A DNA stretch of 64,000 bases from Antedon mediterranea. Its lineage: Eukaryota > Echinodermata > Crinoidea > Comatulida > Antedonidae. The notes under the pieces are model-generated. The model was not told the origin of the DNA. It was given only the letters and a program-made list of their open reading frames with translations, and searched no databases. The stretch spans positions 10,220,932 through 10,284,931 of the forward strand of contig NC_092679.1 of the NCBI RefSeq assembly GCF_964355755.1. The letters run 5' to 3'. Shown here one piece after another: positions 1 through 64,000 of the stretch (the stretch's first letter is position 1; every line of letters starts with the position of its first letter). The position numbers were made by a program, and so were the translations under genes.

Positions 1-690
1 TCCTTTCCATTGACATATGTTTTCCAGAATCTCCATAATATTGTAATCCTGGGTTAAAACAAAATGATTATACCTTTTCATTTGCACCATAAGTAAAACG
101 GAGGTGTCAATAAAAGTGTACTCCAACCTGATGGCAAAGATGACCGTGATTAAGAGTGGATGGAGACAGCGGAAGTGTGGGTATGTCCAGATCAGATGAC
201 ATTGATCTGGAGGGCGATGACGATACATCTGAGCTTGGTGGTTACAGTGACTTTAAAACTGCAATTGATAACCGACGCCTTTCACCAAACGTAGCCACAC
301 CTATTTGTAAAAAATCTGCTTCTGTCATGGTTTCTATACACTGCAGGTCAATATTATTATCTACAAAGAAAACTAATTAATAACGTTAAAATACCTGTTG
401 CATAAAAACAAACAAATGATCAATATGTATTTTATACCAAGATAAATCAATAGAATTTGTAATCATGGTCAAAACAGCCATCAAAATACATTGCTACACA
501 CATTATTTTTTAATCTTTTGATGACTATAGTACTGTTCCACAATAAGTAGTTAAGAATGTATGATGCTACGTAGAGAGATGTAGGATTTCGTATCAAGTT
601 CACAATATGTATACAAAGCAGATTGCGGAAGTTGATCCTTTAGTTCATTAGGTACTACAGTAGTAAATACAGCAGGATTATCAACAACTA
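1..690. other. Unassigned AT-rich sequence
   Basis: No recognisable gene. A short plus-strand reading frame at 156-380 (74 codons) is rich in Asp, Ser and Gly at its start and ends in a basic tail. It could be a stray exon or chance. I see no family motif, promoter or splice signals around it. Confidence 0.3.
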
Positions 691-1451
691 CTACAAATGT
701 GGAACATAATCTAATGTTAAGCATTTTTGTAAAACAAAATGTACAGCCTGTTGTCCACGTACTAAAATTGCCATAGCCACATCTATAATGACAAACAAGC
801 GAGGAATGTACGATGTGCCAAAAACTTTACCTTCTGTTGCAACAAAAACATCATTATCCATATTTAAATTCAATTTGTCCATGATTACAGCAGATCCTGG
901 CAGGTCTCTTACTTTAACAACATTTCCCGATTTACACTCGATTTCAAATAAATTCCTAGGATTAATCCAAACTGCTGCTTGTAAAATTTGATGTTTGTTT
1001 GCTACAGACAAGCGAAGTTTTTAAAATTACAGTCACGTCACATGTCCAATTTGTTTGCTATAATTGTGCTTCATTTCATATTTTAGGCATGCAACATTAA
1101 ACAGGGGGCCGCAGGCGATAATGTCAGACGGATAATGATGATGTTTGTTTATCAAGTTAAATTCTAGAAATAGTTCTTTAAATATTTTATGATGTTCAGC
1201 AATTAGATGCTTTAAATACAGAACTTGGAATACATGTATGGATAGGCAAATAAAATGTCCATACACCTTAGCAAGAGGAGTAGCAAATTGTAGTATGCAT
1301 TACTGACAGGAACTTTGTCCCCAATCAAAAATGGAAGCGCCCTAATAAAACAACCCATTTGAATAGCCTCGTGGCTCATCTTGTGGTCATTTAAATTTAC
1401 AAAGCATGCTCTCGTAATAGAAGATGGTTTCTTTTTAACATCAATAGGCAT
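691..1451 (-). pseudogene. Relic of a multi-copy transposon-associated protein
   Basis: Three minus-strand pieces read in order as one protein: 1451-1212, then 1266-1033, then 1011-691. The first has a segment like LPFLIGDKVP followed by a leucine run. The second has LKHLIAEHHKIFKELF and GPLF...LKYEMKH. The third has SVANKHQIL. Between the last two, a shifted frame gives NFKN. From memory, the series LPLLIGDxVP / EHHxxFxxLFP / GPLxxxWxMRFExKH / NFKN / SLAxRHQ belongs to a large uncharacterised animal family found in many copies and probably tied to DNA transposons (CACTA/Tnp2-like is a guess). Frame changes near 1240 and 1025 make it a pseudogene. The N-terminal half is missing. Confidence 0.5.
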
Positions 1452-1759
1452 ATGAAAATTACTTTAATCTTCGATTTAATTCGTCAAGGGTAAAAAAATG
1501 GTCTCAATTATCAGTTTATTTCTAGATCTGAGTTTTCTAGACACCCCTTGAAACAGGCATAGTGATGGTATTAGAGTAGATCCAATTTTTAAATCGGGCA
1601 ATAAAAGTGACGTCAGTGATTATAGGCCCATCTCTATTCTGCCTACCGCTTAAAAAATCCTTGAAAAAATTGTTTAAATTAGAGTAAATAATTATATCAC
1701 AAGGTTTAACATCCTTAATAATGCACAATATGGTTTCAGAAAAAAACAGTTATACTTTT

Positions 1760-2876
1760 TTTTTTCTCTCTTTTGTGGCGTTAACCACTATTTATTCATT
1801 TCATTTCATCAACAGATTAATACAATTATTTCTAATAATAATAATAACTATTCATTGTTATTCTTACTTTTGTTTGGTTTATATATATATATACATATAT
1901 ATATTTTTTTTTTTTTTTTTTTTTTTTTTATTTTATCAACGTTACTGTTCTTGGAATCAAAGCATTATTTCTTTTCTGTTATCCACCTTTTTTCATAAAT
2001 TTCTAGTATTTTTTTTTGTTCTATAATTCTCAACATCTAAAATTGTGAACACTTAACTAATAAATGTACTGTAGGAGATACATTTACTAATTTTGTATAG
2101 TTATTTTCGGTAGTATTTTGACATATAATTCATTTATACCCTATATACAGATTATATACATTATTTTAAAATACGAATATAAAAAAAAAAAAAAAAAAAA
2201 TATTAAAAATGCTTTTCTTACTCCTGTGTCTAGTTTTATGTCTCATGGTTATATTTGTTTGCTTATCTTCTCGTGCGTTACTTATGTTGCGTTACGTTTC
2301 TTTTTTGTTTTCAATATTAATTTATACAATTTTTTTTTTTTAATTTATATTTCATATAAGATAAAATGAAACTGCCTATGTGTATTATACAACATTATTA
2401 TGTAATATATTTTAAATAATCAGATTCACATCAATATAAATTATAATAGGTGGTTAAGGTAAGATCTTTTGTTTTTTTCCGCCATAAAAAGACGAGACAA
2501 TGATCCGGTCCATTTGTTTACATTTTTCAAAGTATGTGCCTTGTAAACGCAGAAGCATCCAATAGAGAACATGTGGTCTACATATTTGTTTCCTGTACCT
2601 AGTACAATGTTTCGATAATTTGCCTCGATCCCAAATTTGTGCATGGTGTAAACGTTAATATATTCCCATAAGGGTTTTACTTCAGTGCATTCATAAAAGA
2701 AATGGGCATCATCCTCTACTACGTTGCATTGTAGGCAAGTATCTGTGTTGCTTATTTTCCATTTTAACAGCCTTCTTTTGGTAGGTGTTATACAATGCAA
2801 TAGTTTGATGTTCAACTGTTTAAGTTTATTATCTTTAATATCTTTAATTTTTCTTTTCCATGTTACAGACCAATCG
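1760..2876 (-). mobile_element. L1-like LINE 3' end inserted in the CR1-like relic
   Basis: The direct repeat TTATACTTTT occurs at 1750-1759 and 2877-2886 and is read as a 10-bp target-site duplication. The insert lies on the minus strand. Its 5'-truncated end at 2876 opens inside coding sequence. Its 3' end lies at the T-rich left side, as expected for target-primed reverse transcription. Between coding end and tail is about 680 bp of low-complexity 3' UTR with T runs (about 1900-1929 and 2330-2341), an A run (2181-2200) and a short TA repeat. Confidence 0.75.
2441..2876 (-). pseudogene. L1-like ORF2 C-terminal zinc domain fragment
   Basis: An open minus-strand frame starts inside the insert near 2876 and ends with a stop at 2441. 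It carries the reverse-transcriptase C-terminal zinc-binding pattern: CLQC, then H, then C in EDDAHFFYECTEVKPLW. This matches the zf-RVT region that closes L1/Tx1-clade ORF2. The same pattern (CELC...HMFFKC) closes the other L1-like element near 24.15 kb, so the two are probably related families. Only the extreme C-terminus survives, as is usual for 5'-truncated LINE copies. It cannot encode an active enzyme. Confidence 0.75.
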
Positions 2877-3138
2877 TTATACTTTTATGGCCGTTATAGG
2901 TCTGGTTGAACGAATTACCGATGCGCTTGATAAGAAAAAAATTCCATCGGAATATTTATTGATTTGTCAAAAGCTTTGACACCATCAACCATGATATTCT
3001 TCTAAAAAAAATTGGAACACTATGTCATAAGAGGTACGGCACTCAACTGAAACTATATTAGTGGAAGGAAACAATTTAGGTCTATTGATAACACAAGTTC
3101 GTGTTTGATGGATATAAATGTCTGGCACATAGGCTTAG

Positions 3139-3363
3139 AGTAATATTGAGCCAGAGAACAATCAGATAGAACCCTTAATTGACAATACAGGTGTGCTTAA
3201 AGGACCATCAGATCATGATAACGGTAGTGCTATGCCAAGGTGCCTTAAACCCAAAGAAAGTCTAACTGTAGTAGACAAAACAGTAAATGTTAGAAGATCA
3301 TCCAGAAAAAGTAGGCCGCCTGAACGTTGGGGTTTTAAGAACGATGTTAATACTGTGTACTAA
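3139..3363 (+). pseudogene. 3' end of a Ty3/gypsy-type pol ORF
   Basis: The last 74 codons of an open frame end at TAA 3361-3363. The segment VNVRRSSRKSRPPERWGF is typical of the extreme C-terminus of gypsy integrases, a basic RRSxRxxRPPxR tail. The ORF is followed after 37 bp by a polypurine tract and an LTR, the expected 3' order. A stop lies immediately upstream, so the rest of pol is missing. The identification rests on that tail and on the LTR context. Confidence 0.6.
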
Positions 3364-3387
3364 ATAATAATATACTGCGTTTTTTAA

Positions 3388-3400
3388 GCGGGGGAGAATG
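3388..3400 (+). promoter_or_regulatory. Polypurine tract of the gypsy element
   Basis: GCGGGGGAGAATG lies directly before the TG of the LTR. It is the usual priming site for plus-strand DNA synthesis in gypsy elements. Confidence 0.6.
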
Positions 3401-3537
3401 TGTTGACATGTTGCACCATCTTTAATCATTCGTATCACGAAAGTTGTTGTTTATGTAATGTTGTTCACATTTAGTTGATTAAAACCTTATACAGGTAGAT
3501 GAAGTCTTTTCTCTTTATTGCTAATCACACTATAACA
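3401..3537 (+). mobile_element. 3' LTR of a gypsy-type element (137 bp)
   Basis: It starts TGTTGACATG and ends CACTATAACA, so it has the TG...CA termini of an LTR. It follows the polypurine tract and the pol tail. No second LTR is in the window, so the element is 5'-truncated or broken. The next 127 bp (3538-3664) hold nothing I recognise. Confidence 0.6.
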
Positions 3538-3664
3538 GGTACGTTCTACATCATAAACATCAGATAAGCCGTTGATTTTATCGCCCAAAACGTGCCAATA
3601 TTCGTTATAACGGTAAAGAAGGCCGTCCACTAGAGAAAGTTTATACGATTACGATATTCTGTCA

Positions 3665-4400
3665 CTCAGATTCAGATTTAATTTTATTTGCCAATTTAAA
3701 ATAGAAATAGTATGAGTACATTTTCAACATTAAATTCTAAAATTAATATTATTACTATATAAAAAATAACACTAGAGATATATTATTTTAATATCTTTAA
3801 AAACAGACATGAAATACCACTGGGATACAATATAGGCCTATTAAAAGCAACATTATATGAACATAAAAAATACTACGAATTACTTTATACTGGTTCCAGT
3901 AATTAATTAAAATATGCAAAAAAATGGCTAAAAAATAAGAATAAAAATAAAAATGCTGACTTTACTATGCTTATGCGGTTCTATATAGGCCTAAAGATCA
4001 TTTCTCTCGGAGCGCATTTTATGATAATTACTATATTACGTCTTTCTGAATGGTTTTATATTTAGCGAATAATTCATTTCTGTAATTAAACCACATTTCT
4101 TCACGATGTTGGATGGAAGTTATCTTCTTATCCTCTACATTTCCCATACCATACAACACAGCAGAAATCGATGACACTTTCAACCACTGATGAGTAGAAC
4201 AAATTCCACTCAAAATGTATTAAGTTCCTAAGAAAGAATAGTCAAATAATATTATATTGCCTTTCCGTATAGTATTTTTACATTGTTCAGCCCAATTTAA
4301 TTCATTGTCAATGGTAATACCTAGATATTTGTAATTATTTACGATTTCAATAACAGAACCATTTATATTGAATGGTTTAATAGGTAGAAAATTTATAGCT
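3665..4400 (-). mobile_element. LINE (CR1/RTE-like) 3' fragment
   Basis: On the minus strand, about 4390-4250 reads NGSVIEIVNNYKYLGITID followed by LNWAEQCKNTIRKGNI. This is the conserved KYLGxxID...LxW block after the catalytic centre of LINE reverse transcriptases. A shifted minus frame at 4213-4031 (60 codons) continues the C-terminus. The left end (about 3665-3690) reads, on the minus strand, as an AATAAA-like A-rich stretch and a TCTGAATCTGA tail, like the tail of the LINE ending at 21398. The right end is cut abruptly by the satellite array at 4401. Confidence 0.65.
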
Positions 4401-7400
4401 GAGATTATTTAGAGGGTTAGGTTCAGTTCATAGTTGAGATTATTTAGAGGGTTTGGTTTAGTTCATTGTTGAGATTATTTAGAGGGTTTGGTTTAGTTCA
4501 TTGTTGAGATTATATAGAGGGTTTGGTTTAGTTCATAGTTGAGATTATTTAGAGGGTTTGGTTTAGTTCATTGTTGCGATTATTTAGAGGGTTTGGTTTA
4601 GTTCATTGTTGAGATTATATAGAGGGTTTGGTTTACTTCATAGTTGAGATTATTTATAGGGTTTGGTTTAGTTCATTGTTGAGATTAGAGGGTTTGGTTT
4701 AGTTCATGGTTGAGATTATTTAGAGGGTTTGGTATAGTTCATTGTTGAGATTATTTAGAGGGTTTGGTTTAGTTCATTGTTGAGATTATTTAGAGGGTTT
4801 GGTTTAGTTCATAGTTGAGATTATTTATAGGGTTTGGTTTAGTTCATTGTTGAGATTATTTAGAGGGTTTGGTTTAGTTCATTGTTGAGATTATTTAGAG
4901 GGTTTGGTTTAGTTCATTGTTGAGATTATTTAGAGGGTTTGGTTTAGTTCATAGTTGAGATTATTTATAGGGTTTGGTTTAGTTCATTGTTGAGATTAAA
5001 GGGTTTGATTTAGTTCATAGTTGAGATTATTTAGAGGGTTTGGTTTAGTTCATTGTTGAGATTATTTAGAGGGTTTGGTTTAGTTCATAGTTGAGATTAT
5101 TTAGAGGGTTTGTTTTAGTTCATAGTTGAGATTATTTAGAGGGTTTGGTTTAGTTCATAGTTGAGATTATTTAGAGGGTTTGGTTTAGTTCATTGTTGAG
5201 ATTATTTAGAGGGTTTGGTTTAGTTCATAGTTGAGATTATTTAGAGGGTTTGGTTTAGTTCATAGTTGACATTATTTAGAGGGTTTGGTTTAGTTCATTG
5301 TTGAGATTATTTAGAGGGTTTGGTTTAGTTCATAGTTGAGATTATTTAGAGGGTTTGGTTTAGTTCATTGTTGAGATTATTTAGAGGGTTTGGTTTAGTT
5401 CATAGTTGAGATTATTTAGGGGGTTTGGTTTAGTTCATAGTTGAGATTATTTAGAGGGTTTGGTTTAGTTCATAGTTGAGATTATTTAGAGGGTTTGGTT
5501 TAGTTCATAGTTGAGATTATTTAGAGGGTTTGGTTTAGTTCATAGTTGAGATTATTTAGGGGGTTTGGTTTAGTTCATAGTTGAGATTATTTAGAGGGTT
5601 TGGTTTAGTTCATAGTTGAGATTATTTAGAGGGTTTGGTTTAGTTCATAGTTGAGATTATTTAGAGGGTTTGGTTTAGTTCATAGTTGAGATTATTTAGA
5701 GGGTTTGGTTTAGTTCATTGTTGAGATTATTTAGAGGGTTTGGTTTAGTTCATTGTTGAGATTATTTAGAGGGTTTGGTTTAGTTCATAGTTGAGATTAT
5801 TTAGAGGGTTTGGTTTAGTTCATTGTTGAGATTATTTAGAGGGTTTGGTTTAGTTCATTGTTGAGATTATTTAGAGGGTTTGGTTCAGTTCATAGTTGAG
5901 ATTATTTAGAGGCTTTGGTTCAGTTCATTAGTTGAGATTATTTAGAGGGTTTGGTTTAGTTCATTGTTGAGATTATTTAGAGGGTTTGGTTCAGTTCATA
6001 GTTGAGATTATTTAGAGGGTTTGGTTTAGTTCATTGTTGAGATTATTTAGAGGGTTTGGTTCAGTTCATAGTTGAGATTATTTAGAGGGTTTGGTTTAGT
6101 TCATAGTTGAGATTATTTAGAGGGTTTGGTTTAGTTCATAGTTGAGATTATTTAGAGGGTTTGGTTTAGTTCATAGTTGAGATTATTTAGAGGGTTTGGT
6201 TTAGTTCATAGTTGAGATTATTTAGAGGGTTTGGTTTAGTTCATTGTTGAGATTATTTAGAGGGTTTGGTTTAGTTCATTGTTGAGATTATTTAGAGGGT
6301 TTGGTTTAGTTCATAGTTGAGATTATTTAGAGGGTTTGGTTTAGTTCATAGTTGAGATTTTTTAGAGGGTTTGGTTTAGTTCATAGTTGAGATTATTTAG
6401 AGGGTTTGGTTTAGTTCATAGTTGAGATTATTTATAGGGTTTGGTTTAGTTCATTGTTGAGATTATTGAGAGGGTTTGGTTTAGTTCATTGTTGAGATTA
6501 TTTAGAGAGTTTGGTTTAGTTCATTGTTGAGATTATTTAGAGGGTTTGGTTTAGTTCATAGTTGAGATTATTTATAGGGTTTGGTTTAGTTCATTGTTGA
6601 GATTAAAGGGTTTGATTTAGTTCATAGTTGAGATTATTTAGAGGGTTTGGTTTACTTCATAGTTGAGATTATTTAGAGGGTTTGGTTTAGTTCATTGTTG
6701 AGATTATTTAGAGGGTTTGGTTTAGTTCATTGTTGAGATTATTTAGAGGGTTTGGTTTAGTTCATAGTTGAGATTATTTATAGGGTTTGGTTTAGTTCAT
6801 TGTTGAGATTATTTAGAGGGTTTGGTTTAGTTCATAGTTGAGATTATTTAGAGGGTTTGTTTTAGTTCATAGTTGAGATTATTTAGAGGGTTTGGTTTAG
6901 TTCATAGTTGAGATTATTTAGAGGGTTTGGTTTAGTTCATTGTTGAGATTATTTAGAGGGTTTGGTTTAGTTCATAGTTGAGATTATTTAGAGGGTTTGG
7001 TTTAGTTCATAGTTGACATTATTTAGAGGGTTATTATTTAGAGGGTTTGGTTCAGTTCATTGTTGAGATTATTTAGAGGGTTTTATTTAGTTCATTGTTG
7101 AGATTATTTAGAGGGTTTGGTTTAGTTCATAGTTGAGATTATTAAGAGGGTTTGGTTTAGTTCATAGTTGAGATTATTTAGAGGGTTTGGTTTAGTTCAT
7201 TGTTGAGATTATTTAGAGGGTTTGGTTTAGTTCATAGTTGAGATTATTTAGAGGGTTTGGTTTAGTTCATTGTTGAGATTATTTAGAGGGTTTGGTTTAG
7301 TTCATAGTTGAGATTATTTAGAGGGTTTGGTTTAGTTCATAGTTGAGATTATTTAGAGGGTTTGGTTTAGTTCATTGTTGAGATTATTTAGAGGGTTTGG

Positions 7401-7807
7401 TTTAGTTCATAGTTGAAATTATTTAGAGGGTTTGGTTTAGTTCATAGTTGAGATTATTTAGAGGGTTTGGTTCAGTTCATAGTTGAGATTATTTAGAGGG
7501 TTTGGTTTTGTTCATAGTTGAGATTATTTAGAGGGTTTGGTTTAGTTCATAGTTGAGATTATTTATAGGGTTTGGTTTAGTTCATTGTTGAGATTATTTA
7601 GAGGGTTTGGTTTAGTTCATTGTTGAGATTATTTAGAGGGTTTGGTTTAGTTCATAGTTGAGATTATTTAGAGGGTTTGGTTTAGTTCATAGTTGAGATT
7701 ATTTAGAGGGTTTGGTTTAGTTCATAGTTGAGATTATTTAGAGGGTTTGGTTTAGTTCATAGTTGAGATTATTTAGAGGGTTTTGTTTAGTTCATAGTTG
7801 AGATTAT
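4401..7807. repeat. 35-bp satellite array, first block (about 97 copies)
   Basis: Tandem units of GAGATTATTTAGAGGGTTTG plus GTTTAGTTCATAGTT (35 bp). Common variants are CATAG or CATTG, GGTTTAG or GGTTCAG, and TTTAGAGGG or TTTATAGGG. A few units are shortened, for example GAGATTAAAGGG at 4992 and 6599. The unit is not a multiple of three and carries stops in every frame, so it is non-coding. The left edge abuts LINE sequence directly. The right edge is an insertion point that splits a unit. Confidence 0.97.
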
Positions 7808-9143
7808 TGTAATATAATGTTGTGTTGTTGAGGTACTAATGAAAGACTCTTACTCGCTTAGCTGTCATAACACATATATTGTTTATTCAGTATAATACTT
7901 CAGTACAATAATGATTCGGTACAATATACTATTAGGATAAGGATACAGAGGATCAGTGATGCTTTCGGTGAGGTGTGAAGTGTGTAGATCTGCTTCTGAA
8001 GAAGTGGCTGTGAGGTGTAGATGTTCTTCTGAAGAAGTGGCTGTGAGGTGTGTGCTCCGTGAAATTGCTGTAAGGTGTAGATGTTCCGTGAAGTGGCTGT
8101 AAGGTGTAGATGTTCTTCTGAAGAAGTGGCTGTGAGGTGTGTCTGGGCCCTTCTGAAACTTGGGAGTATATTGGCTCCGGTTCATTTGCATATGTCACTA
8201 CGTAATCTGTGAGGGTAACGATTGGTCCTAAGTTGATCCAGGGGTGTTTAAGTGGGAGTGATTAACGGTATAATAAGGTATTTCTATGATGGATGACACT
8301 GTCAAATCTGTACTTAAATAGTGTCAATCTCTCCTGGTTTAACGATGGGAAAAGTCACAAAATTAAGCTAAGTGTTTTCTTTAGGGATTCTATTATAAAC
8401 TAAATGGTCATTAAAACATCTGGACAAACTCTCCTCTGGACTTTCTGGGTCAAGTTTTTTTTATGAATGATCTATTCTGGTCATATTTTTGAAATTGTTA
8501 TTACATGTATAATAATATATATATATATATTTTTATTCAACTGTCATTTATGATTATTGCTTATTGTCTCTATTGTTTACATATATATTTACTAATTGTT
8601 ATTGTTTTTATTGTAATTTATTTATTTATTTAATTTTTCCAATTTTTAATTCTTACATAGGACATCAAATTTTAAAGCTTTGCTTATAGTGATGCCCGAT
8701 TCAATCAATCAATATATAACTTTTGCTTAAAACCATGTTCAACTGTAGGCCGTTGCCAATATACAGTAATCTCCCTAAACAATGCTACTTTTAATACTTA
8801 CAATATTATATGTTTTCATCTTTTCCATTGATTGTAAACCTCTAACTAAACTTTCCAGTATTTTATTATTCAACTTCTGTTTCCAATAATAGTCAATATA
8901 AACAATTAATTTTTATTTTTATCATTACTGTAAATAATCATTGTATATATTTTATAATTTATATTTATATTGGTCTTGTTTTTTTTTTTTTTGTAAAAAT
9001 CTACTGTAATATTAAACTTTATTGTGGTTACCATTATAACAAATGTACGATTGATTGAATAAAGTTCACATATAGACTTAACCTATTTGAATTCCGATAC
9101 AAAGGTCAATTTCTTAAATATAAAAGTATATCGTTATATTACA
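7808..9143. mobile_element. TG...CA element (solo LTR or TIR element) inside the satellite
   Basis: A 1336-bp non-satellite block starts TGTAATATAATG and ends CGTTATATTACA, so the termini are inverted repeats matching at 11 of 12 positions. TTAT is duplicated at 7804-7807 and 9144-9147. Removing the block and one TTAT restores a perfect satellite unit. TG/CA ends, a short duplication and no coding capacity suit a solo LTR. The 12-bp inverted termini also fit a non-autonomous DNA transposon. It holds a short minisatellite, TA repeats near 8516-8530 and an AATAAA near 9057. Confidence 0.8.
7965..8150. repeat. Minisatellite within the inserted element
   Basis: Imperfect repeats built from GTGAGGTGTAGATGTTCTTC and TGAAGAAGTGGCT, about 33 bp with shortened variants. 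It explains the repetitive His/Ser/Thr-rich reading frames on the minus strand here, which I do not treat as genes. Confidence 0.75.
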
Positions 9144-12100
9144 TTATTTAGAGGGTTTGGTTTAGTTCATAGTTGAGATTATTTAGAGGGTTTGGTTCAG
9201 TTCATAGTTGAGATTATTTAGAGGATTTGGTTTAGTTCATAGTTGAGATTATTTAGAGGGTTTGATTTAGTTCATAGTTGAGATTATTTAGAGGGTTTGG
9301 TTTAGTTCATAGTTGAGATTATTTAGAGGGTTTGGTTTAGTTCATTGTTGAGATTATTTAGTGGGTTTGGTTTAGTTCATAGTTGAGATTATTTAAAGGG
9401 TTTGGTTTAGTTCATTGTTGAGATTATTTAGAGGGTTTGGTTTAGTTCATAGTTGAGATTATTTAGAAGGTTTGGTTTAGTTTATAGTTGAGATTATTTA
9501 GAGGGTTTGGTTCAGTTCATAGTTGAGATTATTTAGAGGGTTTGGTTTAGTTCATAGTTGAGATTATTTAGAGGGTTTGGTTTAGTTCATAGTTGAGATT
9601 ATTTAGAGGGTTTGGTTTAGTTCATAGTTGAGATTATTTAGAGGGTTTGGTTTAGTTCATAGTTGAGATTATTTAGAGGGTTTGGTTTAGTTCATCGTTG
9701 AGATTATTTAGAGGGTTTGGTTTAGTTCATTGTTGAGATCATTTAGAGGGTTTGGTTTAGTTCATAGTTGAGATTATTTAGAGGGTTTGGTTCAGTTCAT
9801 TGTTGCGATTATTTAGAGGGTTTGGTTTAGTTCATAGTTGAGATTATTTAGAGGGTTTGGTTTAGTTCATTGTTGAGATTATTTAGAGGATTTGGTTTAG
9901 TTCATTGTTGAAATTATTTAGAGGGTTTGGTTTAGTTCATAGTTGAGACTATTTAGAGGGTTTGGTTTAGTTCATTGCTGAGATTATTTAGAGGGTTTGG
10001 TTTAGTTCATAGTTGAGATTATTTAGAGGGTTTGGTTTAGTTCATTGTTGAGATTATTTAGAGGGTTTGGTTTAGTTCATAGTTGAGATTATTTAGAGGT
10101 TTGGTTCAGTTCATTGTTAAGATTATATAGAGGGTTTGGTTTAGTTCATTGTTGAGATTATTTAGAGGGTTTGGTTTAGTTCATAGTTGAGATTATTTAG
10201 ATGGTTTGGTTTAGTTCATTGTTGAGATTATTTAGAGGGTTTGGTTTAGATCATAGTTGAGATTATTTAGAGGGTTTGGTTTAGTTCATTGTTGAGGTTA
10301 TTTAGAGGGTTTGGTTCAGTTCATTGTGGAGATTATTTAGAGGGTTTGGTTCAGTTCATAGTTGAGATTATTTAGAGGGTTTGGTTTAGTTCATAGTTGA
10401 GATTATTTAGAGGATTTAGTTTAGTTCATAGTTGAGATTATTTAGAGGGTTTGGTTTAGTTCATAGTTGAGATTATTTAGAGGGTTTGGTTTAGTTCATA
10501 GTTGGGATTATTTAGAGGGTTTGGTTTAGTTCATAGTTGAGATTATTTAGAGGGTTTGGTTTAGTTCATAGTTGAGATTATTTAGAGGGTTTGGTTTAGT
10601 TCATAGTTGAGATTATTTAGAGGGTTTGGTTTAGTTCATAGTTGAGATTATTTAGAAGGTTTGGTTTAGTTCATAGTTGAGATTATTTAGAAGGTTTGGT
10701 TCAGTTCATAGTTGAGATTATTTAGAAGGTTTGGTTTAGTTCATAGTTGAGATTATTTAGAGGGTTTAGAGGGTTTGGTTTAGTTCATAGTTGAGATTAT
10801 TTAGAGGGTTTGGTTTAGTTCATAGTTGAGATTATTTAGAGGGTTTGGTTTAGTTCATAGTTGAGATTATTTAGAGGGTTTGGTTTAGTTCATAGTTGAG
10901 ATTATTTAGAGGGTTTGGTTTAGTTCATAGTTGAGATTATTTAGAGGGTTTGGTTCAGTTCATTGTTGAGATTATTTAGAGGGTTTGGTTCAGTTCATAG
11001 TTGAGATTATTTAGAGGGTTTGGTTTAGTTCATAGTTGAGATTATTTAGAGGGTTTGGTTTAGTTCATAGTTGAGATTATTTAGAGGGTTTGGTTTAGTT
11101 CATAGTTACGATTATTTAGAGGGTTTGGTTCAGTTCATTGTTGCGATTATTTAGAGGGTTTGGTTTAGTTCATAGTTGAGATTATTTAGAGGGTTTGGTT
11201 TAGTTCATAGTTGAGATTATTTAGAGGGTTTGGTTTAGTTCATAGTTGAGATTATTTAGAGGGTTTGGTTTAGTTCATAGTTGAGATTATTTAGAGGGTT
11301 TGGTTTAGTTCATCGTTGAGATTATTTAGAGGGTTTGGTTTAGTTCATTGTTGAGATCATTTAGAGGGTTTGGTTTAGTTCATAGTTGAGATTATTTAGA
11401 GGGTTTGGTTCAGTTCATTGTTGCGATTATTTAGAGGGTTTGGTTTAGTTCATAGTTGAGATTATTTAGAGGGTTTGGTTTAGTTCATTGTTGAGATTAT
11501 TTAGAGGATTTGGTTTAGTTCATTGTTGAGATTATTTAGAGGGTTTGGTTTAGTTCATAGTTGAGACTATTTAGAGGGTTTGGTTTAGTTCATTGCTGAG
11601 ATTATTTAGAGGGTTTGGTTTAGTTCATAGTTGAGATTATTTAGAGGGTTTGGTTTAGTTCATTGTTGAGATTATTTAGAGGGTTTGGTTTAGTTCATAG
11701 TTGAGATTATTTAGAGGTTTGGTTCAGTTCATTGTTAAGATTATATAGAGGGTTTGGTTTAGTTCATTGTTGAGATTATTTAGAGGGTTTGGTTTAGTTC
11801 ATAGTTGAGATTATTTAGATGGTTTGGTTTAGTTCATTGTTGAGATTATTTAGAGGGTTTGGTTTAGATCATAGTTGAGATTATTTAGAGGGTTTGGTTT
11901 AGTTCATTGTTGAGGTTATTTAGAGGGTTTGGTTCAGTTCATTGTGGAGATTATTTAGAGGGTTTGGTTCAGTTCATAGTTGAGATTATTTAGAGGGTTT
12001 GGTTTAGTTCATAGTTGAGATTATTTAGAGGATTTAGTTTAGTTCATAGTTGAGATTATTTAGAGGGTTTGGTTTAGTTCATAGTTGAGATTATTTAGAA

Positions 12101-15100
12101 GGTTTGGTTTAGTTCATAGTTGGGATTATTTAGAGGGTTTGGTTTAGTTCATAGTTGAGATTATTTAGAGGGTTTGGTTTAGTTCATAGTTGAGATTATT
12201 TAGAGGGTTTGGTTTAGTTCATAGTTGAGATTATTTAGAGGGTTTGGTTTAGTTCATAGTTGAGATTATTTAGAAGGTTTGGTTCAGTTCATAGTTGAGA
12301 TTATTTAGAAGGTTTGGTTCAGTTCATAGTTGAGATTATTTAGAAGGTTTGGTTTAGTTCATAGTTGAGATTATTTAGAGGGTTTAGAGGGTTTGGTTTA
12401 GTTCATAGTTGAGATTATTTAGAGGGTTTGGTTTAGTTCATAGTTGAGATTATTTAGAGGGTTTGGTTTAGTTCATAGTTGAGATTATTTAGAGGGTTTG
12501 GTTTAGTTCATAGTTGAGATTATTTAGAGGGTTTGGTTTAGTTCATAGTTGAGATTATTTAGAGGGTTTGGTTCAGTTCATTGTTGAGATTATTTAGAGG
12601 GTTTGGTTCAGTTCATAGTTGAGATTATTTAGAGGGTTTGGTTTAGTTCATAGTTGAGATTATTTAGAGGGTTTGGTTTAGTTCATAGTTAAGATTATTT
12701 AGAGGGTTTGGTTTAGTTCATAGTTACGATTATTTAGAGGGTTTGGTTTAGTTCATAGTTGAGATTATTTAGAGGGTTTGGTTTAGTTCATAGTTGAGAT
12801 TATTTAGAGGGTTTGGTTTAGTTCATAGTTGAGATTATTTAGAGGGTTTGGTTTAGTTCATAGTTGAGATTATTTAGAGGGTTTGATTTAGTTCATTGTT
12901 GAGATTATTTACAGGGTTTGGTTTAGTTCATTGTTGAGATTATTTAGAGGGTTTGGTTTAGTTCATAGTTGAGATTATTTAGAGGGTTTGGTTTAGTTCA
13001 TAGTTGAGATTATTTAGAGGGTTTGGTTTATTTCATAGTTGAGATTATTTAGAGGGTTTGGTTTAGTTCATAGTTGAGATTATTTAGAGGGTTTGGTTTA
13101 GTTCATAGTTGAGATTATTTAGAGGGTTTGGTTTAGTTCATAGTTGAGATTATTTAGAGGGTTTGGTTTAGTTCATAGTTGAGATTATTTAGAGGGTTTG
13201 GTTTAGTTCATAGTTGAGATTATTTAGAGGGTTTGGTTTAGTTCATAGTTGAGATTATTTAGAGGGTTTGGTTTAGTTCATAGTTGAGATTATTTAGAGG
13301 GTTTGGATTAGTTCATAGTTGAGATTATTTAGAGGGTTTGGTTTAGTTCATAGTTGAGATTATTTAGAGGGTTTGGTTTAGTTCATTGTTGAGATTATTT
13401 AGAGGGTTTGGTTTAGTTCATAGTTAAGATTATTTAGAGGGTTTGGTTTAGTTCATAGTTGAGATTATTTAGAGGGTTTGGTTTAGTTCATAGTTGAGAT
13501 TATTTAGAGGGTTTGGTTTAGTTCATTGTTGAGATTATTTAGAGGGTTTGGTTTAGTTCATAGTTGAGATTATTTAGAGGGTTTGGTTTAGTTCATTGTT
13601 GAGATTATTTAGAGGGTTTGGTTTAGTTCATAGTTGAGATTATTTAGAGGGTTTGGTTTTGTTCGTAATTGAGATTATTTAGAGGGTTTGGTTTAGTTCA
13701 TTGTTGAGATTATTTGGAGGGTTTGGTTTAGTTCATAGTTGAGATTATTTAGAGGGTTTGGTTTAGTTCATAGTTGAGATTATTTAGAGGGTTTGGTTTA
13801 GTTCATAGTTGAGATTATTTAGAGGGTTTGGTTTAGTTCATTGTTGAGATTATTTAGAGGGTTTGGTTTAGTTCATAGTTGAGATTATTTAGAGGGTTTG
13901 GTTTAGTTCATAGTTGAGATTATTTAGAGGGTTTGGTTTAGTTCATAGTTGAGATTATTTAGAGGGTTTGGTTTAGTTCATTGTTGAGATTATTTAGAGG
14001 GTTTGGTTCAGTTCATTGTTGAGATTATTTAGAGGGTTTGGTTCAGTTCATAGTTGAGATTATTTAGAGGGTTTGGTTTAGTTCATAGTTGAGATTATTT
14101 ATAGGGTTTGGTTTAGTTCATTGTTGAGATTATTTAGAGGGTTTGGTTTAGTTCATAGTTGAGATTATTTAGAGGGTTTGGTTTAGTTCATTGTTGAGAT
14201 TATTTAGAGGGTTTGGTTTAGTTCATAGTTGAGATTATTTAGGGGGTTTGGTTTAGTTCATAGTTGAGATTATTTAGAGGGTTTGGTTTAGTTCATAGTT
14301 GAGATTATTTAGAGGGTTTGGTTTAGTTCATAGTTGAGATTATTTAGAGGGTTTGGTTTAGTTCATAGTTGAGATTATTTAGAGGGTTTGGTTTAGTTCA
14401 TAGTTGAGATTATTTAGAGGGTTTGGTTTAGTTCATTGTTGAGATTATTTAGAGGGTTTGGTTTAGTTCATTGTTGAGATTATTTAGAGGGTTTGGTTTA
14501 GTTCATAGTTGAGATTATTTAGAGGGTTTGGTTTAGTTCATTGTTGAGATTATTTAGAGGGTTTGGTTTAGTTCATTGTTGAGATTATTTAGAGGGTTTG
14601 GTTCAGTTCATAGTTGAGATTATTTAGAGGGTTTGGTTCAGTTCATTAGTTGAGATTATTTAGAGGGTTTGGTTTAGTTCATTGTTGAGATTATTTAGAG
14701 GGTTTGGTTCAGTTCATAGTTGAGATTATTTAGAGGGTTTGGTTTAGTTTATTGTTGAGATTATTTAGAGGGTTTGGTTCAGTTCATAGTTGAGATTATT
14801 TAGAGGTTTGGTTTAGTTCATAGTTGAGATTATTTAGAGGGTTTGGTTTAGTTCATAGTTGAGATTATTTAGAGGGTTTGGTTTAGTTCATAGTTGAGAT
14901 TATTTAGAGGGTTTGGTTTAGTTCATAGTTGAGATTATTTAGAGGGTTTGGTTTAGTTCATTGTTGAGATTATTTAGAGGGTTTGGTTTAGTTCATTGTT
15001 GAGATTATTTAGAGGGTTTGGTTTAGTTCATAGTTGAGATTATTTAGAGGGTTTGGTTTAGTTCATAGTTGAGATTTTTTAGAGGGTTTGGTTTAGTTCA

Positions 15101-15877
15101 TAGTTGAGATTATTTAGAGGGTTTGGTTTAGTTCATAGTTGAGATTATTTAGAGGGTTTGGTTTAGTTCATAGTTAAGATTATTTAGAGGGTTTTGTTTA
15201 GTTCATAGTTGAGATTATTTAGAGGGTTTGGTTTAGTTCATTGTTTTCATAGTTGAGATTATTTAGAGGGTTTGGTTCAGTTCATAGTTGAGATTATTTA
15301 GAGGGTTTGGTTTAGTTCATAGTTGAGATTATTTAGAGGGTTTGGTTTAGTTCATAGTTGAGATTATTTAGAGGGTTTGGTTCAGTTCATAGTTGAGATT
15401 ATTTAGAGGGTTTGGTTTAGTTCATAGTTGAGATTATTTAGAGGGTTTGGTTTAGTTCATAGTTGGGATTATTTAGAGGGTTTGGTTTAGTTCATAGTTG
15501 AGATTATTTAGAGGGTTTGGTTTAGTTCATAGTTGAGATTATTTAGAGGGTTTGGTTTAGTTCATAGTTGAGATTATTTAGAGGGTTTGGTTTAGTTCAT
15601 TGTTGAGATTATTTAGAGGGTTTGGTTTAGTTCATTGTTGAGATTATTTAGAGGGTTTGGTTTAGTTCATAGTTGAGATTATTTAGAAGGTTTGGTTTAG
15701 TTCATAGTTGAGATTATTTAGAGGGTTTAGAGGGTTTGGTTTAGTTCATAGTTGAGATTATTTAGAGGGTTTGGTTTAGTTCATAGTTGAGATTATTTAG
15801 AGGGTTTGGTTTAGTTCATAGTTGAGATTATTTAGAGGGTTTGGTTTAGTTCATTGTTGAGATTATTTAGAGGGTTA
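9144..15877. repeat. 35-bp satellite array, second block (about 192 copies)
   Basis: Same unit and phase as the first block, continuing after the inserted element. It contains a tandem duplication of 1618 bp with copies at about 9.5-11.1 and 11.1-12.8 kb. Marker variants repeat at exactly that spacing: CATCGTTG at 9693 and 11311; a one-base-short unit at 10083 and 11701; an extra 9 bp at 10761 and 12379; TAGTTACG near 11103 and 12721. It ends mid-unit at 15877, next to the 5' region of an L1-like LINE. Confidence 0.97.
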
Positions 15878-16556
15878 CAGTATACCAGTATACATAGCGT
15901 TACCTTTAACATCAAATAACTTTAATTAACATGGCAAGCAATACTTTGCATTGTGTTTCGCTAAATTTCAGAGGTCTACGTAACCAAACCAAGCAAAGAA
16001 AAATCTTCAAATGGTGCAAGAGGATCAAAACACAGATATACTGCTTATCCAAGAAACACATTTTACGCCAGAGTTGTTAACCAAAGTTAATATTCTCTGG
16101 AATGGCACCTGCTTTCATAGTACTGGAAGTTCTAGTAGCGCTGGAGTATCTATTCTATGTAGAGTAATTAACACATGCATTGATAAAAATAAAAGGTATA
16201 TTATTGTTGAAATAGAAATATTTAGAAAAAGCTATGTTTTTGTTAATATATATGCGCCAAATAATTGTAAAATAAGAAGTATGTGTTTTTTAGAGAGATT
16301 CAGAAAGACATAGTCAACATGGTTGAGATTGAAAAAGATAAAATTGTGATTGGAGAAGATAAATAATGTGTTTTGAACAGAAAATATGACCAAAAAAATT
16401 GCGCTGAGCGAAAAGACAAATCAGTTTTACTGTTAAAAATGTTATTAGTAAACTAAACCTAGTTGATGATTGGAGAAAATGCAACCCTGAAAAAGCACAC
16501 TTTACATGGCGTAGAAAATGTGGTCTCGAAAGGATTGATTGATCAATTGACTGCCC
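15878..16556 (+). pseudogene. L1-like LINE ORF2, endonuclease part (5' half)
   Basis: An ATG at 15931 opens MASNTLHCVSLNFRGLRNQT, the start of an L1/Tx1-type apurinic endonuclease. After a frame change at about 16010 it continues with DILLIQETHF (catalytic Glu), GVSIL and VFVNIYAPN. A further shifted piece at 16440-16545 reads LNLVDDW...HFTWRRKCGLERID. The protein is interrupted here by the CR1-like LINE at 16557-21398 and resumes at 21399. Frameshifts and a stop at 16311-16313 make it non-functional. Confidence 0.75.
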
Positions 16557-16754
16557 TTCGTCGAGTGCAGACGTGTTTGAGCGGAGCTCTCACACGTATA
16601 CGTTTTTAGATACAGTACTCGCTTACCTGTGATAGCATGTTGCAAGGATAAGCTACTAACTGCATGAGACCTGTATACCTACCTGGATAGTGAACGTATC
16701 GGTTGCATTAAATATAGGTACACTTTTGTTATTTATTCTAACTAAACATCTACA

Positions 16755-17603
16755 ATGGCCAACGTGGAAAACAAAGAGCCAAATATTTCTAATTTAAATA
16801 TTAGCGCCGCTGAACCGAACACCTGGCTGTCGACTCTCATCAAGTCAATCATGGGCTGCAAAACCATTGCTGATATTAAATCTACATTATGCGACGCAGT
16901 CACCAAAATTGTCTCCTTGGAAAAAGACATTACCATCCTCAATCTTGAAATCACCGGTTTACAAAAAGAACTGAGGAATTTGCACGCCGATATGCAGGAA
17001 AATTCTGATTTCATGGATGTTAAGCTGAAGGATATTGCCGAGGATACGCAGCAATCCACTACGGAATGCATAGAAGAGATACGCGACAAAATCGACAACC
17101 TAGAAGGACGTCAACGCCGTAACAATCTGAGGTTTACTGGCATACCCGAACAAGCGGAGGATAGTGAAGGTACTGTTAATTTCCTTTCCTCATTTATTTC
17201 CAATACCACCGGCATCTAAATCGCTAATGATGATATACAACGAGCCCATCGAGTTGGACCACGTAATACCACCAGGGATAAACCGAGACCACTTGTTGCA
17301 TACTTTCTCAGATATTCCACTAAAGAAAGAGTACGCAAGGCAGCTCCAAAAGTGAGACCTAAATTTAAAGATAATAACATCTACGTAAATAATGATTTTA
17401 CCAGCAGAGTGATAAGTAGAAGAAAGGCATTATACTCATCGATGAAATACCTGCATTCCAACAAAGTAAAGGCCTGGCTCCACCTTGACAAATTGCGTTA
17501 CATAGATGCAAATGGTTATGTTCGCACATTCATCGACATGGATCATCTTGCCAAATACTACCCGAACCTCAAGGAAGCACATGCCCCCGTAGCTACTGAG
17601 TAA
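16755..17603 (+). pseudogene. LINE ORF1, nucleic-acid chaperone-like protein
   Basis: The ATG at 16755 follows an ACAATGG context. The frame runs to 17603 (282 codons) with one premature TAA at 17217-17219; the downstream part stays in the same frame. Residues about 45-125 have heptad-like Leu/Ile spacing and many charged residues, consistent with a coiled coil. RRNNLRFTGIPE follows, the hallmark of the Transposase_22/L1 ORF1-type RRM region, then IQRAHRVGP and RPLVAYFLRY after the stop. Such proteins trimerise, bind LINE RNA and form the RNP with ORF2. A single point mutation, or readthrough or sequencing error, separates it from an intact ORF. Confidence 0.8.
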
Positions 17604-17787
17604 TTCTAGTCGTCGCAATAATTTAAATTTACTTTGACTCTACTTACCGTCAACCGAAATATTACCTATAATATATTTTTATTTCAAGAATTGTTTATTT
17701 TGCTTCTCATTAATTATGTATTAATGTATACAGTCTCATGCATGCTTATTGCTGTATTTCTTTTTTAGATAACGCTATACGCAGCTA

Positions 17788-20700
17788 TTGTTAATGAATG
17801 TTAATTATCTTCACTTACTTCCTTTTTATGACTTTAATGTGAACTCTGAACTTACTAACAACAATGATATTTCTAACATAACCTTTAATCCAGTTAATTA
17901 CAATGAAAATGGCAAATATGATGAATCTTTTGATCAACTAATTAATAATCTCAATTCACAGTCAGTTACCCTAGATGAATGCAGCTTTTATGATTATTCA
18001 CAATTTAATTCTAAGTTTAATACATCCTTTAATACTAAACTATCTCTCTTGCATCTTAATATTAGAAGTATTACGCATAAAGTTAATGATCTCGAATGCC
18101 TTTTGAATTCAATTAATAACAAATTTTCCATAATCGGTATCAGTGAAACATGGCTTAATGAAAACTCCCCTATTCCTTTCATTAATAACTACTCCTTCTT
18201 TGCAAGCAATAGAAGCAATAATCAAATTGGCGGAGGAGTTGCATTTTTTATACGTAATGATATTAGCATTACAATTCGATATGACTTAAAATTACCAGAC
18301 GACCTTTCCGAATCACTTTTTGTTGAGATTGAAAATTCAAAGACAAAAAATGATATTATAGGCATTATTCACAGAGCCCCCTGTGGAGGGCTAGATTCTT
18401 TTACTAAATCCGTCGATAATGTATTAACCCAAATTAACAATGAAAACAAAAATTGTCATCTCATGGCATCTCATCTCAATATTGATTTATTAAAATTCCA
18501 TAACCATAAATTAACAAACACCTACCTAAATACCTTAATTTCCCATTCTTTTTTTCCAACTATTTCAAAACCAACTAGGATTACCTCAACTTCGGCCACC
18601 TTGATTGATCATTTTTATTCCAAACAATCTAACTATAAAATAGTTGCTGGTGTTTTACTTAATGATATCTCCGACCACCTTCCTATATTTCAGTTCATTG
18701 ATCAAGAAATTAATGATCAAAACCTTGATGATAATAGCGCCAACTATTCATTTCGTATAAACGACCTAAATGCCTTATCGATTGATTTAGAAGGTGAAGA
18801 CTGGTCTATGATATTTGATTGTGACCCAAGATTGAGTTTTGATATATTTATTGAAAAATTTACAAATATCCACTCCAGACATTTGGTTAAAAGTAGTATA
18901 AAATCAAATAAAACGTTTAAACAACCATGGATGTCATCTGCTCTCTTAAAATGTAGTTCTCGGAAACATAAACTTTATAACAAATATATGCACACACGTA
19001 GTAATAATGACAAATTAAATTATACAAAATATAATAATATTTTCACTAATCTTTGTCGCACTGCTAAAAAGAATTATTATACTTCCCAGTTTGATAGATA
19101 TAAAGGTAATCTGAAGAACACATGGCTTGTAATAAATTCTGTTTTAAATAAAGGTAATAATAATAACAGGCACCCGAATCTAATTAAAGACGGTGATAAT
19201 ATTTACAAAACTCAAAAAGAGATATGTGAATCGTTTAACAACTATTTTTCTACAATTGGTCCTAATCTTATTAATAGTATGCCAACTAATATAACTGATC
19301 CATTATCTTATCTTCATTCTGCGTTTGCCAACTCATTTTATATTAGCCCAGTTTCAATTGATGATGTTAACCTAACTATATACAATCTAAATTCTAATAA
19401 AGGGTCTGGATCTGACGGTATTACTGCTCGTGTCTTAAAATCTGTATCTCTCTTAATCATCCACCAACTTACCCATTGTATAAATTCATCTTTTTTATCT
19501 GGCACTTTTCCAACACACTTAAAACTAGCTAAAGTTGTGCCCATTTTCAAGAAAGGTGAACGAAGTCAATTATCTAATTACCAGCCAATATCACTACTTT
19601 CAGTGTTTTCCAAAATTATTGAAAAACTCATGTATTCTAAACTTTCTGATTATCTCACAAAATTTGATATACTTAATAAACGCCAATATGGTTTTCGAAA
19701 AAATCACTCTACATCCCATGCCGTTTTAGATCTTATTAATAATATTACAAATTCATTTGAATCAAAAGAAAATTTATTAAGTTTATTTATTGATCTTTCA
19801 AAGGCCTTCGATGTTATTAATCACGATAATTTAATTAAAAAACTTGAGTGCTATGGAATTAGAGGTATTTCATTGAATTGGTTTAATAGTTATTTGAAAG
19901 ATAGAAAACAATATGTTGCATTAGGATCTTGTACATCGTCGACGATGGATATTACTTGCGGAGTGCCACAGGGATCTGTGCTTGGGCCATTGCTCTTCCT
20001 TATTTATGTTAATGATCTGGCTAATGTCAGTAACAAATTGCAAGTAATATCCTTCGCCGACGACACCACCTTATTTTACTCTAATTCCAATATTGATTTA
20101 TTATTTACTACATTCAATGATGAATTAACAAAATTTTGTGACTGGTTTATTTCAAACAAATTACTTATTAATACTCTTAAAACAAATTATTTAATTTTTC
20201 ACAATTCTCAACGTAAACTAAAAGTTGATGACCTAAATATACTTCTTGGCGGAATTCAAATTGAACGCAAAACTGAAACACTTTTTTTAGGTGTATATAT
20301 TCATGAAAACCTCAAATGGACCAGTCATCAAAATTACGTTTCGAAAAAAATATCAAGATCTATTAGTATTATTAACAGACTTAAGCACTTCTTCCCTCTA
20401 AATATTTTAATTTCTCTTTATAACACACTTGTACTTCTTTATTTCCAGTATTGTAACATTATTTGGGCTGCAGATTACTCTTCTAATATTGCTAGATTAA
20501 CTAAATTACAAAAACGTGCAGCTAGAATTATTACTTTTTCACCATATAGAACCTCATCTGAACCCCTTTTTAAACGTCTTGGTATATTAAAATTAACGGA
20601 TATCCACAATGTTCAAGTTGCCAGTTTTATGTTTAATTATTTTAAAAACCAACTTCCTATTTCTATGATTGATATGCTCTGTAAACGTACCAAATTTCAC

Positions 20701-20889
20701 AATTACAATTTAAGAACTTCTCATTTAAACATTCCTTTTGCTAGACTTACAAAAACTAAATTTTTTATAACTATATCAGGTCCTAATTTGTGGAATCATA
20801 TCCCACCAAATATCAAAACGTCAATATCATTATTTACTTTCCGAAAAAAGTTAAAGAATCATTATATATCTAAATATTATACTGCTTAG
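17788..20889 (+). CDS. LINE ORF2: endonuclease and reverse transcriptase
   Basis: An open frame of 1033 codons. An N-terminal extension of about 84 Asn-rich residues precedes the AP-type endonuclease (about 85-300): LLHLNIRSI, SETW with Glu120, GGGVAFFIRND and SDH at 295-297. The usual GDFN catalytic motif reads ASHLNID at 227-233, so the expected catalytic Asp is His and nicking is probably lost. The usual YRPP region is also altered (HRAPCGG). Reverse transcriptase (about 520-830): PIFKKGE, NYQPISLL, YGFRKNHSTSHA, FIDLSKAFD (Asp669), GVPQGSVLGPLLF and intact FADDT at 756-760, then FLGVYIHENLKW. The C-terminus matches the CR1/L2 type. The start chosen is the first Met of the open frame; an earlier one is blocked by stops. 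Confidence 0.85.
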   Translation: MLMNVNYLHLLPFYDFNVNSELTNNNDISNITFNPVNYNENGKYDESFDQLINNLNSQSVTLDECSFYDYSQFNSKFNTSFNTKLSLLHLNIRSITHKVNDLECLLNSINNKFSIIGISETWLNENSPIPFINNYSFFASNRSNNQIGGGVAFFIRNDISITIRYDLKLPDDLSESLFVEIENSKTKNDIIGIIHRAPCGGLDSFTKSVDNVLTQINNENKNCHLMASHLNIDLLKFHNHKLTNTYLNTLISHSFFPTISKPTRITSTSATLIDHFYSKQSNYKIVAGVLLNDISDHLPIFQFIDQEINDQNLDDNSANYSFRINDLNALSIDLEGEDWSMIFDCDPRLSFDIFIEKFTNIHSRHLVKSSIKSNKTFKQPWMSSALLKCSSRKHKLYNKYMHTRSNNDKLNYTKYNNIFTNLCRTAKKNYYTSQFDRYKGNLKNTWLVINSVLNKGNNNNRHPNLIKDGDNIYKTQKEICESFNNYFSTIGPNLINSMPTNITDPLSYLHSAFANSFYISPVSIDDVNLTIYNLNSNKGSGSDGITARVLKSVSLLIIHQLTHCINSSFLSGTFPTHLKLAKVVPIFKKGERSQLSNYQPISLLSVFSKIIEKLMYSKLSDYLTKFDILNKRQYGFRKNHSTSHAVLDLINNITNSFESKENLLSLFIDLSKAFDVINHDNLIKKLECYGIRGISLNWFNSYLKDRKQYVALGSCTSSTMDITCGVPQGSVLGPLLFLIYVNDLANVSNKLQVISFADDTTLFYSNSNIDLLFTTFNDELTKFCDWFISNKLLINTLKTNYLIFHNSQRKLKVDDLNILLGGIQIERKTETLFLGVYIHENLKWTSHQNYVSKKISRSISIINRLKHFFPLNILISLYNTLVLLYFQYCNIIWAADYSSNIARLTKLQKRAARIITFSPYRTSSEPLFKRLGILKLTDIHNVQVASFMFNYFKNQLPISMIDMLCKRTKFHNYNLRTSHLNIPFARLTKTKFFITISGPNLWNHIPPNIKTSISLFTFRKKLKNHYISKYYTA

Positions 20890-21398
20890 TTAATATGCTT
20901 ATTATCATTATTTATACTCATATACTATTTATGTCTTACACAAAATATTAGTTGTTGTTTATTATTGCAATCTTTAATCTATACTATATATAATGTATAT
21001 ATAGTATATACTATATATATACTGGAATTATAATTTATGTATACATATTTTTTTTTCATTTACCAATATCGGTAGTTATTTCATTTATAATTATCATGAA
21101 ACTATTGAAATATAATTTAAATAATTTTTATAAAGAAGATGTTAGTTATGTTATTATACTGTAATTTTTTATCCTAAATTATATAATTATATATTCTAGG
21201 TTATTTTTATTTTTTTAGTAATGTGTTTTGTTATGGGTCCCTACGAGACAAGTTTTTAACTTCTAGAAGAAATCCATGATAATAATGACTACCAATTACT
21301 GCTTTATCTATGTTCACTTTAATATCTTTTTTCTATTTTGTATATATTCATTCATTATTATCTAAATAAATATTATCTGAATCTTATCTGAATCTGAA

Positions 21399-24300
21399 TT
21401 ACTAGATTGTAATGAGGTCATATCATGCGACATAAGACCTGCAATACTTACTGAACATCAAGCAATATCTTTAAAGATTGGGTCTAATGAATCAAAAAGA
21501 GGTCGGGGCTATTGGAAATTAAATAATAGTCTTCTAAATAATGTTGAATATCAGGATACTATTAAAAAGATTATCAGAGGAACGCAAACAAATTATAATG
21601 AACTTAGGCTAGTATCAGTGTAGTGTGGGAAATAAAAGTCAAGAAAGTTTCCAGTTATTATGGTAAAAAATTAAACAGAGAAAAGATTAAAGATAAATAA
21701 ATATTACAAAAGTGTATTAAAACACAAAATGAGAAATTAATTAACAATTCGAGTATTGATAATGAAGAAATTGAGACAGAAATAGATCTAAAAACAAAGG
21801 AATTGGAAAATATTTACAGTAAAGAAGCGAAAGGTGCATATATACGATCAAAGGTTAAAGGAAGGTGAGCGTAGCACAAAATACTTCTTAGGTTTAGAGA
21901 AAAGTAATGGATCAAAAAAGCATATAAAATGTATTATGGTAATTTATTGAAAAAAAACAAAGAAAATCATATGTGAAGAACTAAAATTCTTTAAGAAATT
22001 ATATGCTAATAAGGGAATCTCCCAAGCAAATATAAGTGACTACCTAGATCATTTAAATGTAAATAGTTTAACAAATGAAGAAAAAACAAGTTGTAAAGGT
22101 TTAATCACAGTACAAGAATGCAGTGAAGCATTAAAACTTATGAAATTGAATACTATTGAGTTTTACAAATATTTTTGGGAAGAGCTCAGACATTTAAGAT
22201 GTTTTTAATGAAGGCTATTGAAATAGCGAAATGAGCAATACGCAAAGGTGTGGTGTTATTAATCTGTTATACAAAAAAGGGGATAAAAATCTACTAGAAA
22301 ATTGGCGTCCTATTACTCTGCTAACCACAGATTATAAAATATTAACACACATCCTTAGTAATAGGTTACATACGGTAATTAAATCTGTTGTAAATAGTGA
22401 CCAGAAAGGCTATATCAAAGGTCGTTTTGCTGGAGAAAACATCAGGCTCATTGATGATCTCCAATACTATACTGTAGTAGATGTAGAAGGTGCTTTTTTG
22501 TCACTTGATTTTAGAAAAGCATTTGACTCTGAGTAGAGAGTTTAAGATGTTGGAAGTATTTAATTTTGGACAGTCCTTTTGTAAATGGGTAAACACAATT
22601 TATAACAACACAGAATGTGTCATTGTTAACAATGGATGGGTATCTGAAAATTTTGAAATGATACGACAGGGATGTTCCTTGTCAGCATTACTATTTCTAT
22701 TGGTTGTAGAAACAATGGCAAGTAATGACCAACATTATAAAGGAATTTTGCTACCTGGTCCTATAAAAGAGGAAGTGCGTATAGCACAACTTGCAGATGA
22801 TACAGTATTGTTTGCAGGAAATAAAAAAGTATAAAAAGAGGTCTATTCATTGTTAATAATTTCTGTGAAGTATCTGGTTTAAGCTTAAACAAGAACAAAA
22901 CTAGTGCCATGTAAAAATAGATTTAAAAAAGATAAACCATTTAATTTAAATTGGGTCACTGATCTTATAAAAATCTTAGGAATATACTTAGGATATAATA
23001 CTGAATTATTTGAAGAATTAAACTGGGCTAAAAATGAACAAACCTTGAAAAAGTATTAAACTCTTGGAAATAAAGGAATCTTACAATTTTTGGAAAAGTC
23101 GCAGTTTTAACAAGTTTAGCTTTAGCCTCATTAATATACAATGCATCCATAATTGATGTGCCTGAAAGTGTTGTCAAAAGGATAACACAATTGTCTTATG
23201 AATTTCATGGGAATGGAAAAATGAAAAAATAAAAAGAAAAACATTAATTGGTAAAATAGTTGAGGGTGGCATTAATATGCCAGATTTTTCTACTCAAGTT
23301 AAAACACTTAGAATCACATGGGTAAAGAGAATTCTTAACTTAAATTTGTTGCATATCTCTTAAATTGTTGTATCAGGATATAGTATGTCGACATTTCGCC
23401 ATAGTAGGTCGAAAATTCTTTGTAGAAATCATGTAGAATGGAAAGTACTTCCACTGTATTACATAAACAATATTGGAAGTGAATATATGGTTTTGAATAT
23501 CTCAAACTTGGATATAATTCAAATATAATTAAAAAAAAGTTGTGCAGAATTTAATGCAAATATAAACAATAAGGTAAAATCTTATAATGTTATACAAGAA
23601 AACCTATGTGGTAATAAGGAAATTGTTTGTAAAAACACTAGCTTGTTTTATAAAACGTGGAGTAATGTAGGTTTTAATCAGATCAATGATTTAGTAAAAA
23701 TCAATAGACTAATGAACCCACATGAAAAGTTATTAAAATTAAATGTCAAAAGAAATTGGCTTAGTGAATATGCTACACTTATGAGAGCTATTCCTAAATG
23801 TTGGCTGGATTTAATAAAAAATTATAACGAAAATAGTTTTAAATTAAATTCAGATGATTATAGCATAAATAAGATATTTAAGATGAAAACAAAACAGATA
23901 TATTCAAGTTTTATAGAAGGTATGTTTGTTGCTCCTATTACCATTCCCAAATCGGAAAAAGAAATTGGTATTTAAATTACAAACTAGTTTGATATTTGGT
24001 CAAGAAAAGTAAAAAAATAAGAAAAACAAAAAAAATGCACAACTTAATAACAAATTGCTTCTTAGAATTTTACCAACAAATTTACAATTATTTAAATGAA
24101 AAATTAAAAACACAAAAAAATGTGAGTTATGTGATGTAACTGAGGATGAAAATCACATGTTTTTCAAATGTAAAAGCATTGTCTTACTATGGAAAAAAAT
24201 CAATGAAATATTTAAAAAGTTAGATAATAGTAACTGTTCTTTTGAAGAACTAGTTTTTAGGTCTGAATGCAACATAAAGAATAAGTTATACTCAATTGCT

Positions 24301-24935
24301 CTATATTCCATACCGGTATATAAAATAAAAATATTGTCAGAATTTAATAGGTCAATCTGTAAAAACTCATGGATCATGTTTTATTTTGAAGGTTACTGTA
24401 AACAAGAAATATTTCTTACCAAAAACGCTGCTCGCTTATTGAAAAATATTTTTTATTTCAAATGTTTTTGAATGTGTCATTTTATTGTCACATAATAGTT
24501 ATTTTACCTGAAAAAAATGTAATTTAAAGCAACAAAATTAATACTTAAATTGTCTGTCAGACAATGGTTTTTGGGTTTCTTTTCTTTTTTTATATGTGAA
24601 TAAATATTATTTCACCAATTGTGAAGTATCCTATTACAAACACAAACTTTAATGGCCTGTTTCGATAATACTGTAATTCAATGAATATCTGAAAGTGAAT
24701 ATACCAGAAATGCTTAGGGATTTGTAATTTTAGCATGACATGTCCTAATAGACTCTTTCCCAGACGTTTTTTGGGTCTACTGTAGCAGCTGGAATCAATA
24801 AATTATAGTGGAGTTTCCATTTTCACAAAACTGTCTGTCCTTAGAACTATAACTGCTGCTTGCTTTAGCTTCTGATTGAGTAGTCCTAATGGGACGTAGC
24901 GGTCTAGAGCAGCAGCGTGAAAAAGTAATTTGTAC
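21399..24935 (+). pseudogene. L1-like LINE ORF2, reverse transcriptase, zinc domain and 3' UTR
   Basis: This resumes the element broken at 16556. LLDCNEVISCDIRPAILTEHQAISLKI (about 21400-21485, contains the late endonuclease region) is followed by RGRGYWKLNNSLL. Reverse transcriptase pieces are at 22231-22536 (NLLYKKGDK, NWRPITLL, DQKGYIKGRF, LDFRKAFDS) and 22490-22834 (FVKW-like region, IRQGCSLSALLF, QLADDT). Later pieces are at 23643-23975 and 24121-24471. The last carries CELC...HMFFKC (zf-RVT). The 3' UTR from 24472 to about 24935 recurs inverted at 43630-44240. Many stops and frameshifts make it dead. Confidence 0.8.
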
Positions 24936-25256
24936 AAAAATGTAAATAGTGCAAATAAAACAGAAAAGAGAGAAAAAAGGAAAAACACTAAAAAGGAGAG
25001 TAAACAAAAATCACGGAAAATGCTATACTATACAAGAAACTAGATATTGAGTTGCTTTTGATTCTCTATATTTATTGATATTGTTTCAATTTATATGTAA
25101 TGTAAATGTATAAATAATCTCTTGCAGATTTTTGTTTAAATGTAAGGGGAAACTTAATATTTATAAATGAAAATATTTATATATTTAAAAAGATAATACA
25201 CGAAATGATTTCGAGGGAACGAAATAATATTTCGAGGGAACGAAATGATATTTTTT
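24936..25256. other. AT-rich spacer with a short direct repeat
   Basis: No gene. At 25200-25250 TTTCGAGGGAACGAAAT-type units repeat two to three times just outside the truncated BEL LTR. The rest is low-complexity AT-rich sequence. Confidence 0.5.
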
Positions 25257-25440
25257 ATACTACAATACATATCCTGGAAACACTGATAATAAATTGTAAG
25301 GCCTCGCACATAACACCGCCTTCGACCACAATGTCCCTTTCAATGCCGTTTTACGTGATTGGCATTATACTGTAGTGTATAAGCATAATTTGCATATAAG
25401 TGGATTAATACCACAACAATAGAGGGCGCACACTTTAACA
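25257..25440 (-). mobile_element. BEL/Pao 3' LTR, truncated
   Basis: It matches 32332-32514 with two one-base indels and one substitution. In element orientation it starts TGTTAAAGTGTGCGCC. Its distal part, about 80 bp, is missing and replaced by unrelated AT-rich sequence, so no target duplication can be read. Confidence 0.85.
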
Positions 25441-25456
25441 TGGCTCCCTTGCAAAC
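25441..25456 (-). promoter_or_regulatory. BEL/Pao polypurine tract
   Basis: On the minus strand, GCAAGGGAGCCA directly precedes the LTR's TG. Position and purine content fit the plus-strand primer site. Confidence 0.5.
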
Positions 25457-25707
25457 GATACTAGAGATCTTTGCAAAACATAAAATATAATGACACATTA
25501 CAAACATTAAACAGCACGATCAAGTTATAAAGGCTCCACTGACGGGGATTTGAAACAATAATGAAATTACTTATGATTAAGACTTAAGGTCTATTCAATT
25601 AAAGATTATCATCAGTATAGGCGAATCGCCAAAATCCATATTATTCGCAATACATTTTATATAAGAGCATGGCTAACCATGATTCTAGTATTATCAAGTT
25701 CATAAGT

Positions 25708-27409
25708 TCAATCAACTGGCACCAACTGCAATAGTTTGTGCACAGGTCTTTCCAGCACGGATTGTCGTCGTCCAACGAAGACTGAAACCTTTCTTACGAG
25801 CCCGTCGTCGCTTGGATGCAGTGCAATAACCTTGGCTAATTCCCAGATGTTACGTGGAACGTTGTCTCCCTTCAAAAGCACTACGTCACCAACTTTAAAG
25901 TTTCTCTTTGGTGACGTCCACTTTGACCGTGACTGCATTGACGATAAGTATTCTTTTCGCCATCTACACCAAAACTCATTGGATAAGTGTTGCACTCGTC
26001 TCCATCGCCGTCTACAGTACATATCAGCATTCTGAAAGATACCTGGTGGAGGAACTACAACTTTATGTTTTAAGGTTAGAATGTGATTAGGTGTTAGCGG
26101 TTCCATTGAATTTGGGTCATTTAAGTTGTTAACAGTAAGGGGCCTGGAATTTACAATGTTCATGACTTCGGAAAGCAACGTACGAAAACATTCATCATCC
26201 AACTGGTTACCATGTATGTTGAGTAGAGGAGCCAAAGCATTTCTCACAGTACGAATTTGGCGTTCCCAAATTCCTCCCATATGGCTGGCGGACGGGAAGT
26301 TAAATTTGAAATGGATATCACAACCTTGGCCCACAAGATATTTCTTGACCTCGTCTTCATTTACGTTTTGCCATTCATTTCTGGCACCGACAAGGTTCCC
26401 CTATCCGAATGTAGTTCCACTGTAGGTAAACGGTGCAGAATCTGAAATCCTCTCAATTGGTAGGTCTGCCATCTTCTGGTTCGATAATTTACCCCTTAAC
26501 TTGCGGCAGATTACACAACGATGAACCAATTCGCCAACTGTAGATAGACCGTGGATTATCCAATAGCCTTGTTGTCGGACTTCATTTAAGGTTGAAACTT
26601 TCCCGGCATGGTTCATCTGCTCATGAAAATGTGAGATAATAAGCTTAGTTAAATGACACCTTTTCGGTAAGATCAAGGGATGCTTAACATCAAATGCAAA
26701 CTTGGAACGTTTTACTCTTCCCCCAACTCTTATAAGTTGGTTTTTATCTAAAAACGGATCTAGTCCATATAGAAAACTTGATCTTTTCAGCTGAACATCT
26801 GATTTACGATCCTCTTTCAATATTAACTTCCCACTTACTTGAATGTCATCTACGCAGGGTATGGTACAGTCAGAAGAAATCGATTTAAACATGCTACCCT
26901 GTTTTATATTAACTTTAGCGGCGTCCATCAGTCGTTTCTTACACATCAGACATCTAGCGATTACCCTGCGCAACCTGGTCCATGATGAGAAATTATTGCA
27001 TAAATTAATAAACCATTTCTGAAACAAATCTAAAGATATGCAAGTAGAAAATACACAAGTAGTCTTCCGCATCTCGTCTGAAATGTCAACATCAGCAGTT
27101 TCCACAAAAGATTCAGCAGTCGGTAATGGCTCATTAGTATGCAAGAATGGCGGTCCATTTAACCATGTAGAGTTCGTCAGCTGAACAATACTCACTTCCC
27201 CTTGTACCAGAGTCACTTGGATTAGATGCGGATGGAACGTAATGCCAATCACTGGTACTGGAGTGGTCATGAATTTGTTGTATGCGGTTAGATACAAATA
27301 CCTTGAACTTTCTTGCTTCATTTCGGATATACCCCAGAACAACTTTGCTGTCACACCAATAATAATGTGTAGCATCGTAAGCCAGTTCTCTCGTTATCAG
27401 TCCACTCAT
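25708..27409 (-). pseudogene. BEL/Pao RNase H end, integrase and DUF5641-like C-terminus
   Basis: From the right: AGLITREL-like RNase H continuation with YYWCDSKVVLGYI (27409-27190). A frame change follows near 27195. Next is the integrase zinc-binding segment H...H...CVIC (about 26650-26500), then SAPFTYSG. Here the core jumps straight to a damaged SDRGT/VGARNE junction near 26405-26380, so roughly 75 residues of the catalytic core, including the first catalytic Asp region, are deleted. The last piece (26334-25708) reads FPSASHMGGIWERQIRTVR (catalytic Glu) and ends in a DUF5641-like domain, FKVGDVVLLKGDNVPR...W. Without its core the integrase cannot act. Confidence 0.85.
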
Positions 27410-27414
27410 ACGTG

Positions 27415-27680
27415 GAGTGGAGTTGTGGCCTGGTGGTTATGATGCTTGGCTGCCAATCCAAGGGTCCTGGGTTCAAGTCCTGTCATATGTCAGGATTTTT
27501 TCTAATGACAATTTACAACTCCACTCCCAAAGACTTGTAATAAAGACTTTGTTTATGTAGAGCATTGTGTGTATATGTTTGTCTCGTGAACAGATTGCCA
27601 CCTTTAAGAAGGATAGTGATTGAATTTGCTTATGGTTATCCTTGGCAATTTGCCTAAATATATAAAATAACAAAAATAAA
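27415..27680 (+). mobile_element. tRNA-derived SINE inserted in the BEL element
   Basis: 266 bp flanked by ACGTG at 27410-27414 and 27681-27685, a 5-bp target duplication. The head has an A-box-like TGGCCTGGTGG near 27427 and a perfect B-box GGTTCAAGTCC near 27471, so it derives from a tRNA promoter. The body of about 190 bp is unlike any SINE core I can name, and the tail is an A-rich AAATAACAAAAATAAA. It lies antisense to the host element and splits the RNase H frame after LELL. Removing it gives an RNase H reading of the form AAILSARMSGLITREL, apart from one missing base. Confidence 0.85.
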
Positions 27681-27685
27681 ACGTG

Positions 27686-30600
27686 CTGATAAGATTGCGG
27701 CAACAATTCCAACCTTGGAATGGTAGTGGTTTTGGTTTTTGGTACAATCCTGGATTTACCCAAAAGAAAAGATACGGACACTTGTCCTAGAGTGTTAATT
27801 AGTCTGATGTAAGATGATTGAGCATAAGCAAATTCACTTGCGTCTGAGAAAAAATGCATTTCTGCCTTGCTCACGGAACCAAAATCAACCGGTTTAAAAC
27901 ATCGTTTGACCTTAATGTTCTCGATTCCTGATATTATATCATTTCGCCATTTGGCCCACTTATGATACATCTCGTCTGGAAGTGGATCGTCCCAATCAAG
28001 CTGAGACATACACAACTCTCGTAGAATCAGTTTTCCAACAATCAATACAGGTGCCAGGAAACCAAACGGATCGTATACTGCACTTAAAGTAGAGAGAATC
28101 CCACGGCGAGTGACTGGATTATCTTTAAATTCCATTCGAAACTCGAACGTATCCGTTTCCACGCACCAAACAACACCAAGAGCACGTTCAATATGTAACT
28201 GGTCGTGTAAAGAAATCTCCTTCCAGTCGGTTGCTCTCAAATCTGTGGGAATTGAATTTAACACTTGTCTATTGTTAGTTACCCATTTATGCAATGTTAA
28301 ACCTGCCTTAGCACACATCTTAGTAGAAGAGTCGATCAATTGAATTGCATCAGCTTCCGATGGAAGAGATTTCAAACCGTCGTCGACGTAAAAGTCGTTA
28401 CGTATGAAGTCAGCAACTGGTTTACCGTATTGAGATTCACCATCATCAGCAGCCTTTCGTAGGCCGAAGTTAGCGACTGCAGGCGAACTCACTGCGCCAA
28501 ACAGATGTACAGTCATCCTATGTTCGACTATTTCTTCAGAACCGTCCTTCCACCATAGAAATCGAAGAAAGTTACGATCAGGCTCTGAAACAAAAAACTG
28601 GTGAAACATTCCTTTCACATCGGCTTGAATAGCAATTGGTTCCTTTCTGAAACGAGTTAAGACTCCAAATAAATTGTTAATCATATCGGGTCCCTGTAAT
28701 AAACGTTTATTTAATGATGTTCCAGCATACTCGGCTGAACAATCGAATACCACACAAAGTTTTTTCTTTTTCGGGTGATATACACCATGATGGGGAACGT
28801 AATTAATTTCACCATTACGCATGTCCAGTTCGTTTACAGGAACCTTCTCTGAACAGTTCTCAAGAACATCTACCATAAAGTTCATGTAGTCATTTTTAAA
28901 TGTTGAATTATGATTTAGTTTGTGTTTAAGCTGTTTTAGACGCTTTAAAGCCATGTTACGATTATTCGGCATACCTTCTCTTATCTTAAAAGGCAGAGGC
29001 ATTTCGTAGTGATCATCTGTACGCTGAACTACATTTGATTCCATGATATCCATGAATTTACGATCATCGGCTGACATTGCAGATTGACCAGGCTTATCGT
29101 CATTAAAATCTAGTTCATACATTATCAAAATCATCTCTTTGGCATTAGTTTGACTTACCAAACGATTCTTCGGTGATACAATCGAGTCTTTTTCCGAAGC
29201 AACCATGTGATTAGACACCGACACTTCCGGAACCTTTTGGCACATGGTGCCCACAACACCCCATCCAAGAGCTGATAGTTGTCCGTATGGTTCATCTTCT
29301 CCACCAGCTATTATGTCTCTAGGTCTAATGGCATTTGGAACATTGTTTCCTATTAACATTGCTATCGGCACATTCTGTATATAAGGAACAATAACAGATG
29401 AAATGCGGTTCAAGTGAGTCCACTTACTTGCAACAGCTGGAGTAGGGATTTGAGACCTGGTGGCTGGAATTTGATCTCTAGAAAAAACTGTAGGAACTGG
29501 TATCACAGTCTTTCGGTCAAAGCTAACAACTTCCATGTGGCTAAACTTGCGACATGACACGGATGATTTGCTATGCATAGTTGACAGAAGTAGATTGGTT
29601 TTATTCCCCTCCAACTTTAGTTTCTCAGCAATGCTATCTGAAATAAAACAAGTATTAGACTGGGGGTCCAAAATACAATAGATTAGAATTTCATTCTGTG
29701 GACATCGAGAACTTCGAAACCAAACAGGCACTATCATAGAAGTATTTGATGATTTACTTGTAACGGAGGTGCACAAAGACGTATTAACAGTGCGTTTATC
29801 GTTTTGCTTAAAAATATGCAAGCTTGATAAATGTTTGTTTTTACAATGTTTACATGTTATAGCATTAGAGCACTGGTATGCTAGATGTTCATTAGTTACA
29901 TTAGTTACATTACATCCGTAACATAACTTGTGTTCACACAGATATTGCTTTCGGTCACGTCTTGTCAGCTTATTAAAACCTTCGCAGTCATCTATATGAT
30001 GGTCCTTAGTGCAATACGTACAGAGCACGTTCACTTTGGTGGCAAATGATTGAGATGTTTGTCGGCGTTGATGCTTCTTCTCTGGTTCATCAATCCGTGG
30101 TACGGTTGGTTGTTGAATAAACATTGGTATATTGGCTTCATCAGCCCTTGCTCTGACAAAACCTGTAAATATTTCAAAACTTGGAAAAGAGTCAACATTA
30201 GCATAAGATTGTACAATATTTCGCCACTTATTTTCTATGAAATAAGGTACCTTCTTTATTAGTTTAAGGTTCTCTTGAGAGTAATCTAAAACTCCCAAAT
30301 CCGAAATCTTTTGTTTAGCTACCACGATTTCGTTAAGAAAATCTGAAAATACTCTAAGACCAGGCGCATCTCTTGGTTGGATCTTTGGCCAACTTTCTAA
30401 CTTGTACAAAAACGCCTTAGAAATAACAGCATTGTTACCATATCTATTTTTAAGTTCACTACGTGCACGATAATAACCTTCTTCCGACTGTAGTAACATA
30501 TAGTTACTTATCATGGCTAGCGGCTCTCCTGACAGATGTTGACTTAGTAAGTTCAACTTTTCATTCACTGATACGGCTTTAGATTCAATTAAAGAGGTAA

Positions 30601-30787
30601 ATGCACATTCCCACATGGGGTATTTTAAAGGGTTTCCATCAAACCTTTTCACCCTTACTGTTGGTAATCGTAATGAATTTATTAACTCTTTCATAACCGG
30701 TACTTGTGGCTGATAAACAGTGAAGGTTGCACAAATGGTGACGAAATCGGAAAGTTTTGTGATGAGACTGGCGTCGTGGCTTGACAT
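27686..30787 (-). pseudogene. BEL/Pao gag-pol: DUF1759, zinc knuckles, protease, RT, RNase H
   Basis: One long minus-strand frame. Residues about 30-230 contain the Pao gag region (DUF1759) with RFDGNPLKYPMW and YYRARSELKNRYG. Zinc knuckle-type CTYC...H..C, CYGC...H...C and CKHC follow (about 255-320). The DUF1758 aspartic protease has CILDPQSNTCFI (catalytic Asp, about 370) and LGWGVVG. The reverse transcriptase has VVFDCSAEY, ADVKGMFHQF (catalytic Asp) and FYVDDGLKS (YVDD, codons near 28385). The A17/RNase H part has RGILSTLSAVYDPFGFLAP, FSDASEFAYA and TTTIPRLELL. The SINE and a one-base loss interrupt it there. Translation to 27473 runs into the SINE. The upstream gag is in another frame. 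Confidence 0.9.
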
Positions 30788-31134
30788 GCAACACGCTGTG
30801 GTGGTAACGTAGTAACAAGTGATGGTGCAATCTGAAAGTTCATATTTTGTGATGAAACTGGAATCAAGAATTGAGACTCCACACGCTGTGGTGGTAATGA
30901 AGTAACAAGTGAATATGGAGTAAACGATGATGGAACTGTAATGTGTTGAGATGGAGTAAACGATATTGTGGATGTTACTCTAACTGGCACAAATGTCGAC
31001 GGAAGCAACAAAGATGACGTTGCCCGAACAGGCATAGAGTTAGTATTCTTAGTCATTGTAGGTACCGGTATTTGAGCAAAAACACACGTCGGTACAGGAA
31101 TTGTCATAGCTTCAGGTGCGGTAATTATTGGCAA
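30691..31134 (-). pseudogene. BEL/Pao gag linker rich in Pro, Thr, Val and Ser
   Basis: This frame is the same as the upstream gag segment and is separated from it by a stop at 31216-31218. It has repeated blocks such as LPPQRV and PVSSQN, read from a short DNA repeat (LVTSLPPQRVESQ / LVTTLPPQRVACQ). A frame change near 30705 leads into the DUF1759 part. Low-complexity linkers of this kind are common between the coiled-coil gag start and the conserved gag region of BEL elements. Confidence 0.6.
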
Positions 31135-31215
31135 TGATATAGTAGGAACTGTTATATATGAAGTAGATGCAATCGACGACGTAACAACCCCAGGTATTGG
31201 CGCATACTGCCCAAA

Positions 31216-31812
31216 TTAAGATACCGTTGTTGGCCGTTTATACGTATTGTAATATTGTGTTGCATTAACTGAATTACGTTCAACGTTCTTCTCGGGAATG
31301 TTATCAACATATTGTTGAATATCATCTGTAGATTGTGTAGGTAATTCGTCTAAGTACTCCATAAATGAGGTAACGGATTTAGAATCTAATTGTTTTACCT
31401 TACTTAGAACGGCGTCCACCTTGGCAAGTTCCTTCTCCTGCTGAAGTTTCCTTAATTTTGTTTCATTGTCAAGGTGCAAATGTTTCAACCGCATTTCTTC
31501 TTCCGCAAATTCCAGCTCCACTTTAACGGACACCTTTTGTTCTTCCAAGTTCAATAATTTCTCCTTTATGTCAAATCTTGAACTTCTAGCAGAAGAACGA
31601 GTTCGCATAGACCGCGTAGATTTGCTGGCTGCACTTGTTCCAAATGAACGAGATGAATTTCTAGATGAATCCCGATTTTCCTGTGCCAACTCCATCCTGT
31701 ATTGGTTTCCTTTTTCAGTTTGAGTGGGCACCTTCCTCAAATTGTATCCACCTAAACCAAACTTCAAATCGTCTTCCATTCCGCAACACATAATAAACAA
31801 TTGGGTTAACAA
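31216..31812 (-). pseudogene. BEL/Pao gag N-terminus with coiled coil
   Basis: 198 codons from an ATG at 31812. Residues about 40-85 are Ser/Arg-rich (SKSTRSMRTRSSARSS). Residues about 85-160 form a clear coiled coil: KEKLLNLEEQKVSVKVELEF followed by more Leu/Glu/Lys heptads. BEL/Pao gag proteins typically start with such a coiled coil. The stop at 31216 separates it from the linker in the same frame, so one substitution breaks the polyprotein. The first Met codons cannot be told apart; an internal Met at about residue 12 is equally possible. Confidence 0.7.
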
Positions 31813-32022
31813 ATTCGATTAGTTTCCGCAACGCAGATAACAATGGAGGCCTCCGCAACACAGAGACAACCTAGATCACCAAATTATTTTGTAACAATTA
31901 GCAATCAATTATTATACAGTCTTGATCAGTTTCTGCAACTCAAAAACAATGGCGGACTTCGCAATCAACCACAGTGGCTTCAATGACTTATAGGTACTTC
32001 CTATAACGGCACAATTTATTAT

Positions 32023-32514
32023 TGTAGTAAAGCGACACTTTATTAATAACTCGTACACGAAGGCTTAATTTTTATGCAGGGTTTATTCTTTGAATAACGT
32101 ATAATACTACAATACATATCCTGGAAACACTGATAATAAATTGTAAGGCCTCGCACATACACCGCCTTCGACCACAATGTCCTTTCAATGCCGTTTTACG
32201 TGATTGGCATTATACTGTAGTGTATAAGCATAATTTGCATATAAGTGTACTTGTAGTAAAGCGACACTTTATTAATAACTCGTACACGAAGGCTTAATTT
32301 TTATGCAGGGTTTATTCTTTGAATAACGTATAATACTACAATACATATCCTGGAAACACTGATAATAAATTGTAAGGCCTCGCACATACACCGCCTTCGA
32401 CCACAATGTCCTTTCAATGCCGTTTTACGTGATTGGCATTATACTGTAGTGTATAAGCATAATTTGCATATAAGTGGATAAATACCACAACAATAGAGGG
32501 CGCACACTTTAACA
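32023..32514 (-). mobile_element. BEL/Pao 5' LTR, tandemly doubled
   Basis: A complete LTR of 263 bp lies at 32252-32514 (plus strand TGTAGTAAAG ... CACTTTAACA). A second copy at 32023-32246 lacks the last 38 or so bases and is joined to it by TACT. The doubling could reflect LTR-LTR recombination, an insertion into an LTR, or an assembly artefact. The primer-binding site would lie at 32022 leftwards. The sequence there (minus strand ATAATAAATTGTGCCG) does not match a tRNA 3' end I can name. Confidence 0.85.
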
Positions 32515-34738
32515 CTTGTACTGATAATGCAAATATGGTGCAACCTCATAATCATGTTACCTCTGTAAATAATAAGAAACAATATTATAATGATAGTTAT
32601 GTAAATAATGAACACCTTAGTTCACCCATAAAAAAAAGAGTTAGAAGAGGGAAAAAGAAATCTTCAAAATTGAATTCAAACATCAAAATTGCCTTTCATA
32701 TATTAGAGGGTATAAAAGTAAGAAAAAAGAAATAAGTTATATAATTCAACAACAAAAATGTGGAATGGTTGAAACATAATGATGAAGTCATTGATATTAC
32801 AAATTACAATTGGATTTGAAAAAACAGACAAATCGGTGCCAAAAAATCACAAGATGGAATTGGATTGCTTATAAATAAAAATATTAAAATTTTGGGAAAA
32901 TAATCTTTTAAATTCACAATCAGATGACTTAGAAAGGTGTTGGACAAAGGTACAATTTGGAGGTAACACATACTATATATACCATGTGAAGGGTCTAATA
33001 AATGCCTAACCGATGAATTGTATACAGCTCTGGTTTCGGAAATTTTTATAATTAAAGATAATAATGAAGATGCTAAAATCATTATCCTTGGGTATTTTAA
33101 TGGTAAAGTAGGTAACATGATTAAAGGGGGAGATCCTATTACTAATTATAATGGCCAATGGTTAATTGACCTTTGTAATAATGGAGAATTAACTATGCTT
33201 AACGCCTCTGACAAATGTGCTGGAACTTAACTTAGGTACAAAAGAACCAAGCCAGCATACTAGATTACGCCAAGAAACCTATGAAGTAACAAAAGGATTG
33301 TTTATTGATGAATTGGACTGTATAATTATGGAAGTGATCATAACATGCTTGTAATCACATTAATAGAGAATAATATTTGTAAAACATGTAAGGTGACAAA
33401 AACTAAAACAAAACATTGTAATATCCCTAAAGATTGGAGTGATTTTAGTAATTACTAACATTAACTATGACTTTAAAGATTGGGATCCTAGTCGTTTGGA
33501 TGCAAACGATGCTTGGGTAGTAGAGTGAAAAAACAAAGTTACGCTATAGGTTGCAGAGAATACAATAGGCTATAAGAAAACGAGATCAAACAAAAAGAGA
33601 TGGTTTGATAAAGAAACAAATATGCGATAAATCAACGAAGACAATCGTGTCGAGCATATAGATTATATTCTAAGAATAAACATAATATTGATTTTGATAT
33701 CAATTATTGTAATTCTCTATGGAAAACATACCAAGAGAAGCGGAAATTCTGTAAATCACTTTTTAAACGTAAAATTATGCAAAAGAAAAATCAAATTGCT
33801 CAAAAATTATGGATCAAGGAGACCAATCTAAATAAATTTGGCAATGAACTCAAAAGCAAACGACAGAAACAAAATTATAATACCAGGAACCTCAAGATAT
33901 TCGCTAAAATTACACTTCGGCAATATTGCAAAATTTAATACAACCAAAATAGTAACGATATTCTCCACTCTTCCCACGATAATAATAATAATAGTAACAG
34001 TAATGATATTCAGTGTGATCATATTTTAGATAATGTAAATATTTCATTTGATGATGTCGCTTATGTTATATCAAAGGCAAAAAATAACAAAAGTCCAGGT
34101 ATTGACTCTATAACAAACGAAATGTTAAAAAACGGAGGTAATCTAATCACATTATCACTCCAAAAATTGTTTACCAGAATTATACAAACTGAAACTATAC
34201 CGAATGAATGGAATGAAGGGATAATTATCCCAATATTTAAAAAAGGAGATCGACGTGATCTCAACAACTGTCGAGGTATCACACTTAATTCATGTGTTTT
34301 TTAATTTAATTTTTAATCGAATTATTGCATATAATATTTCTCAATTTTTAGAAGAAAATGACATCCTTGGTGAAGTTCAAAGAGGCTTTCGGACAGACAG
34401 AAGATTTGAAGACCACATTTTTGTCTTGAAAAGCATTATCGCCACAAGGCGTGCTGAGGGTAAAAAAACGTTTCTGGCCTTTTTGGACTTTAAAAAAGCC
34501 TTAGATTCAGTTTGGCGACAAGGGTTAATTACTGCTGCCAAAAGAATTGGTATTCGTGGTAAACTTCTTAACTTACTAAGAAATATGTACAATGATGTTA
34601 AATGCAAAGTTGTGTTCAATGACTTAGAATCTGATAAGTTTAGCATTAATGAAGGAGTAGCTGTTCATTGTCAACAGTCTTTTTTTCTATATACATTAAC
34701 GAACTAAATAACCTAATCAAAAGTCATAAACAACTTGA
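32515..34738 (+). pseudogene. LINE relic with endonuclease and reverse transcriptase
   Basis: A plus-strand relic. The endonuclease pieces read NIKIAFHILEGIKVRKK, then WLKHNDEVIDITNYNWI with DGIGLLINKNI, then IIILGYFNGKVGN (GDFN with Asp changed to Tyr) and NGQWLIDLCNN (33018-33230). The reverse transcriptase pieces are at 34021-34304 (NNKSPGIDSITNEMLK, IIIPIFKKGDRRDLNNCRGI) and 34255-34707 (RGFRTDR, FLAFLDFKKALDSVW, GIRGKLLNLL). A final shifted piece near 34690-34738 reads SIYINELNNLIKSHKQLD. It stops before FADD, where the next element begins. The motifs fit I/RTEX/Daphne-like LINEs rather than CR1, but the clade is uncertain. Confidence 0.75.
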
Positions 34739-37700
34739 CATGCTTGTATCTTGGTAACCATTAATCATGGAGACTTGGTTTTGGTCTTAAATTGTTTAGA
34801 AGATACATATTCCTATTCTTCATAATGAAACATTTTGTCCACAAGTGACCAGAAATGATATTTTTGACGTTTTGACCTTTGACCTCAGCTTATTATATCT
34901 CAATAACTACTGGTCGCATAATCTTCATATTGGTCTCAAATTGTTAAGAACATGTATGTTCCTATTTGGTATAATGGAGCATTATGTACAATTTTGACAA
35001 GAAGTATGGTTTTATTAACTTTTAACCTTATATGTGAAAAGAGCACCAAACTTGAGAAAAAAATCACATTTTAAATGTTTTTGAGGGTGGGGGAGGGGAT
35101 TATTCATCATGTAATAACACCGAAACTTGGATATTTCTCCCAGTCGTTTACTTACTAAAGATTCCTTATTATTGGTAATAGTTTAAAATCTACATGTAAT
35201 TATAGACGTACAATGATATTATTTTTACCAAATAATCAACTTTATTTAAAACATACACATATACATAGACGAAAGCTGATGATTTTTTTGTTGTTGAGAC
35301 TAGCCAGATTATTACTGTGTCAGTAAAGCCTAGGTGTCTTCATCAGAAAAATCATGGTCACTTAATGAAAAGTTACATGAGCCATTTTCACATTTGCCCA
35401 TACATGACCCACATGCACTTAAGCATTTAAGCTTACTCTTTCTACAATTACATCTATTCGTTGTACACATCTCATTACCATTTCCAGATTTACAGTTACA
35501 ACACCTTGTCAGGCTTCCGTAAAAATTCAGAGGTATCATACAGGGATGTTGGTATAGGTGTCAGTTCATATTTTAATGTTTCACGTAGTGAAAAGTTATC
35601 ACGTTCACTGAGAAGGACAAGTCTTGTAAATAGGGTTGTATTGTTGACATAAGCATTCTTTCCTCCAACTTTCACACATTTTTGTAGACATGATAATGGT
35701 TTAATGTTTCGTGTAGACATTCTGTGATTCAGAGGTTTAGCATCTACTTGTTTCTGTATTGTAACACCTATATTGTAGCCATTGTCACAATTTACTTCGT
35801 TGACGAATTCAGTGGATAAACCTGTCGACAGTGAAACGATAATTTTACTATTCTGTGGATCTTCAAATGGAGAACGTTCATTGAACCAATTGAGTACTTG
35901 ATCGAAGGTAGATGTGTCAATTTTCATTGCACTTTGTGAGCATTCTTTGTGTGGCAGGTTTATGGCAGTAGTTGAAGTACCCCTCATCCCGCCCATAGAC
36001 AAACCGCCCTGTGATTTTGAATGTCTCATAAGGGTCTGTTCAATTGCTATGTCACTCCATACACCTGCCCACTGTTTTTCGTTATATCTGATGGTATGAT
36101 CCCATTGCAGAATATCGCCCATGTGACAGGATCATCTTTTTTCAGCTGCAACATAGTCTGAAGGTATATACGGCTGCCTTTAGCATAGTGAGCATGTCCA
36201 CACGCTGCAAAATAAGGCAGCATTTGTCCAACTGCCTCAATGTGTAGTTCCCAGTTGTTTTCTCGTTCAGCTCTTATGAAGTTTCGTACTATTATTGTTA
36301 CCATATAATGAAACTCCGTCCACAGCTTTGCAGTCCTAGATTTCTTGGATATTGCGTCTAGTTGTTTGCTTAACTGCAAATTTATGTTTTCAGCATGTTG
36401 CAAAATTTCCGTGTTGGCTCATATTGGCCGGATACTTGATCTTCAGCTGGTCGAATGGTTCAAAGACTACAGTGTTTAGACTGCTGACTGAGGATGAAGG
36501 ATAGTAAGTTATAGGAATTGCAGCATCCTTTAAAATTTTGGTTGTATCTAAATCCTTCATTTGTCTGCGGTGTATTCTATAGGTTGTGTTGATAATATGA
36601 TGAGCAGGTGTTCCACTATTATCATTTGTCATCTTGATCAACCCCATTGCATGAAATGATGTATTCCCGTGCAATGAACGAATGTCCAAATCAAGGTTAT
36701 CACCAGCAAACTGAACAATCTTAGTATTGCTACTGTTATTATCATTAGTACTAATTCTCATATCATTCATTTGACTGATGTAGTTATATTTATAACGACG
36801 TAATTCATTATAACTCTCACAACATCCTAATCTATTCAGTCTATTAATTAACCACTTAGAACCAAACTTATGATCAAGTTGAATTGAAAGACCAAGCATT
36901 GGCCCGCTTACATATGTATTCGGCCGACATGCCTTAAAAATGTTCTGACTAAGGTTATTAGCAACATGTTCAGATCTAATCATATTATGTAAAAATCGAT
37001 TTAATGATTCTGGAACTGTGCCTATTGGACCTATCATATCCTGAATGGATGGATATACAGATGTACTTAACTTTAAACATTTTATATCATCATAAATCAA
37101 CCTGGATGCAGTCAGGATAATTTTTAACTTTTCAGTGTCTGTGTCCTCCCTAGTAGAACTCCAATAATCTCTTAATATTTCATTTTGGGTACTCTTAAAG
37201 CATACGATATCTTTTCTGCCCTCTTCAAGAAGTAGTTTTTTCAAATACTTTGAACTGTAAAAGAAATCACTATTACTCCCATCATCTGATAACTCTCTCA
37301 TTATTTCACATAGGTCTTCAGTTGTATAAGAACCAGTTTCTGCTATATATTCTATTTATGCTTACCAAAATTGCATTTGATATGCTGTTGCTGCACTCTT
37401 TCTAACAAACATTTGAAATGTAGTCTGCTAGATGGCGCTTCCTGATTGGTCAAAAAGTTTAGCCTATGTACAGCCATGTGGTGGCGGTGTTAATACTTGA
37501 ATTATATTATTAATAATAATTGAATAATATTGGTTAATTGGGTTCAACGGTCAATAAATGGTATTTCTACTTGCTTTATAGAAAAATGTGTCATTACTGC
37601 AAATATAAAGTTGTACATTATAAACAAATTAAGACCAAAACCAACTCTCTAGCTCAAATAGTTATGTAGCTATGAAACATCCGGTCAAGAAAGGTCAAAG

Positions 37701-37870
37701 GTCAGAAATAGCATTGCTGGTAATTTTTTAGAAAAATATTCCATTATTGCAAATAGGAAATTGTACATTGCGAACAATTTGAGACTAAAATTAAGCATCT
37801 ACACTGTGTGGTTAACGAAGTACTAACTCGTTACTAAAAATAGATTGACCTTTATATAAAAGGTCATAAC
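34739..37870 (-). mobile_element. Candidate DNA transposon with inverted subterminal repeats
   Basis: A frameshifted single gene (37330-35330, minus) is flanked by two related, oppositely oriented repeat regions, about 34739-35040 and 37560-37870. Each holds two copies of a roughly 150-bp motif with GGTCTYAAATTGTT, TCCTATTTG and ATAATGGAACATTTT. TGACCTTTGACCT lies between the copies. The left end abuts the LINE reverse transcriptase in mid-ORF, as an insertion would. Exact termini and target duplication were not found, so the transposon reading is an inference from symmetry. Confidence 0.45.
35330..37301 (-). pseudogene. Frameshifted uncharacterised Cys-rich protein gene
   Basis: Four minus-strand pieces in order form one protein of about 650 residues: 37301-36390, 36403-36047, 36122-35496 and 35539-35330. 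Frame changes fall near 36400, 36090 and 35515. Key segments are GPMLGLSIQLDHKFGSKWLI, VQFAGDNLDLDIRSLHGNTS followed by FHAMGLI, ELHIEAVGQMLPYFAACGHA followed by YAKGSRIYLQ, and QWAGVWSDIAIEQTLMRHSK followed by GGL. The C-terminus is Cys-rich (CCNC, CTTNRCNCRKSKLKC, CGSC, C). I recall many invertebrate predictions with VADNVDHN...TFHGMG, HxLYAKSAxLYLQ and WAGLSxDLxIEQxLMR plus such a Cys tail, all without assigned function. The spaced Asp and Glu could be a DDE-type catalytic set; that is conjecture. The frame is open upstream of the Met to about 37340. Confidence 0.7.
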
Positions 37871-39480
37871 TCTAGTCTGGGTTGCAGACGGAGTTTTGTC
37901 TTAATATTAGTAAAAAGAAAAATATTTTGGCACATATGGCATTTCATACGTATACTGTACTACTTGATTTTGGATACTCCGTCTGGGGAAACACGCACAA
38001 GTCACGTGGTTTGACACCAAGAATTCTTGGTGCATACGATTATCCGGTTGACTAGTTTCAGCTGCATGCGATTGGCTACTCACTCGTACACCGTTTTAAT
38101 ATTCATATTTCAGAATTTCAAAGACTCAACAACTAAGAGGATGCGCATGCGCTATGTTACGTTTAGACAATGTGTACTTGGGTACATTTATGAACGTTTC
38201 TGAAGGCTAGATATTATTTTATATGCCTAGTAGTCTGGTAAACATTTGATGGGATTTTTAAATTTCCCAAGAACATGAAAACTCGTCTTGATATGATAGG
38301 CTAGCTTCTCCGCAAATCAAACATTGAATGGATCATTTATTACGCGGAGATAATTTTGATTTAATTCTCACCCAGATCCTGTCCTACTGTGTGGTGGTGT
38401 AGACCTGTTGTGTGCTGGTGGTGGTATGTAGGCCTACTTAATTGGCGTTTTATTTGGCAGGTCATACGTGCGAATTGAGTAGGACCTACGAAAGAGGCCT
38501 AGGCCAAGGACTAAACAATTAATAAACAAAACAACTTGGCATTACGATTTTATATTTCAACAGTCTCGATCGTACATTCAGCACTGCACGTACTCGATCT
38601 TTTTCATTTTGAAACAAAATGATCATTGGTTGATTCGAAATCTATATTTACATACCGCCCGCCCCATATAGCCAAATACGGTATGATAACCTACGTCATT
38701 CTTACCGAATGTTTGCGGTCTGCAAATCGATTTCTATACGTGTTTCACAAGTCTGTATTTTCAGACAAAAATCGCGGTCGAAATAAAAAACAAATAAATA
38801 AAAAAAAAAAGAAGATAATACAGAATTGGGGCAAGTCTAGTCATAACTCCTTCCCCCATAGAGAAAATCACTAGAACTTTTTTTTGGTGACCCCTGGGAC
38901 TTATATGTTAAGTTTGATGATAAAAATCCTTTGTAAATAATTTTTTCCAGGTTTGGTTAAAAAATGACGTTTTTAACCCTAACTATATGGCCAGGAATCG
39001 ATGTGGTTATGTTTTCACGGTGCGCAATAAAAAATTACGCGGTCTACGCACGATTTAACGAAATCACGTTTGTAATCATATCTTCACAACCATGAATCAC
39101 AATTAAATAAAATTTGGTACTCTTAAATTTCAGGGCATAAATCATCATATGGCAATACAATTACGTGCGTAGCGCATGTAACGCATGCGTACGCGCGCTT
39201 AAAATTTTCAAAATTTATTTTCGATGAAATAAGAGTACGTTTCAGGCAATTTTAAGCGTTTACAAAATTGCCATGAGTGCGCATATTTTTGCGCGCGCAC
39301 TACGCGTTAAATGTTATTGCGCACTCTTTTTGCCCGATTTCTGTTTTCTTGACTTACTTTTCAACTCGAAATTACGTTATACGAGCACATCAAAAGTGAC
39401 AGGCTACGCACGTGTAAATTAAAAAAATATAAATGTTTTTAAACATTTCAACATTTTTAAACATGTTTAGTAATTTCGGT
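37871..39480. other. Non-coding stretch with small palindromes
   Basis: No gene recognised. CAGACGGAGT near 37887 and ACTCCGTCTG near 37977 are inverted repeats about 100 bp apart, perhaps a tiny MITE. CACCAAGAATTCTTGGTG at 38015-38032 is a perfect 18-bp palindrome. The reading frame at 38626-38874 ends in a poly-Lys run from an A-rich tract and is not credible. Confidence 0.5.
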
Positions 39481-39496
39481 CAGTATAGTTCACTAT

Positions 39497-39566
39497 GTCG
39501 GTCTGTCTGTCGGTCTGTCGGTCTGTCGGTCTGTCGGTCTGTCGGTCTGTCTGTCGGTCCGGTATC
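39497..39566. repeat. GTCGGTCT/GTCT microsatellite
   Basis: Roughly eight tandem copies of CTGTCGGT with CTGT variants. Confidence 0.9.
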
Positions 39567-39859
39567 ACTATGCATTGTAGCACGCGACTTAATGGCTGTG
39601 GGCCTTGTTACTATTTCATTTTACTTGTATAATTCGCTTCTTATTTAAGAGTTAAATGTTATTTTTGATACTTTTCTTTTTGTTTTTACATTGCCGCTGA
39701 TACAAAAGCGTTTGTTCAATAAATTTATTTTATCTTATCTTATCAACCAATTATCAAAATTAGTAATTATCAACTATCAATTAAATATTACTGATTTATC
39801 AACTGCATTTATTGTGTTGATAAGTTGATCAGCTACATCTACTATCATCTAAACATGTA
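39567..39859. other. Spacer with a LINE-like tail
   Basis: CAATAAATTTATTTTATCTT followed by ATCTTATC near 39717-39745 resembles the short-repeat tail of a CR1-type LINE. The coding part is not visible. The rest is AT-rich and shares ATCAACTA words with the following repeat. Confidence 0.35.
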
Positions 39860-40065
39860 AACAATTATTAACTTATAAACTACATTTAATAAGTTTAAAT
39901 CAACTAAATAGCTACTAATTCTCAACTACATCTACTATTATCAAATCAATTAAACAATTAAATACTTATAACCTTATAAACTACATTTAATAAGTTTAAA
40001 TCAACTAAACAGTTACTAATTCTCAACTACATCTACTATTATCAAATCAACTAAACAATTAAAGA
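39860..40065. repeat. Tandem duplication, 102-bp period
   Basis: TTATAAACTACATTTAATAA begins at 39872 and again at 39974. The two units share TTTAAATCAACTAA and CTCAACTACATCTACTATTA. Confidence 0.8.
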
Positions 40066-40801
40066 CCGGGCGCCCAGAGAATTTATTCATGTGAAAAGCC
40101 ACAAAAGGTTTGATGGGCTGATTATGTAGATATATGGCTAAGATTCAATAATCAATATCCTGTAAATGTTTCCTGGGGACAACAAATAGGAGGGGTAAAA
40201 ATGGATTTTGTGAAAAGCAACACGGATGAAAGTTGTTGGACATTGTCCGCATATATGTGTATAGAATGTTAAAATTACAGCAATGACAGCAACTGTATCC
40301 TGTAAGTCCCCGAGACAGTAGTAATTGGTGTTATTCATGTCAAGAGCCACACGGCTAATTCTTTTTGCATTGTAACTGTCACACATTGGGATGCACACAA
40401 ATACCATTTACAGAAACTTTATCCTGTAAGTTGCCCCAGACAGTAGCCCAAAAATGCCCGTTGGGCCATACAAGATGTAATCATGCAACCACACGGCTAA
40501 TTTTTGCATTGTAACTGTTACACATTGGGATGCACAACAATACCATTGACAGCAACCTTATCCTGTAAGTTTCTCCAGACAGTAGCCCAAAAATGCCCGT
40601 TGAGCCATACAAGCCCGCATACAAGATTTAATAATCAAGCCACACGTCAAAATCCCTTTTACATTGTAACATAATTCCATGGTTTGCTTACATATTACAG
40701 TATATGATACTTAATAACTATCTGTACCAGATATAATAGGCTACACATTATTTGCATATTTGTTTCATATAAGTTATCACACATCAAATGTAACTTTTTT
40801 T

Positions 40802-41280
40802 TTGCTGCTGGTGGTATCTACAATATCTAAGCTAGGCCAGTTGGGGGAATGGAGTCTCTAGTCGAACTTTAGAGGGGTCTGCCAGGGCCAAGGCAGTGTA
40901 CAGATAGTTTGTAATAGGTCATTTGGTGATTGCTTACAATGTGCTAAATCATATAACATTGGTTGCTGGTGGTATCTACAATATCTAAGCTGGGCTAGTT
41001 GGGGAAAGAGGGGTCTCCAGTCTAACTTTAGAGGGGTCTGCCAGGGCCAAGGCAGTGTACAGATAGTCTGTAATAGGTCATTTGGTATTGTTTACAATGT
41101 GCTAAATCATATAACATTGGTTGCTGGTGGTATCTACAATATCTAAGCTGGGCTAGTTGGGGGAAGGGGGGCCTCTAGTCTAACTTTAGGGTGTCTGGCA
41201 CTTGCGGTGCAGCAGACAATTAGTCTGTTGTTATCCATTTAGTATTGTATGAACACAACTTGTTCATTTGGAATTAATTT
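40802..41280. repeat. Three tandem copies of a 158-bp unit
   Basis: GCTGGTGGTATCTACAATAT starts at 40807, 40965 and 41123. Units share GTCTGCCAGGGCCAAGGCAG and a TAATAGGTCATTTGGT block. The third copy diverges in its second half. Two more degenerate, GC-richer units seem to follow to about 41600 (ATCTAAC, GGTCTAG...GCAGCAG words). Confidence 0.8.
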
Positions 41281-41689
41281 TGAGTGGTACCTCACTCATC
41301 TATGCTAACCCCATTTTAGGCCCTCCCTCAGGGGGTCTGGCGGGCCTTTTGCAGCAGAGAAAAAGTCTGTCGTTTGTGATACTGGTATAAGGATCCCAAT
41401 GGGCATCCCATGGTGGTAAAATTAGATGGTATCTCTCTCATCTAACCTGGGCCGATTGTTTAGCACGTTTCGGGGTCCCCCCGGTCTAGACGCAGCAGGG
41501 GTACCCGGCAGACTCCCATTTTCATGGACTTCAAGTGACCCCCCAACACACTCAAATAGTCAGATATTGGTACCTAGCCCATCTAACCAAATGTCTCTGG
41601 GCTGCCGGTCTAATAGTGAACTATAGAGTCGCTTCCACGCGACTAAAAATGAATATTTGGTAGCATAATTATTATGTTTATTTTTATAA

Positions 41690-42510
41690 TATTAAATAAT
41701 TTAAGTGTTTGGAAAAACTATTTGGTATCAAATAAAAGCCCACAAATATTCTATCCATTGCTACATAACTTGTATTAAAAATCTGTAATTATGATGCTAA
41801 TTTTGCTAAAAATGTGCATATTTTATTTTTTATTTTTTTTAATAAGTATATTAAAAAGTGTAAATTTATTTTGGTTTATTTATAATATTTATATTTAATT
41901 GTATTACTTTTATACAAAAAAATAAATATTTGGTAGTATAAATTGTTAGGTTTATTATTAATATGTGTTTGGAAAAACTATTTGGTATCAAATGAAAGCC
42001 CATAAAATATTCTATTCATTGCTACCCATCTTGTAATAAGAATCTGTAAATGATGCTAATTTTGTTAAAAAATTAGAATATATAATGCTATATAAATAGC
42101 AGTTTTTAAAGTCCTCACTCGCTTTGATGTTACGCTAGGCCTAGGCAGCCAAGCACCTAGCAACACGTACCTGCGCTTCGCTCAAATTTACCGCAGTCAT
42201 ATTTTGGACGCGCCTCAATATTTCGTTGCCATGCGAAACAGAATTTTTTATGGCTTACGAAAACGAATACGTGTGCGTGACGTATCCGTTTTCGTTATCG
42301 TATTCGTAAGATTGCGAAACCTCTCTATTATATAATTCTGTTTTCCAAAAAAAAAGACAAAAATGAGTATAAATTAGTGTAAATTTATTTTGGTTTAAAT
42401 AATTCTAGCGTTATATTTGGTATAAAAAATAAAACCCCATACAATATACTATCCATTGGTACCCAACTTGTATTGAAAATCTTTAATTATGACTTTTTTG
42501 AAAATATTCT
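41690..42510. repeat. Dispersed repeat units with TTTGGTATCAAAT core
   Basis: GTGTTTGGAAAAACTATTTG begins near 41705 and 41966. A third diverged copy starts near 42415 (TTTGGTATAAAAAATAAAA). Each is followed by CCCA...TATTCTATCCATTG and a CTTGTATTAAAAATCTGTAA-like stretch. Between the second and third copy, 42110-42340 is GC-richer, with CGAAAACGAATACG and CGTTTTCGTTATCGTATTCG forming a partial inverted repeat. Confidence 0.65.
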
Positions 42511-42852
42511 TTTTTTTTTACAACAGTTGAGATATTTTCTCCTAAATTATATGCATACAAATCTGATCCAGGTCCTTGACTATAGGTGTAATTAACTTCA
42601 ACGACGCGATCATTCGATACTATACAGATATTGACTGCTTAGAGGTTAAATATAAGATTAGACATCCCCAAGGGGAATGATATTATGTTCGAGGGAATAT
42701 ATTATCCTTAAAACTATCGTGTGCGGCCCATCAATAAACATCAGTGTGCCAAATGTGAGAACGTACCACGTTCAGTGGTTTTGGAGGAGATACGTAAACA
42801 AAATTTATTAGCATTAATAATTATAGACATGTTTTAGGAGAATCCGTAATCA

Positions 42853-43312
42853 TTAAAATTGTGAATATTGTAAGGTTAATATAAATATAAAGTGTAGATA
42901 ATTAGATTATCAAAGTAGCATACCACTAAGACAGGGTTTTAGAGATATTTTCAAATAAGACCACAATCGTATAAGTGCAGGCATATGGTATTTTAAAAGT
43001 GTTTTTTTTTTAAGAATGTTACCTTCGCTAGAAGTTTCGAGAGTGAAAGAAAATGGTCTAAATGAAATGGAGTGTTTTAATTGTTAAAATCGTGAATATT
43101 GTAAGGTTAATATAAATATAAAGTGTAGATAATTAGATTATCAAAGTAGCATACCATTAAGACAGGGTTTTAGAGATATTTTCAAATAAGACCACAATCG
43201 TATATGTGCAGGCATATGGTATTTTAAAAGTTTTCTTTTTAAAGAATGTTACCTTTGCTAGAAGTTTCGAGAGTGAAAGAAAATGGTCTAAATGAAATGG
43301 AGTGTTTTGTTG
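42853..43312. repeat. Tandem duplication, 231-bp period
   Basis: GTGAATATTGTAAGGTTAAT occurs at 42861 and 43092. The two copies differ at only a few positions (CACTAAG/CATTAAG, CTTCGC/CTTTGC) and in a T-run length, so the event is recent. Confidence 0.9.
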
Positions 43313-43629
43313 TTTATCGTGATCACAATACCATTTAAACTGTAAAATAAATGTATGATATAAATAACTTTTGTTCTTTTGATATTCAAATATTCTATCT
43401 CGAAAAGAGCTTCTTTTCGATGTTTTTAAAACATCAATGGTTTTAAAATAGGCTAAATACCTTTTAAAAACAAAAATAAACTAGAATTTAATCGTCACTT
43501 TAACGAAGGATAAGTGATTTTGTGCTTGCAAATTTAACATTTTAGCTCTTTACATGATGAATCTTGTTTATGAGCTACTGTCAGGGCCAACTTAGAAATT
43601 GAAGTTGCTGTCATAAGTATTTTCGTATT

Positions 43630-44240
43630 TTCACGCTGCTGCTCTAGCCCGCTACGTCCCATTAGGACTACTCAATCAGAAGCTAAAGCAAGCAGCAGTT
43701 ATAGTTCTAAGGACAGACAGTTTTGTGAAAATGGAAACTCCACTATAATTTATTGATTCCAGCTGCTACAGTAGACCCAAAAAACGTCTGGGAAAGAGTC
43801 TATTAGGACATGTCATGCTAAAATTACAAATCCCTAAGCATTTCTGGTATATTCACTGTCAGATATTCATTGAATTATTATCGAAACAGGCCATTAAAGT
43901 TTGTGTTTGTAATAGGATACTTCACAATTGAAATATCTAGGGTGATGAAGTGACCCCCAGATTTGACCTTAGCAATAAAATTAACTAAAGTGACAGAAAT
44001 TGAGTATTCACTTCTGTAACAAAAAAATAATATTTATTCACATATAAAAAAAGAAAAGAAACCCAAAAACCATTGTCTGACAGACAATTTAAGTATTTGT
44101 TGCTTTAAATTACATTTTTTTCAGGTAAAATAACTATTATGTGACAATAAAATGACACATTCAAAAACATTTGAAATAAAAAATATTTTTCAATAAGCGA
44201 GCAGCGTTTTTTGTAAGAAATATTTCTTGTTTAAAGTGGA
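43630..44240 (-). mobile_element. L1-like LINE 3' end, 5'-truncated
   Basis: This is the reverse complement of 24399-24935, from the last ORF2 codons through the 3' UTR. It starts on the minus strand with AACAAGAAATATTTCTTACA and ends at ...GCAGCAGCGTGAAAA. It carries about 90 bp (near 43925-44030) absent from the other copy, so it preserves a longer 3' UTR version. Confidence 0.85.
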
Positions 44241-44815
44241 ATTAGACGTCCCTTCATGCGCTTAATAGTAGATGTTTGGTTACTGTCTGGGGAAGTATAC
44301 ATACTAAATAAGACTTGATTTAATAGATATTATAGATGTCACATTAAATAGAATTATGATAATATATTTTGCAATTGTAAACTATTTTATAATACATATT
44401 TATTAACAAACTAGTGTACATTCACTTTTACAGACAATTATTTACTAACATGCTAAATTAGTTCACAAAAAAGGCCTTGGCTCACATGTATTTTTTATAT
44501 CTCAATGGTATTTTCGTATATCCCAAGGGTAATAATTACAATGCAAAAAAAATAGCCGTGTGGTTGGTTAAATCCTGTAGTGATGGGGAATTTATAGGCT
44601 ACGGTCTTCTTGGGAAACGTACAGAATAAAGTTGCCGTCAATGGTATTTTCGTATATCCCCTGCAATGGAAAGTTAAACAATATGACGTGTGGCTCTTCG
44701 AGTTATTTAATCTTAGGGGTCGGAATCGGAAATTGTTGGCCTACAATCTGGGGCAACTTACAGCATAAAGTTGCTGTCAATGGTATTTTTGTGCATCCCA
44801 ATGTGTGGTTTTGAC

Positions 44816-45096
44816 AGGGTCATTCCGGCCTATCTTATCAATAACTCATCCAACAACAAATGACATAAACCCTGCGGAATTGTTCGTACGGTAACGTTTG
44901 TCTATTTTGGCTCTAATGGCCGCCCATAGCTGGGCAGACACGTTTCGCGCTCGCGACCAATCCGAAATAGTGGGTATAGATTTGTAAACAAACCGAACAC
45001 CTCTCGCCTAGTGCGTGTTGAAGCATAGCGAAATGGCGACTGCCGAGTGCTTTTGTTGCAAGGTGCATCCTAAATGTTGCATGTTGGATAAATCGT
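44816..45096. other. GC-richer promoter-like segment
   Basis: CACGTTTCGCGCTCGCGA at 44940-44957, CCAAT at 44959-44963 and CTCTCGCC near 45001 give this segment a CpG-rich, promoter-like look. A short reading frame follows from ATG 45033 (MATAECFCCKVHPKCCMLDK, then stop at 45096-45098). A related copy lies inverted at about 56945-57065. No downstream exon is confirmed. Confidence 0.35.
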
Positions 45097-45270
45097 GAAT
45101 TTAACTACACAAAATCACTGAATAATATTCCTGTTTTTAATTTTCAAACACTTGCTGAGTGGTTTGCGTCGGCTCCGAAGGATAGTGGCGCAAAATCTTG
45201 GAAATTTTTCAAGGAAAGGTACGTCCACGATGTGCTCGTGTCTCTCCGCCCGCCCGGTGGCGTTGCCTGA
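45031..45270 (+). pseudogene. Fragment resembling the start of SWIM/YqaJ-type proteins
   Basis: An open frame reads PVFNFQTLAEWFASAPKDSG followed by AKSWKFFKERYVHDV and stops at 45268-45270. From memory, invertebrate multi-copy proteins with a SWIM zinc finger and a YqaJ-like nuclease have a KxFxEGYVHDVxV motif near their N-terminus. The next conserved part is absent here. It may be a broken copy of such a gene or an exon. The overlapping MATAEC... frame from 45033 is one base out of register with it. No other conserved block is present. Confidence 0.35.
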
Positions 45271-45389
45271 TGCGGTACTTCGTCTACTCTAGGCCTAGGA
45301 GGCTTGGGTGTCTGTTTAAGCGCCGAAGAACATCACATAATACATGGAAGATGCAATAGGAGCATGAAGAAGAATGAAAGATAATAATT

Positions 45390-45510
45390 AATCAGAGTTC
45401 GTACGCGTCCTTAAATTCCTTGAAAGTCATGGAAAAATAAATCACTTTTTTCAAGTACTGGAAAGTCATGGAAATTGGCATTTTTGTCCTTGAATGTCCT
45501 GAAAATTGTT
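45390..45510. repeat. hAT-like terminus, left
   Basis: CAGAGTTCGTACGCGTCCTT followed by repeated GAAAGTCATGGAAA resembles the widespread hAT-type ends that start CAGGGTTCGTAC and carry CATGGAAA/CCTTGAA words. An oppositely facing counterpart is at about 56625-56704. No 8-bp duplication links them. Confidence 0.45.
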
Positions 45511-45599
45511 AAAATACAATAAAGTTATATGAATTCTTTTTAATAAAGTTTTGAAAACACTGAACAATAAAAGTATTAAGTATGAAAGTACATGGAAGA

Positions 45600-46184
45600 T
45601 AGCAACGTTGTACGTGCCGACCGTTCCCGCCGCCGATAAATACTCATACATGAAATAGGCTTTCTTATCAGGGTTGGTTGTTGGAAAGAACAATTCCATT
45701 TGACGTACACCGCACCACTCAAGAAAATTACCATGTGTGAGTGTTCATGCGAGCCGAACGATTGTTGTGGACATTCCATTTGCGTTCACGCACCTCCTTG
45801 TAAGAAATTACCACGTGTGTGTGTGTATGTGTTTTTATTTATTTATTTATTTGGAATTACACCTTTAGATCGGTGGCACACTTAGCACAAAGGTGCATCC
45901 TTCACAATATAAAATATAACAATTAACAGAAAAGTAAAAAAAGGCAAAAGCAACTATCAACCCCTATCCTACCACCTCCCCCCCCCCCCCCTAATTTACA
46001 TCGATACATACAGTAGATCATCACTTTACACAATGAATACAAAACAAGATATAGTAAAAGTGTATAAAATAAAATAAAATCAACTGATAAACACAGCTTA
46101 TTACGAAAAACCCCCAACCCTCCCCCCTCCCCACTTTTTTTTCAATTTACTTAATGTAGCAATGTAGATAACATGTGTATGACT
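45600..46184. other. Low-complexity spacer
   Basis: No gene. It contains TTTA repeats at 45836-45853, a C run at 45976-45991 and C-rich stretches near 46110-46130. TTTGGAATTACACC...CACAAAGGTGC near 45851-45896 next to the TTTA run could be a retroposon tail on the minus strand. Confidence 0.45.
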
Positions 46185-47385
46185 GGTTCTAGGACACCTA
46201 CCCCCTAGACAGTTACCCCCCGGATGTTTACCACCCGGACAACTACCCCCCGGACAACTACCCCCTTAGGACAACTACCCCCTTAGGATAACAACCCCCA
46301 GGACAACCACTCCCTTAGGACAACCACCCCTTAGGATAACTACTCCCCGGTCAACTACCCCCCGGTCAACTACCCCCCGGTCAACTATCCCTCCCCCCCC
46401 CCCCATCCAAAATCCAAAAGTAGACATAAAAATGAAATCATCTGTTTTTAACGGGTGTTTCGAAACTAGAGACCAGAGACCTGACACGAGACCCAATATG
46501 AAAAGGGAGACCTATATTTGGGTCTCCCTTTTCGTATATTAGGGTCTCCCTTTTCGTATAGTGTGGTCTCTCTTTTCGTATAGTGGGGTCTCCCTTTTCT
46601 TATAGTGGGGTCTCCCTTTTCTTATAGTGGGTCTCCTTTTTCGTATATTTGGGTCTCCCATTTTGTATATTTGGGTCTCCCTTTTCGTATAATTGGGTCT
46701 CCCTTTTCGTATATTTAGGTCTCCCTTTCGTATATTAGGGTCTCCCTTTTCGTCGTATAGTGGGGTCTCCCTTTTCGTATAGTTGGGTCTCCCTTTTCGT
46801 ACGTGGGTCTCCTTTTCGTATTGGGTCTCTGGTCTCGGGTCTCTAGTTTGAAACACCCGTTTTTAACCGATTATTCTGTTTAACAGCACGCTAGACCCTA
46901 GATGTGCTAGATTTAAAGTACCGTATTTATTGAAAAAACGGCCTGGGCTGTTTATTGTTTAGATGGTTTTTAGGTGGATATCTATTGGAAGAAAGTTGTT
47001 TATTCAATGGGAGGGGGTATAATCTAATGGAAATAGACGCCGATTATTCCATATGATGTTTCATGGGAGTGACATGGTCACCGTTTATATTTGAGGGGAA
47101 TTTATTTAAAGATCGCCGTTTATTCGGTGAGTGAACATTGAGGTCAAATATCAAAAGTGATATTATTCTTCAAGTGTACAAAAATACATATATGACAAAT
47201 TTGAGACAAAAATTAATTCTTTTAAGACCAGTGGTTATCGAAGCATTGTCCTGACGCAAAAATTATTATTATTATTAGCGAACCCAGTCTTTACAGTAAA
47301 TACAGGGAGTACTATATAATACGTTCGACTATCCTATGATCATGTGTGACAATCTTCAGTTTATATCAGGCTTATACACTGTTGC
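46185..47385. repeat. Left arm of a long inverted repeat
   Basis: It matches the reverse complement of about 61180-62799. It comprises a C-rich minisatellite (GGACAACTACCCCC-type, 46185-46400), the small TIR element 46452-46859, and about 500 bp of unique sequence ending ATGATCATGTGTGACAATCT. The arm is shorter than its partner because the minisatellites differ in copy number. Confidence 0.85.
46452..46859. mobile_element. Small TIR element filled with 22-bp tandem repeats
   Basis: Ends are CGGGTGTTTCGAAACTAGAG and its inverse CTCTAGTTTGAAACACCCG, flanked by TTTTTAA at 46445-46451 and 46860-46866. The interior is about 13 copies of GGGTCTCCCTTTTCGTATAG-type units. No coding capacity. Confidence 0.75.
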
Positions 47386-47399
47386 AGAGTCAGGTTGTT

Positions 47400-48038
47400 G
47401 AATGGTCTGGGTGGTAGTTGTCCGTCCGGGGGGTAGTTGTTCTAAAAGGATAGTTTTCTGGGTGGTAGTTGTCCAGGGGTTAGTTGTCCTACGGAGGTAG
47501 TTGTCCTAAAAGATTATTTGCCCTCGGAGTATTGTCCAGGTAGGAGGTAGTTGTCCTACGGGGAGTATTGTGTCAGAGGTAGTTGTCCGCGGGGTAATTA
47601 CCCGGGGGGGGGGTAATTCTCCGGGGGTAATTGTCAGGGGGTAATTGTTCCTAGGGGGTAATAGTCCGGGGGGTAGTTGTCCAGGGGTTAGTTGTCCTAC
47701 GGAGGTAGTTGTCCTAAAAGATTATTTTCCCTCGGAGTATTGTCCAGGAAGTAGTTGTCCTACGGGGAGTATTAAAAAATCGAAGATTCCAAAGGTTTCA
47801 CTTCCGCCGTGGTAACTCACTTCCGCCGTGGCATTCTGTAATTTGCCGTGGTGTTTCACTATTAATTTGCCGTGGTGCTTCAATACTAATTTGCCGTGGT
47901 GTTTCATTTTTAAGTTGCCCTGGTATTTTTGTTAAATTGCCGCGATGTTTTATTTTTAATTTGCCGTGATGTTTTATTTTTAATTTGCCGTGGTTTTTTT
48001 CAAATTGCCGTGGCTTTTTTCAAATTGCCGTGTGTAGT
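47400..48038. repeat. Two adjacent minisatellites
   Basis: At 47400-47770 a G-rich GGGGGTAGTTGTCC-type repeat lies in the opposite orientation to the one in the left arm. At 47795-48035 about nine copies of AATTTGCCGTGGTGTTTCAT-type units (22-28 bp) degrade to CAAATTGCCGTGG. Confidence 0.85.
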
Positions 48039-48435
48039 GAATTTATTTGTTGGTTCCGAGCTTTCTCAGGCGTATATATATAACTCCACGCGACGTACAC
48101 TGTAACTGAATGATAACTCATACAAAAAGTATATTTAACTCAACTAGAACTTTTATTCCTTGTAATTCGATTAATACATCTTTCTACCACTACCAGTCAA
48201 GCCTTAATATTTTCTTTATCATCTTTCCGTTTATCTAATCTGATCTTATTCTCTCTTCTCCCTAATATCTATTACATTCCACTTTTATACTGGACATGCA
48301 AATTTTAGGCTTCAGAGGAGGATAACATTTTCCCTCCAAAAATTATACGATTTTGATTGGCTAATAATATAAGGCGGACCTGGTCTAAAGCATCCTTCTC
48401 TAAACACAGAGAATCACAACATAAATAATATGACA
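48039..48435 (-). mobile_element. Gmr1-like 3' LTR (about 397 bp)
   Basis: On the minus strand it starts TGTCATATTATTTATG right after the polypurine tract AAAAAGGGGAA (48436-48446). The proposed end is AATAAATTCA at 48039-48048. With no second copy for comparison, the distal end is uncertain. Confidence 0.55.
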
Positions 48436-48536
48436 TTCCCCTTTTTGGGAAAAAGATTGTGTCAATCTTTCCAAAAATTTAACATTTAAAACCATTTTAC
48501 TATAAACTATCTACAAATACCACCTCTATAATATTA

Positions 48537-48905
48537 TTATGCACGGCTTAATCCATCTGCATTTCCATTTAATGATCCTTTCTTGTAAATAACTTTAAAT
48601 TTATATCCTTGTAAAAACAGAGCCCATCTCATAAGTCTAACATTGGCACCCTTCATTGAGTCCATCCATCTCAATGCCTGGTGGTCAGTATGAACTTGAA
48701 ATTCACAACCATACAGATAATACTTAAGTTTATTGATAGCCCAAACAATAGAGAGGCACTCTTTTTCTGGCACAGAATATCTCTGCTCATGTACAGATAA
48801 CTTTCTACTTAAGTACACAATGGGATAATCATTACCCTCACCATCTATTTGGCTCAGCACTGCACCTATGCCATAATTTGAGGCATCGGTTTGCAATATA
48901 TACAT
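48537..48905 (-). pseudogene. Gmr1-like RNase H domain
   Basis: 122 codons from Met 48905, with the frame open upstream. LQTDASNYGIGAVLSQ (first Asp), SVPEKECLSIVWAINKLKYY (Glu) and VHTDHQALRWM (Asp) are the three classical RNase H acidic positions. NADGLSRA closes the domain, with its last Asp, and the stop follows at 48537. It ends the polyprotein, as expected for an element whose integrase sits upstream. A frame change near 49005 separates it from the reverse transcriptase; downstream of the change the linking segment reads WNEQCENAFVTLKKRL. Confidence 0.85.
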
Positions 48906-48961
48906 CTTATCAAAATTTGGGGCTTTTAATACATTATCATCAGTAAGTCGTTTCTTTAAAG

Positions 48962-50761
48962 TTACAAAGGCATTTTCACATTGTTCATTCCACTTAACGG
49001 TATACTTTTACTCTTTAAAGTTAAATCAATCAATGGCTTAGCAATATCGGCATAGTTCTGTACAAATTTTCTGTAATAGCCCGTTAATCCGAGAAATGAT
49101 CGGACTTGTTTCTTAGACAAAGGTCTGGGGAACTTTTCCACAGCCTCGACCTTATCAATCATGGGTCTAATTTCTCCATTACCAATCTTATGCCCCAGAA
49201 ATTCTACCTGTGCATAGGCAATTTTACATTTCAAAGGCTTTGCTGTCAATCCAGCACTACTTAATCTTTCTAATACATCATTCAAATGAAAAATATGATC
49301 TTTCCAAGTTTGACTATAAATACATATGTCATCTATATATGCCTTAGCATATCCCTCAGTACCTTGTAATACCTTATCTATTAATCTTTGTAAAGTACTA
49401 GAGCTATTTTGCATACCAAATGGAAGTACATTGTAACAATACTGTCCAAATTGTGTAATAAATGCTGATTTGTCTTTGGTCTTAGGATCCAGAGGCACCT
49501 GGTAAAATCCTTTAGTTAGATCTAACGTAGTTATGTATATTGCGGATGATACCTCATCCAACATTTCGTCTATGCGAGGCATAACATAAGGGTCAAATTG
49601 TGTAGTCTTATTTAGTGATCTAAAATCTGTCACCATTCTAATTTGATTCTGGCCTTTCTTCAGGGCAATAATAGGTGCAGCATAGGCACTCACTGTAGGT
49701 TCTATTATACCCATAGCCAACATACTATCTAATTCTTCTTTCAATTTACCCTTTAATGCTTGGGGCGTTCTATATGCCCTATGCCTTATAGGCATTTCAC
49801 CATTAGTCTTAATTTCATGTGTCACTAAGTGAGTTCTACCTGGTACATCCGAGAATACATTCTGTTGGTACTTTAACAATTCTGTTAATTGTTTAGTTTG
49901 TGTATCATTTAAATTACTACTAACGTTAACATCTATCCATGTTTGTGATTGATGATAAGACAATCCTATGTCTATTTCACTATCTAACTCATTGTCATGG
50001 ACTGTTTCATTTAAGTCTACTTCTTCTATCGACTGAACATTTGTTACTACATAATAACCATCTTTACTTATTTCTACTTTATCATACCATCTCTTTAACA
50101 TATTAACATGTAGAATTTGTTTTTCTTTTCTTCTACCTCCTATGTATATTTCATAATTTACATCATTGACCTTTTTTGTAACAGTGAAGGGGCCTTGCCA
50201 TTTACTGTCTAACTTACTATTTCCTACTGGAAGGAATATCAACACTTTGTCCCCTTCTACAAATTCTCTATCAATAGCATTCTTGTTATAATTGTGGGAC
50301 ATAATTTCTTGTTGTTCAAGTTTGTTTACATTAGCATCTTTCATTAATTCCTCCATTTTTTCTCTTATGTCTAACATGTATTTGATAACATCAGTAGATG
50401 TTTCTTCATCTTCTACCCAATTACTTTTGAGTAAACTCAAGGGTCCCCTCACCTCTCTACCATAAAGCAATTTAAAAGGTGAATGGCCCGTCGCTTTACT
50501 AGGAACTTCTCTGTATGCAAACAGAAAGGGGGGTATGTAGTTATCCCAATTTTTTCTTTGCTTAACTGTAAGTGTCCTTATCATATTTTTCAATGTACCG
50601 TAAAATCTTTCAACAAGCCCATTGCTTTGGGGGTGGTACACTGTAGTCTTTAATTGATTAATCCCCAACATACTACATATAGATTGCATAATTGAAGACA
50701 TGAAATTAGTTCCTTGATCATGTACAATCTCTTCGGGTAATCCTACTCTAGTAAAGACTTA
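48962..50761 (-). pseudogene. Gmr1-like integrase C-terminal half fused to reverse transcriptase
   Basis: After an in-frame stop at 50759-50761 the frame reads VGLPEEIVHDQGTNF (second integrase Asp) and TTVYHPQSNGLVERFYGTLK (catalytic Glu), then GHSPFKLLYGREVRGPL and a GPY-like WQGPFTVTKKV...YEI. A linker of about 80 residues leads into the reverse transcriptase: PQALKGKLKEELDSMLAMGI, VTDFRSLNKTT, TLDLTKGFYQVPL (Asp), LPFGMQNSSSTLQRLID and AYIDDICIYS (YIDD near 49335), then the thumb FLGHKIGNGEI and SFLGLTGYYRKFV. Having both enzymes in one continuous frame proves the order integrase-reverse transcriptase within a single element. All catalytic residues are intact in this piece. Confidence 0.9.
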
Positions 50762-51217
50762 TATTAGAGCCCTGGCTACTGTTTCAGCTCTAACATTGGG
50801 TAACGGGATAGCATCCGGATATCTCGTAGCATAGTCAATTATAGTAAGCATATATTTGTTATTACGGCTTGTTCTAGATAAGGGTCCAACAATGTCTATC
50901 GCTATACGTTTAAATGGTGTACTTATAATCGGTAATGGTATCAAAGTATGTTTCCTTTTACTTTTACCCTTATCTACTTTTTGGCATTCCTTACAGACTT
51001 TACAATAGACTACCACATCTTTAAATATACCTGGCCAATAGAATTGGTTCAGGATCCTACTTTTAGTTTTCTCAACACCCATGTGACCTGCAAATGGCAC
51101 ATTATGACCTAAGTGTAATACACCCTGTCTACACTGAGTGGGTAATACAATCTGTTCCACTTGGTTATTCTTATCTTTAATACTACTCCAATTTCTCATC
51201 AATATACCTTGTCTCAT
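50759..51217 (-). pseudogene. Gmr1-like integrase zinc-binding and core start
   Basis: Reads HLGHNVPFAGHMGVEKTKSR...CKVCKECQ, the HHCC zinc-binding fold, then FKRIAIDIVGPLSRTSRNNK with the first catalytic Asp, and TIIDYATRYPDAIPL. It ends at an in-frame stop (50759-50761) whose removal would join it directly to the next piece in the same frame. Another in-frame stop at 51236-51238 separates it from the protease piece. The integrase is otherwise complete (HHCC, D, D, E), so the element was active not long ago. Confidence 0.88.
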
Positions 51218-51235
51218 AAAGAAACATACCCTATG

Positions 51236-52129
51236 CTAACCTATTTCTTCTACCCTGTCAAACACTCCTTTGAGTGAGTCATCCTTAGTTTGCAATTTGA
51301 TCAGTTCTTGTTTAGTTAGGTTCAGCTTGTGCTGTTGTTCATAAGTTTTACGTTTGACTGTTTTATCTTTAGCTTTATCCTCATTTTCGTCAAACAAATT
51401 ATTCATTTCTGTTCCATTCATCTCATCTAACCACTTAGTTTTATTTACTTTGTTGTCATTTACTACTGTTTTCAACAATTGTACATTAGTTTCTTTAGGC
51501 GGCTCTTCTATCGGCTTAAAGTTACTATCTTTCCCTAACAATATCATTTCGTCTTGTATTCTAACATCATTTTCTATTCTGGCTTGCTCCCTAGTTAGGA
51601 CGAACATTTCTTTAGCCATTGTTTCCCCACAATTCTGGTCCAAATCATGACCCAATAACATGTCCCTCTGCAATCCTTTGATTACGGCTACAATCACTTT
51701 TCCTGTCACTATCTTACTTTCTATAGCTACCTCAGCTAAGGGGACGGTAATATCGCCTCCTATACCTCTTAACGTAACCCATTTTCCTGGCAAGTAACAT
51801 TTGTTAGGCACTAGACTTTCCTTAACAGCTGACTGGGTACATCCCGAGTCTCTAAGCATAGTTATATCCTGTCCTTCTAATTTTCCTGGTATTGTACACT
51901 TCTCCATTTTATTTTCTACACTATCCATAACTACTTGGGGTCTATCTGATTTTAGTCCTTCACATCTTAAGCCATCTTTCACATTCGGGCCCTTCTTAGT
52001 GTCACTAGTCTTTCCTTTTGCTACCATCTTAGGACAATCCCCTATTTTATGTCCCTTCTCCTTACAATTAAAGCATAGGCCATTAATCCATTCATTTGAA
52101 GGTTTTTCTCTGTTGGAAATTTCTACCAT
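51236..52129 (-). pseudogene. Gmr1-like zinc knuckle and aspartic protease
   Basis: 297 codons. CFNCKEKGHKIGDCP (about residues 19-33) is a CCHC nucleocapsid knuckle. GQDITMLRDSGCTQSAV (about 85-101) holds the retropepsin DSG. LLGHDLDQ (about 157-164) fits the late protease motif, like LLGxD in gypsy proteases. The remaining 130 residues are Lys/Glu/Asn-rich linker up to the stop before integrase. It overlaps the preceding gag frame by 38 bp in another frame; that could be a natural frameshift site or a mutation. Confidence 0.82.
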
Positions 52130-53095
52130 AGTTATGGAATTTGCCTCCCCTTCCGCGATACCTATTGTATCCTTGCTGCCTAGCTCCAGGGTTATTCTGA
52201 GTCGTACTATTCTTAGGTTTACTATTTTCTTGGCCCTTATAATACGTAGGCTTATTTTCAGAATTTACGGCATTCCAATAGCCACGGCCACCTCTATTAG
52301 CTATATAATCATCGGCTATCATAGCCATATCATAGCTCTTATTTACTTGTTTATCTCTAAGATAAGGCCTCAGATCTTCAGGCATTTTATCAAGTGCCTG
52401 TTCCATTATAATCATTTCAATAATGCCTGCAGCATCATCTTCTTTTACTTTAGCACATTTCATCCAACATTTTAAATAATGGGAGAGCTCATTCAGCCAT
52501 TCCCTGATGGACATATCTTTAACTCTGTTTGAATTTCTAAATTTAAATCTGTAGGTCTCTGCGGACACATCATACTTTTCTAAGATTGCCTTCTTTAAGG
52601 TATCATAATCTACACATTCTTTTACGGTTAAGGATGCATATGCTGTCCTAGCTTTACCAGACAGTTCAGGTGCTATAACCTAGCGGACCACGTATTCTTA
52701 TCCCAACCTGTGGCTTCTGCCACGTGTTCAAATGTTCTAAAATATATATCAATATCATCTGATTCCTTCAAAGTAGGAACCTTTACCTTCATTTCATCTA
52801 CTATATTCCTAGCATTACTGTAGCTAGACCTATTTTCTAATTCCATCATTTTCACTCTTTCTTGTGATTCAATTTTTCTTTGCTCTATATCTATTTTCTT
52901 TTGCTCTATATCTGCTTTTAATTGGTCTTGTTGGTATTGTAATTCTAACTTTTTGTTTTCGGCCTCGAACTTCATTCGAAAATATTCGAGCATCATATCT
53001 TTAGGCATACCGCCGGGTATTTCGGGCAAATCAATATCCCTAGCCATTTTATCATATATTTCATTGACTTGGTCAACCTCTTCTTGGTCAACCAT
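52092..53095 (-). pseudogene. Gmr1-like gag
   Basis: Two frames. Piece one (53095-52673) has Gln/Lys/Glu-rich heptads (residues about 45-100, strong coiled coil) and ends TGWDKNTWSARL. A frame change near 52675 leads into APELSGKARTAYASLTVKEC, DYDTLKKAILEKYDVSAETY and RVKDMSIREWLNELSHYLKC (to 52092), then a Gly/Arg/Asn-rich basic tail. The LSGKAxxAYxxL and YxxLKxAILxxYxVSxExYR segments resemble the SCAN-like capsid fold seen in gypsy gag. Gag would form the particle that packages element RNA. The Met at 53095 is the first in frame; VDQEEVDQV follows. Confidence 0.78.
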
Positions 53096-53472
53096 ATGTT
53101 CAATACCGCTAGTGACTGTCGCGCCGTGACTACCCTCGACAGGAGGAAGTCTGGCGCGGTTTCACAAAGGCTTTTACATGTTACGTGTCATGTTACTCGT
53201 TTTTCCACGCCTATGTTTTCAGTACTGTATGTTTTTTTAGTGGCTTACAGTACTTGAATTTATGAAAAACATCGTAACTACAAAATTCTTCAATCTTAAA
53301 CATTTTTTTTTTATTAATCTGTTGAACTTAAAGACCCCTTCCCTGCAATTTTGGACGTTTTTTGGAAAATAATACATATCACTTTAAAAACATTAAACCA
53401 TGTCATTCCTTGTCTTAAATCTACGTTTTATGGTAAATTATGATAAAAAGTGAGAAACAATGCACTACCTAA

Positions 53473-56136
53473 TAGTCCAGTCAAAAATCACCCTCACCAT
53501 GGTATAAGAACGTACCCTAATCAAATTTCATCCGTAGGTTCTATGTATATAGGTAATAACATTTCTTGATGTTGCGTCTTGCAAAACTTGGGATTTTACG
53601 AGAAAATTAGACTTTTATACCCAATTTATAACTACCTCATGTCGTATTATTGTGTACAGCGAATGCGACGAAGCGTGACTGAAATTACGAGACGCCGTTT
53701 GCGCCCGTTGAAAAATGCATTAACAAAGCTAAAAACCTACAAAATTAATAGTTTATACAATAATTTAAATATAGTTTACAATAAATTGTATAATAAAATA
53801 CATAACATATCAAGAAAACTCAAGTATAATCTCAAATATTTACAGATATGTGTTTAAAAATGTACAAATCAAAATGGCCTTCCATAAAATAAAGTGCGCC
53901 CTCACTCGTCATACTTTTATCGGACTTGTATGGATGGTTATACAAGGCATTAATATTACGAAACCCGATGCGGTTTGTTCGTTATTGCCTCTGCAAGAGG
54001 CAGAATATTATATTTTCACAAATATATTTCTAGTTTTTATCATAGAAAAAAAGAATTGTATATATTTAAACATACAACCTCCAGTCTACCATCATGATGG
54101 ATTAAGTGAAGCGCCGTATTGTATATGCTATAGCGTCATGATCTTCTAGTTATCTGGTTATATTCTGGACATTCTTTTTTTCACAGCATTACTTGCGTGG
54201 ATATCACAATGCATTTGTTTATTCGCGATTATAGTCAATATTAATTTGAGTAAGAATCATTTTTAAATGACAGTCCATTTCGCATATACGATATAATAAA
54301 GATTTACATTAATAAAGTACTCTGAAATATTTTCTCATTGGTTATCCGCAACAAAGAATCCTTGTGATTGTTAGTTTTGTTTAATTTTCTTTGAATTGTT
54401 TATTGGCATCCATATCGTATGATGTGTGAGACAATTTCGTGTTTTAGAAAATGTAATCCTGCCACCGAAGATTCTTTCTGTTCGAAGACTTCTGACGGAT
54501 AACTGTGTTATTCTTTTACAATTAATTAATTAATGTTCATCTTCACTTTTGGGAAAAATAGCCTACATCTTTTAGGTTTAAAACGTCATTTATAAGTATT
54601 TGAATAAGCCAACAAATTAAACTACTGTGTTCTCCCAAGCTTTTTAAATTTTCTAAATGCATTAAAATGCGTCGGACTCGGCGGATAACAATATTTGAAA
54701 TAAATGCATATAAAACTTTTTTTCTGGACTTTACTTTTTTGTCCCAAGTGAGAACTTTCAGGCCGTGGAGGTGAACCGATCGTTTATGACATACTTTTGT
54801 GTATAAAATGTCCAATAATAATTGTAGGACTACTCTCAACCAAAACACTTTATATTAGAATGTATTTAATATACGTCACGTCTTAAAAAATTGGGAGAAT
54901 TGGGTAATACAGTATGTCGTTTTTCGCGAATCTTACATCACACTCCAACATTCTCACTTTCTTTTATTTAGTGAAATGTGAACGGTGGAAAAACGGGAAA
55001 ATACTTTAAATTTAGAATGCTTTGAATTCTGGAAGACGACTTCGAACTTAAAGAATCGTCATGAATGACGTTTATTGGCTCAAACTTCACACATCGGTAC
55101 GATGTGAAGGCCAGACGGATTCAGAGAGGATCAAACCGGCTCCTCCTCCCCATTGGCAGTGGGGGCATCGGCGGGTGAAAAGGAAAAATGATAAATGTTG
55201 ATTCAGACGAATGCCAACCAGCCCCTTTGATACGCTCTTAATAATTGTTGGAAAGTGAAAGTAGGGCTACTTGAGGTAGGGGGCCTAGTATCTTTCGTAT
55301 AGGCCTACACGAAATGGATTATCCTTAAATGATTGGTTCTTACTCTAATTAAGATCATAATCGCGAATGATAGTTCAAAATATGCAATGCATTGTGATAT
55401 CCACGCAAGTAATGCTGTGAAAAAAAAAGAATGTCTAAAAATAAAACCAGCAAAACTAGTAGTAGTAGATCATTACGCTTCAGCAGATATACAAATATAC
55501 ACTTAATCCATCATGATGGTATACTGGAGGTTGTAATGTGTTTAAATATATACAATTCTTTTTTTCCATGATAAAAATTAGAAATATATTTGTGAAAATA
55601 TAATATTCTGCCTCTTGCAGAGGCAATAACTAACAAACCGCATCGTGTTTCATAATTAATGCCTTTTTTAACCATCCATACAAGTCCGATAAAAGTATGA
55701 CGAGTGAGGGCGCACTTTATTTTATGGAAGGCCATTTTGATTTGTACATTTTTAAACACATATCTGTAAATATTTGAGATTATACTTGGGTTTTCTTTAT
55801 ATGTTATGTATTTTATTATACAATTTATTGTAAACGATATTTAAATTATTGTATAAACTATTAATTTTGTAGGTTTTTAGCTTTGTTAATGCATTTTTCA
55901 ACGGGCGCTAACGGCGTCTCGTAATTTTAGTCACGCTTCGTCGAATTCGCTGTACACAATAATACGACATGAGGCGGTTATAAATTGGGTATAAAAGTCT
56001 AATTTTCTCGTAAAATCCCAAGTTTTGCAAGACGCAACATCAAGAAATGTTATTACCTATATACATAGAACCTACGGATGAAATTTGATTAGGGTACGTT
56101 CTTATACCATGGTGAGGGTGATTTTTGACTGGACTA
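53473..56136. mobile_element. Foldback element with arms of about 0.81 kb
   Basis: Inverted arms at 53473-54283 and 55310-56136 start and end with TAGTCCAGTCAAAAATCACC. TAA is repeated at 53470-53472 and 56137-56139. Arms are highly similar, with scattered substitutions and short indels, for example a TTATACAAGGCATTAAT stretch in the left arm against a shorter TTAAAAAAGG version in the right. The 1.0-kb centre (54284-55309) has no recognisable transposase; a 101-codon minus frame at 54848-54543 matches nothing I know. The short reading frames that appear once in each arm are mirror images and need not be genes. Confidence 0.85.
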
Positions 56137-56139
56137 TAA

Positions 56140-57804
56140 GTAGCTCGCGGCGATCGACCTCTCGTGGACGGTCTTAGTTTTGTAGGCCTAGCTGGTAAAC
56201 ATCGATAACGTACGAACATCGTACGCTAGCTATATACCTAGCCTGACGTTGTATAGTTGCTGCATTAATTGTCTTTCTATTTTTGCCAGACTCCGTTGAT
56301 ACAAATTGGGGAAAACCCGGTATTTTCGCTGAAAAGTTAGGAGTCTTCCATTTGTTTTGGCTTCACGATCGATCGAAAAGTGGGCGAATTACAGGTGAAA
56401 AACAAAAATATCAATCCGCGCGCAATGCATTTTGGGATTTATAGCGGGCCTCTATAATTATTAGAATCGATTTATTTTTCACATTTTTAACCGTTTAAAG
56501 ACGAAAAAAGTTATCGCAATAGGACCATATAGTATTATTTTTACATTAAATATAGTTTGTGATCTTAAAATAGATCTAAAAAACGTAGGGAATGGGGCTT
56601 TAATATTTAGGTACAGTATATGTCCTTAAAATTTTAAAATATTGACATTGAATGTCCTTGAAATGTCCTGGAATTTTACTAGCTCACAGGTGTACGAACC
56701 CTGATTAAAAAATAATATATTTACGCAACATTTGTAAATAAAATCAACAGTTATGTATTAAATTCACTGTAATATATATGTGTCAAACCAAAAATGACAA
56801 TACATAAATAAGTCGATGATTCCGAACCAAATGCCCAAATAATTCTACAGTGAATATAAAACATAAGTTTAGAAAATAAATAACATCCTTACCATGCCAT
56901 TCCATCAAAAGGCTAGTTTTGACGATTGCTTTTTAAGATGATCATCTCTCAGTTCTCCCATGCTTTAACATACCTCTCGCGCGCTGTGTTTGTTTACCAT
57001 TGTATACCCACTAAAAGGTCAAACTGACGGTGACCTCGCGAGCGCGAAACGTGTCTATTGGTTGGCTGATGCTGCTCTTGCATGCTGTTGTTTGTGTGAC
57101 GAGACTGGTGTATGAAAAGTTCTATCGGGCCTAGCTCGAGATATACTACAGTTTTAAGCCTGAAACAGTATTCCTAGCTTACGCTGTTATTCTACAAAGT
57201 CGTTTAGCTATAAATATTTAAAACTAAGTATCATTAAAGAATAAAATGGTAAGCAATTTATTGGCTTAGCCTCCTAGCTAGCTTTTAGGTAGGAGGCTAG
57301 CTTACTACTACTACTAGCTAGGCCTAGCCTAGACCTACGGCCTACACTGGCTACTACTAGGATAGATATATTAGGCCAAGTTGAACGGTAGCGGGACGGT
57401 TCGGCGCTGAGAAAAATGGCTTCGATTGAACTGTGGCCATTTTAGAATCAGGAAAATTGCCAGAAATCAATGTAGGCCTAGGCTACCTACCTATGTTTTA
57501 TTTTTATTTATACCTGCAGAGAATGGTTTTATAAAGAACCAGCTGTACATATATTATGACTGAGTTCGTACATATAACATTTTATTTTTTTTTAAACAAT
57601 TTACAGTTTTAAAAATCATAAAAATTAAACCATATTTCAATTTCACTATGTAAGACATATCTAAAATTGTCTATCAAGAGCAAATATTGCTATCTCACTG
57701 TATTAAAAAATAGAAAATGATTTGTTTTTGTTTTAGACTTGAATGTATTGATTAGTGACCAAGATAATTTTCTTTGATAGGCCCTATTAAAATGAATAAT
57801 AATA
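56140..57804. other. Non-coding region with repeat ends and a promoter-like block
   Basis: AAAACGTAGGGAATGGGGCT near 56580 resembles CCTTCCCTGCAATTTTGGAC near 53338 in reverse complement and may be the end of a MITE-like repeat. 56625-56704 is an hAT-like end facing left. 56945-57065 is an inverted copy of the CpG-rich block at 44.9 kb. An ATG at 57246 is followed directly by GTAAGC, which could be a start codon abutting a splice donor, but no exon follows. Confidence 0.4.
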
Positions 57805-58840
57805 GGGATAACGATGCAAAATTAAAAGTTCTTATTTTTCAACCAATTTAAACACTATATGTTAGTATTTTGTTTCAATATTCCAATAAAGAAAGAATTA
57901 CGAAAATCTGACTTGTAGTTTTCGAAATATAAGGTCTAAAACATCTCCGAAAATGATCGTTTTTGGCCACGAACGTTGTAAACAAATTGCGCCCTCAGTC
58001 GACAATTGTATGAACCACACCAATTTTCGCTAAAATAATTACAAATAATTACGTTTTATAGTAATTTATTTTATATATCAACATTGGAAATATCAATAAA
58101 ATATGTTATTAAATGTTTACAAAATATATAAAATTGTTTATTTAACGGAATTCGTACAAATTCATTGCTCTAAATTTGTGTAGTAACATCAGTACAGACA
58201 GACCATGTGACTTCGCGGTACACGCGAGAGAAAACATTCCGCTGTGGGTGATTCGCGTCCACCAATCAAATAGCCAGGATCCAAAAGCATTCAACCGTGA
58301 GCTCTGCCGATCGCGGGAAATCTCAGCTTTGATTGGCTTACGATGACATCATATCACAAAATGGTGGTTTTGTAGTTGAGCCTCACGTAATTTTCACAAT
58401 TTTATTTTAAAAATGAAATAAATGGACCTTCTTTATGGTATGTGTGATTTTTCTCTAAAAGATTTAAATAATAAAGGCTTCATATAGAGAAAAAACCGTT
58501 TTTTTGGCACTTATAATAAATATTTCTCAGAGAAAAAAGCACATGGCATGTAGAACTATATTATCTTGGCGTAGGAAGACAAACAAATCCCAGGTCATGA
58601 GAGGCTCAACTACAAAAACAAGGTTGAATAGGGTTAGGTCACTGGACCGTTCGAAGGTTTTTGAGTAAACAATCTACCGCGTATGGTCGTACGCGCTAGA
58701 CAGTACGATATTTTAACCACATTTTGTACATGTTTGGTTGAATGTAATGACGATAAAAAATAGTTGATCTTATGGAATGATATGTAAATAAATAAATACT
58801 CAAAAGAATTATGTTTACAGTTCAATTATTTTCAGAATAA
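57805..58840. repeat. Direct duplication, copy 1 (about 1.04 kb)
   Basis: From GGGATAACGATGCAAAATTA to TTCAATTATTTTCAGAATAA. It contains an internal inverted repeat, GGTTTTGTAGTTGAGCCTC at 58366-58384 and GAGGCTCAACTACAAAAAC at 58601-58619. Copy 2 is at 59167-60166. Confidence 0.85.
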
Positions 58841-59166
58841 TATTACATAAAAATGTGTTTACCAATGGACAGATAATCGCGTCAATGACATAGCGCGCAT
58901 GGTAACGTACGCGTAGTTGAATCGTGGCAATAACAATGGAGTCAACTCTCGGTAACCCTAATAATAATAATGAAATATTAATTTATCCTCTATACGCCAG
59001 GTGAAAACATTTCTTGCCTCTCAAAACCAGTGGCGTATCCAGGATTTTGAAGTTGGCGGGGCCGGGAATTGCCAATTTGCCGACAAAATTGGTGTCATTA
59101 TCTGTACATACACGACGTCTCTGATCAATATATGTTCTAGGATTACATAGTCATATTGTCTTATAT

Positions 59167-60166
59167 GGGATAACGATGCAAAATTAAAACCAAACCAACA
59201 TTATCTATTAGTATGTTGTATTCATATTACAATAAAGAAAGAATTAGGAAAATCTGACTTGTAGTTTTCGAAATATAGGGTCTAAAACATCGCCGAAAAT
59301 GATCGTTTTTAGCCACGAAAGAAGTAAAACAATTTGCGGCCTCAGTCGACAATTCTATTAACTACGCCATTTTTGGTTAAAATAATTACATATAATTACG
59401 TTTTTTAGTAATTTATTTTATATATCACCATTGGAAATATCAATAAAACATGTTATTAAATGCTTTTAAAATATATAAAGTTGTTTACTTAACGGAATTC
59501 GGACAAATTCATTGCTCTAACTTTGTGTAGTAACGATCAAAGAGATTCATGGTACACGCGCGAGAGAAAACATTCCGCTGCGGGTGATTCGCATCCACCA
59601 ATCAAATCAGCTAGAATCCTAATCATTCAACCGTGAGCAATGCCAATCGCGAGAAAGCTCAGCTTTGATTGGCTTACGATGACATCATATCACAAAATGG
59701 TGGTTTTGTAGTTGAGCCTCACGGAATATTCTGTTCCAAAAATGAAATACCGGTACATGGATATTTTTTATGGTATATGTGCTTTTTCTTTAAAAAATTT
59801 GAATAATAAAGGCCTCATATCGAGAAAAAAAAACGGGTTTTTGGCACTTATAATAAATATATCTTAGACAAAAAAGCACATGGCATGTGGAAATATATAA
59901 TCTCTTAGCGTAGGAAGACATACAAATCTCAGGTCATGAGAGGCTCAACTGCATGCAAAAACAAGGTTTTAGGGTAAGGTCAAAGACTTTTGAGTAAACA
60001 ATCTACCGCGTACGGCCGTACGTACGTGCTACACATTTTTAACGTGTTTCGTTAGATGTAATGAAAATAAAAAATAGTTGGATCTGAAGGGATCAATGAT
60101 GATATGATATGTAAATAAACAAACACTCAAAAGAATTATGTTTACAGTTCAATTATTGTCAGAATA
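59167..60166. repeat. Direct duplication, copy 2 (about 1.0 kb)
   Basis: Same order of blocks as copy 1 with roughly 80-90% similarity by eye and small deletions. The GAGGCTCAACT inverted repeat is retained, at about 59702-59720 and 59940 onwards. Just before it, CCAGTGGCGTATCCAGG near 59029 resembles a hAT-type terminus. Confidence 0.85.
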
Positions 60167-61179
60167 AATAGTTTATTTTTTTCCCCGGCACCTTTGTTTG
60201 CCGACGGCCGCGATGATGTGCCGACGAAAACGAAATTAGGGGGGCCCGGCCATTTTTGTGTCAAAGAATTCGCACGCTGAGGACACACGCGTCTCTTTTG
60301 TATAGCGTTTTCCTGCAGTTCATGCATTATTTTTAGATTTTTTTGTCTATGAAATAACGCTTATATTCCGTTTTTATATTAGTAATTAATTTTATTAATG
60401 GTATTAATTTGGTAACATATATATATTGTGTCTATAATAACAAAAGAATAAATGTTAGGGCCTACATGCAAGTCAGGATACATCAAAGCATGAACCAATA
60501 CAAAAAACACACAAATTCACCCCTCTTTTTATACAGTATATGGCTCTCTGTGTGTTTTTGAACAAATTGCGCCGCCAACGTTATTAAAATTCAGAGACTC
60601 GTTCATCATTTCATTTGTAATAATTTGCCATTATTATTTTAATATTGTTCATACCCCTTTCAGTATATTAACAAATATATCCACGAAACTTTATTATTTT
60701 ATTTAGTCATCAAAGTATGCATAAAAAATTGAAAATATTACATAATTGTTATTAATATGACGTAGTTATAGGATGTTTCGTTCCAAAATCAATCAATCGA
60801 ACTTTATAATGTACTATTATTTATTCTTTATATCAAACCAACAGTGTAAAACACCAATAACAGGTTGAAAATAAAAACTAAACTATAAAATATAAAATAT
60901 TCTTTGCCGCAAGTACTTCTGTACGCTGTGCACATCGATATTTCATCGTAAAATGTGCAATTACATTTTTTTAAATATAAGAAAAAGTTGAAAGTATTTT
61001 GTTGCTCCTATACTTTACATGCATTAATGCAGACAAGTTTGACACATTTTGATCTGCATATCACGTGACTATAATACAATGTCGTAACTCTTTATATATA
61101 TGGCTCTGTATATTTTAATTCGTTACTTTGACGAATTACTATTCATTATTGTAAACAAAAGTAAAATATTGAACATAAA
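60167..61179. other. AT-rich non-coding stretch
   Basis: A GC-richer patch at 60181-60260 (CCGACGGCCGCGATGATG) precedes about 900 bp of AT-rich sequence. I see no gene or repeat family here. Confidence 0.45.
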
Positions 61180-61696
61180 TATAGCCTGGTGGTATAAACT
61201 GAAGATTGTCACACATGATCATAGGATAGTCGAACGTATTATATAGTACTCCATGTATTTACTGTAAAGACTGGGTTCGCTAATAATAATAATAATTTTT
61301 GCGTCAGGACAATGCTTCGATAACCACTGGTCTTAAAAGAATTAATTTTTGTCTCAAATTTGTCATATATTTATTTTTGTACACTTGAAGAATAATATCA
61401 CTTTTGATATTTGACCTCAATGTTCACTCACCGAATAAACGTCGATCTTTAAATAAATTCCCCTCAAATAAACGGTGACCATGTCACTCCCATGAAACAT
61501 CATATGGAATAATCGGCGTCTATTTCCATTAGATTATACCCCCTCCCATTGAATAAACAACTTTCTTCCAATAAATGTCCACCTAAAAACCACCTAAACA
61601 ATAAACAGCCCAGGCCGTTTTTTCAATAAATACGGTACTTTAAATCTAGCACATCTAGGGTCTAGCGTGCTGTTAAACAGAATAATCGGTTAAAAA

Positions 61697-62089
61697 CGGG
61701 TGTTTCGAAACTAGAGACCCGAGACCAGAGACCCGAGACCCAATACGAAAAGGGAGACCTAAATATACGAAAAGGGAGACCCACGTACGAAAAGGGAGAC
61801 CCCACTATACGAAAAGGGAGACCCCACTATACGAAAAGGGAGACCCCAATATACGAAAAGGGAGACCCTAATATACGAAAAGGGAGACCTAAATATACGA
61901 AAAGGGAGACCAAATATACGAAAAGGGAGACCCAAATATACGAAATGGGAGACCTAAATATTTCGAAAAGGGAGACCCACTATACGAAAAGAGAGACCAC
62001 ACTATACGAAAAGGGAGACCCTAATATAGATCTCCCTTTTCGTATTGGGTCTCGTGTCAGGTCTCGGGTCTCTAGTTTCGAAACACCCG
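61697..62089. mobile_element. Small TIR element, second (inverted) copy
   Basis: Ends CGGGTGTTTCGAAACTAGAG and CTCTAGTTTCGAAACACCCG, with a tandem interior of ACGAAAAGGGAGACCCCACT-type units. Its flanking duplication is the exact complement of that at 46445, so both copies descend from one insertion that was then duplicated in inverse orientation. Confidence 0.75.
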
Positions 62090-62154
62090 TTAAAAACAGA
62101 TGATTTCATTTTTACAGAAACCGGTCCTATATATTTGTCTACTTTTGGATTGGG

Positions 62155-62790
62155 GGTGGGGGTAGTTGACCAGGGGGTAGTTGACCAGGGGGTAGTTGAC
62201 CGGGGGTAGTTGACCGGGGGGTAGTTGACCGGGGGTAGTTGACCGGGGGTAGTTGACCGGGGGGTAGTTGACCGGGGGGTAGTTGACCGGGGGGTAGTTG
62301 ACCGGGGGGTAGTTGACCGGGGGGTAGTTGACCGGGGGGTAGTTGACCGGGGGGTAGTTGACCGGGGGGTAGTTGACCGGGGGGTAGTTGACCGGGGGGT
62401 AGTTGACCGGGGGGTGGTTGACCGGGGGGTGGTTGTCCTAAGGGGGTGGTTGTCCTAAGGGGGTGGTTGTCCGGGGGGTTGTTATCCTAAGGGGGTTGTT
62501 GTCCTAAGGGGGTTGTTGTCCTAAGGGGGTTGTTGTCCTAAGGGGGTAGTTGTCCTAAGGGGGTAGTTGTCCTAAGGGGGTAGTTGTCCGGGGGTAGTTG
62601 TCCGGGGGATAGTTGTCCGGGGGATAGTTGTCCTAAGGGGATAGTTGTCCTAAGGGGATAGTTGTCCTAAGGGGATAGTTGTCCGGAGGGTAGTTGTCCG
62701 GAGGGTAGTTGTCCGGAGGGTAGTTGTCCTAAGGGGGTAGTTGTCCGGGTGGTAAACATCCGGGGGTAACTGTCTAGGGGGTAGGTGTCC
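62155..62790. repeat. G-rich 14-17-bp minisatellite
   Basis: About 40 units. First GTAGTTGACCGGGGG (15 bp, more than ten nearly perfect copies at 62258-62415), then GTAGTTGTCCTAAGGGG and related variants. One strand has regular G5-G6 runs. Confidence 0.9.
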
Positions 62791-62799
62791 TAGAACCGG

Positions 62800-63295
62800 G
62801 AAAATAGGGGTGTCTCATTTATTAATTTAGTGTGCTAATGTGTTAAAATACAGCTGCTTTTGTTTAGTGCATTATGTTTCAGAAAAAAGGGGAAAACAAC
62901 TAGCGCCCTACACGCTGCAGAAATAATTGCAGTATTCAAGTTAATACAGTATATTATGGCTCTTTATTTCTATATACTCTCTTCGGTATCCTTCACTAAT
63001 ATGGATATTAGGTGGATTCCCTAAGGTGGATATTGAATAATTTTTAACAGATTTATAAAGAAAGTATTATAAAGAAATTAGTTTTTATTCCAGTTACAAA
63101 TAAAAAATATAATATACCTGTATCTAACGATAACAGTAGCACATTTAATAAGATCTATCACATACTGATTGTTAGGTAATCAGTTAATTCAAATAAACAT
63201 TATAATTATGTCAATGAATCTGTACCATTTTGTTACCAGCAAACACAGAACGTTTGTTAAATGTTTGAAAATGCATGTTTTTAGGTTTATTTTTT
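62800..63295. other. AT-rich spacer
   Basis: Nothing recognised. The minus-strand frame 63426-63211 overlaps the candidate exon below in another register and is not supported. Confidence 0.4.
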
Positions 63296-63528
63296 CTAAA
63301 ACGTTTTAAATGTTTCTGTGATAATGTCACCGTGACGAGGATGATTGGTGTCTTCCAATATAGCATGGAATATATCGGCAAGCAGTTCGCTGTAGAACGA
63401 GTCAAGCATTTGCATGGACAAACCAATTTCTTTCCCCACTCTACCTAGCACCTTCTCAATTCGGTCTTTATCCCCCTTACATGCCCTATTCTTTTTCAAA
63501 TTCACCCATTTGTTTTTGGCGTTGCTGT
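63296..63528 (-). CDS. Candidate terminal exon, unknown protein
   Basis: A minus-strand frame opens right after TTGACTAACAATAG, which looks like a branch point and splice acceptor. It encodes about 76 residues ending at 63296. The sequence (KNKWVNLKKNRACKGDKDR, GLSMQMLDSFYSELLADIFH, DTNHPRHGDIITETF) has balanced, protein-like composition and amphipathic helices, unlike the low-complexity frames around it. I do not recognise the family. No upstream exon was found before the window ends, so it may equally be part of a broken element. It is the only candidate for a host-type exon with a plausible splice site. Confidence 0.35.
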
Positions 63529-64000
63529 TCTATTGTTAGTCAACAGAATCTATTGTTAGTTGAAAGGCTGGTTACATAACCATTAAACACAAAATTCACA
63601 TACACATGCTTATAGTGAAATTAGCCTAAATCACACACAGCATTAAGACACACACAAATATATATATTTTCGAGAAATCTTTTGTAGGAGAATTTTACAG
63701 TATGTGGAGGTATGCACTCTCGGAGTGGCTTTCTTGTTAATATAATTAATCTAATCAGATAACTGACAAAATGACTCTAGCTTTGACTTTCCTCATTGAC
63801 TTGCACTTTGTTATTACCCCTATGTGTCACCGATAGAACAGTCCGAGTTGATTCACTACTGATTGCCTCGACCTAATTAAGTTTTTTTGAGTTTGTATGA
63901 ATTGTATGTTTTGAATCACACTGCTTGTATTTATTATTAATAATAAACATTTTACCAAAACCTTTTAAAAATACAATTATTATATAAATCATTAAAAATA
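63529..64000. other. AT-rich end of window
   Basis: No gene recognised. If the candidate exon is real, this is intron or upstream sequence. Confidence 0.4.

Follow-up and report, generated by a model that had tools for sequence, protein, structure and literature searches.

The Gmr1 clade of Ty3/gypsy elements reportedly goes back to Goodwin and Poulter in 2002. Gmr1-type elements with integrase (IN) first are a kind already known, and the element found in the window (the whole 64,000-nucleotide stretch analysed here) can be set beside them by description: as far as the cited extracts go, the clade has IN upstream of reverse transcriptase (RT), a gypsy-type RT and RNase H, and a reported SCAN-type capsid. 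In the part of PMC11117352 used here, the Gmr1-Gmr4 elements of Tetraodontiformes are 6,058-6,465 bp long, with LTRs of 337-518 bp and one Gag-Pol ORF of 1,506-1,634 aa, and their Gmr1 insertions are described as young; by that description they are similar to the window family in length, LTR and single-ORF size. Extracts of two further papers place Gmr1-clade elements outside the deuterostomes, namely four in crustaceans (GyRex4, Gychoro2, GyMaja1 and GyLiva4; PMC3587641) and LGF3 in the annelid Lamellibrachia luymesi (PMC8220671). The relevant extract of PMC8556966 lists Gmr1 among clades found in several phyla and gives none in that paper's own annelid survey. The first-pass annotation had taken the Gmr1-type order as a pointer to a deuterostome host. 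That inference fails because of the crustacean and annelid elements in these extracts, and the integrase-first finding says nothing for or against a deuterostome host. A search of the assembly for mitochondrial COX1 was negative. A search for glycosyl hydrolase 6, a tunicate marker, was negative too, but its control also matched nowhere, so that this result carries no weight. Among solved structures, the closest RT was that of yeast Ty3 (PDB 7q5b, 4ol8; E 1.8e-76). However, Ty3 differs in having RT before IN (in the chain, the RT match spans 563-848 and the IN match 1223-1446).

The window element was a 5'-truncated Ty3/gypsy LTR retrotransposon copy of Gmr1 type, located at 48033..53101 on the minus strand (5,069 bp). 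Pfam profiles and alignment with sister copies gave the order gag (SCAN-type capsid)-protease (PR)-IN-RT-RNase H-LTR (Table 1). Four sister copies were 97.0-98.0% identical to it across this interval; their homology ended at 53101 in three cases and at 53078 in the fourth, and the window DNA past 53101 matched other repeats. The span of 48039-53257 proposed earlier had located the element rightly, but sister-copy homology moved its ends to 48033 and 53101. The 5' LTR was absent and the start of gag was missing, so that only the 3' LTR and the polypurine tract were left of the terminal parts. A search for the 5' LTR in 44000-58000 detected no flanking direct repeat with a length of at least 40 nt, and an Rfam scan of the same interval returned zero hits at gathering thresholds. 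The 3' LTR was present at 39 more genomic places at 95-98% identity (best 40 of 271 candidates). Searches against PDB matched the SCAN domain to those of PEG3 (4.9e-4), ZNF24 (0.0095) and ZNF174 (0.065), and phmmer matched the second half of the integrase core to PFV and Ty3 integrase.

Table 1. Features of the window copy, from the 5' to the 3' side of the element
Feature	Position	Strand	Evidence
gag, 5' fragment, start missing	52673..53101	-	reading frame; 82-97% match to sister copies where present
SCAN-type capsid C-terminal domain in Gag	52293..52559	-	PF02023 E 5e-9, 36.3 bits, cut-off 27
CCHC zinc knuckle	52028..52078	-	PF00098 E 0.0047, under Pfam cut-off
aspartic protease	51626..51892	-	PF13650 E 1.8e-4, PF00077 E 0.0012, both under cut-off; DSG in frame
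integrase zinc-binding H2C2	50975..51142	-	PF17921 E 1.7e-17
integrase catalytic core, in-frame stop inside	50570..50917	-	PF00665 and PF13683 partial, under cut-off
integrase C-terminal domain, p58-type, upstream of RT	50090..50194	-	PF22938 E 5.2e-13
reverse transcriptase, gypsy type, YIDD	49184..49660	-	PF00078 (RVT_1) E 5.4e-31; closest solved relative Ty3
RNase H, gypsy-type	48603..48917	-	PF17917 E 6e-40, PF17919 6.7e-37
polypurine tract aaaaaggggaa, adjoins 3' LTR	48436..48446	-	sequence; same position in sister copies
3' LTR, TGT...ACA, 403 bp	48033..48435	-	sequence; further genomic copies

The reading frames of the window copy were as first described. One frame of 598 aa (48962-50758, minus strand) contained the second half of IN followed by most of RT. 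The two stops noted earlier lay in frame in the PR-IN part, and the few frameshifts were found in gag and, once, between RT and RNase H. The DSG, HHCC, D-D-E and YIDD motifs and the acidic residues of RNase H were all readable in the window frames; we take DSG to mark PR, HHCC and D-D-E to mark IN, YIDD to mark RT, and the acidic residues to mark RNase H.

The search for intact copies with two LTRs that had been suggested was successful, and some of the copies found carried an unbroken frame (1,531-1,571 aa). LTR pairs were present in 8 of the 13 loci of the window family. All six sister copies having both LTR ends were flanked by 5-bp target-site duplications, and the two LTRs of each of these copies differed by 0-0.8% substitutions. 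The family measured about 6.1-6.2 kb (L006, L008 and L009) with LTRs of 400-489 bp, and 14 of 14 PBS nucleotides in the sister copies were complementary to tRNA-Leu(AAG) at its 3' end plus CCA. The hallmarks of an LTR retrotransposon (paired LTRs, PBS, polypurine tract and target duplications) were thus all present in the sister copies. The window copy is very probably a dead, 5'-truncated member of a young Ty3/gypsy family of Gmr1 type with IN before RT; it is a broken member of a recently active family, which may still be mobile at present.

Phylogenetic trees placed the integrase-first rows in one group (93/97 in the RT tree, 97/96 in a second RT tree and 94/91 in the IN tree), separate from those gypsy elements of this genome that have RT first. 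The comparison set consisted of 15 elements sampled from this genome plus Ty3, and it was against this set that RT and IN fell outside ordinary gypsy lineages. The first RT tree and the IN tree used 10 chosen representatives of the 27 available integrase-first rows, the window included, and the second RT tree used 7 of those 10 together with L055, L056, L057 and L059. The best IN match of L031 sat in a second frame, and this locus was therefore omitted from the IN tree. Approximately unbiased (AU) tests rejected joining the integrase-first rows to two RT-first lineages, which were picked after the first tree was viewed (p = 3e-43 and 1e-67). The RT therefore does not group with ordinary gypsy clades as represented by the RT-first elements sampled here. 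In a search of viral contigs for outside relatives, three stretches fitted a pattern, and none was confirmed.

A SCAN-type capsid C-terminus was present in the window Gag. SCAN matches were found in all eight Gag pieces of the integrase-first clade or its derivatives (window, L015, L026, L032, L054, L055, L056 and L059), those of L015, L026 and L032 being just under the Pfam cut-off. These eight are not independent, since L026/L032 and L054/L059 are each pairs of one family, and neither L054 (gag only) nor L059 (without integrase) itself shows the integrase-first order. By comparison, SCAN was found in none of the 10 Gag pieces from RT-first elements at E up to 0.1; ten of the 15 RT-first loci supplied these pieces, seven of which carry a recognisable knuckle or capsid. 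Among the best 150 of 215 SCAN hits, 95 had no listed IN-RT match 0.5-5 kb downstream, and inspection of six such loci identified three as integrase-first, two as duplicated gag-only frames and one as lacking IN. From the 150 listed rve rows, 58 were tested and none lay 0.5-6 kb downstream of the 150 listed SCAN hits, not even the three integrase-first loci among the 58, whose SCAN matches were weak (25-26 bits) and lay outside the best 150 of 215. Within this genome the SCAN capsid thus goes with the integrase-first group, and it is a further, independent argument for the Gmr1 clade. According to the extracts cited, SCAN has been traced to Gmr1-like Gag (PMC3406341, PMC4592553). Extracts of PMC8672886 also give SCAN-type gags for zebrafish Gypsy-like loci, known here without their domain order, so that SCAN may also occur outside Gmr1.

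We infer identity with the published Gmr1 clade. The trees contained no named Gmr1 reference, and therefore the clade name rests on domain order, SCAN capsid and size. For the same reason, and also because this genome's integrase-first lineages cluster as a group of their own, the order could have arisen independently in the host lineage, in elements that work like Gmr1 but stand outside that clade. We consider this unlikely. The SCAN-type capsid, derived in print from Gmr1-like Gag, speaks against it, as do the size and single ORF, which resemble those of the fish Gmr elements in the cited extracts (PMC11117352), and assuming a second origin is less parsimonious. Membership of the Gmr1 clade is therefore preferred.

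Of 74 match rows, 35 (among them the window itself) covered the whole IN-RT stretch, and 28 of the 35 were stop-free within the match. The other 34 crossed the IN-RT junction at 95-99% identity, and because the order is repeated in them it is beyond chance. The gag-PR-IN-RT-RH order was found in all 17 loci L001-L017, which represent the window family and a second family. Twenty rve loci were also chosen, non-randomly, from the 150 listed rows for variety and long open frames; 3 of these were integrase-first and 15 RT-first, while L018 (no RT match) and L037 (no match) were left unordered. Altogether at least six diverged integrase-first lineages were present in the genome, that is, five besides the window family. 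A false integrase-first order could have been produced by chance fusion of two truncated elements at about 50.1 kb, and the window copy is indeed truncated and sits among other repeats. However, 34 other matches in the genome read through this junction without a break, five other lineages share the order, and the RT and IN trees give the same grouping, so that the window element is not a fusion; a fusion is ruled out by independent copies that carry target duplications of their own, and its probability is negligible. The copia-like order described for this Ty3/gypsy element was upheld by the Pfam domains and the 34 other junction matches, and the data cleanly confirm that the integrase-first order is stably inherited within one clade and is neither an assembly nor a fusion artefact. 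Ty1/copia identity, for which only the gag-PR-IN-RT-RH order speaks, has next to no chance of being right, since copia-type RT was not found and the gypsy-type RVT_1, RT_RNaseH and p58-type IN C-terminus, with Ty3 as best solved relative, rule it out.

Sister copies with intact frames would encode one Gag-Pol polyprotein, which PR would cleave, and the SCAN-type capsid would build the particle. RT and RNase H would copy the RNA from a tRNA-Leu primer, as suggested by the observed PBS complementarity, and IN would insert the cDNA, leaving the 5-bp duplications that were observed. The order was probably switched once, in the ancestor of the integrase-first clade, whose present members in this genome are diverse. 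Because several lineages and many young copies occur here beside ordinary gypsy elements, the genome is well suited to study of the order's origin. If the host is an invertebrate, there is a slim chance that integrase-first gypsy elements with SCAN capsids have radiated into at least six lineages, with an IN-less SCAN-PR-RT derivative that is mobilised in trans and a duplicated SCAN frame, consisting of gag only, that is maybe becoming a host gene. Such a nascent host gene, if true, would parallel the vertebrate SCAN story.

The domains of the window copy were read on the minus strand in the order gag-PR-IN-RT-RH, with integrase (IN) before reverse transcriptase (RT), as the first-pass annotation had observed; its borders were roughly right, with 53257 moved to 53101 and 48039 to 48033. 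SCAN, H2C2, the p58-type IN C-terminus, RVT_1, and RNase H were above the Pfam cut-offs, and the knuckle, the protease, and the split integrase core were below them. Among solved structures, the IN-RT frame was closest to Ty3 (E 1.8e-76), in which the domain order is the opposite.

Features of the window copy and of the DNA around it
Feature	Position	Strand
Whole element	48033-53101	-
gag fragment, SCAN-type capsid domain, CCHC knuckle, aspartic protease	5' part of 48033-53101	-
Integrase H2C2, core, and C-terminus, reverse transcriptase, RNase H	within 48033-53101, after protease and before polypurine tract	-
IN-RT frame, 598 aa	48962-50758	-
Polypurine tract, then 403-bp TGT...ACA LTR	3' end of 48033-53101	-
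Repeat, whole or nearly whole at 4 other genomic places	53097-53331	
Repeat, found again at >30 places	53326-53472	
Inverted arms, ~604 bp each, 96-98% complementary, 1.5 kb apart	53469-56140	
Minisatellites, 15-, 22-, and 24-bp units	46169-48032 and 61713-62790	
Tandem array, 11.5 kb, 35-bp unit, about 327 copies	4395-15876	

The IN-RT junction frame was searched in the genome of the window (354 Mb, 18 contigs); with scoring limited to the best 73 of 1,693 candidates, all IN-RT copy counts are lower bounds. The entire stretch was covered in at least 35 of 74 match rows, window included, at least 28 of them with no stop in the match. At least 34 whole-stretch matches lay elsewhere in the genome (95-99% identity), and at least 10 copies of the window family were held in open frames of 1,531-1,571 aa, of which one has an internal TGA recorded in its match and another is matched in two pieces. 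A second family gave at least 6 rows at 54% identity, 3 of them in 1,536-aa frames. All 17 fetched loci (13 of the window family, 4 of the second) had the order gag-PR-IN-RT-RH. These loci and the matches crossing the junction elsewhere rule out a chance fusion of two truncated elements at about 50.1 kb, the rival reading set out beforehand in the first-pass annotation.

Its other rival, an RT grouping with ordinary gypsy elements, was examined against sampled RT-first elements of the same genome and Ty3. Of 20 rve loci picked from 150 for order typing, 15 proved RT-first and 3 integrase-first, and 2 yielded no order; more integrase-first lineages were added from further searches, for some loci as the IN-RT part alone. 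The integrase-first rows fell together in the RT tree (93/97; 10 vs 16 rows, Ty3 included), in the enlarged RT tree (97/96; 11 rows, one of them an integrase-lacking derivative, vs 15), and in the IN tree (94/91; 10 vs 15 rows), sets whose long branches were L028, L035, and, on IN, Ty3. Joining the window family to either of two RT-first lineages was rejected (p-AU 3e-43 and 1e-67), these two groups having been named after the first tree was seen. Given the grouping on both trees, a single change of domain order, in either direction on these unrooted trees, would be needed among the sampled elements.

The window Gag matched SCAN (5e-9) and the solved SCAN domains of PEG3 (4.9e-4) and ZNF24 (0.0095). 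SCAN was matched in all 8 Gag pieces of the integrase-first group or its derivatives (window, L015, L026, L032, L054, L055, L056, and L059), with L015, L026, and L032 at 25.5-26.4 bits, under the cut-off of 27. In two further lineages, those of L038 and of L039/L042, positional comparison placed SCAN hits upstream of IN-RT matches; on the minus strand of C7, for instance, a SCAN hit at 17067118 precedes an IN-RT match at 17063986, and on C9 a hit at 9673357 precedes a match at 9675037. With E values up to 0.1 admitted, SCAN had no match in any of 10 RT-first Gag pieces, 7 of which held a recognisable knuckle or capsid and matched PNMA, Retrotrans_gag, Ty3_capsid, or the knuckle alone. A genome-wide SCAN search scored 150 of 215 candidates, all 150 listed (best 4e-23). 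Among the IN-RT matches listed, one lay 0.5-5 kb downstream of at least 55 of the 150 hits and 0.5-5 kb upstream of none. Earlier papers trace the vertebrate SCAN domain back to the Gmr1-like capsid (PMC3406341, PMC3424704, PMC4592553) and report that more than half of the Gmr elements of the frog carry SCAN and that its other LTR elements do not (PMC4131045). Zebrafish Gypsy-like gags with SCAN, reported in passages that do not include domain order (PMC8672886), count against SCAN being exclusive to the integrase-first group.

The other 95 SCAN hits had no IN-RT within that distance downstream among the matches listed; six of these loci were examined. L055-L057 were integrase-first. L059 (contig C5, 23864900-23869400) read SCAN-gag, PR, RT, without integrase in the stretch read, and its RT fell inside the integrase-first clade; since near-identical matches (98-99%) occur on C10 and C6, it may be a deletion derivative mobilised in trans. 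L054 and L060 (C1, 24.32-24.37 Mb) were gag-only SCAN frames of 376 aa, 99.9% identical over 3,322 bp, and therefore a segmental duplication; 4 SCAN hits lie within 45 kb there, one with an RT match behind it.

The window family is young. Copies with two LTRs, which the first-pass annotation had proposed to seek, were found: an LTR pair was detectable in 8 of the 13 loci. Where both LTR ends were reached (6 loci), pairs had 0-3 substitutions per 400-489 aligned positions, gaps aside (one has a 32-nt gap), and all 6 had 5-bp target-site duplications; two partial pairs showed 1 difference in 270 and 8 in 379. The primer-binding site TGGTGGCAGCGGTG immediately follows the 5' LTR and is complementary at 14/14 nt to the CCA-extended 3' end of a tRNA-Leu(AAG) encoded in the same genome. 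A tandem array of tRNA-Leu-like genes, often spaced about 172-187 bp, was seen on C3 at ~11.559-11.585 Mb and beyond, where 97 of 100 listed pattern matches fall (236 in the genome).

Published accounts give the placement of IN ahead of RT as the hallmark of the Gmr1 clade among gypsy elements (PMC3587641, PMC6238403, PMC8220671), and the dimensions of the window family agree with those of fish Gmr elements (PMC11117352). The family is new within an already known kind of element. Its structure as an integrase-first gypsy element is held with high confidence, and its place in the Gmr1 clade, to whose named elements it was likened by description, with a little less. The use of Gmr1 in the first-pass annotation to support a deuterostome host fails because crustaceans and an annelid are reported to carry Gmr1-like elements (PMC3587641, PMC8220671).

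The window copy itself lacks the 5' LTR, leader, and gag start, and is broken by gag frameshifts, by in-frame stops at two points of the PR-IN part, and by an RT/RNase H frameshift; it cannot make the Gag-Pol protein. The DNA past its truncated end matches other repeats, and none of the 4 other places of the first repeat adjoins an IN-RT match among those listed for the 598-aa frame. Near this end, the segment with inverted arms may represent a DNA transposon bounded by long terminal inverted repeats, because the adjoining repeat recurs so widely. One minisatellite abuts the 3' LTR, and the two minisatellite regions have related units, GGGGGTAGTTGTCC and a 22-bp unit with GGGAGACCC. The 35-bp array, also readable as 105 bp, has an extreme GC skew of 0.59-0.76.
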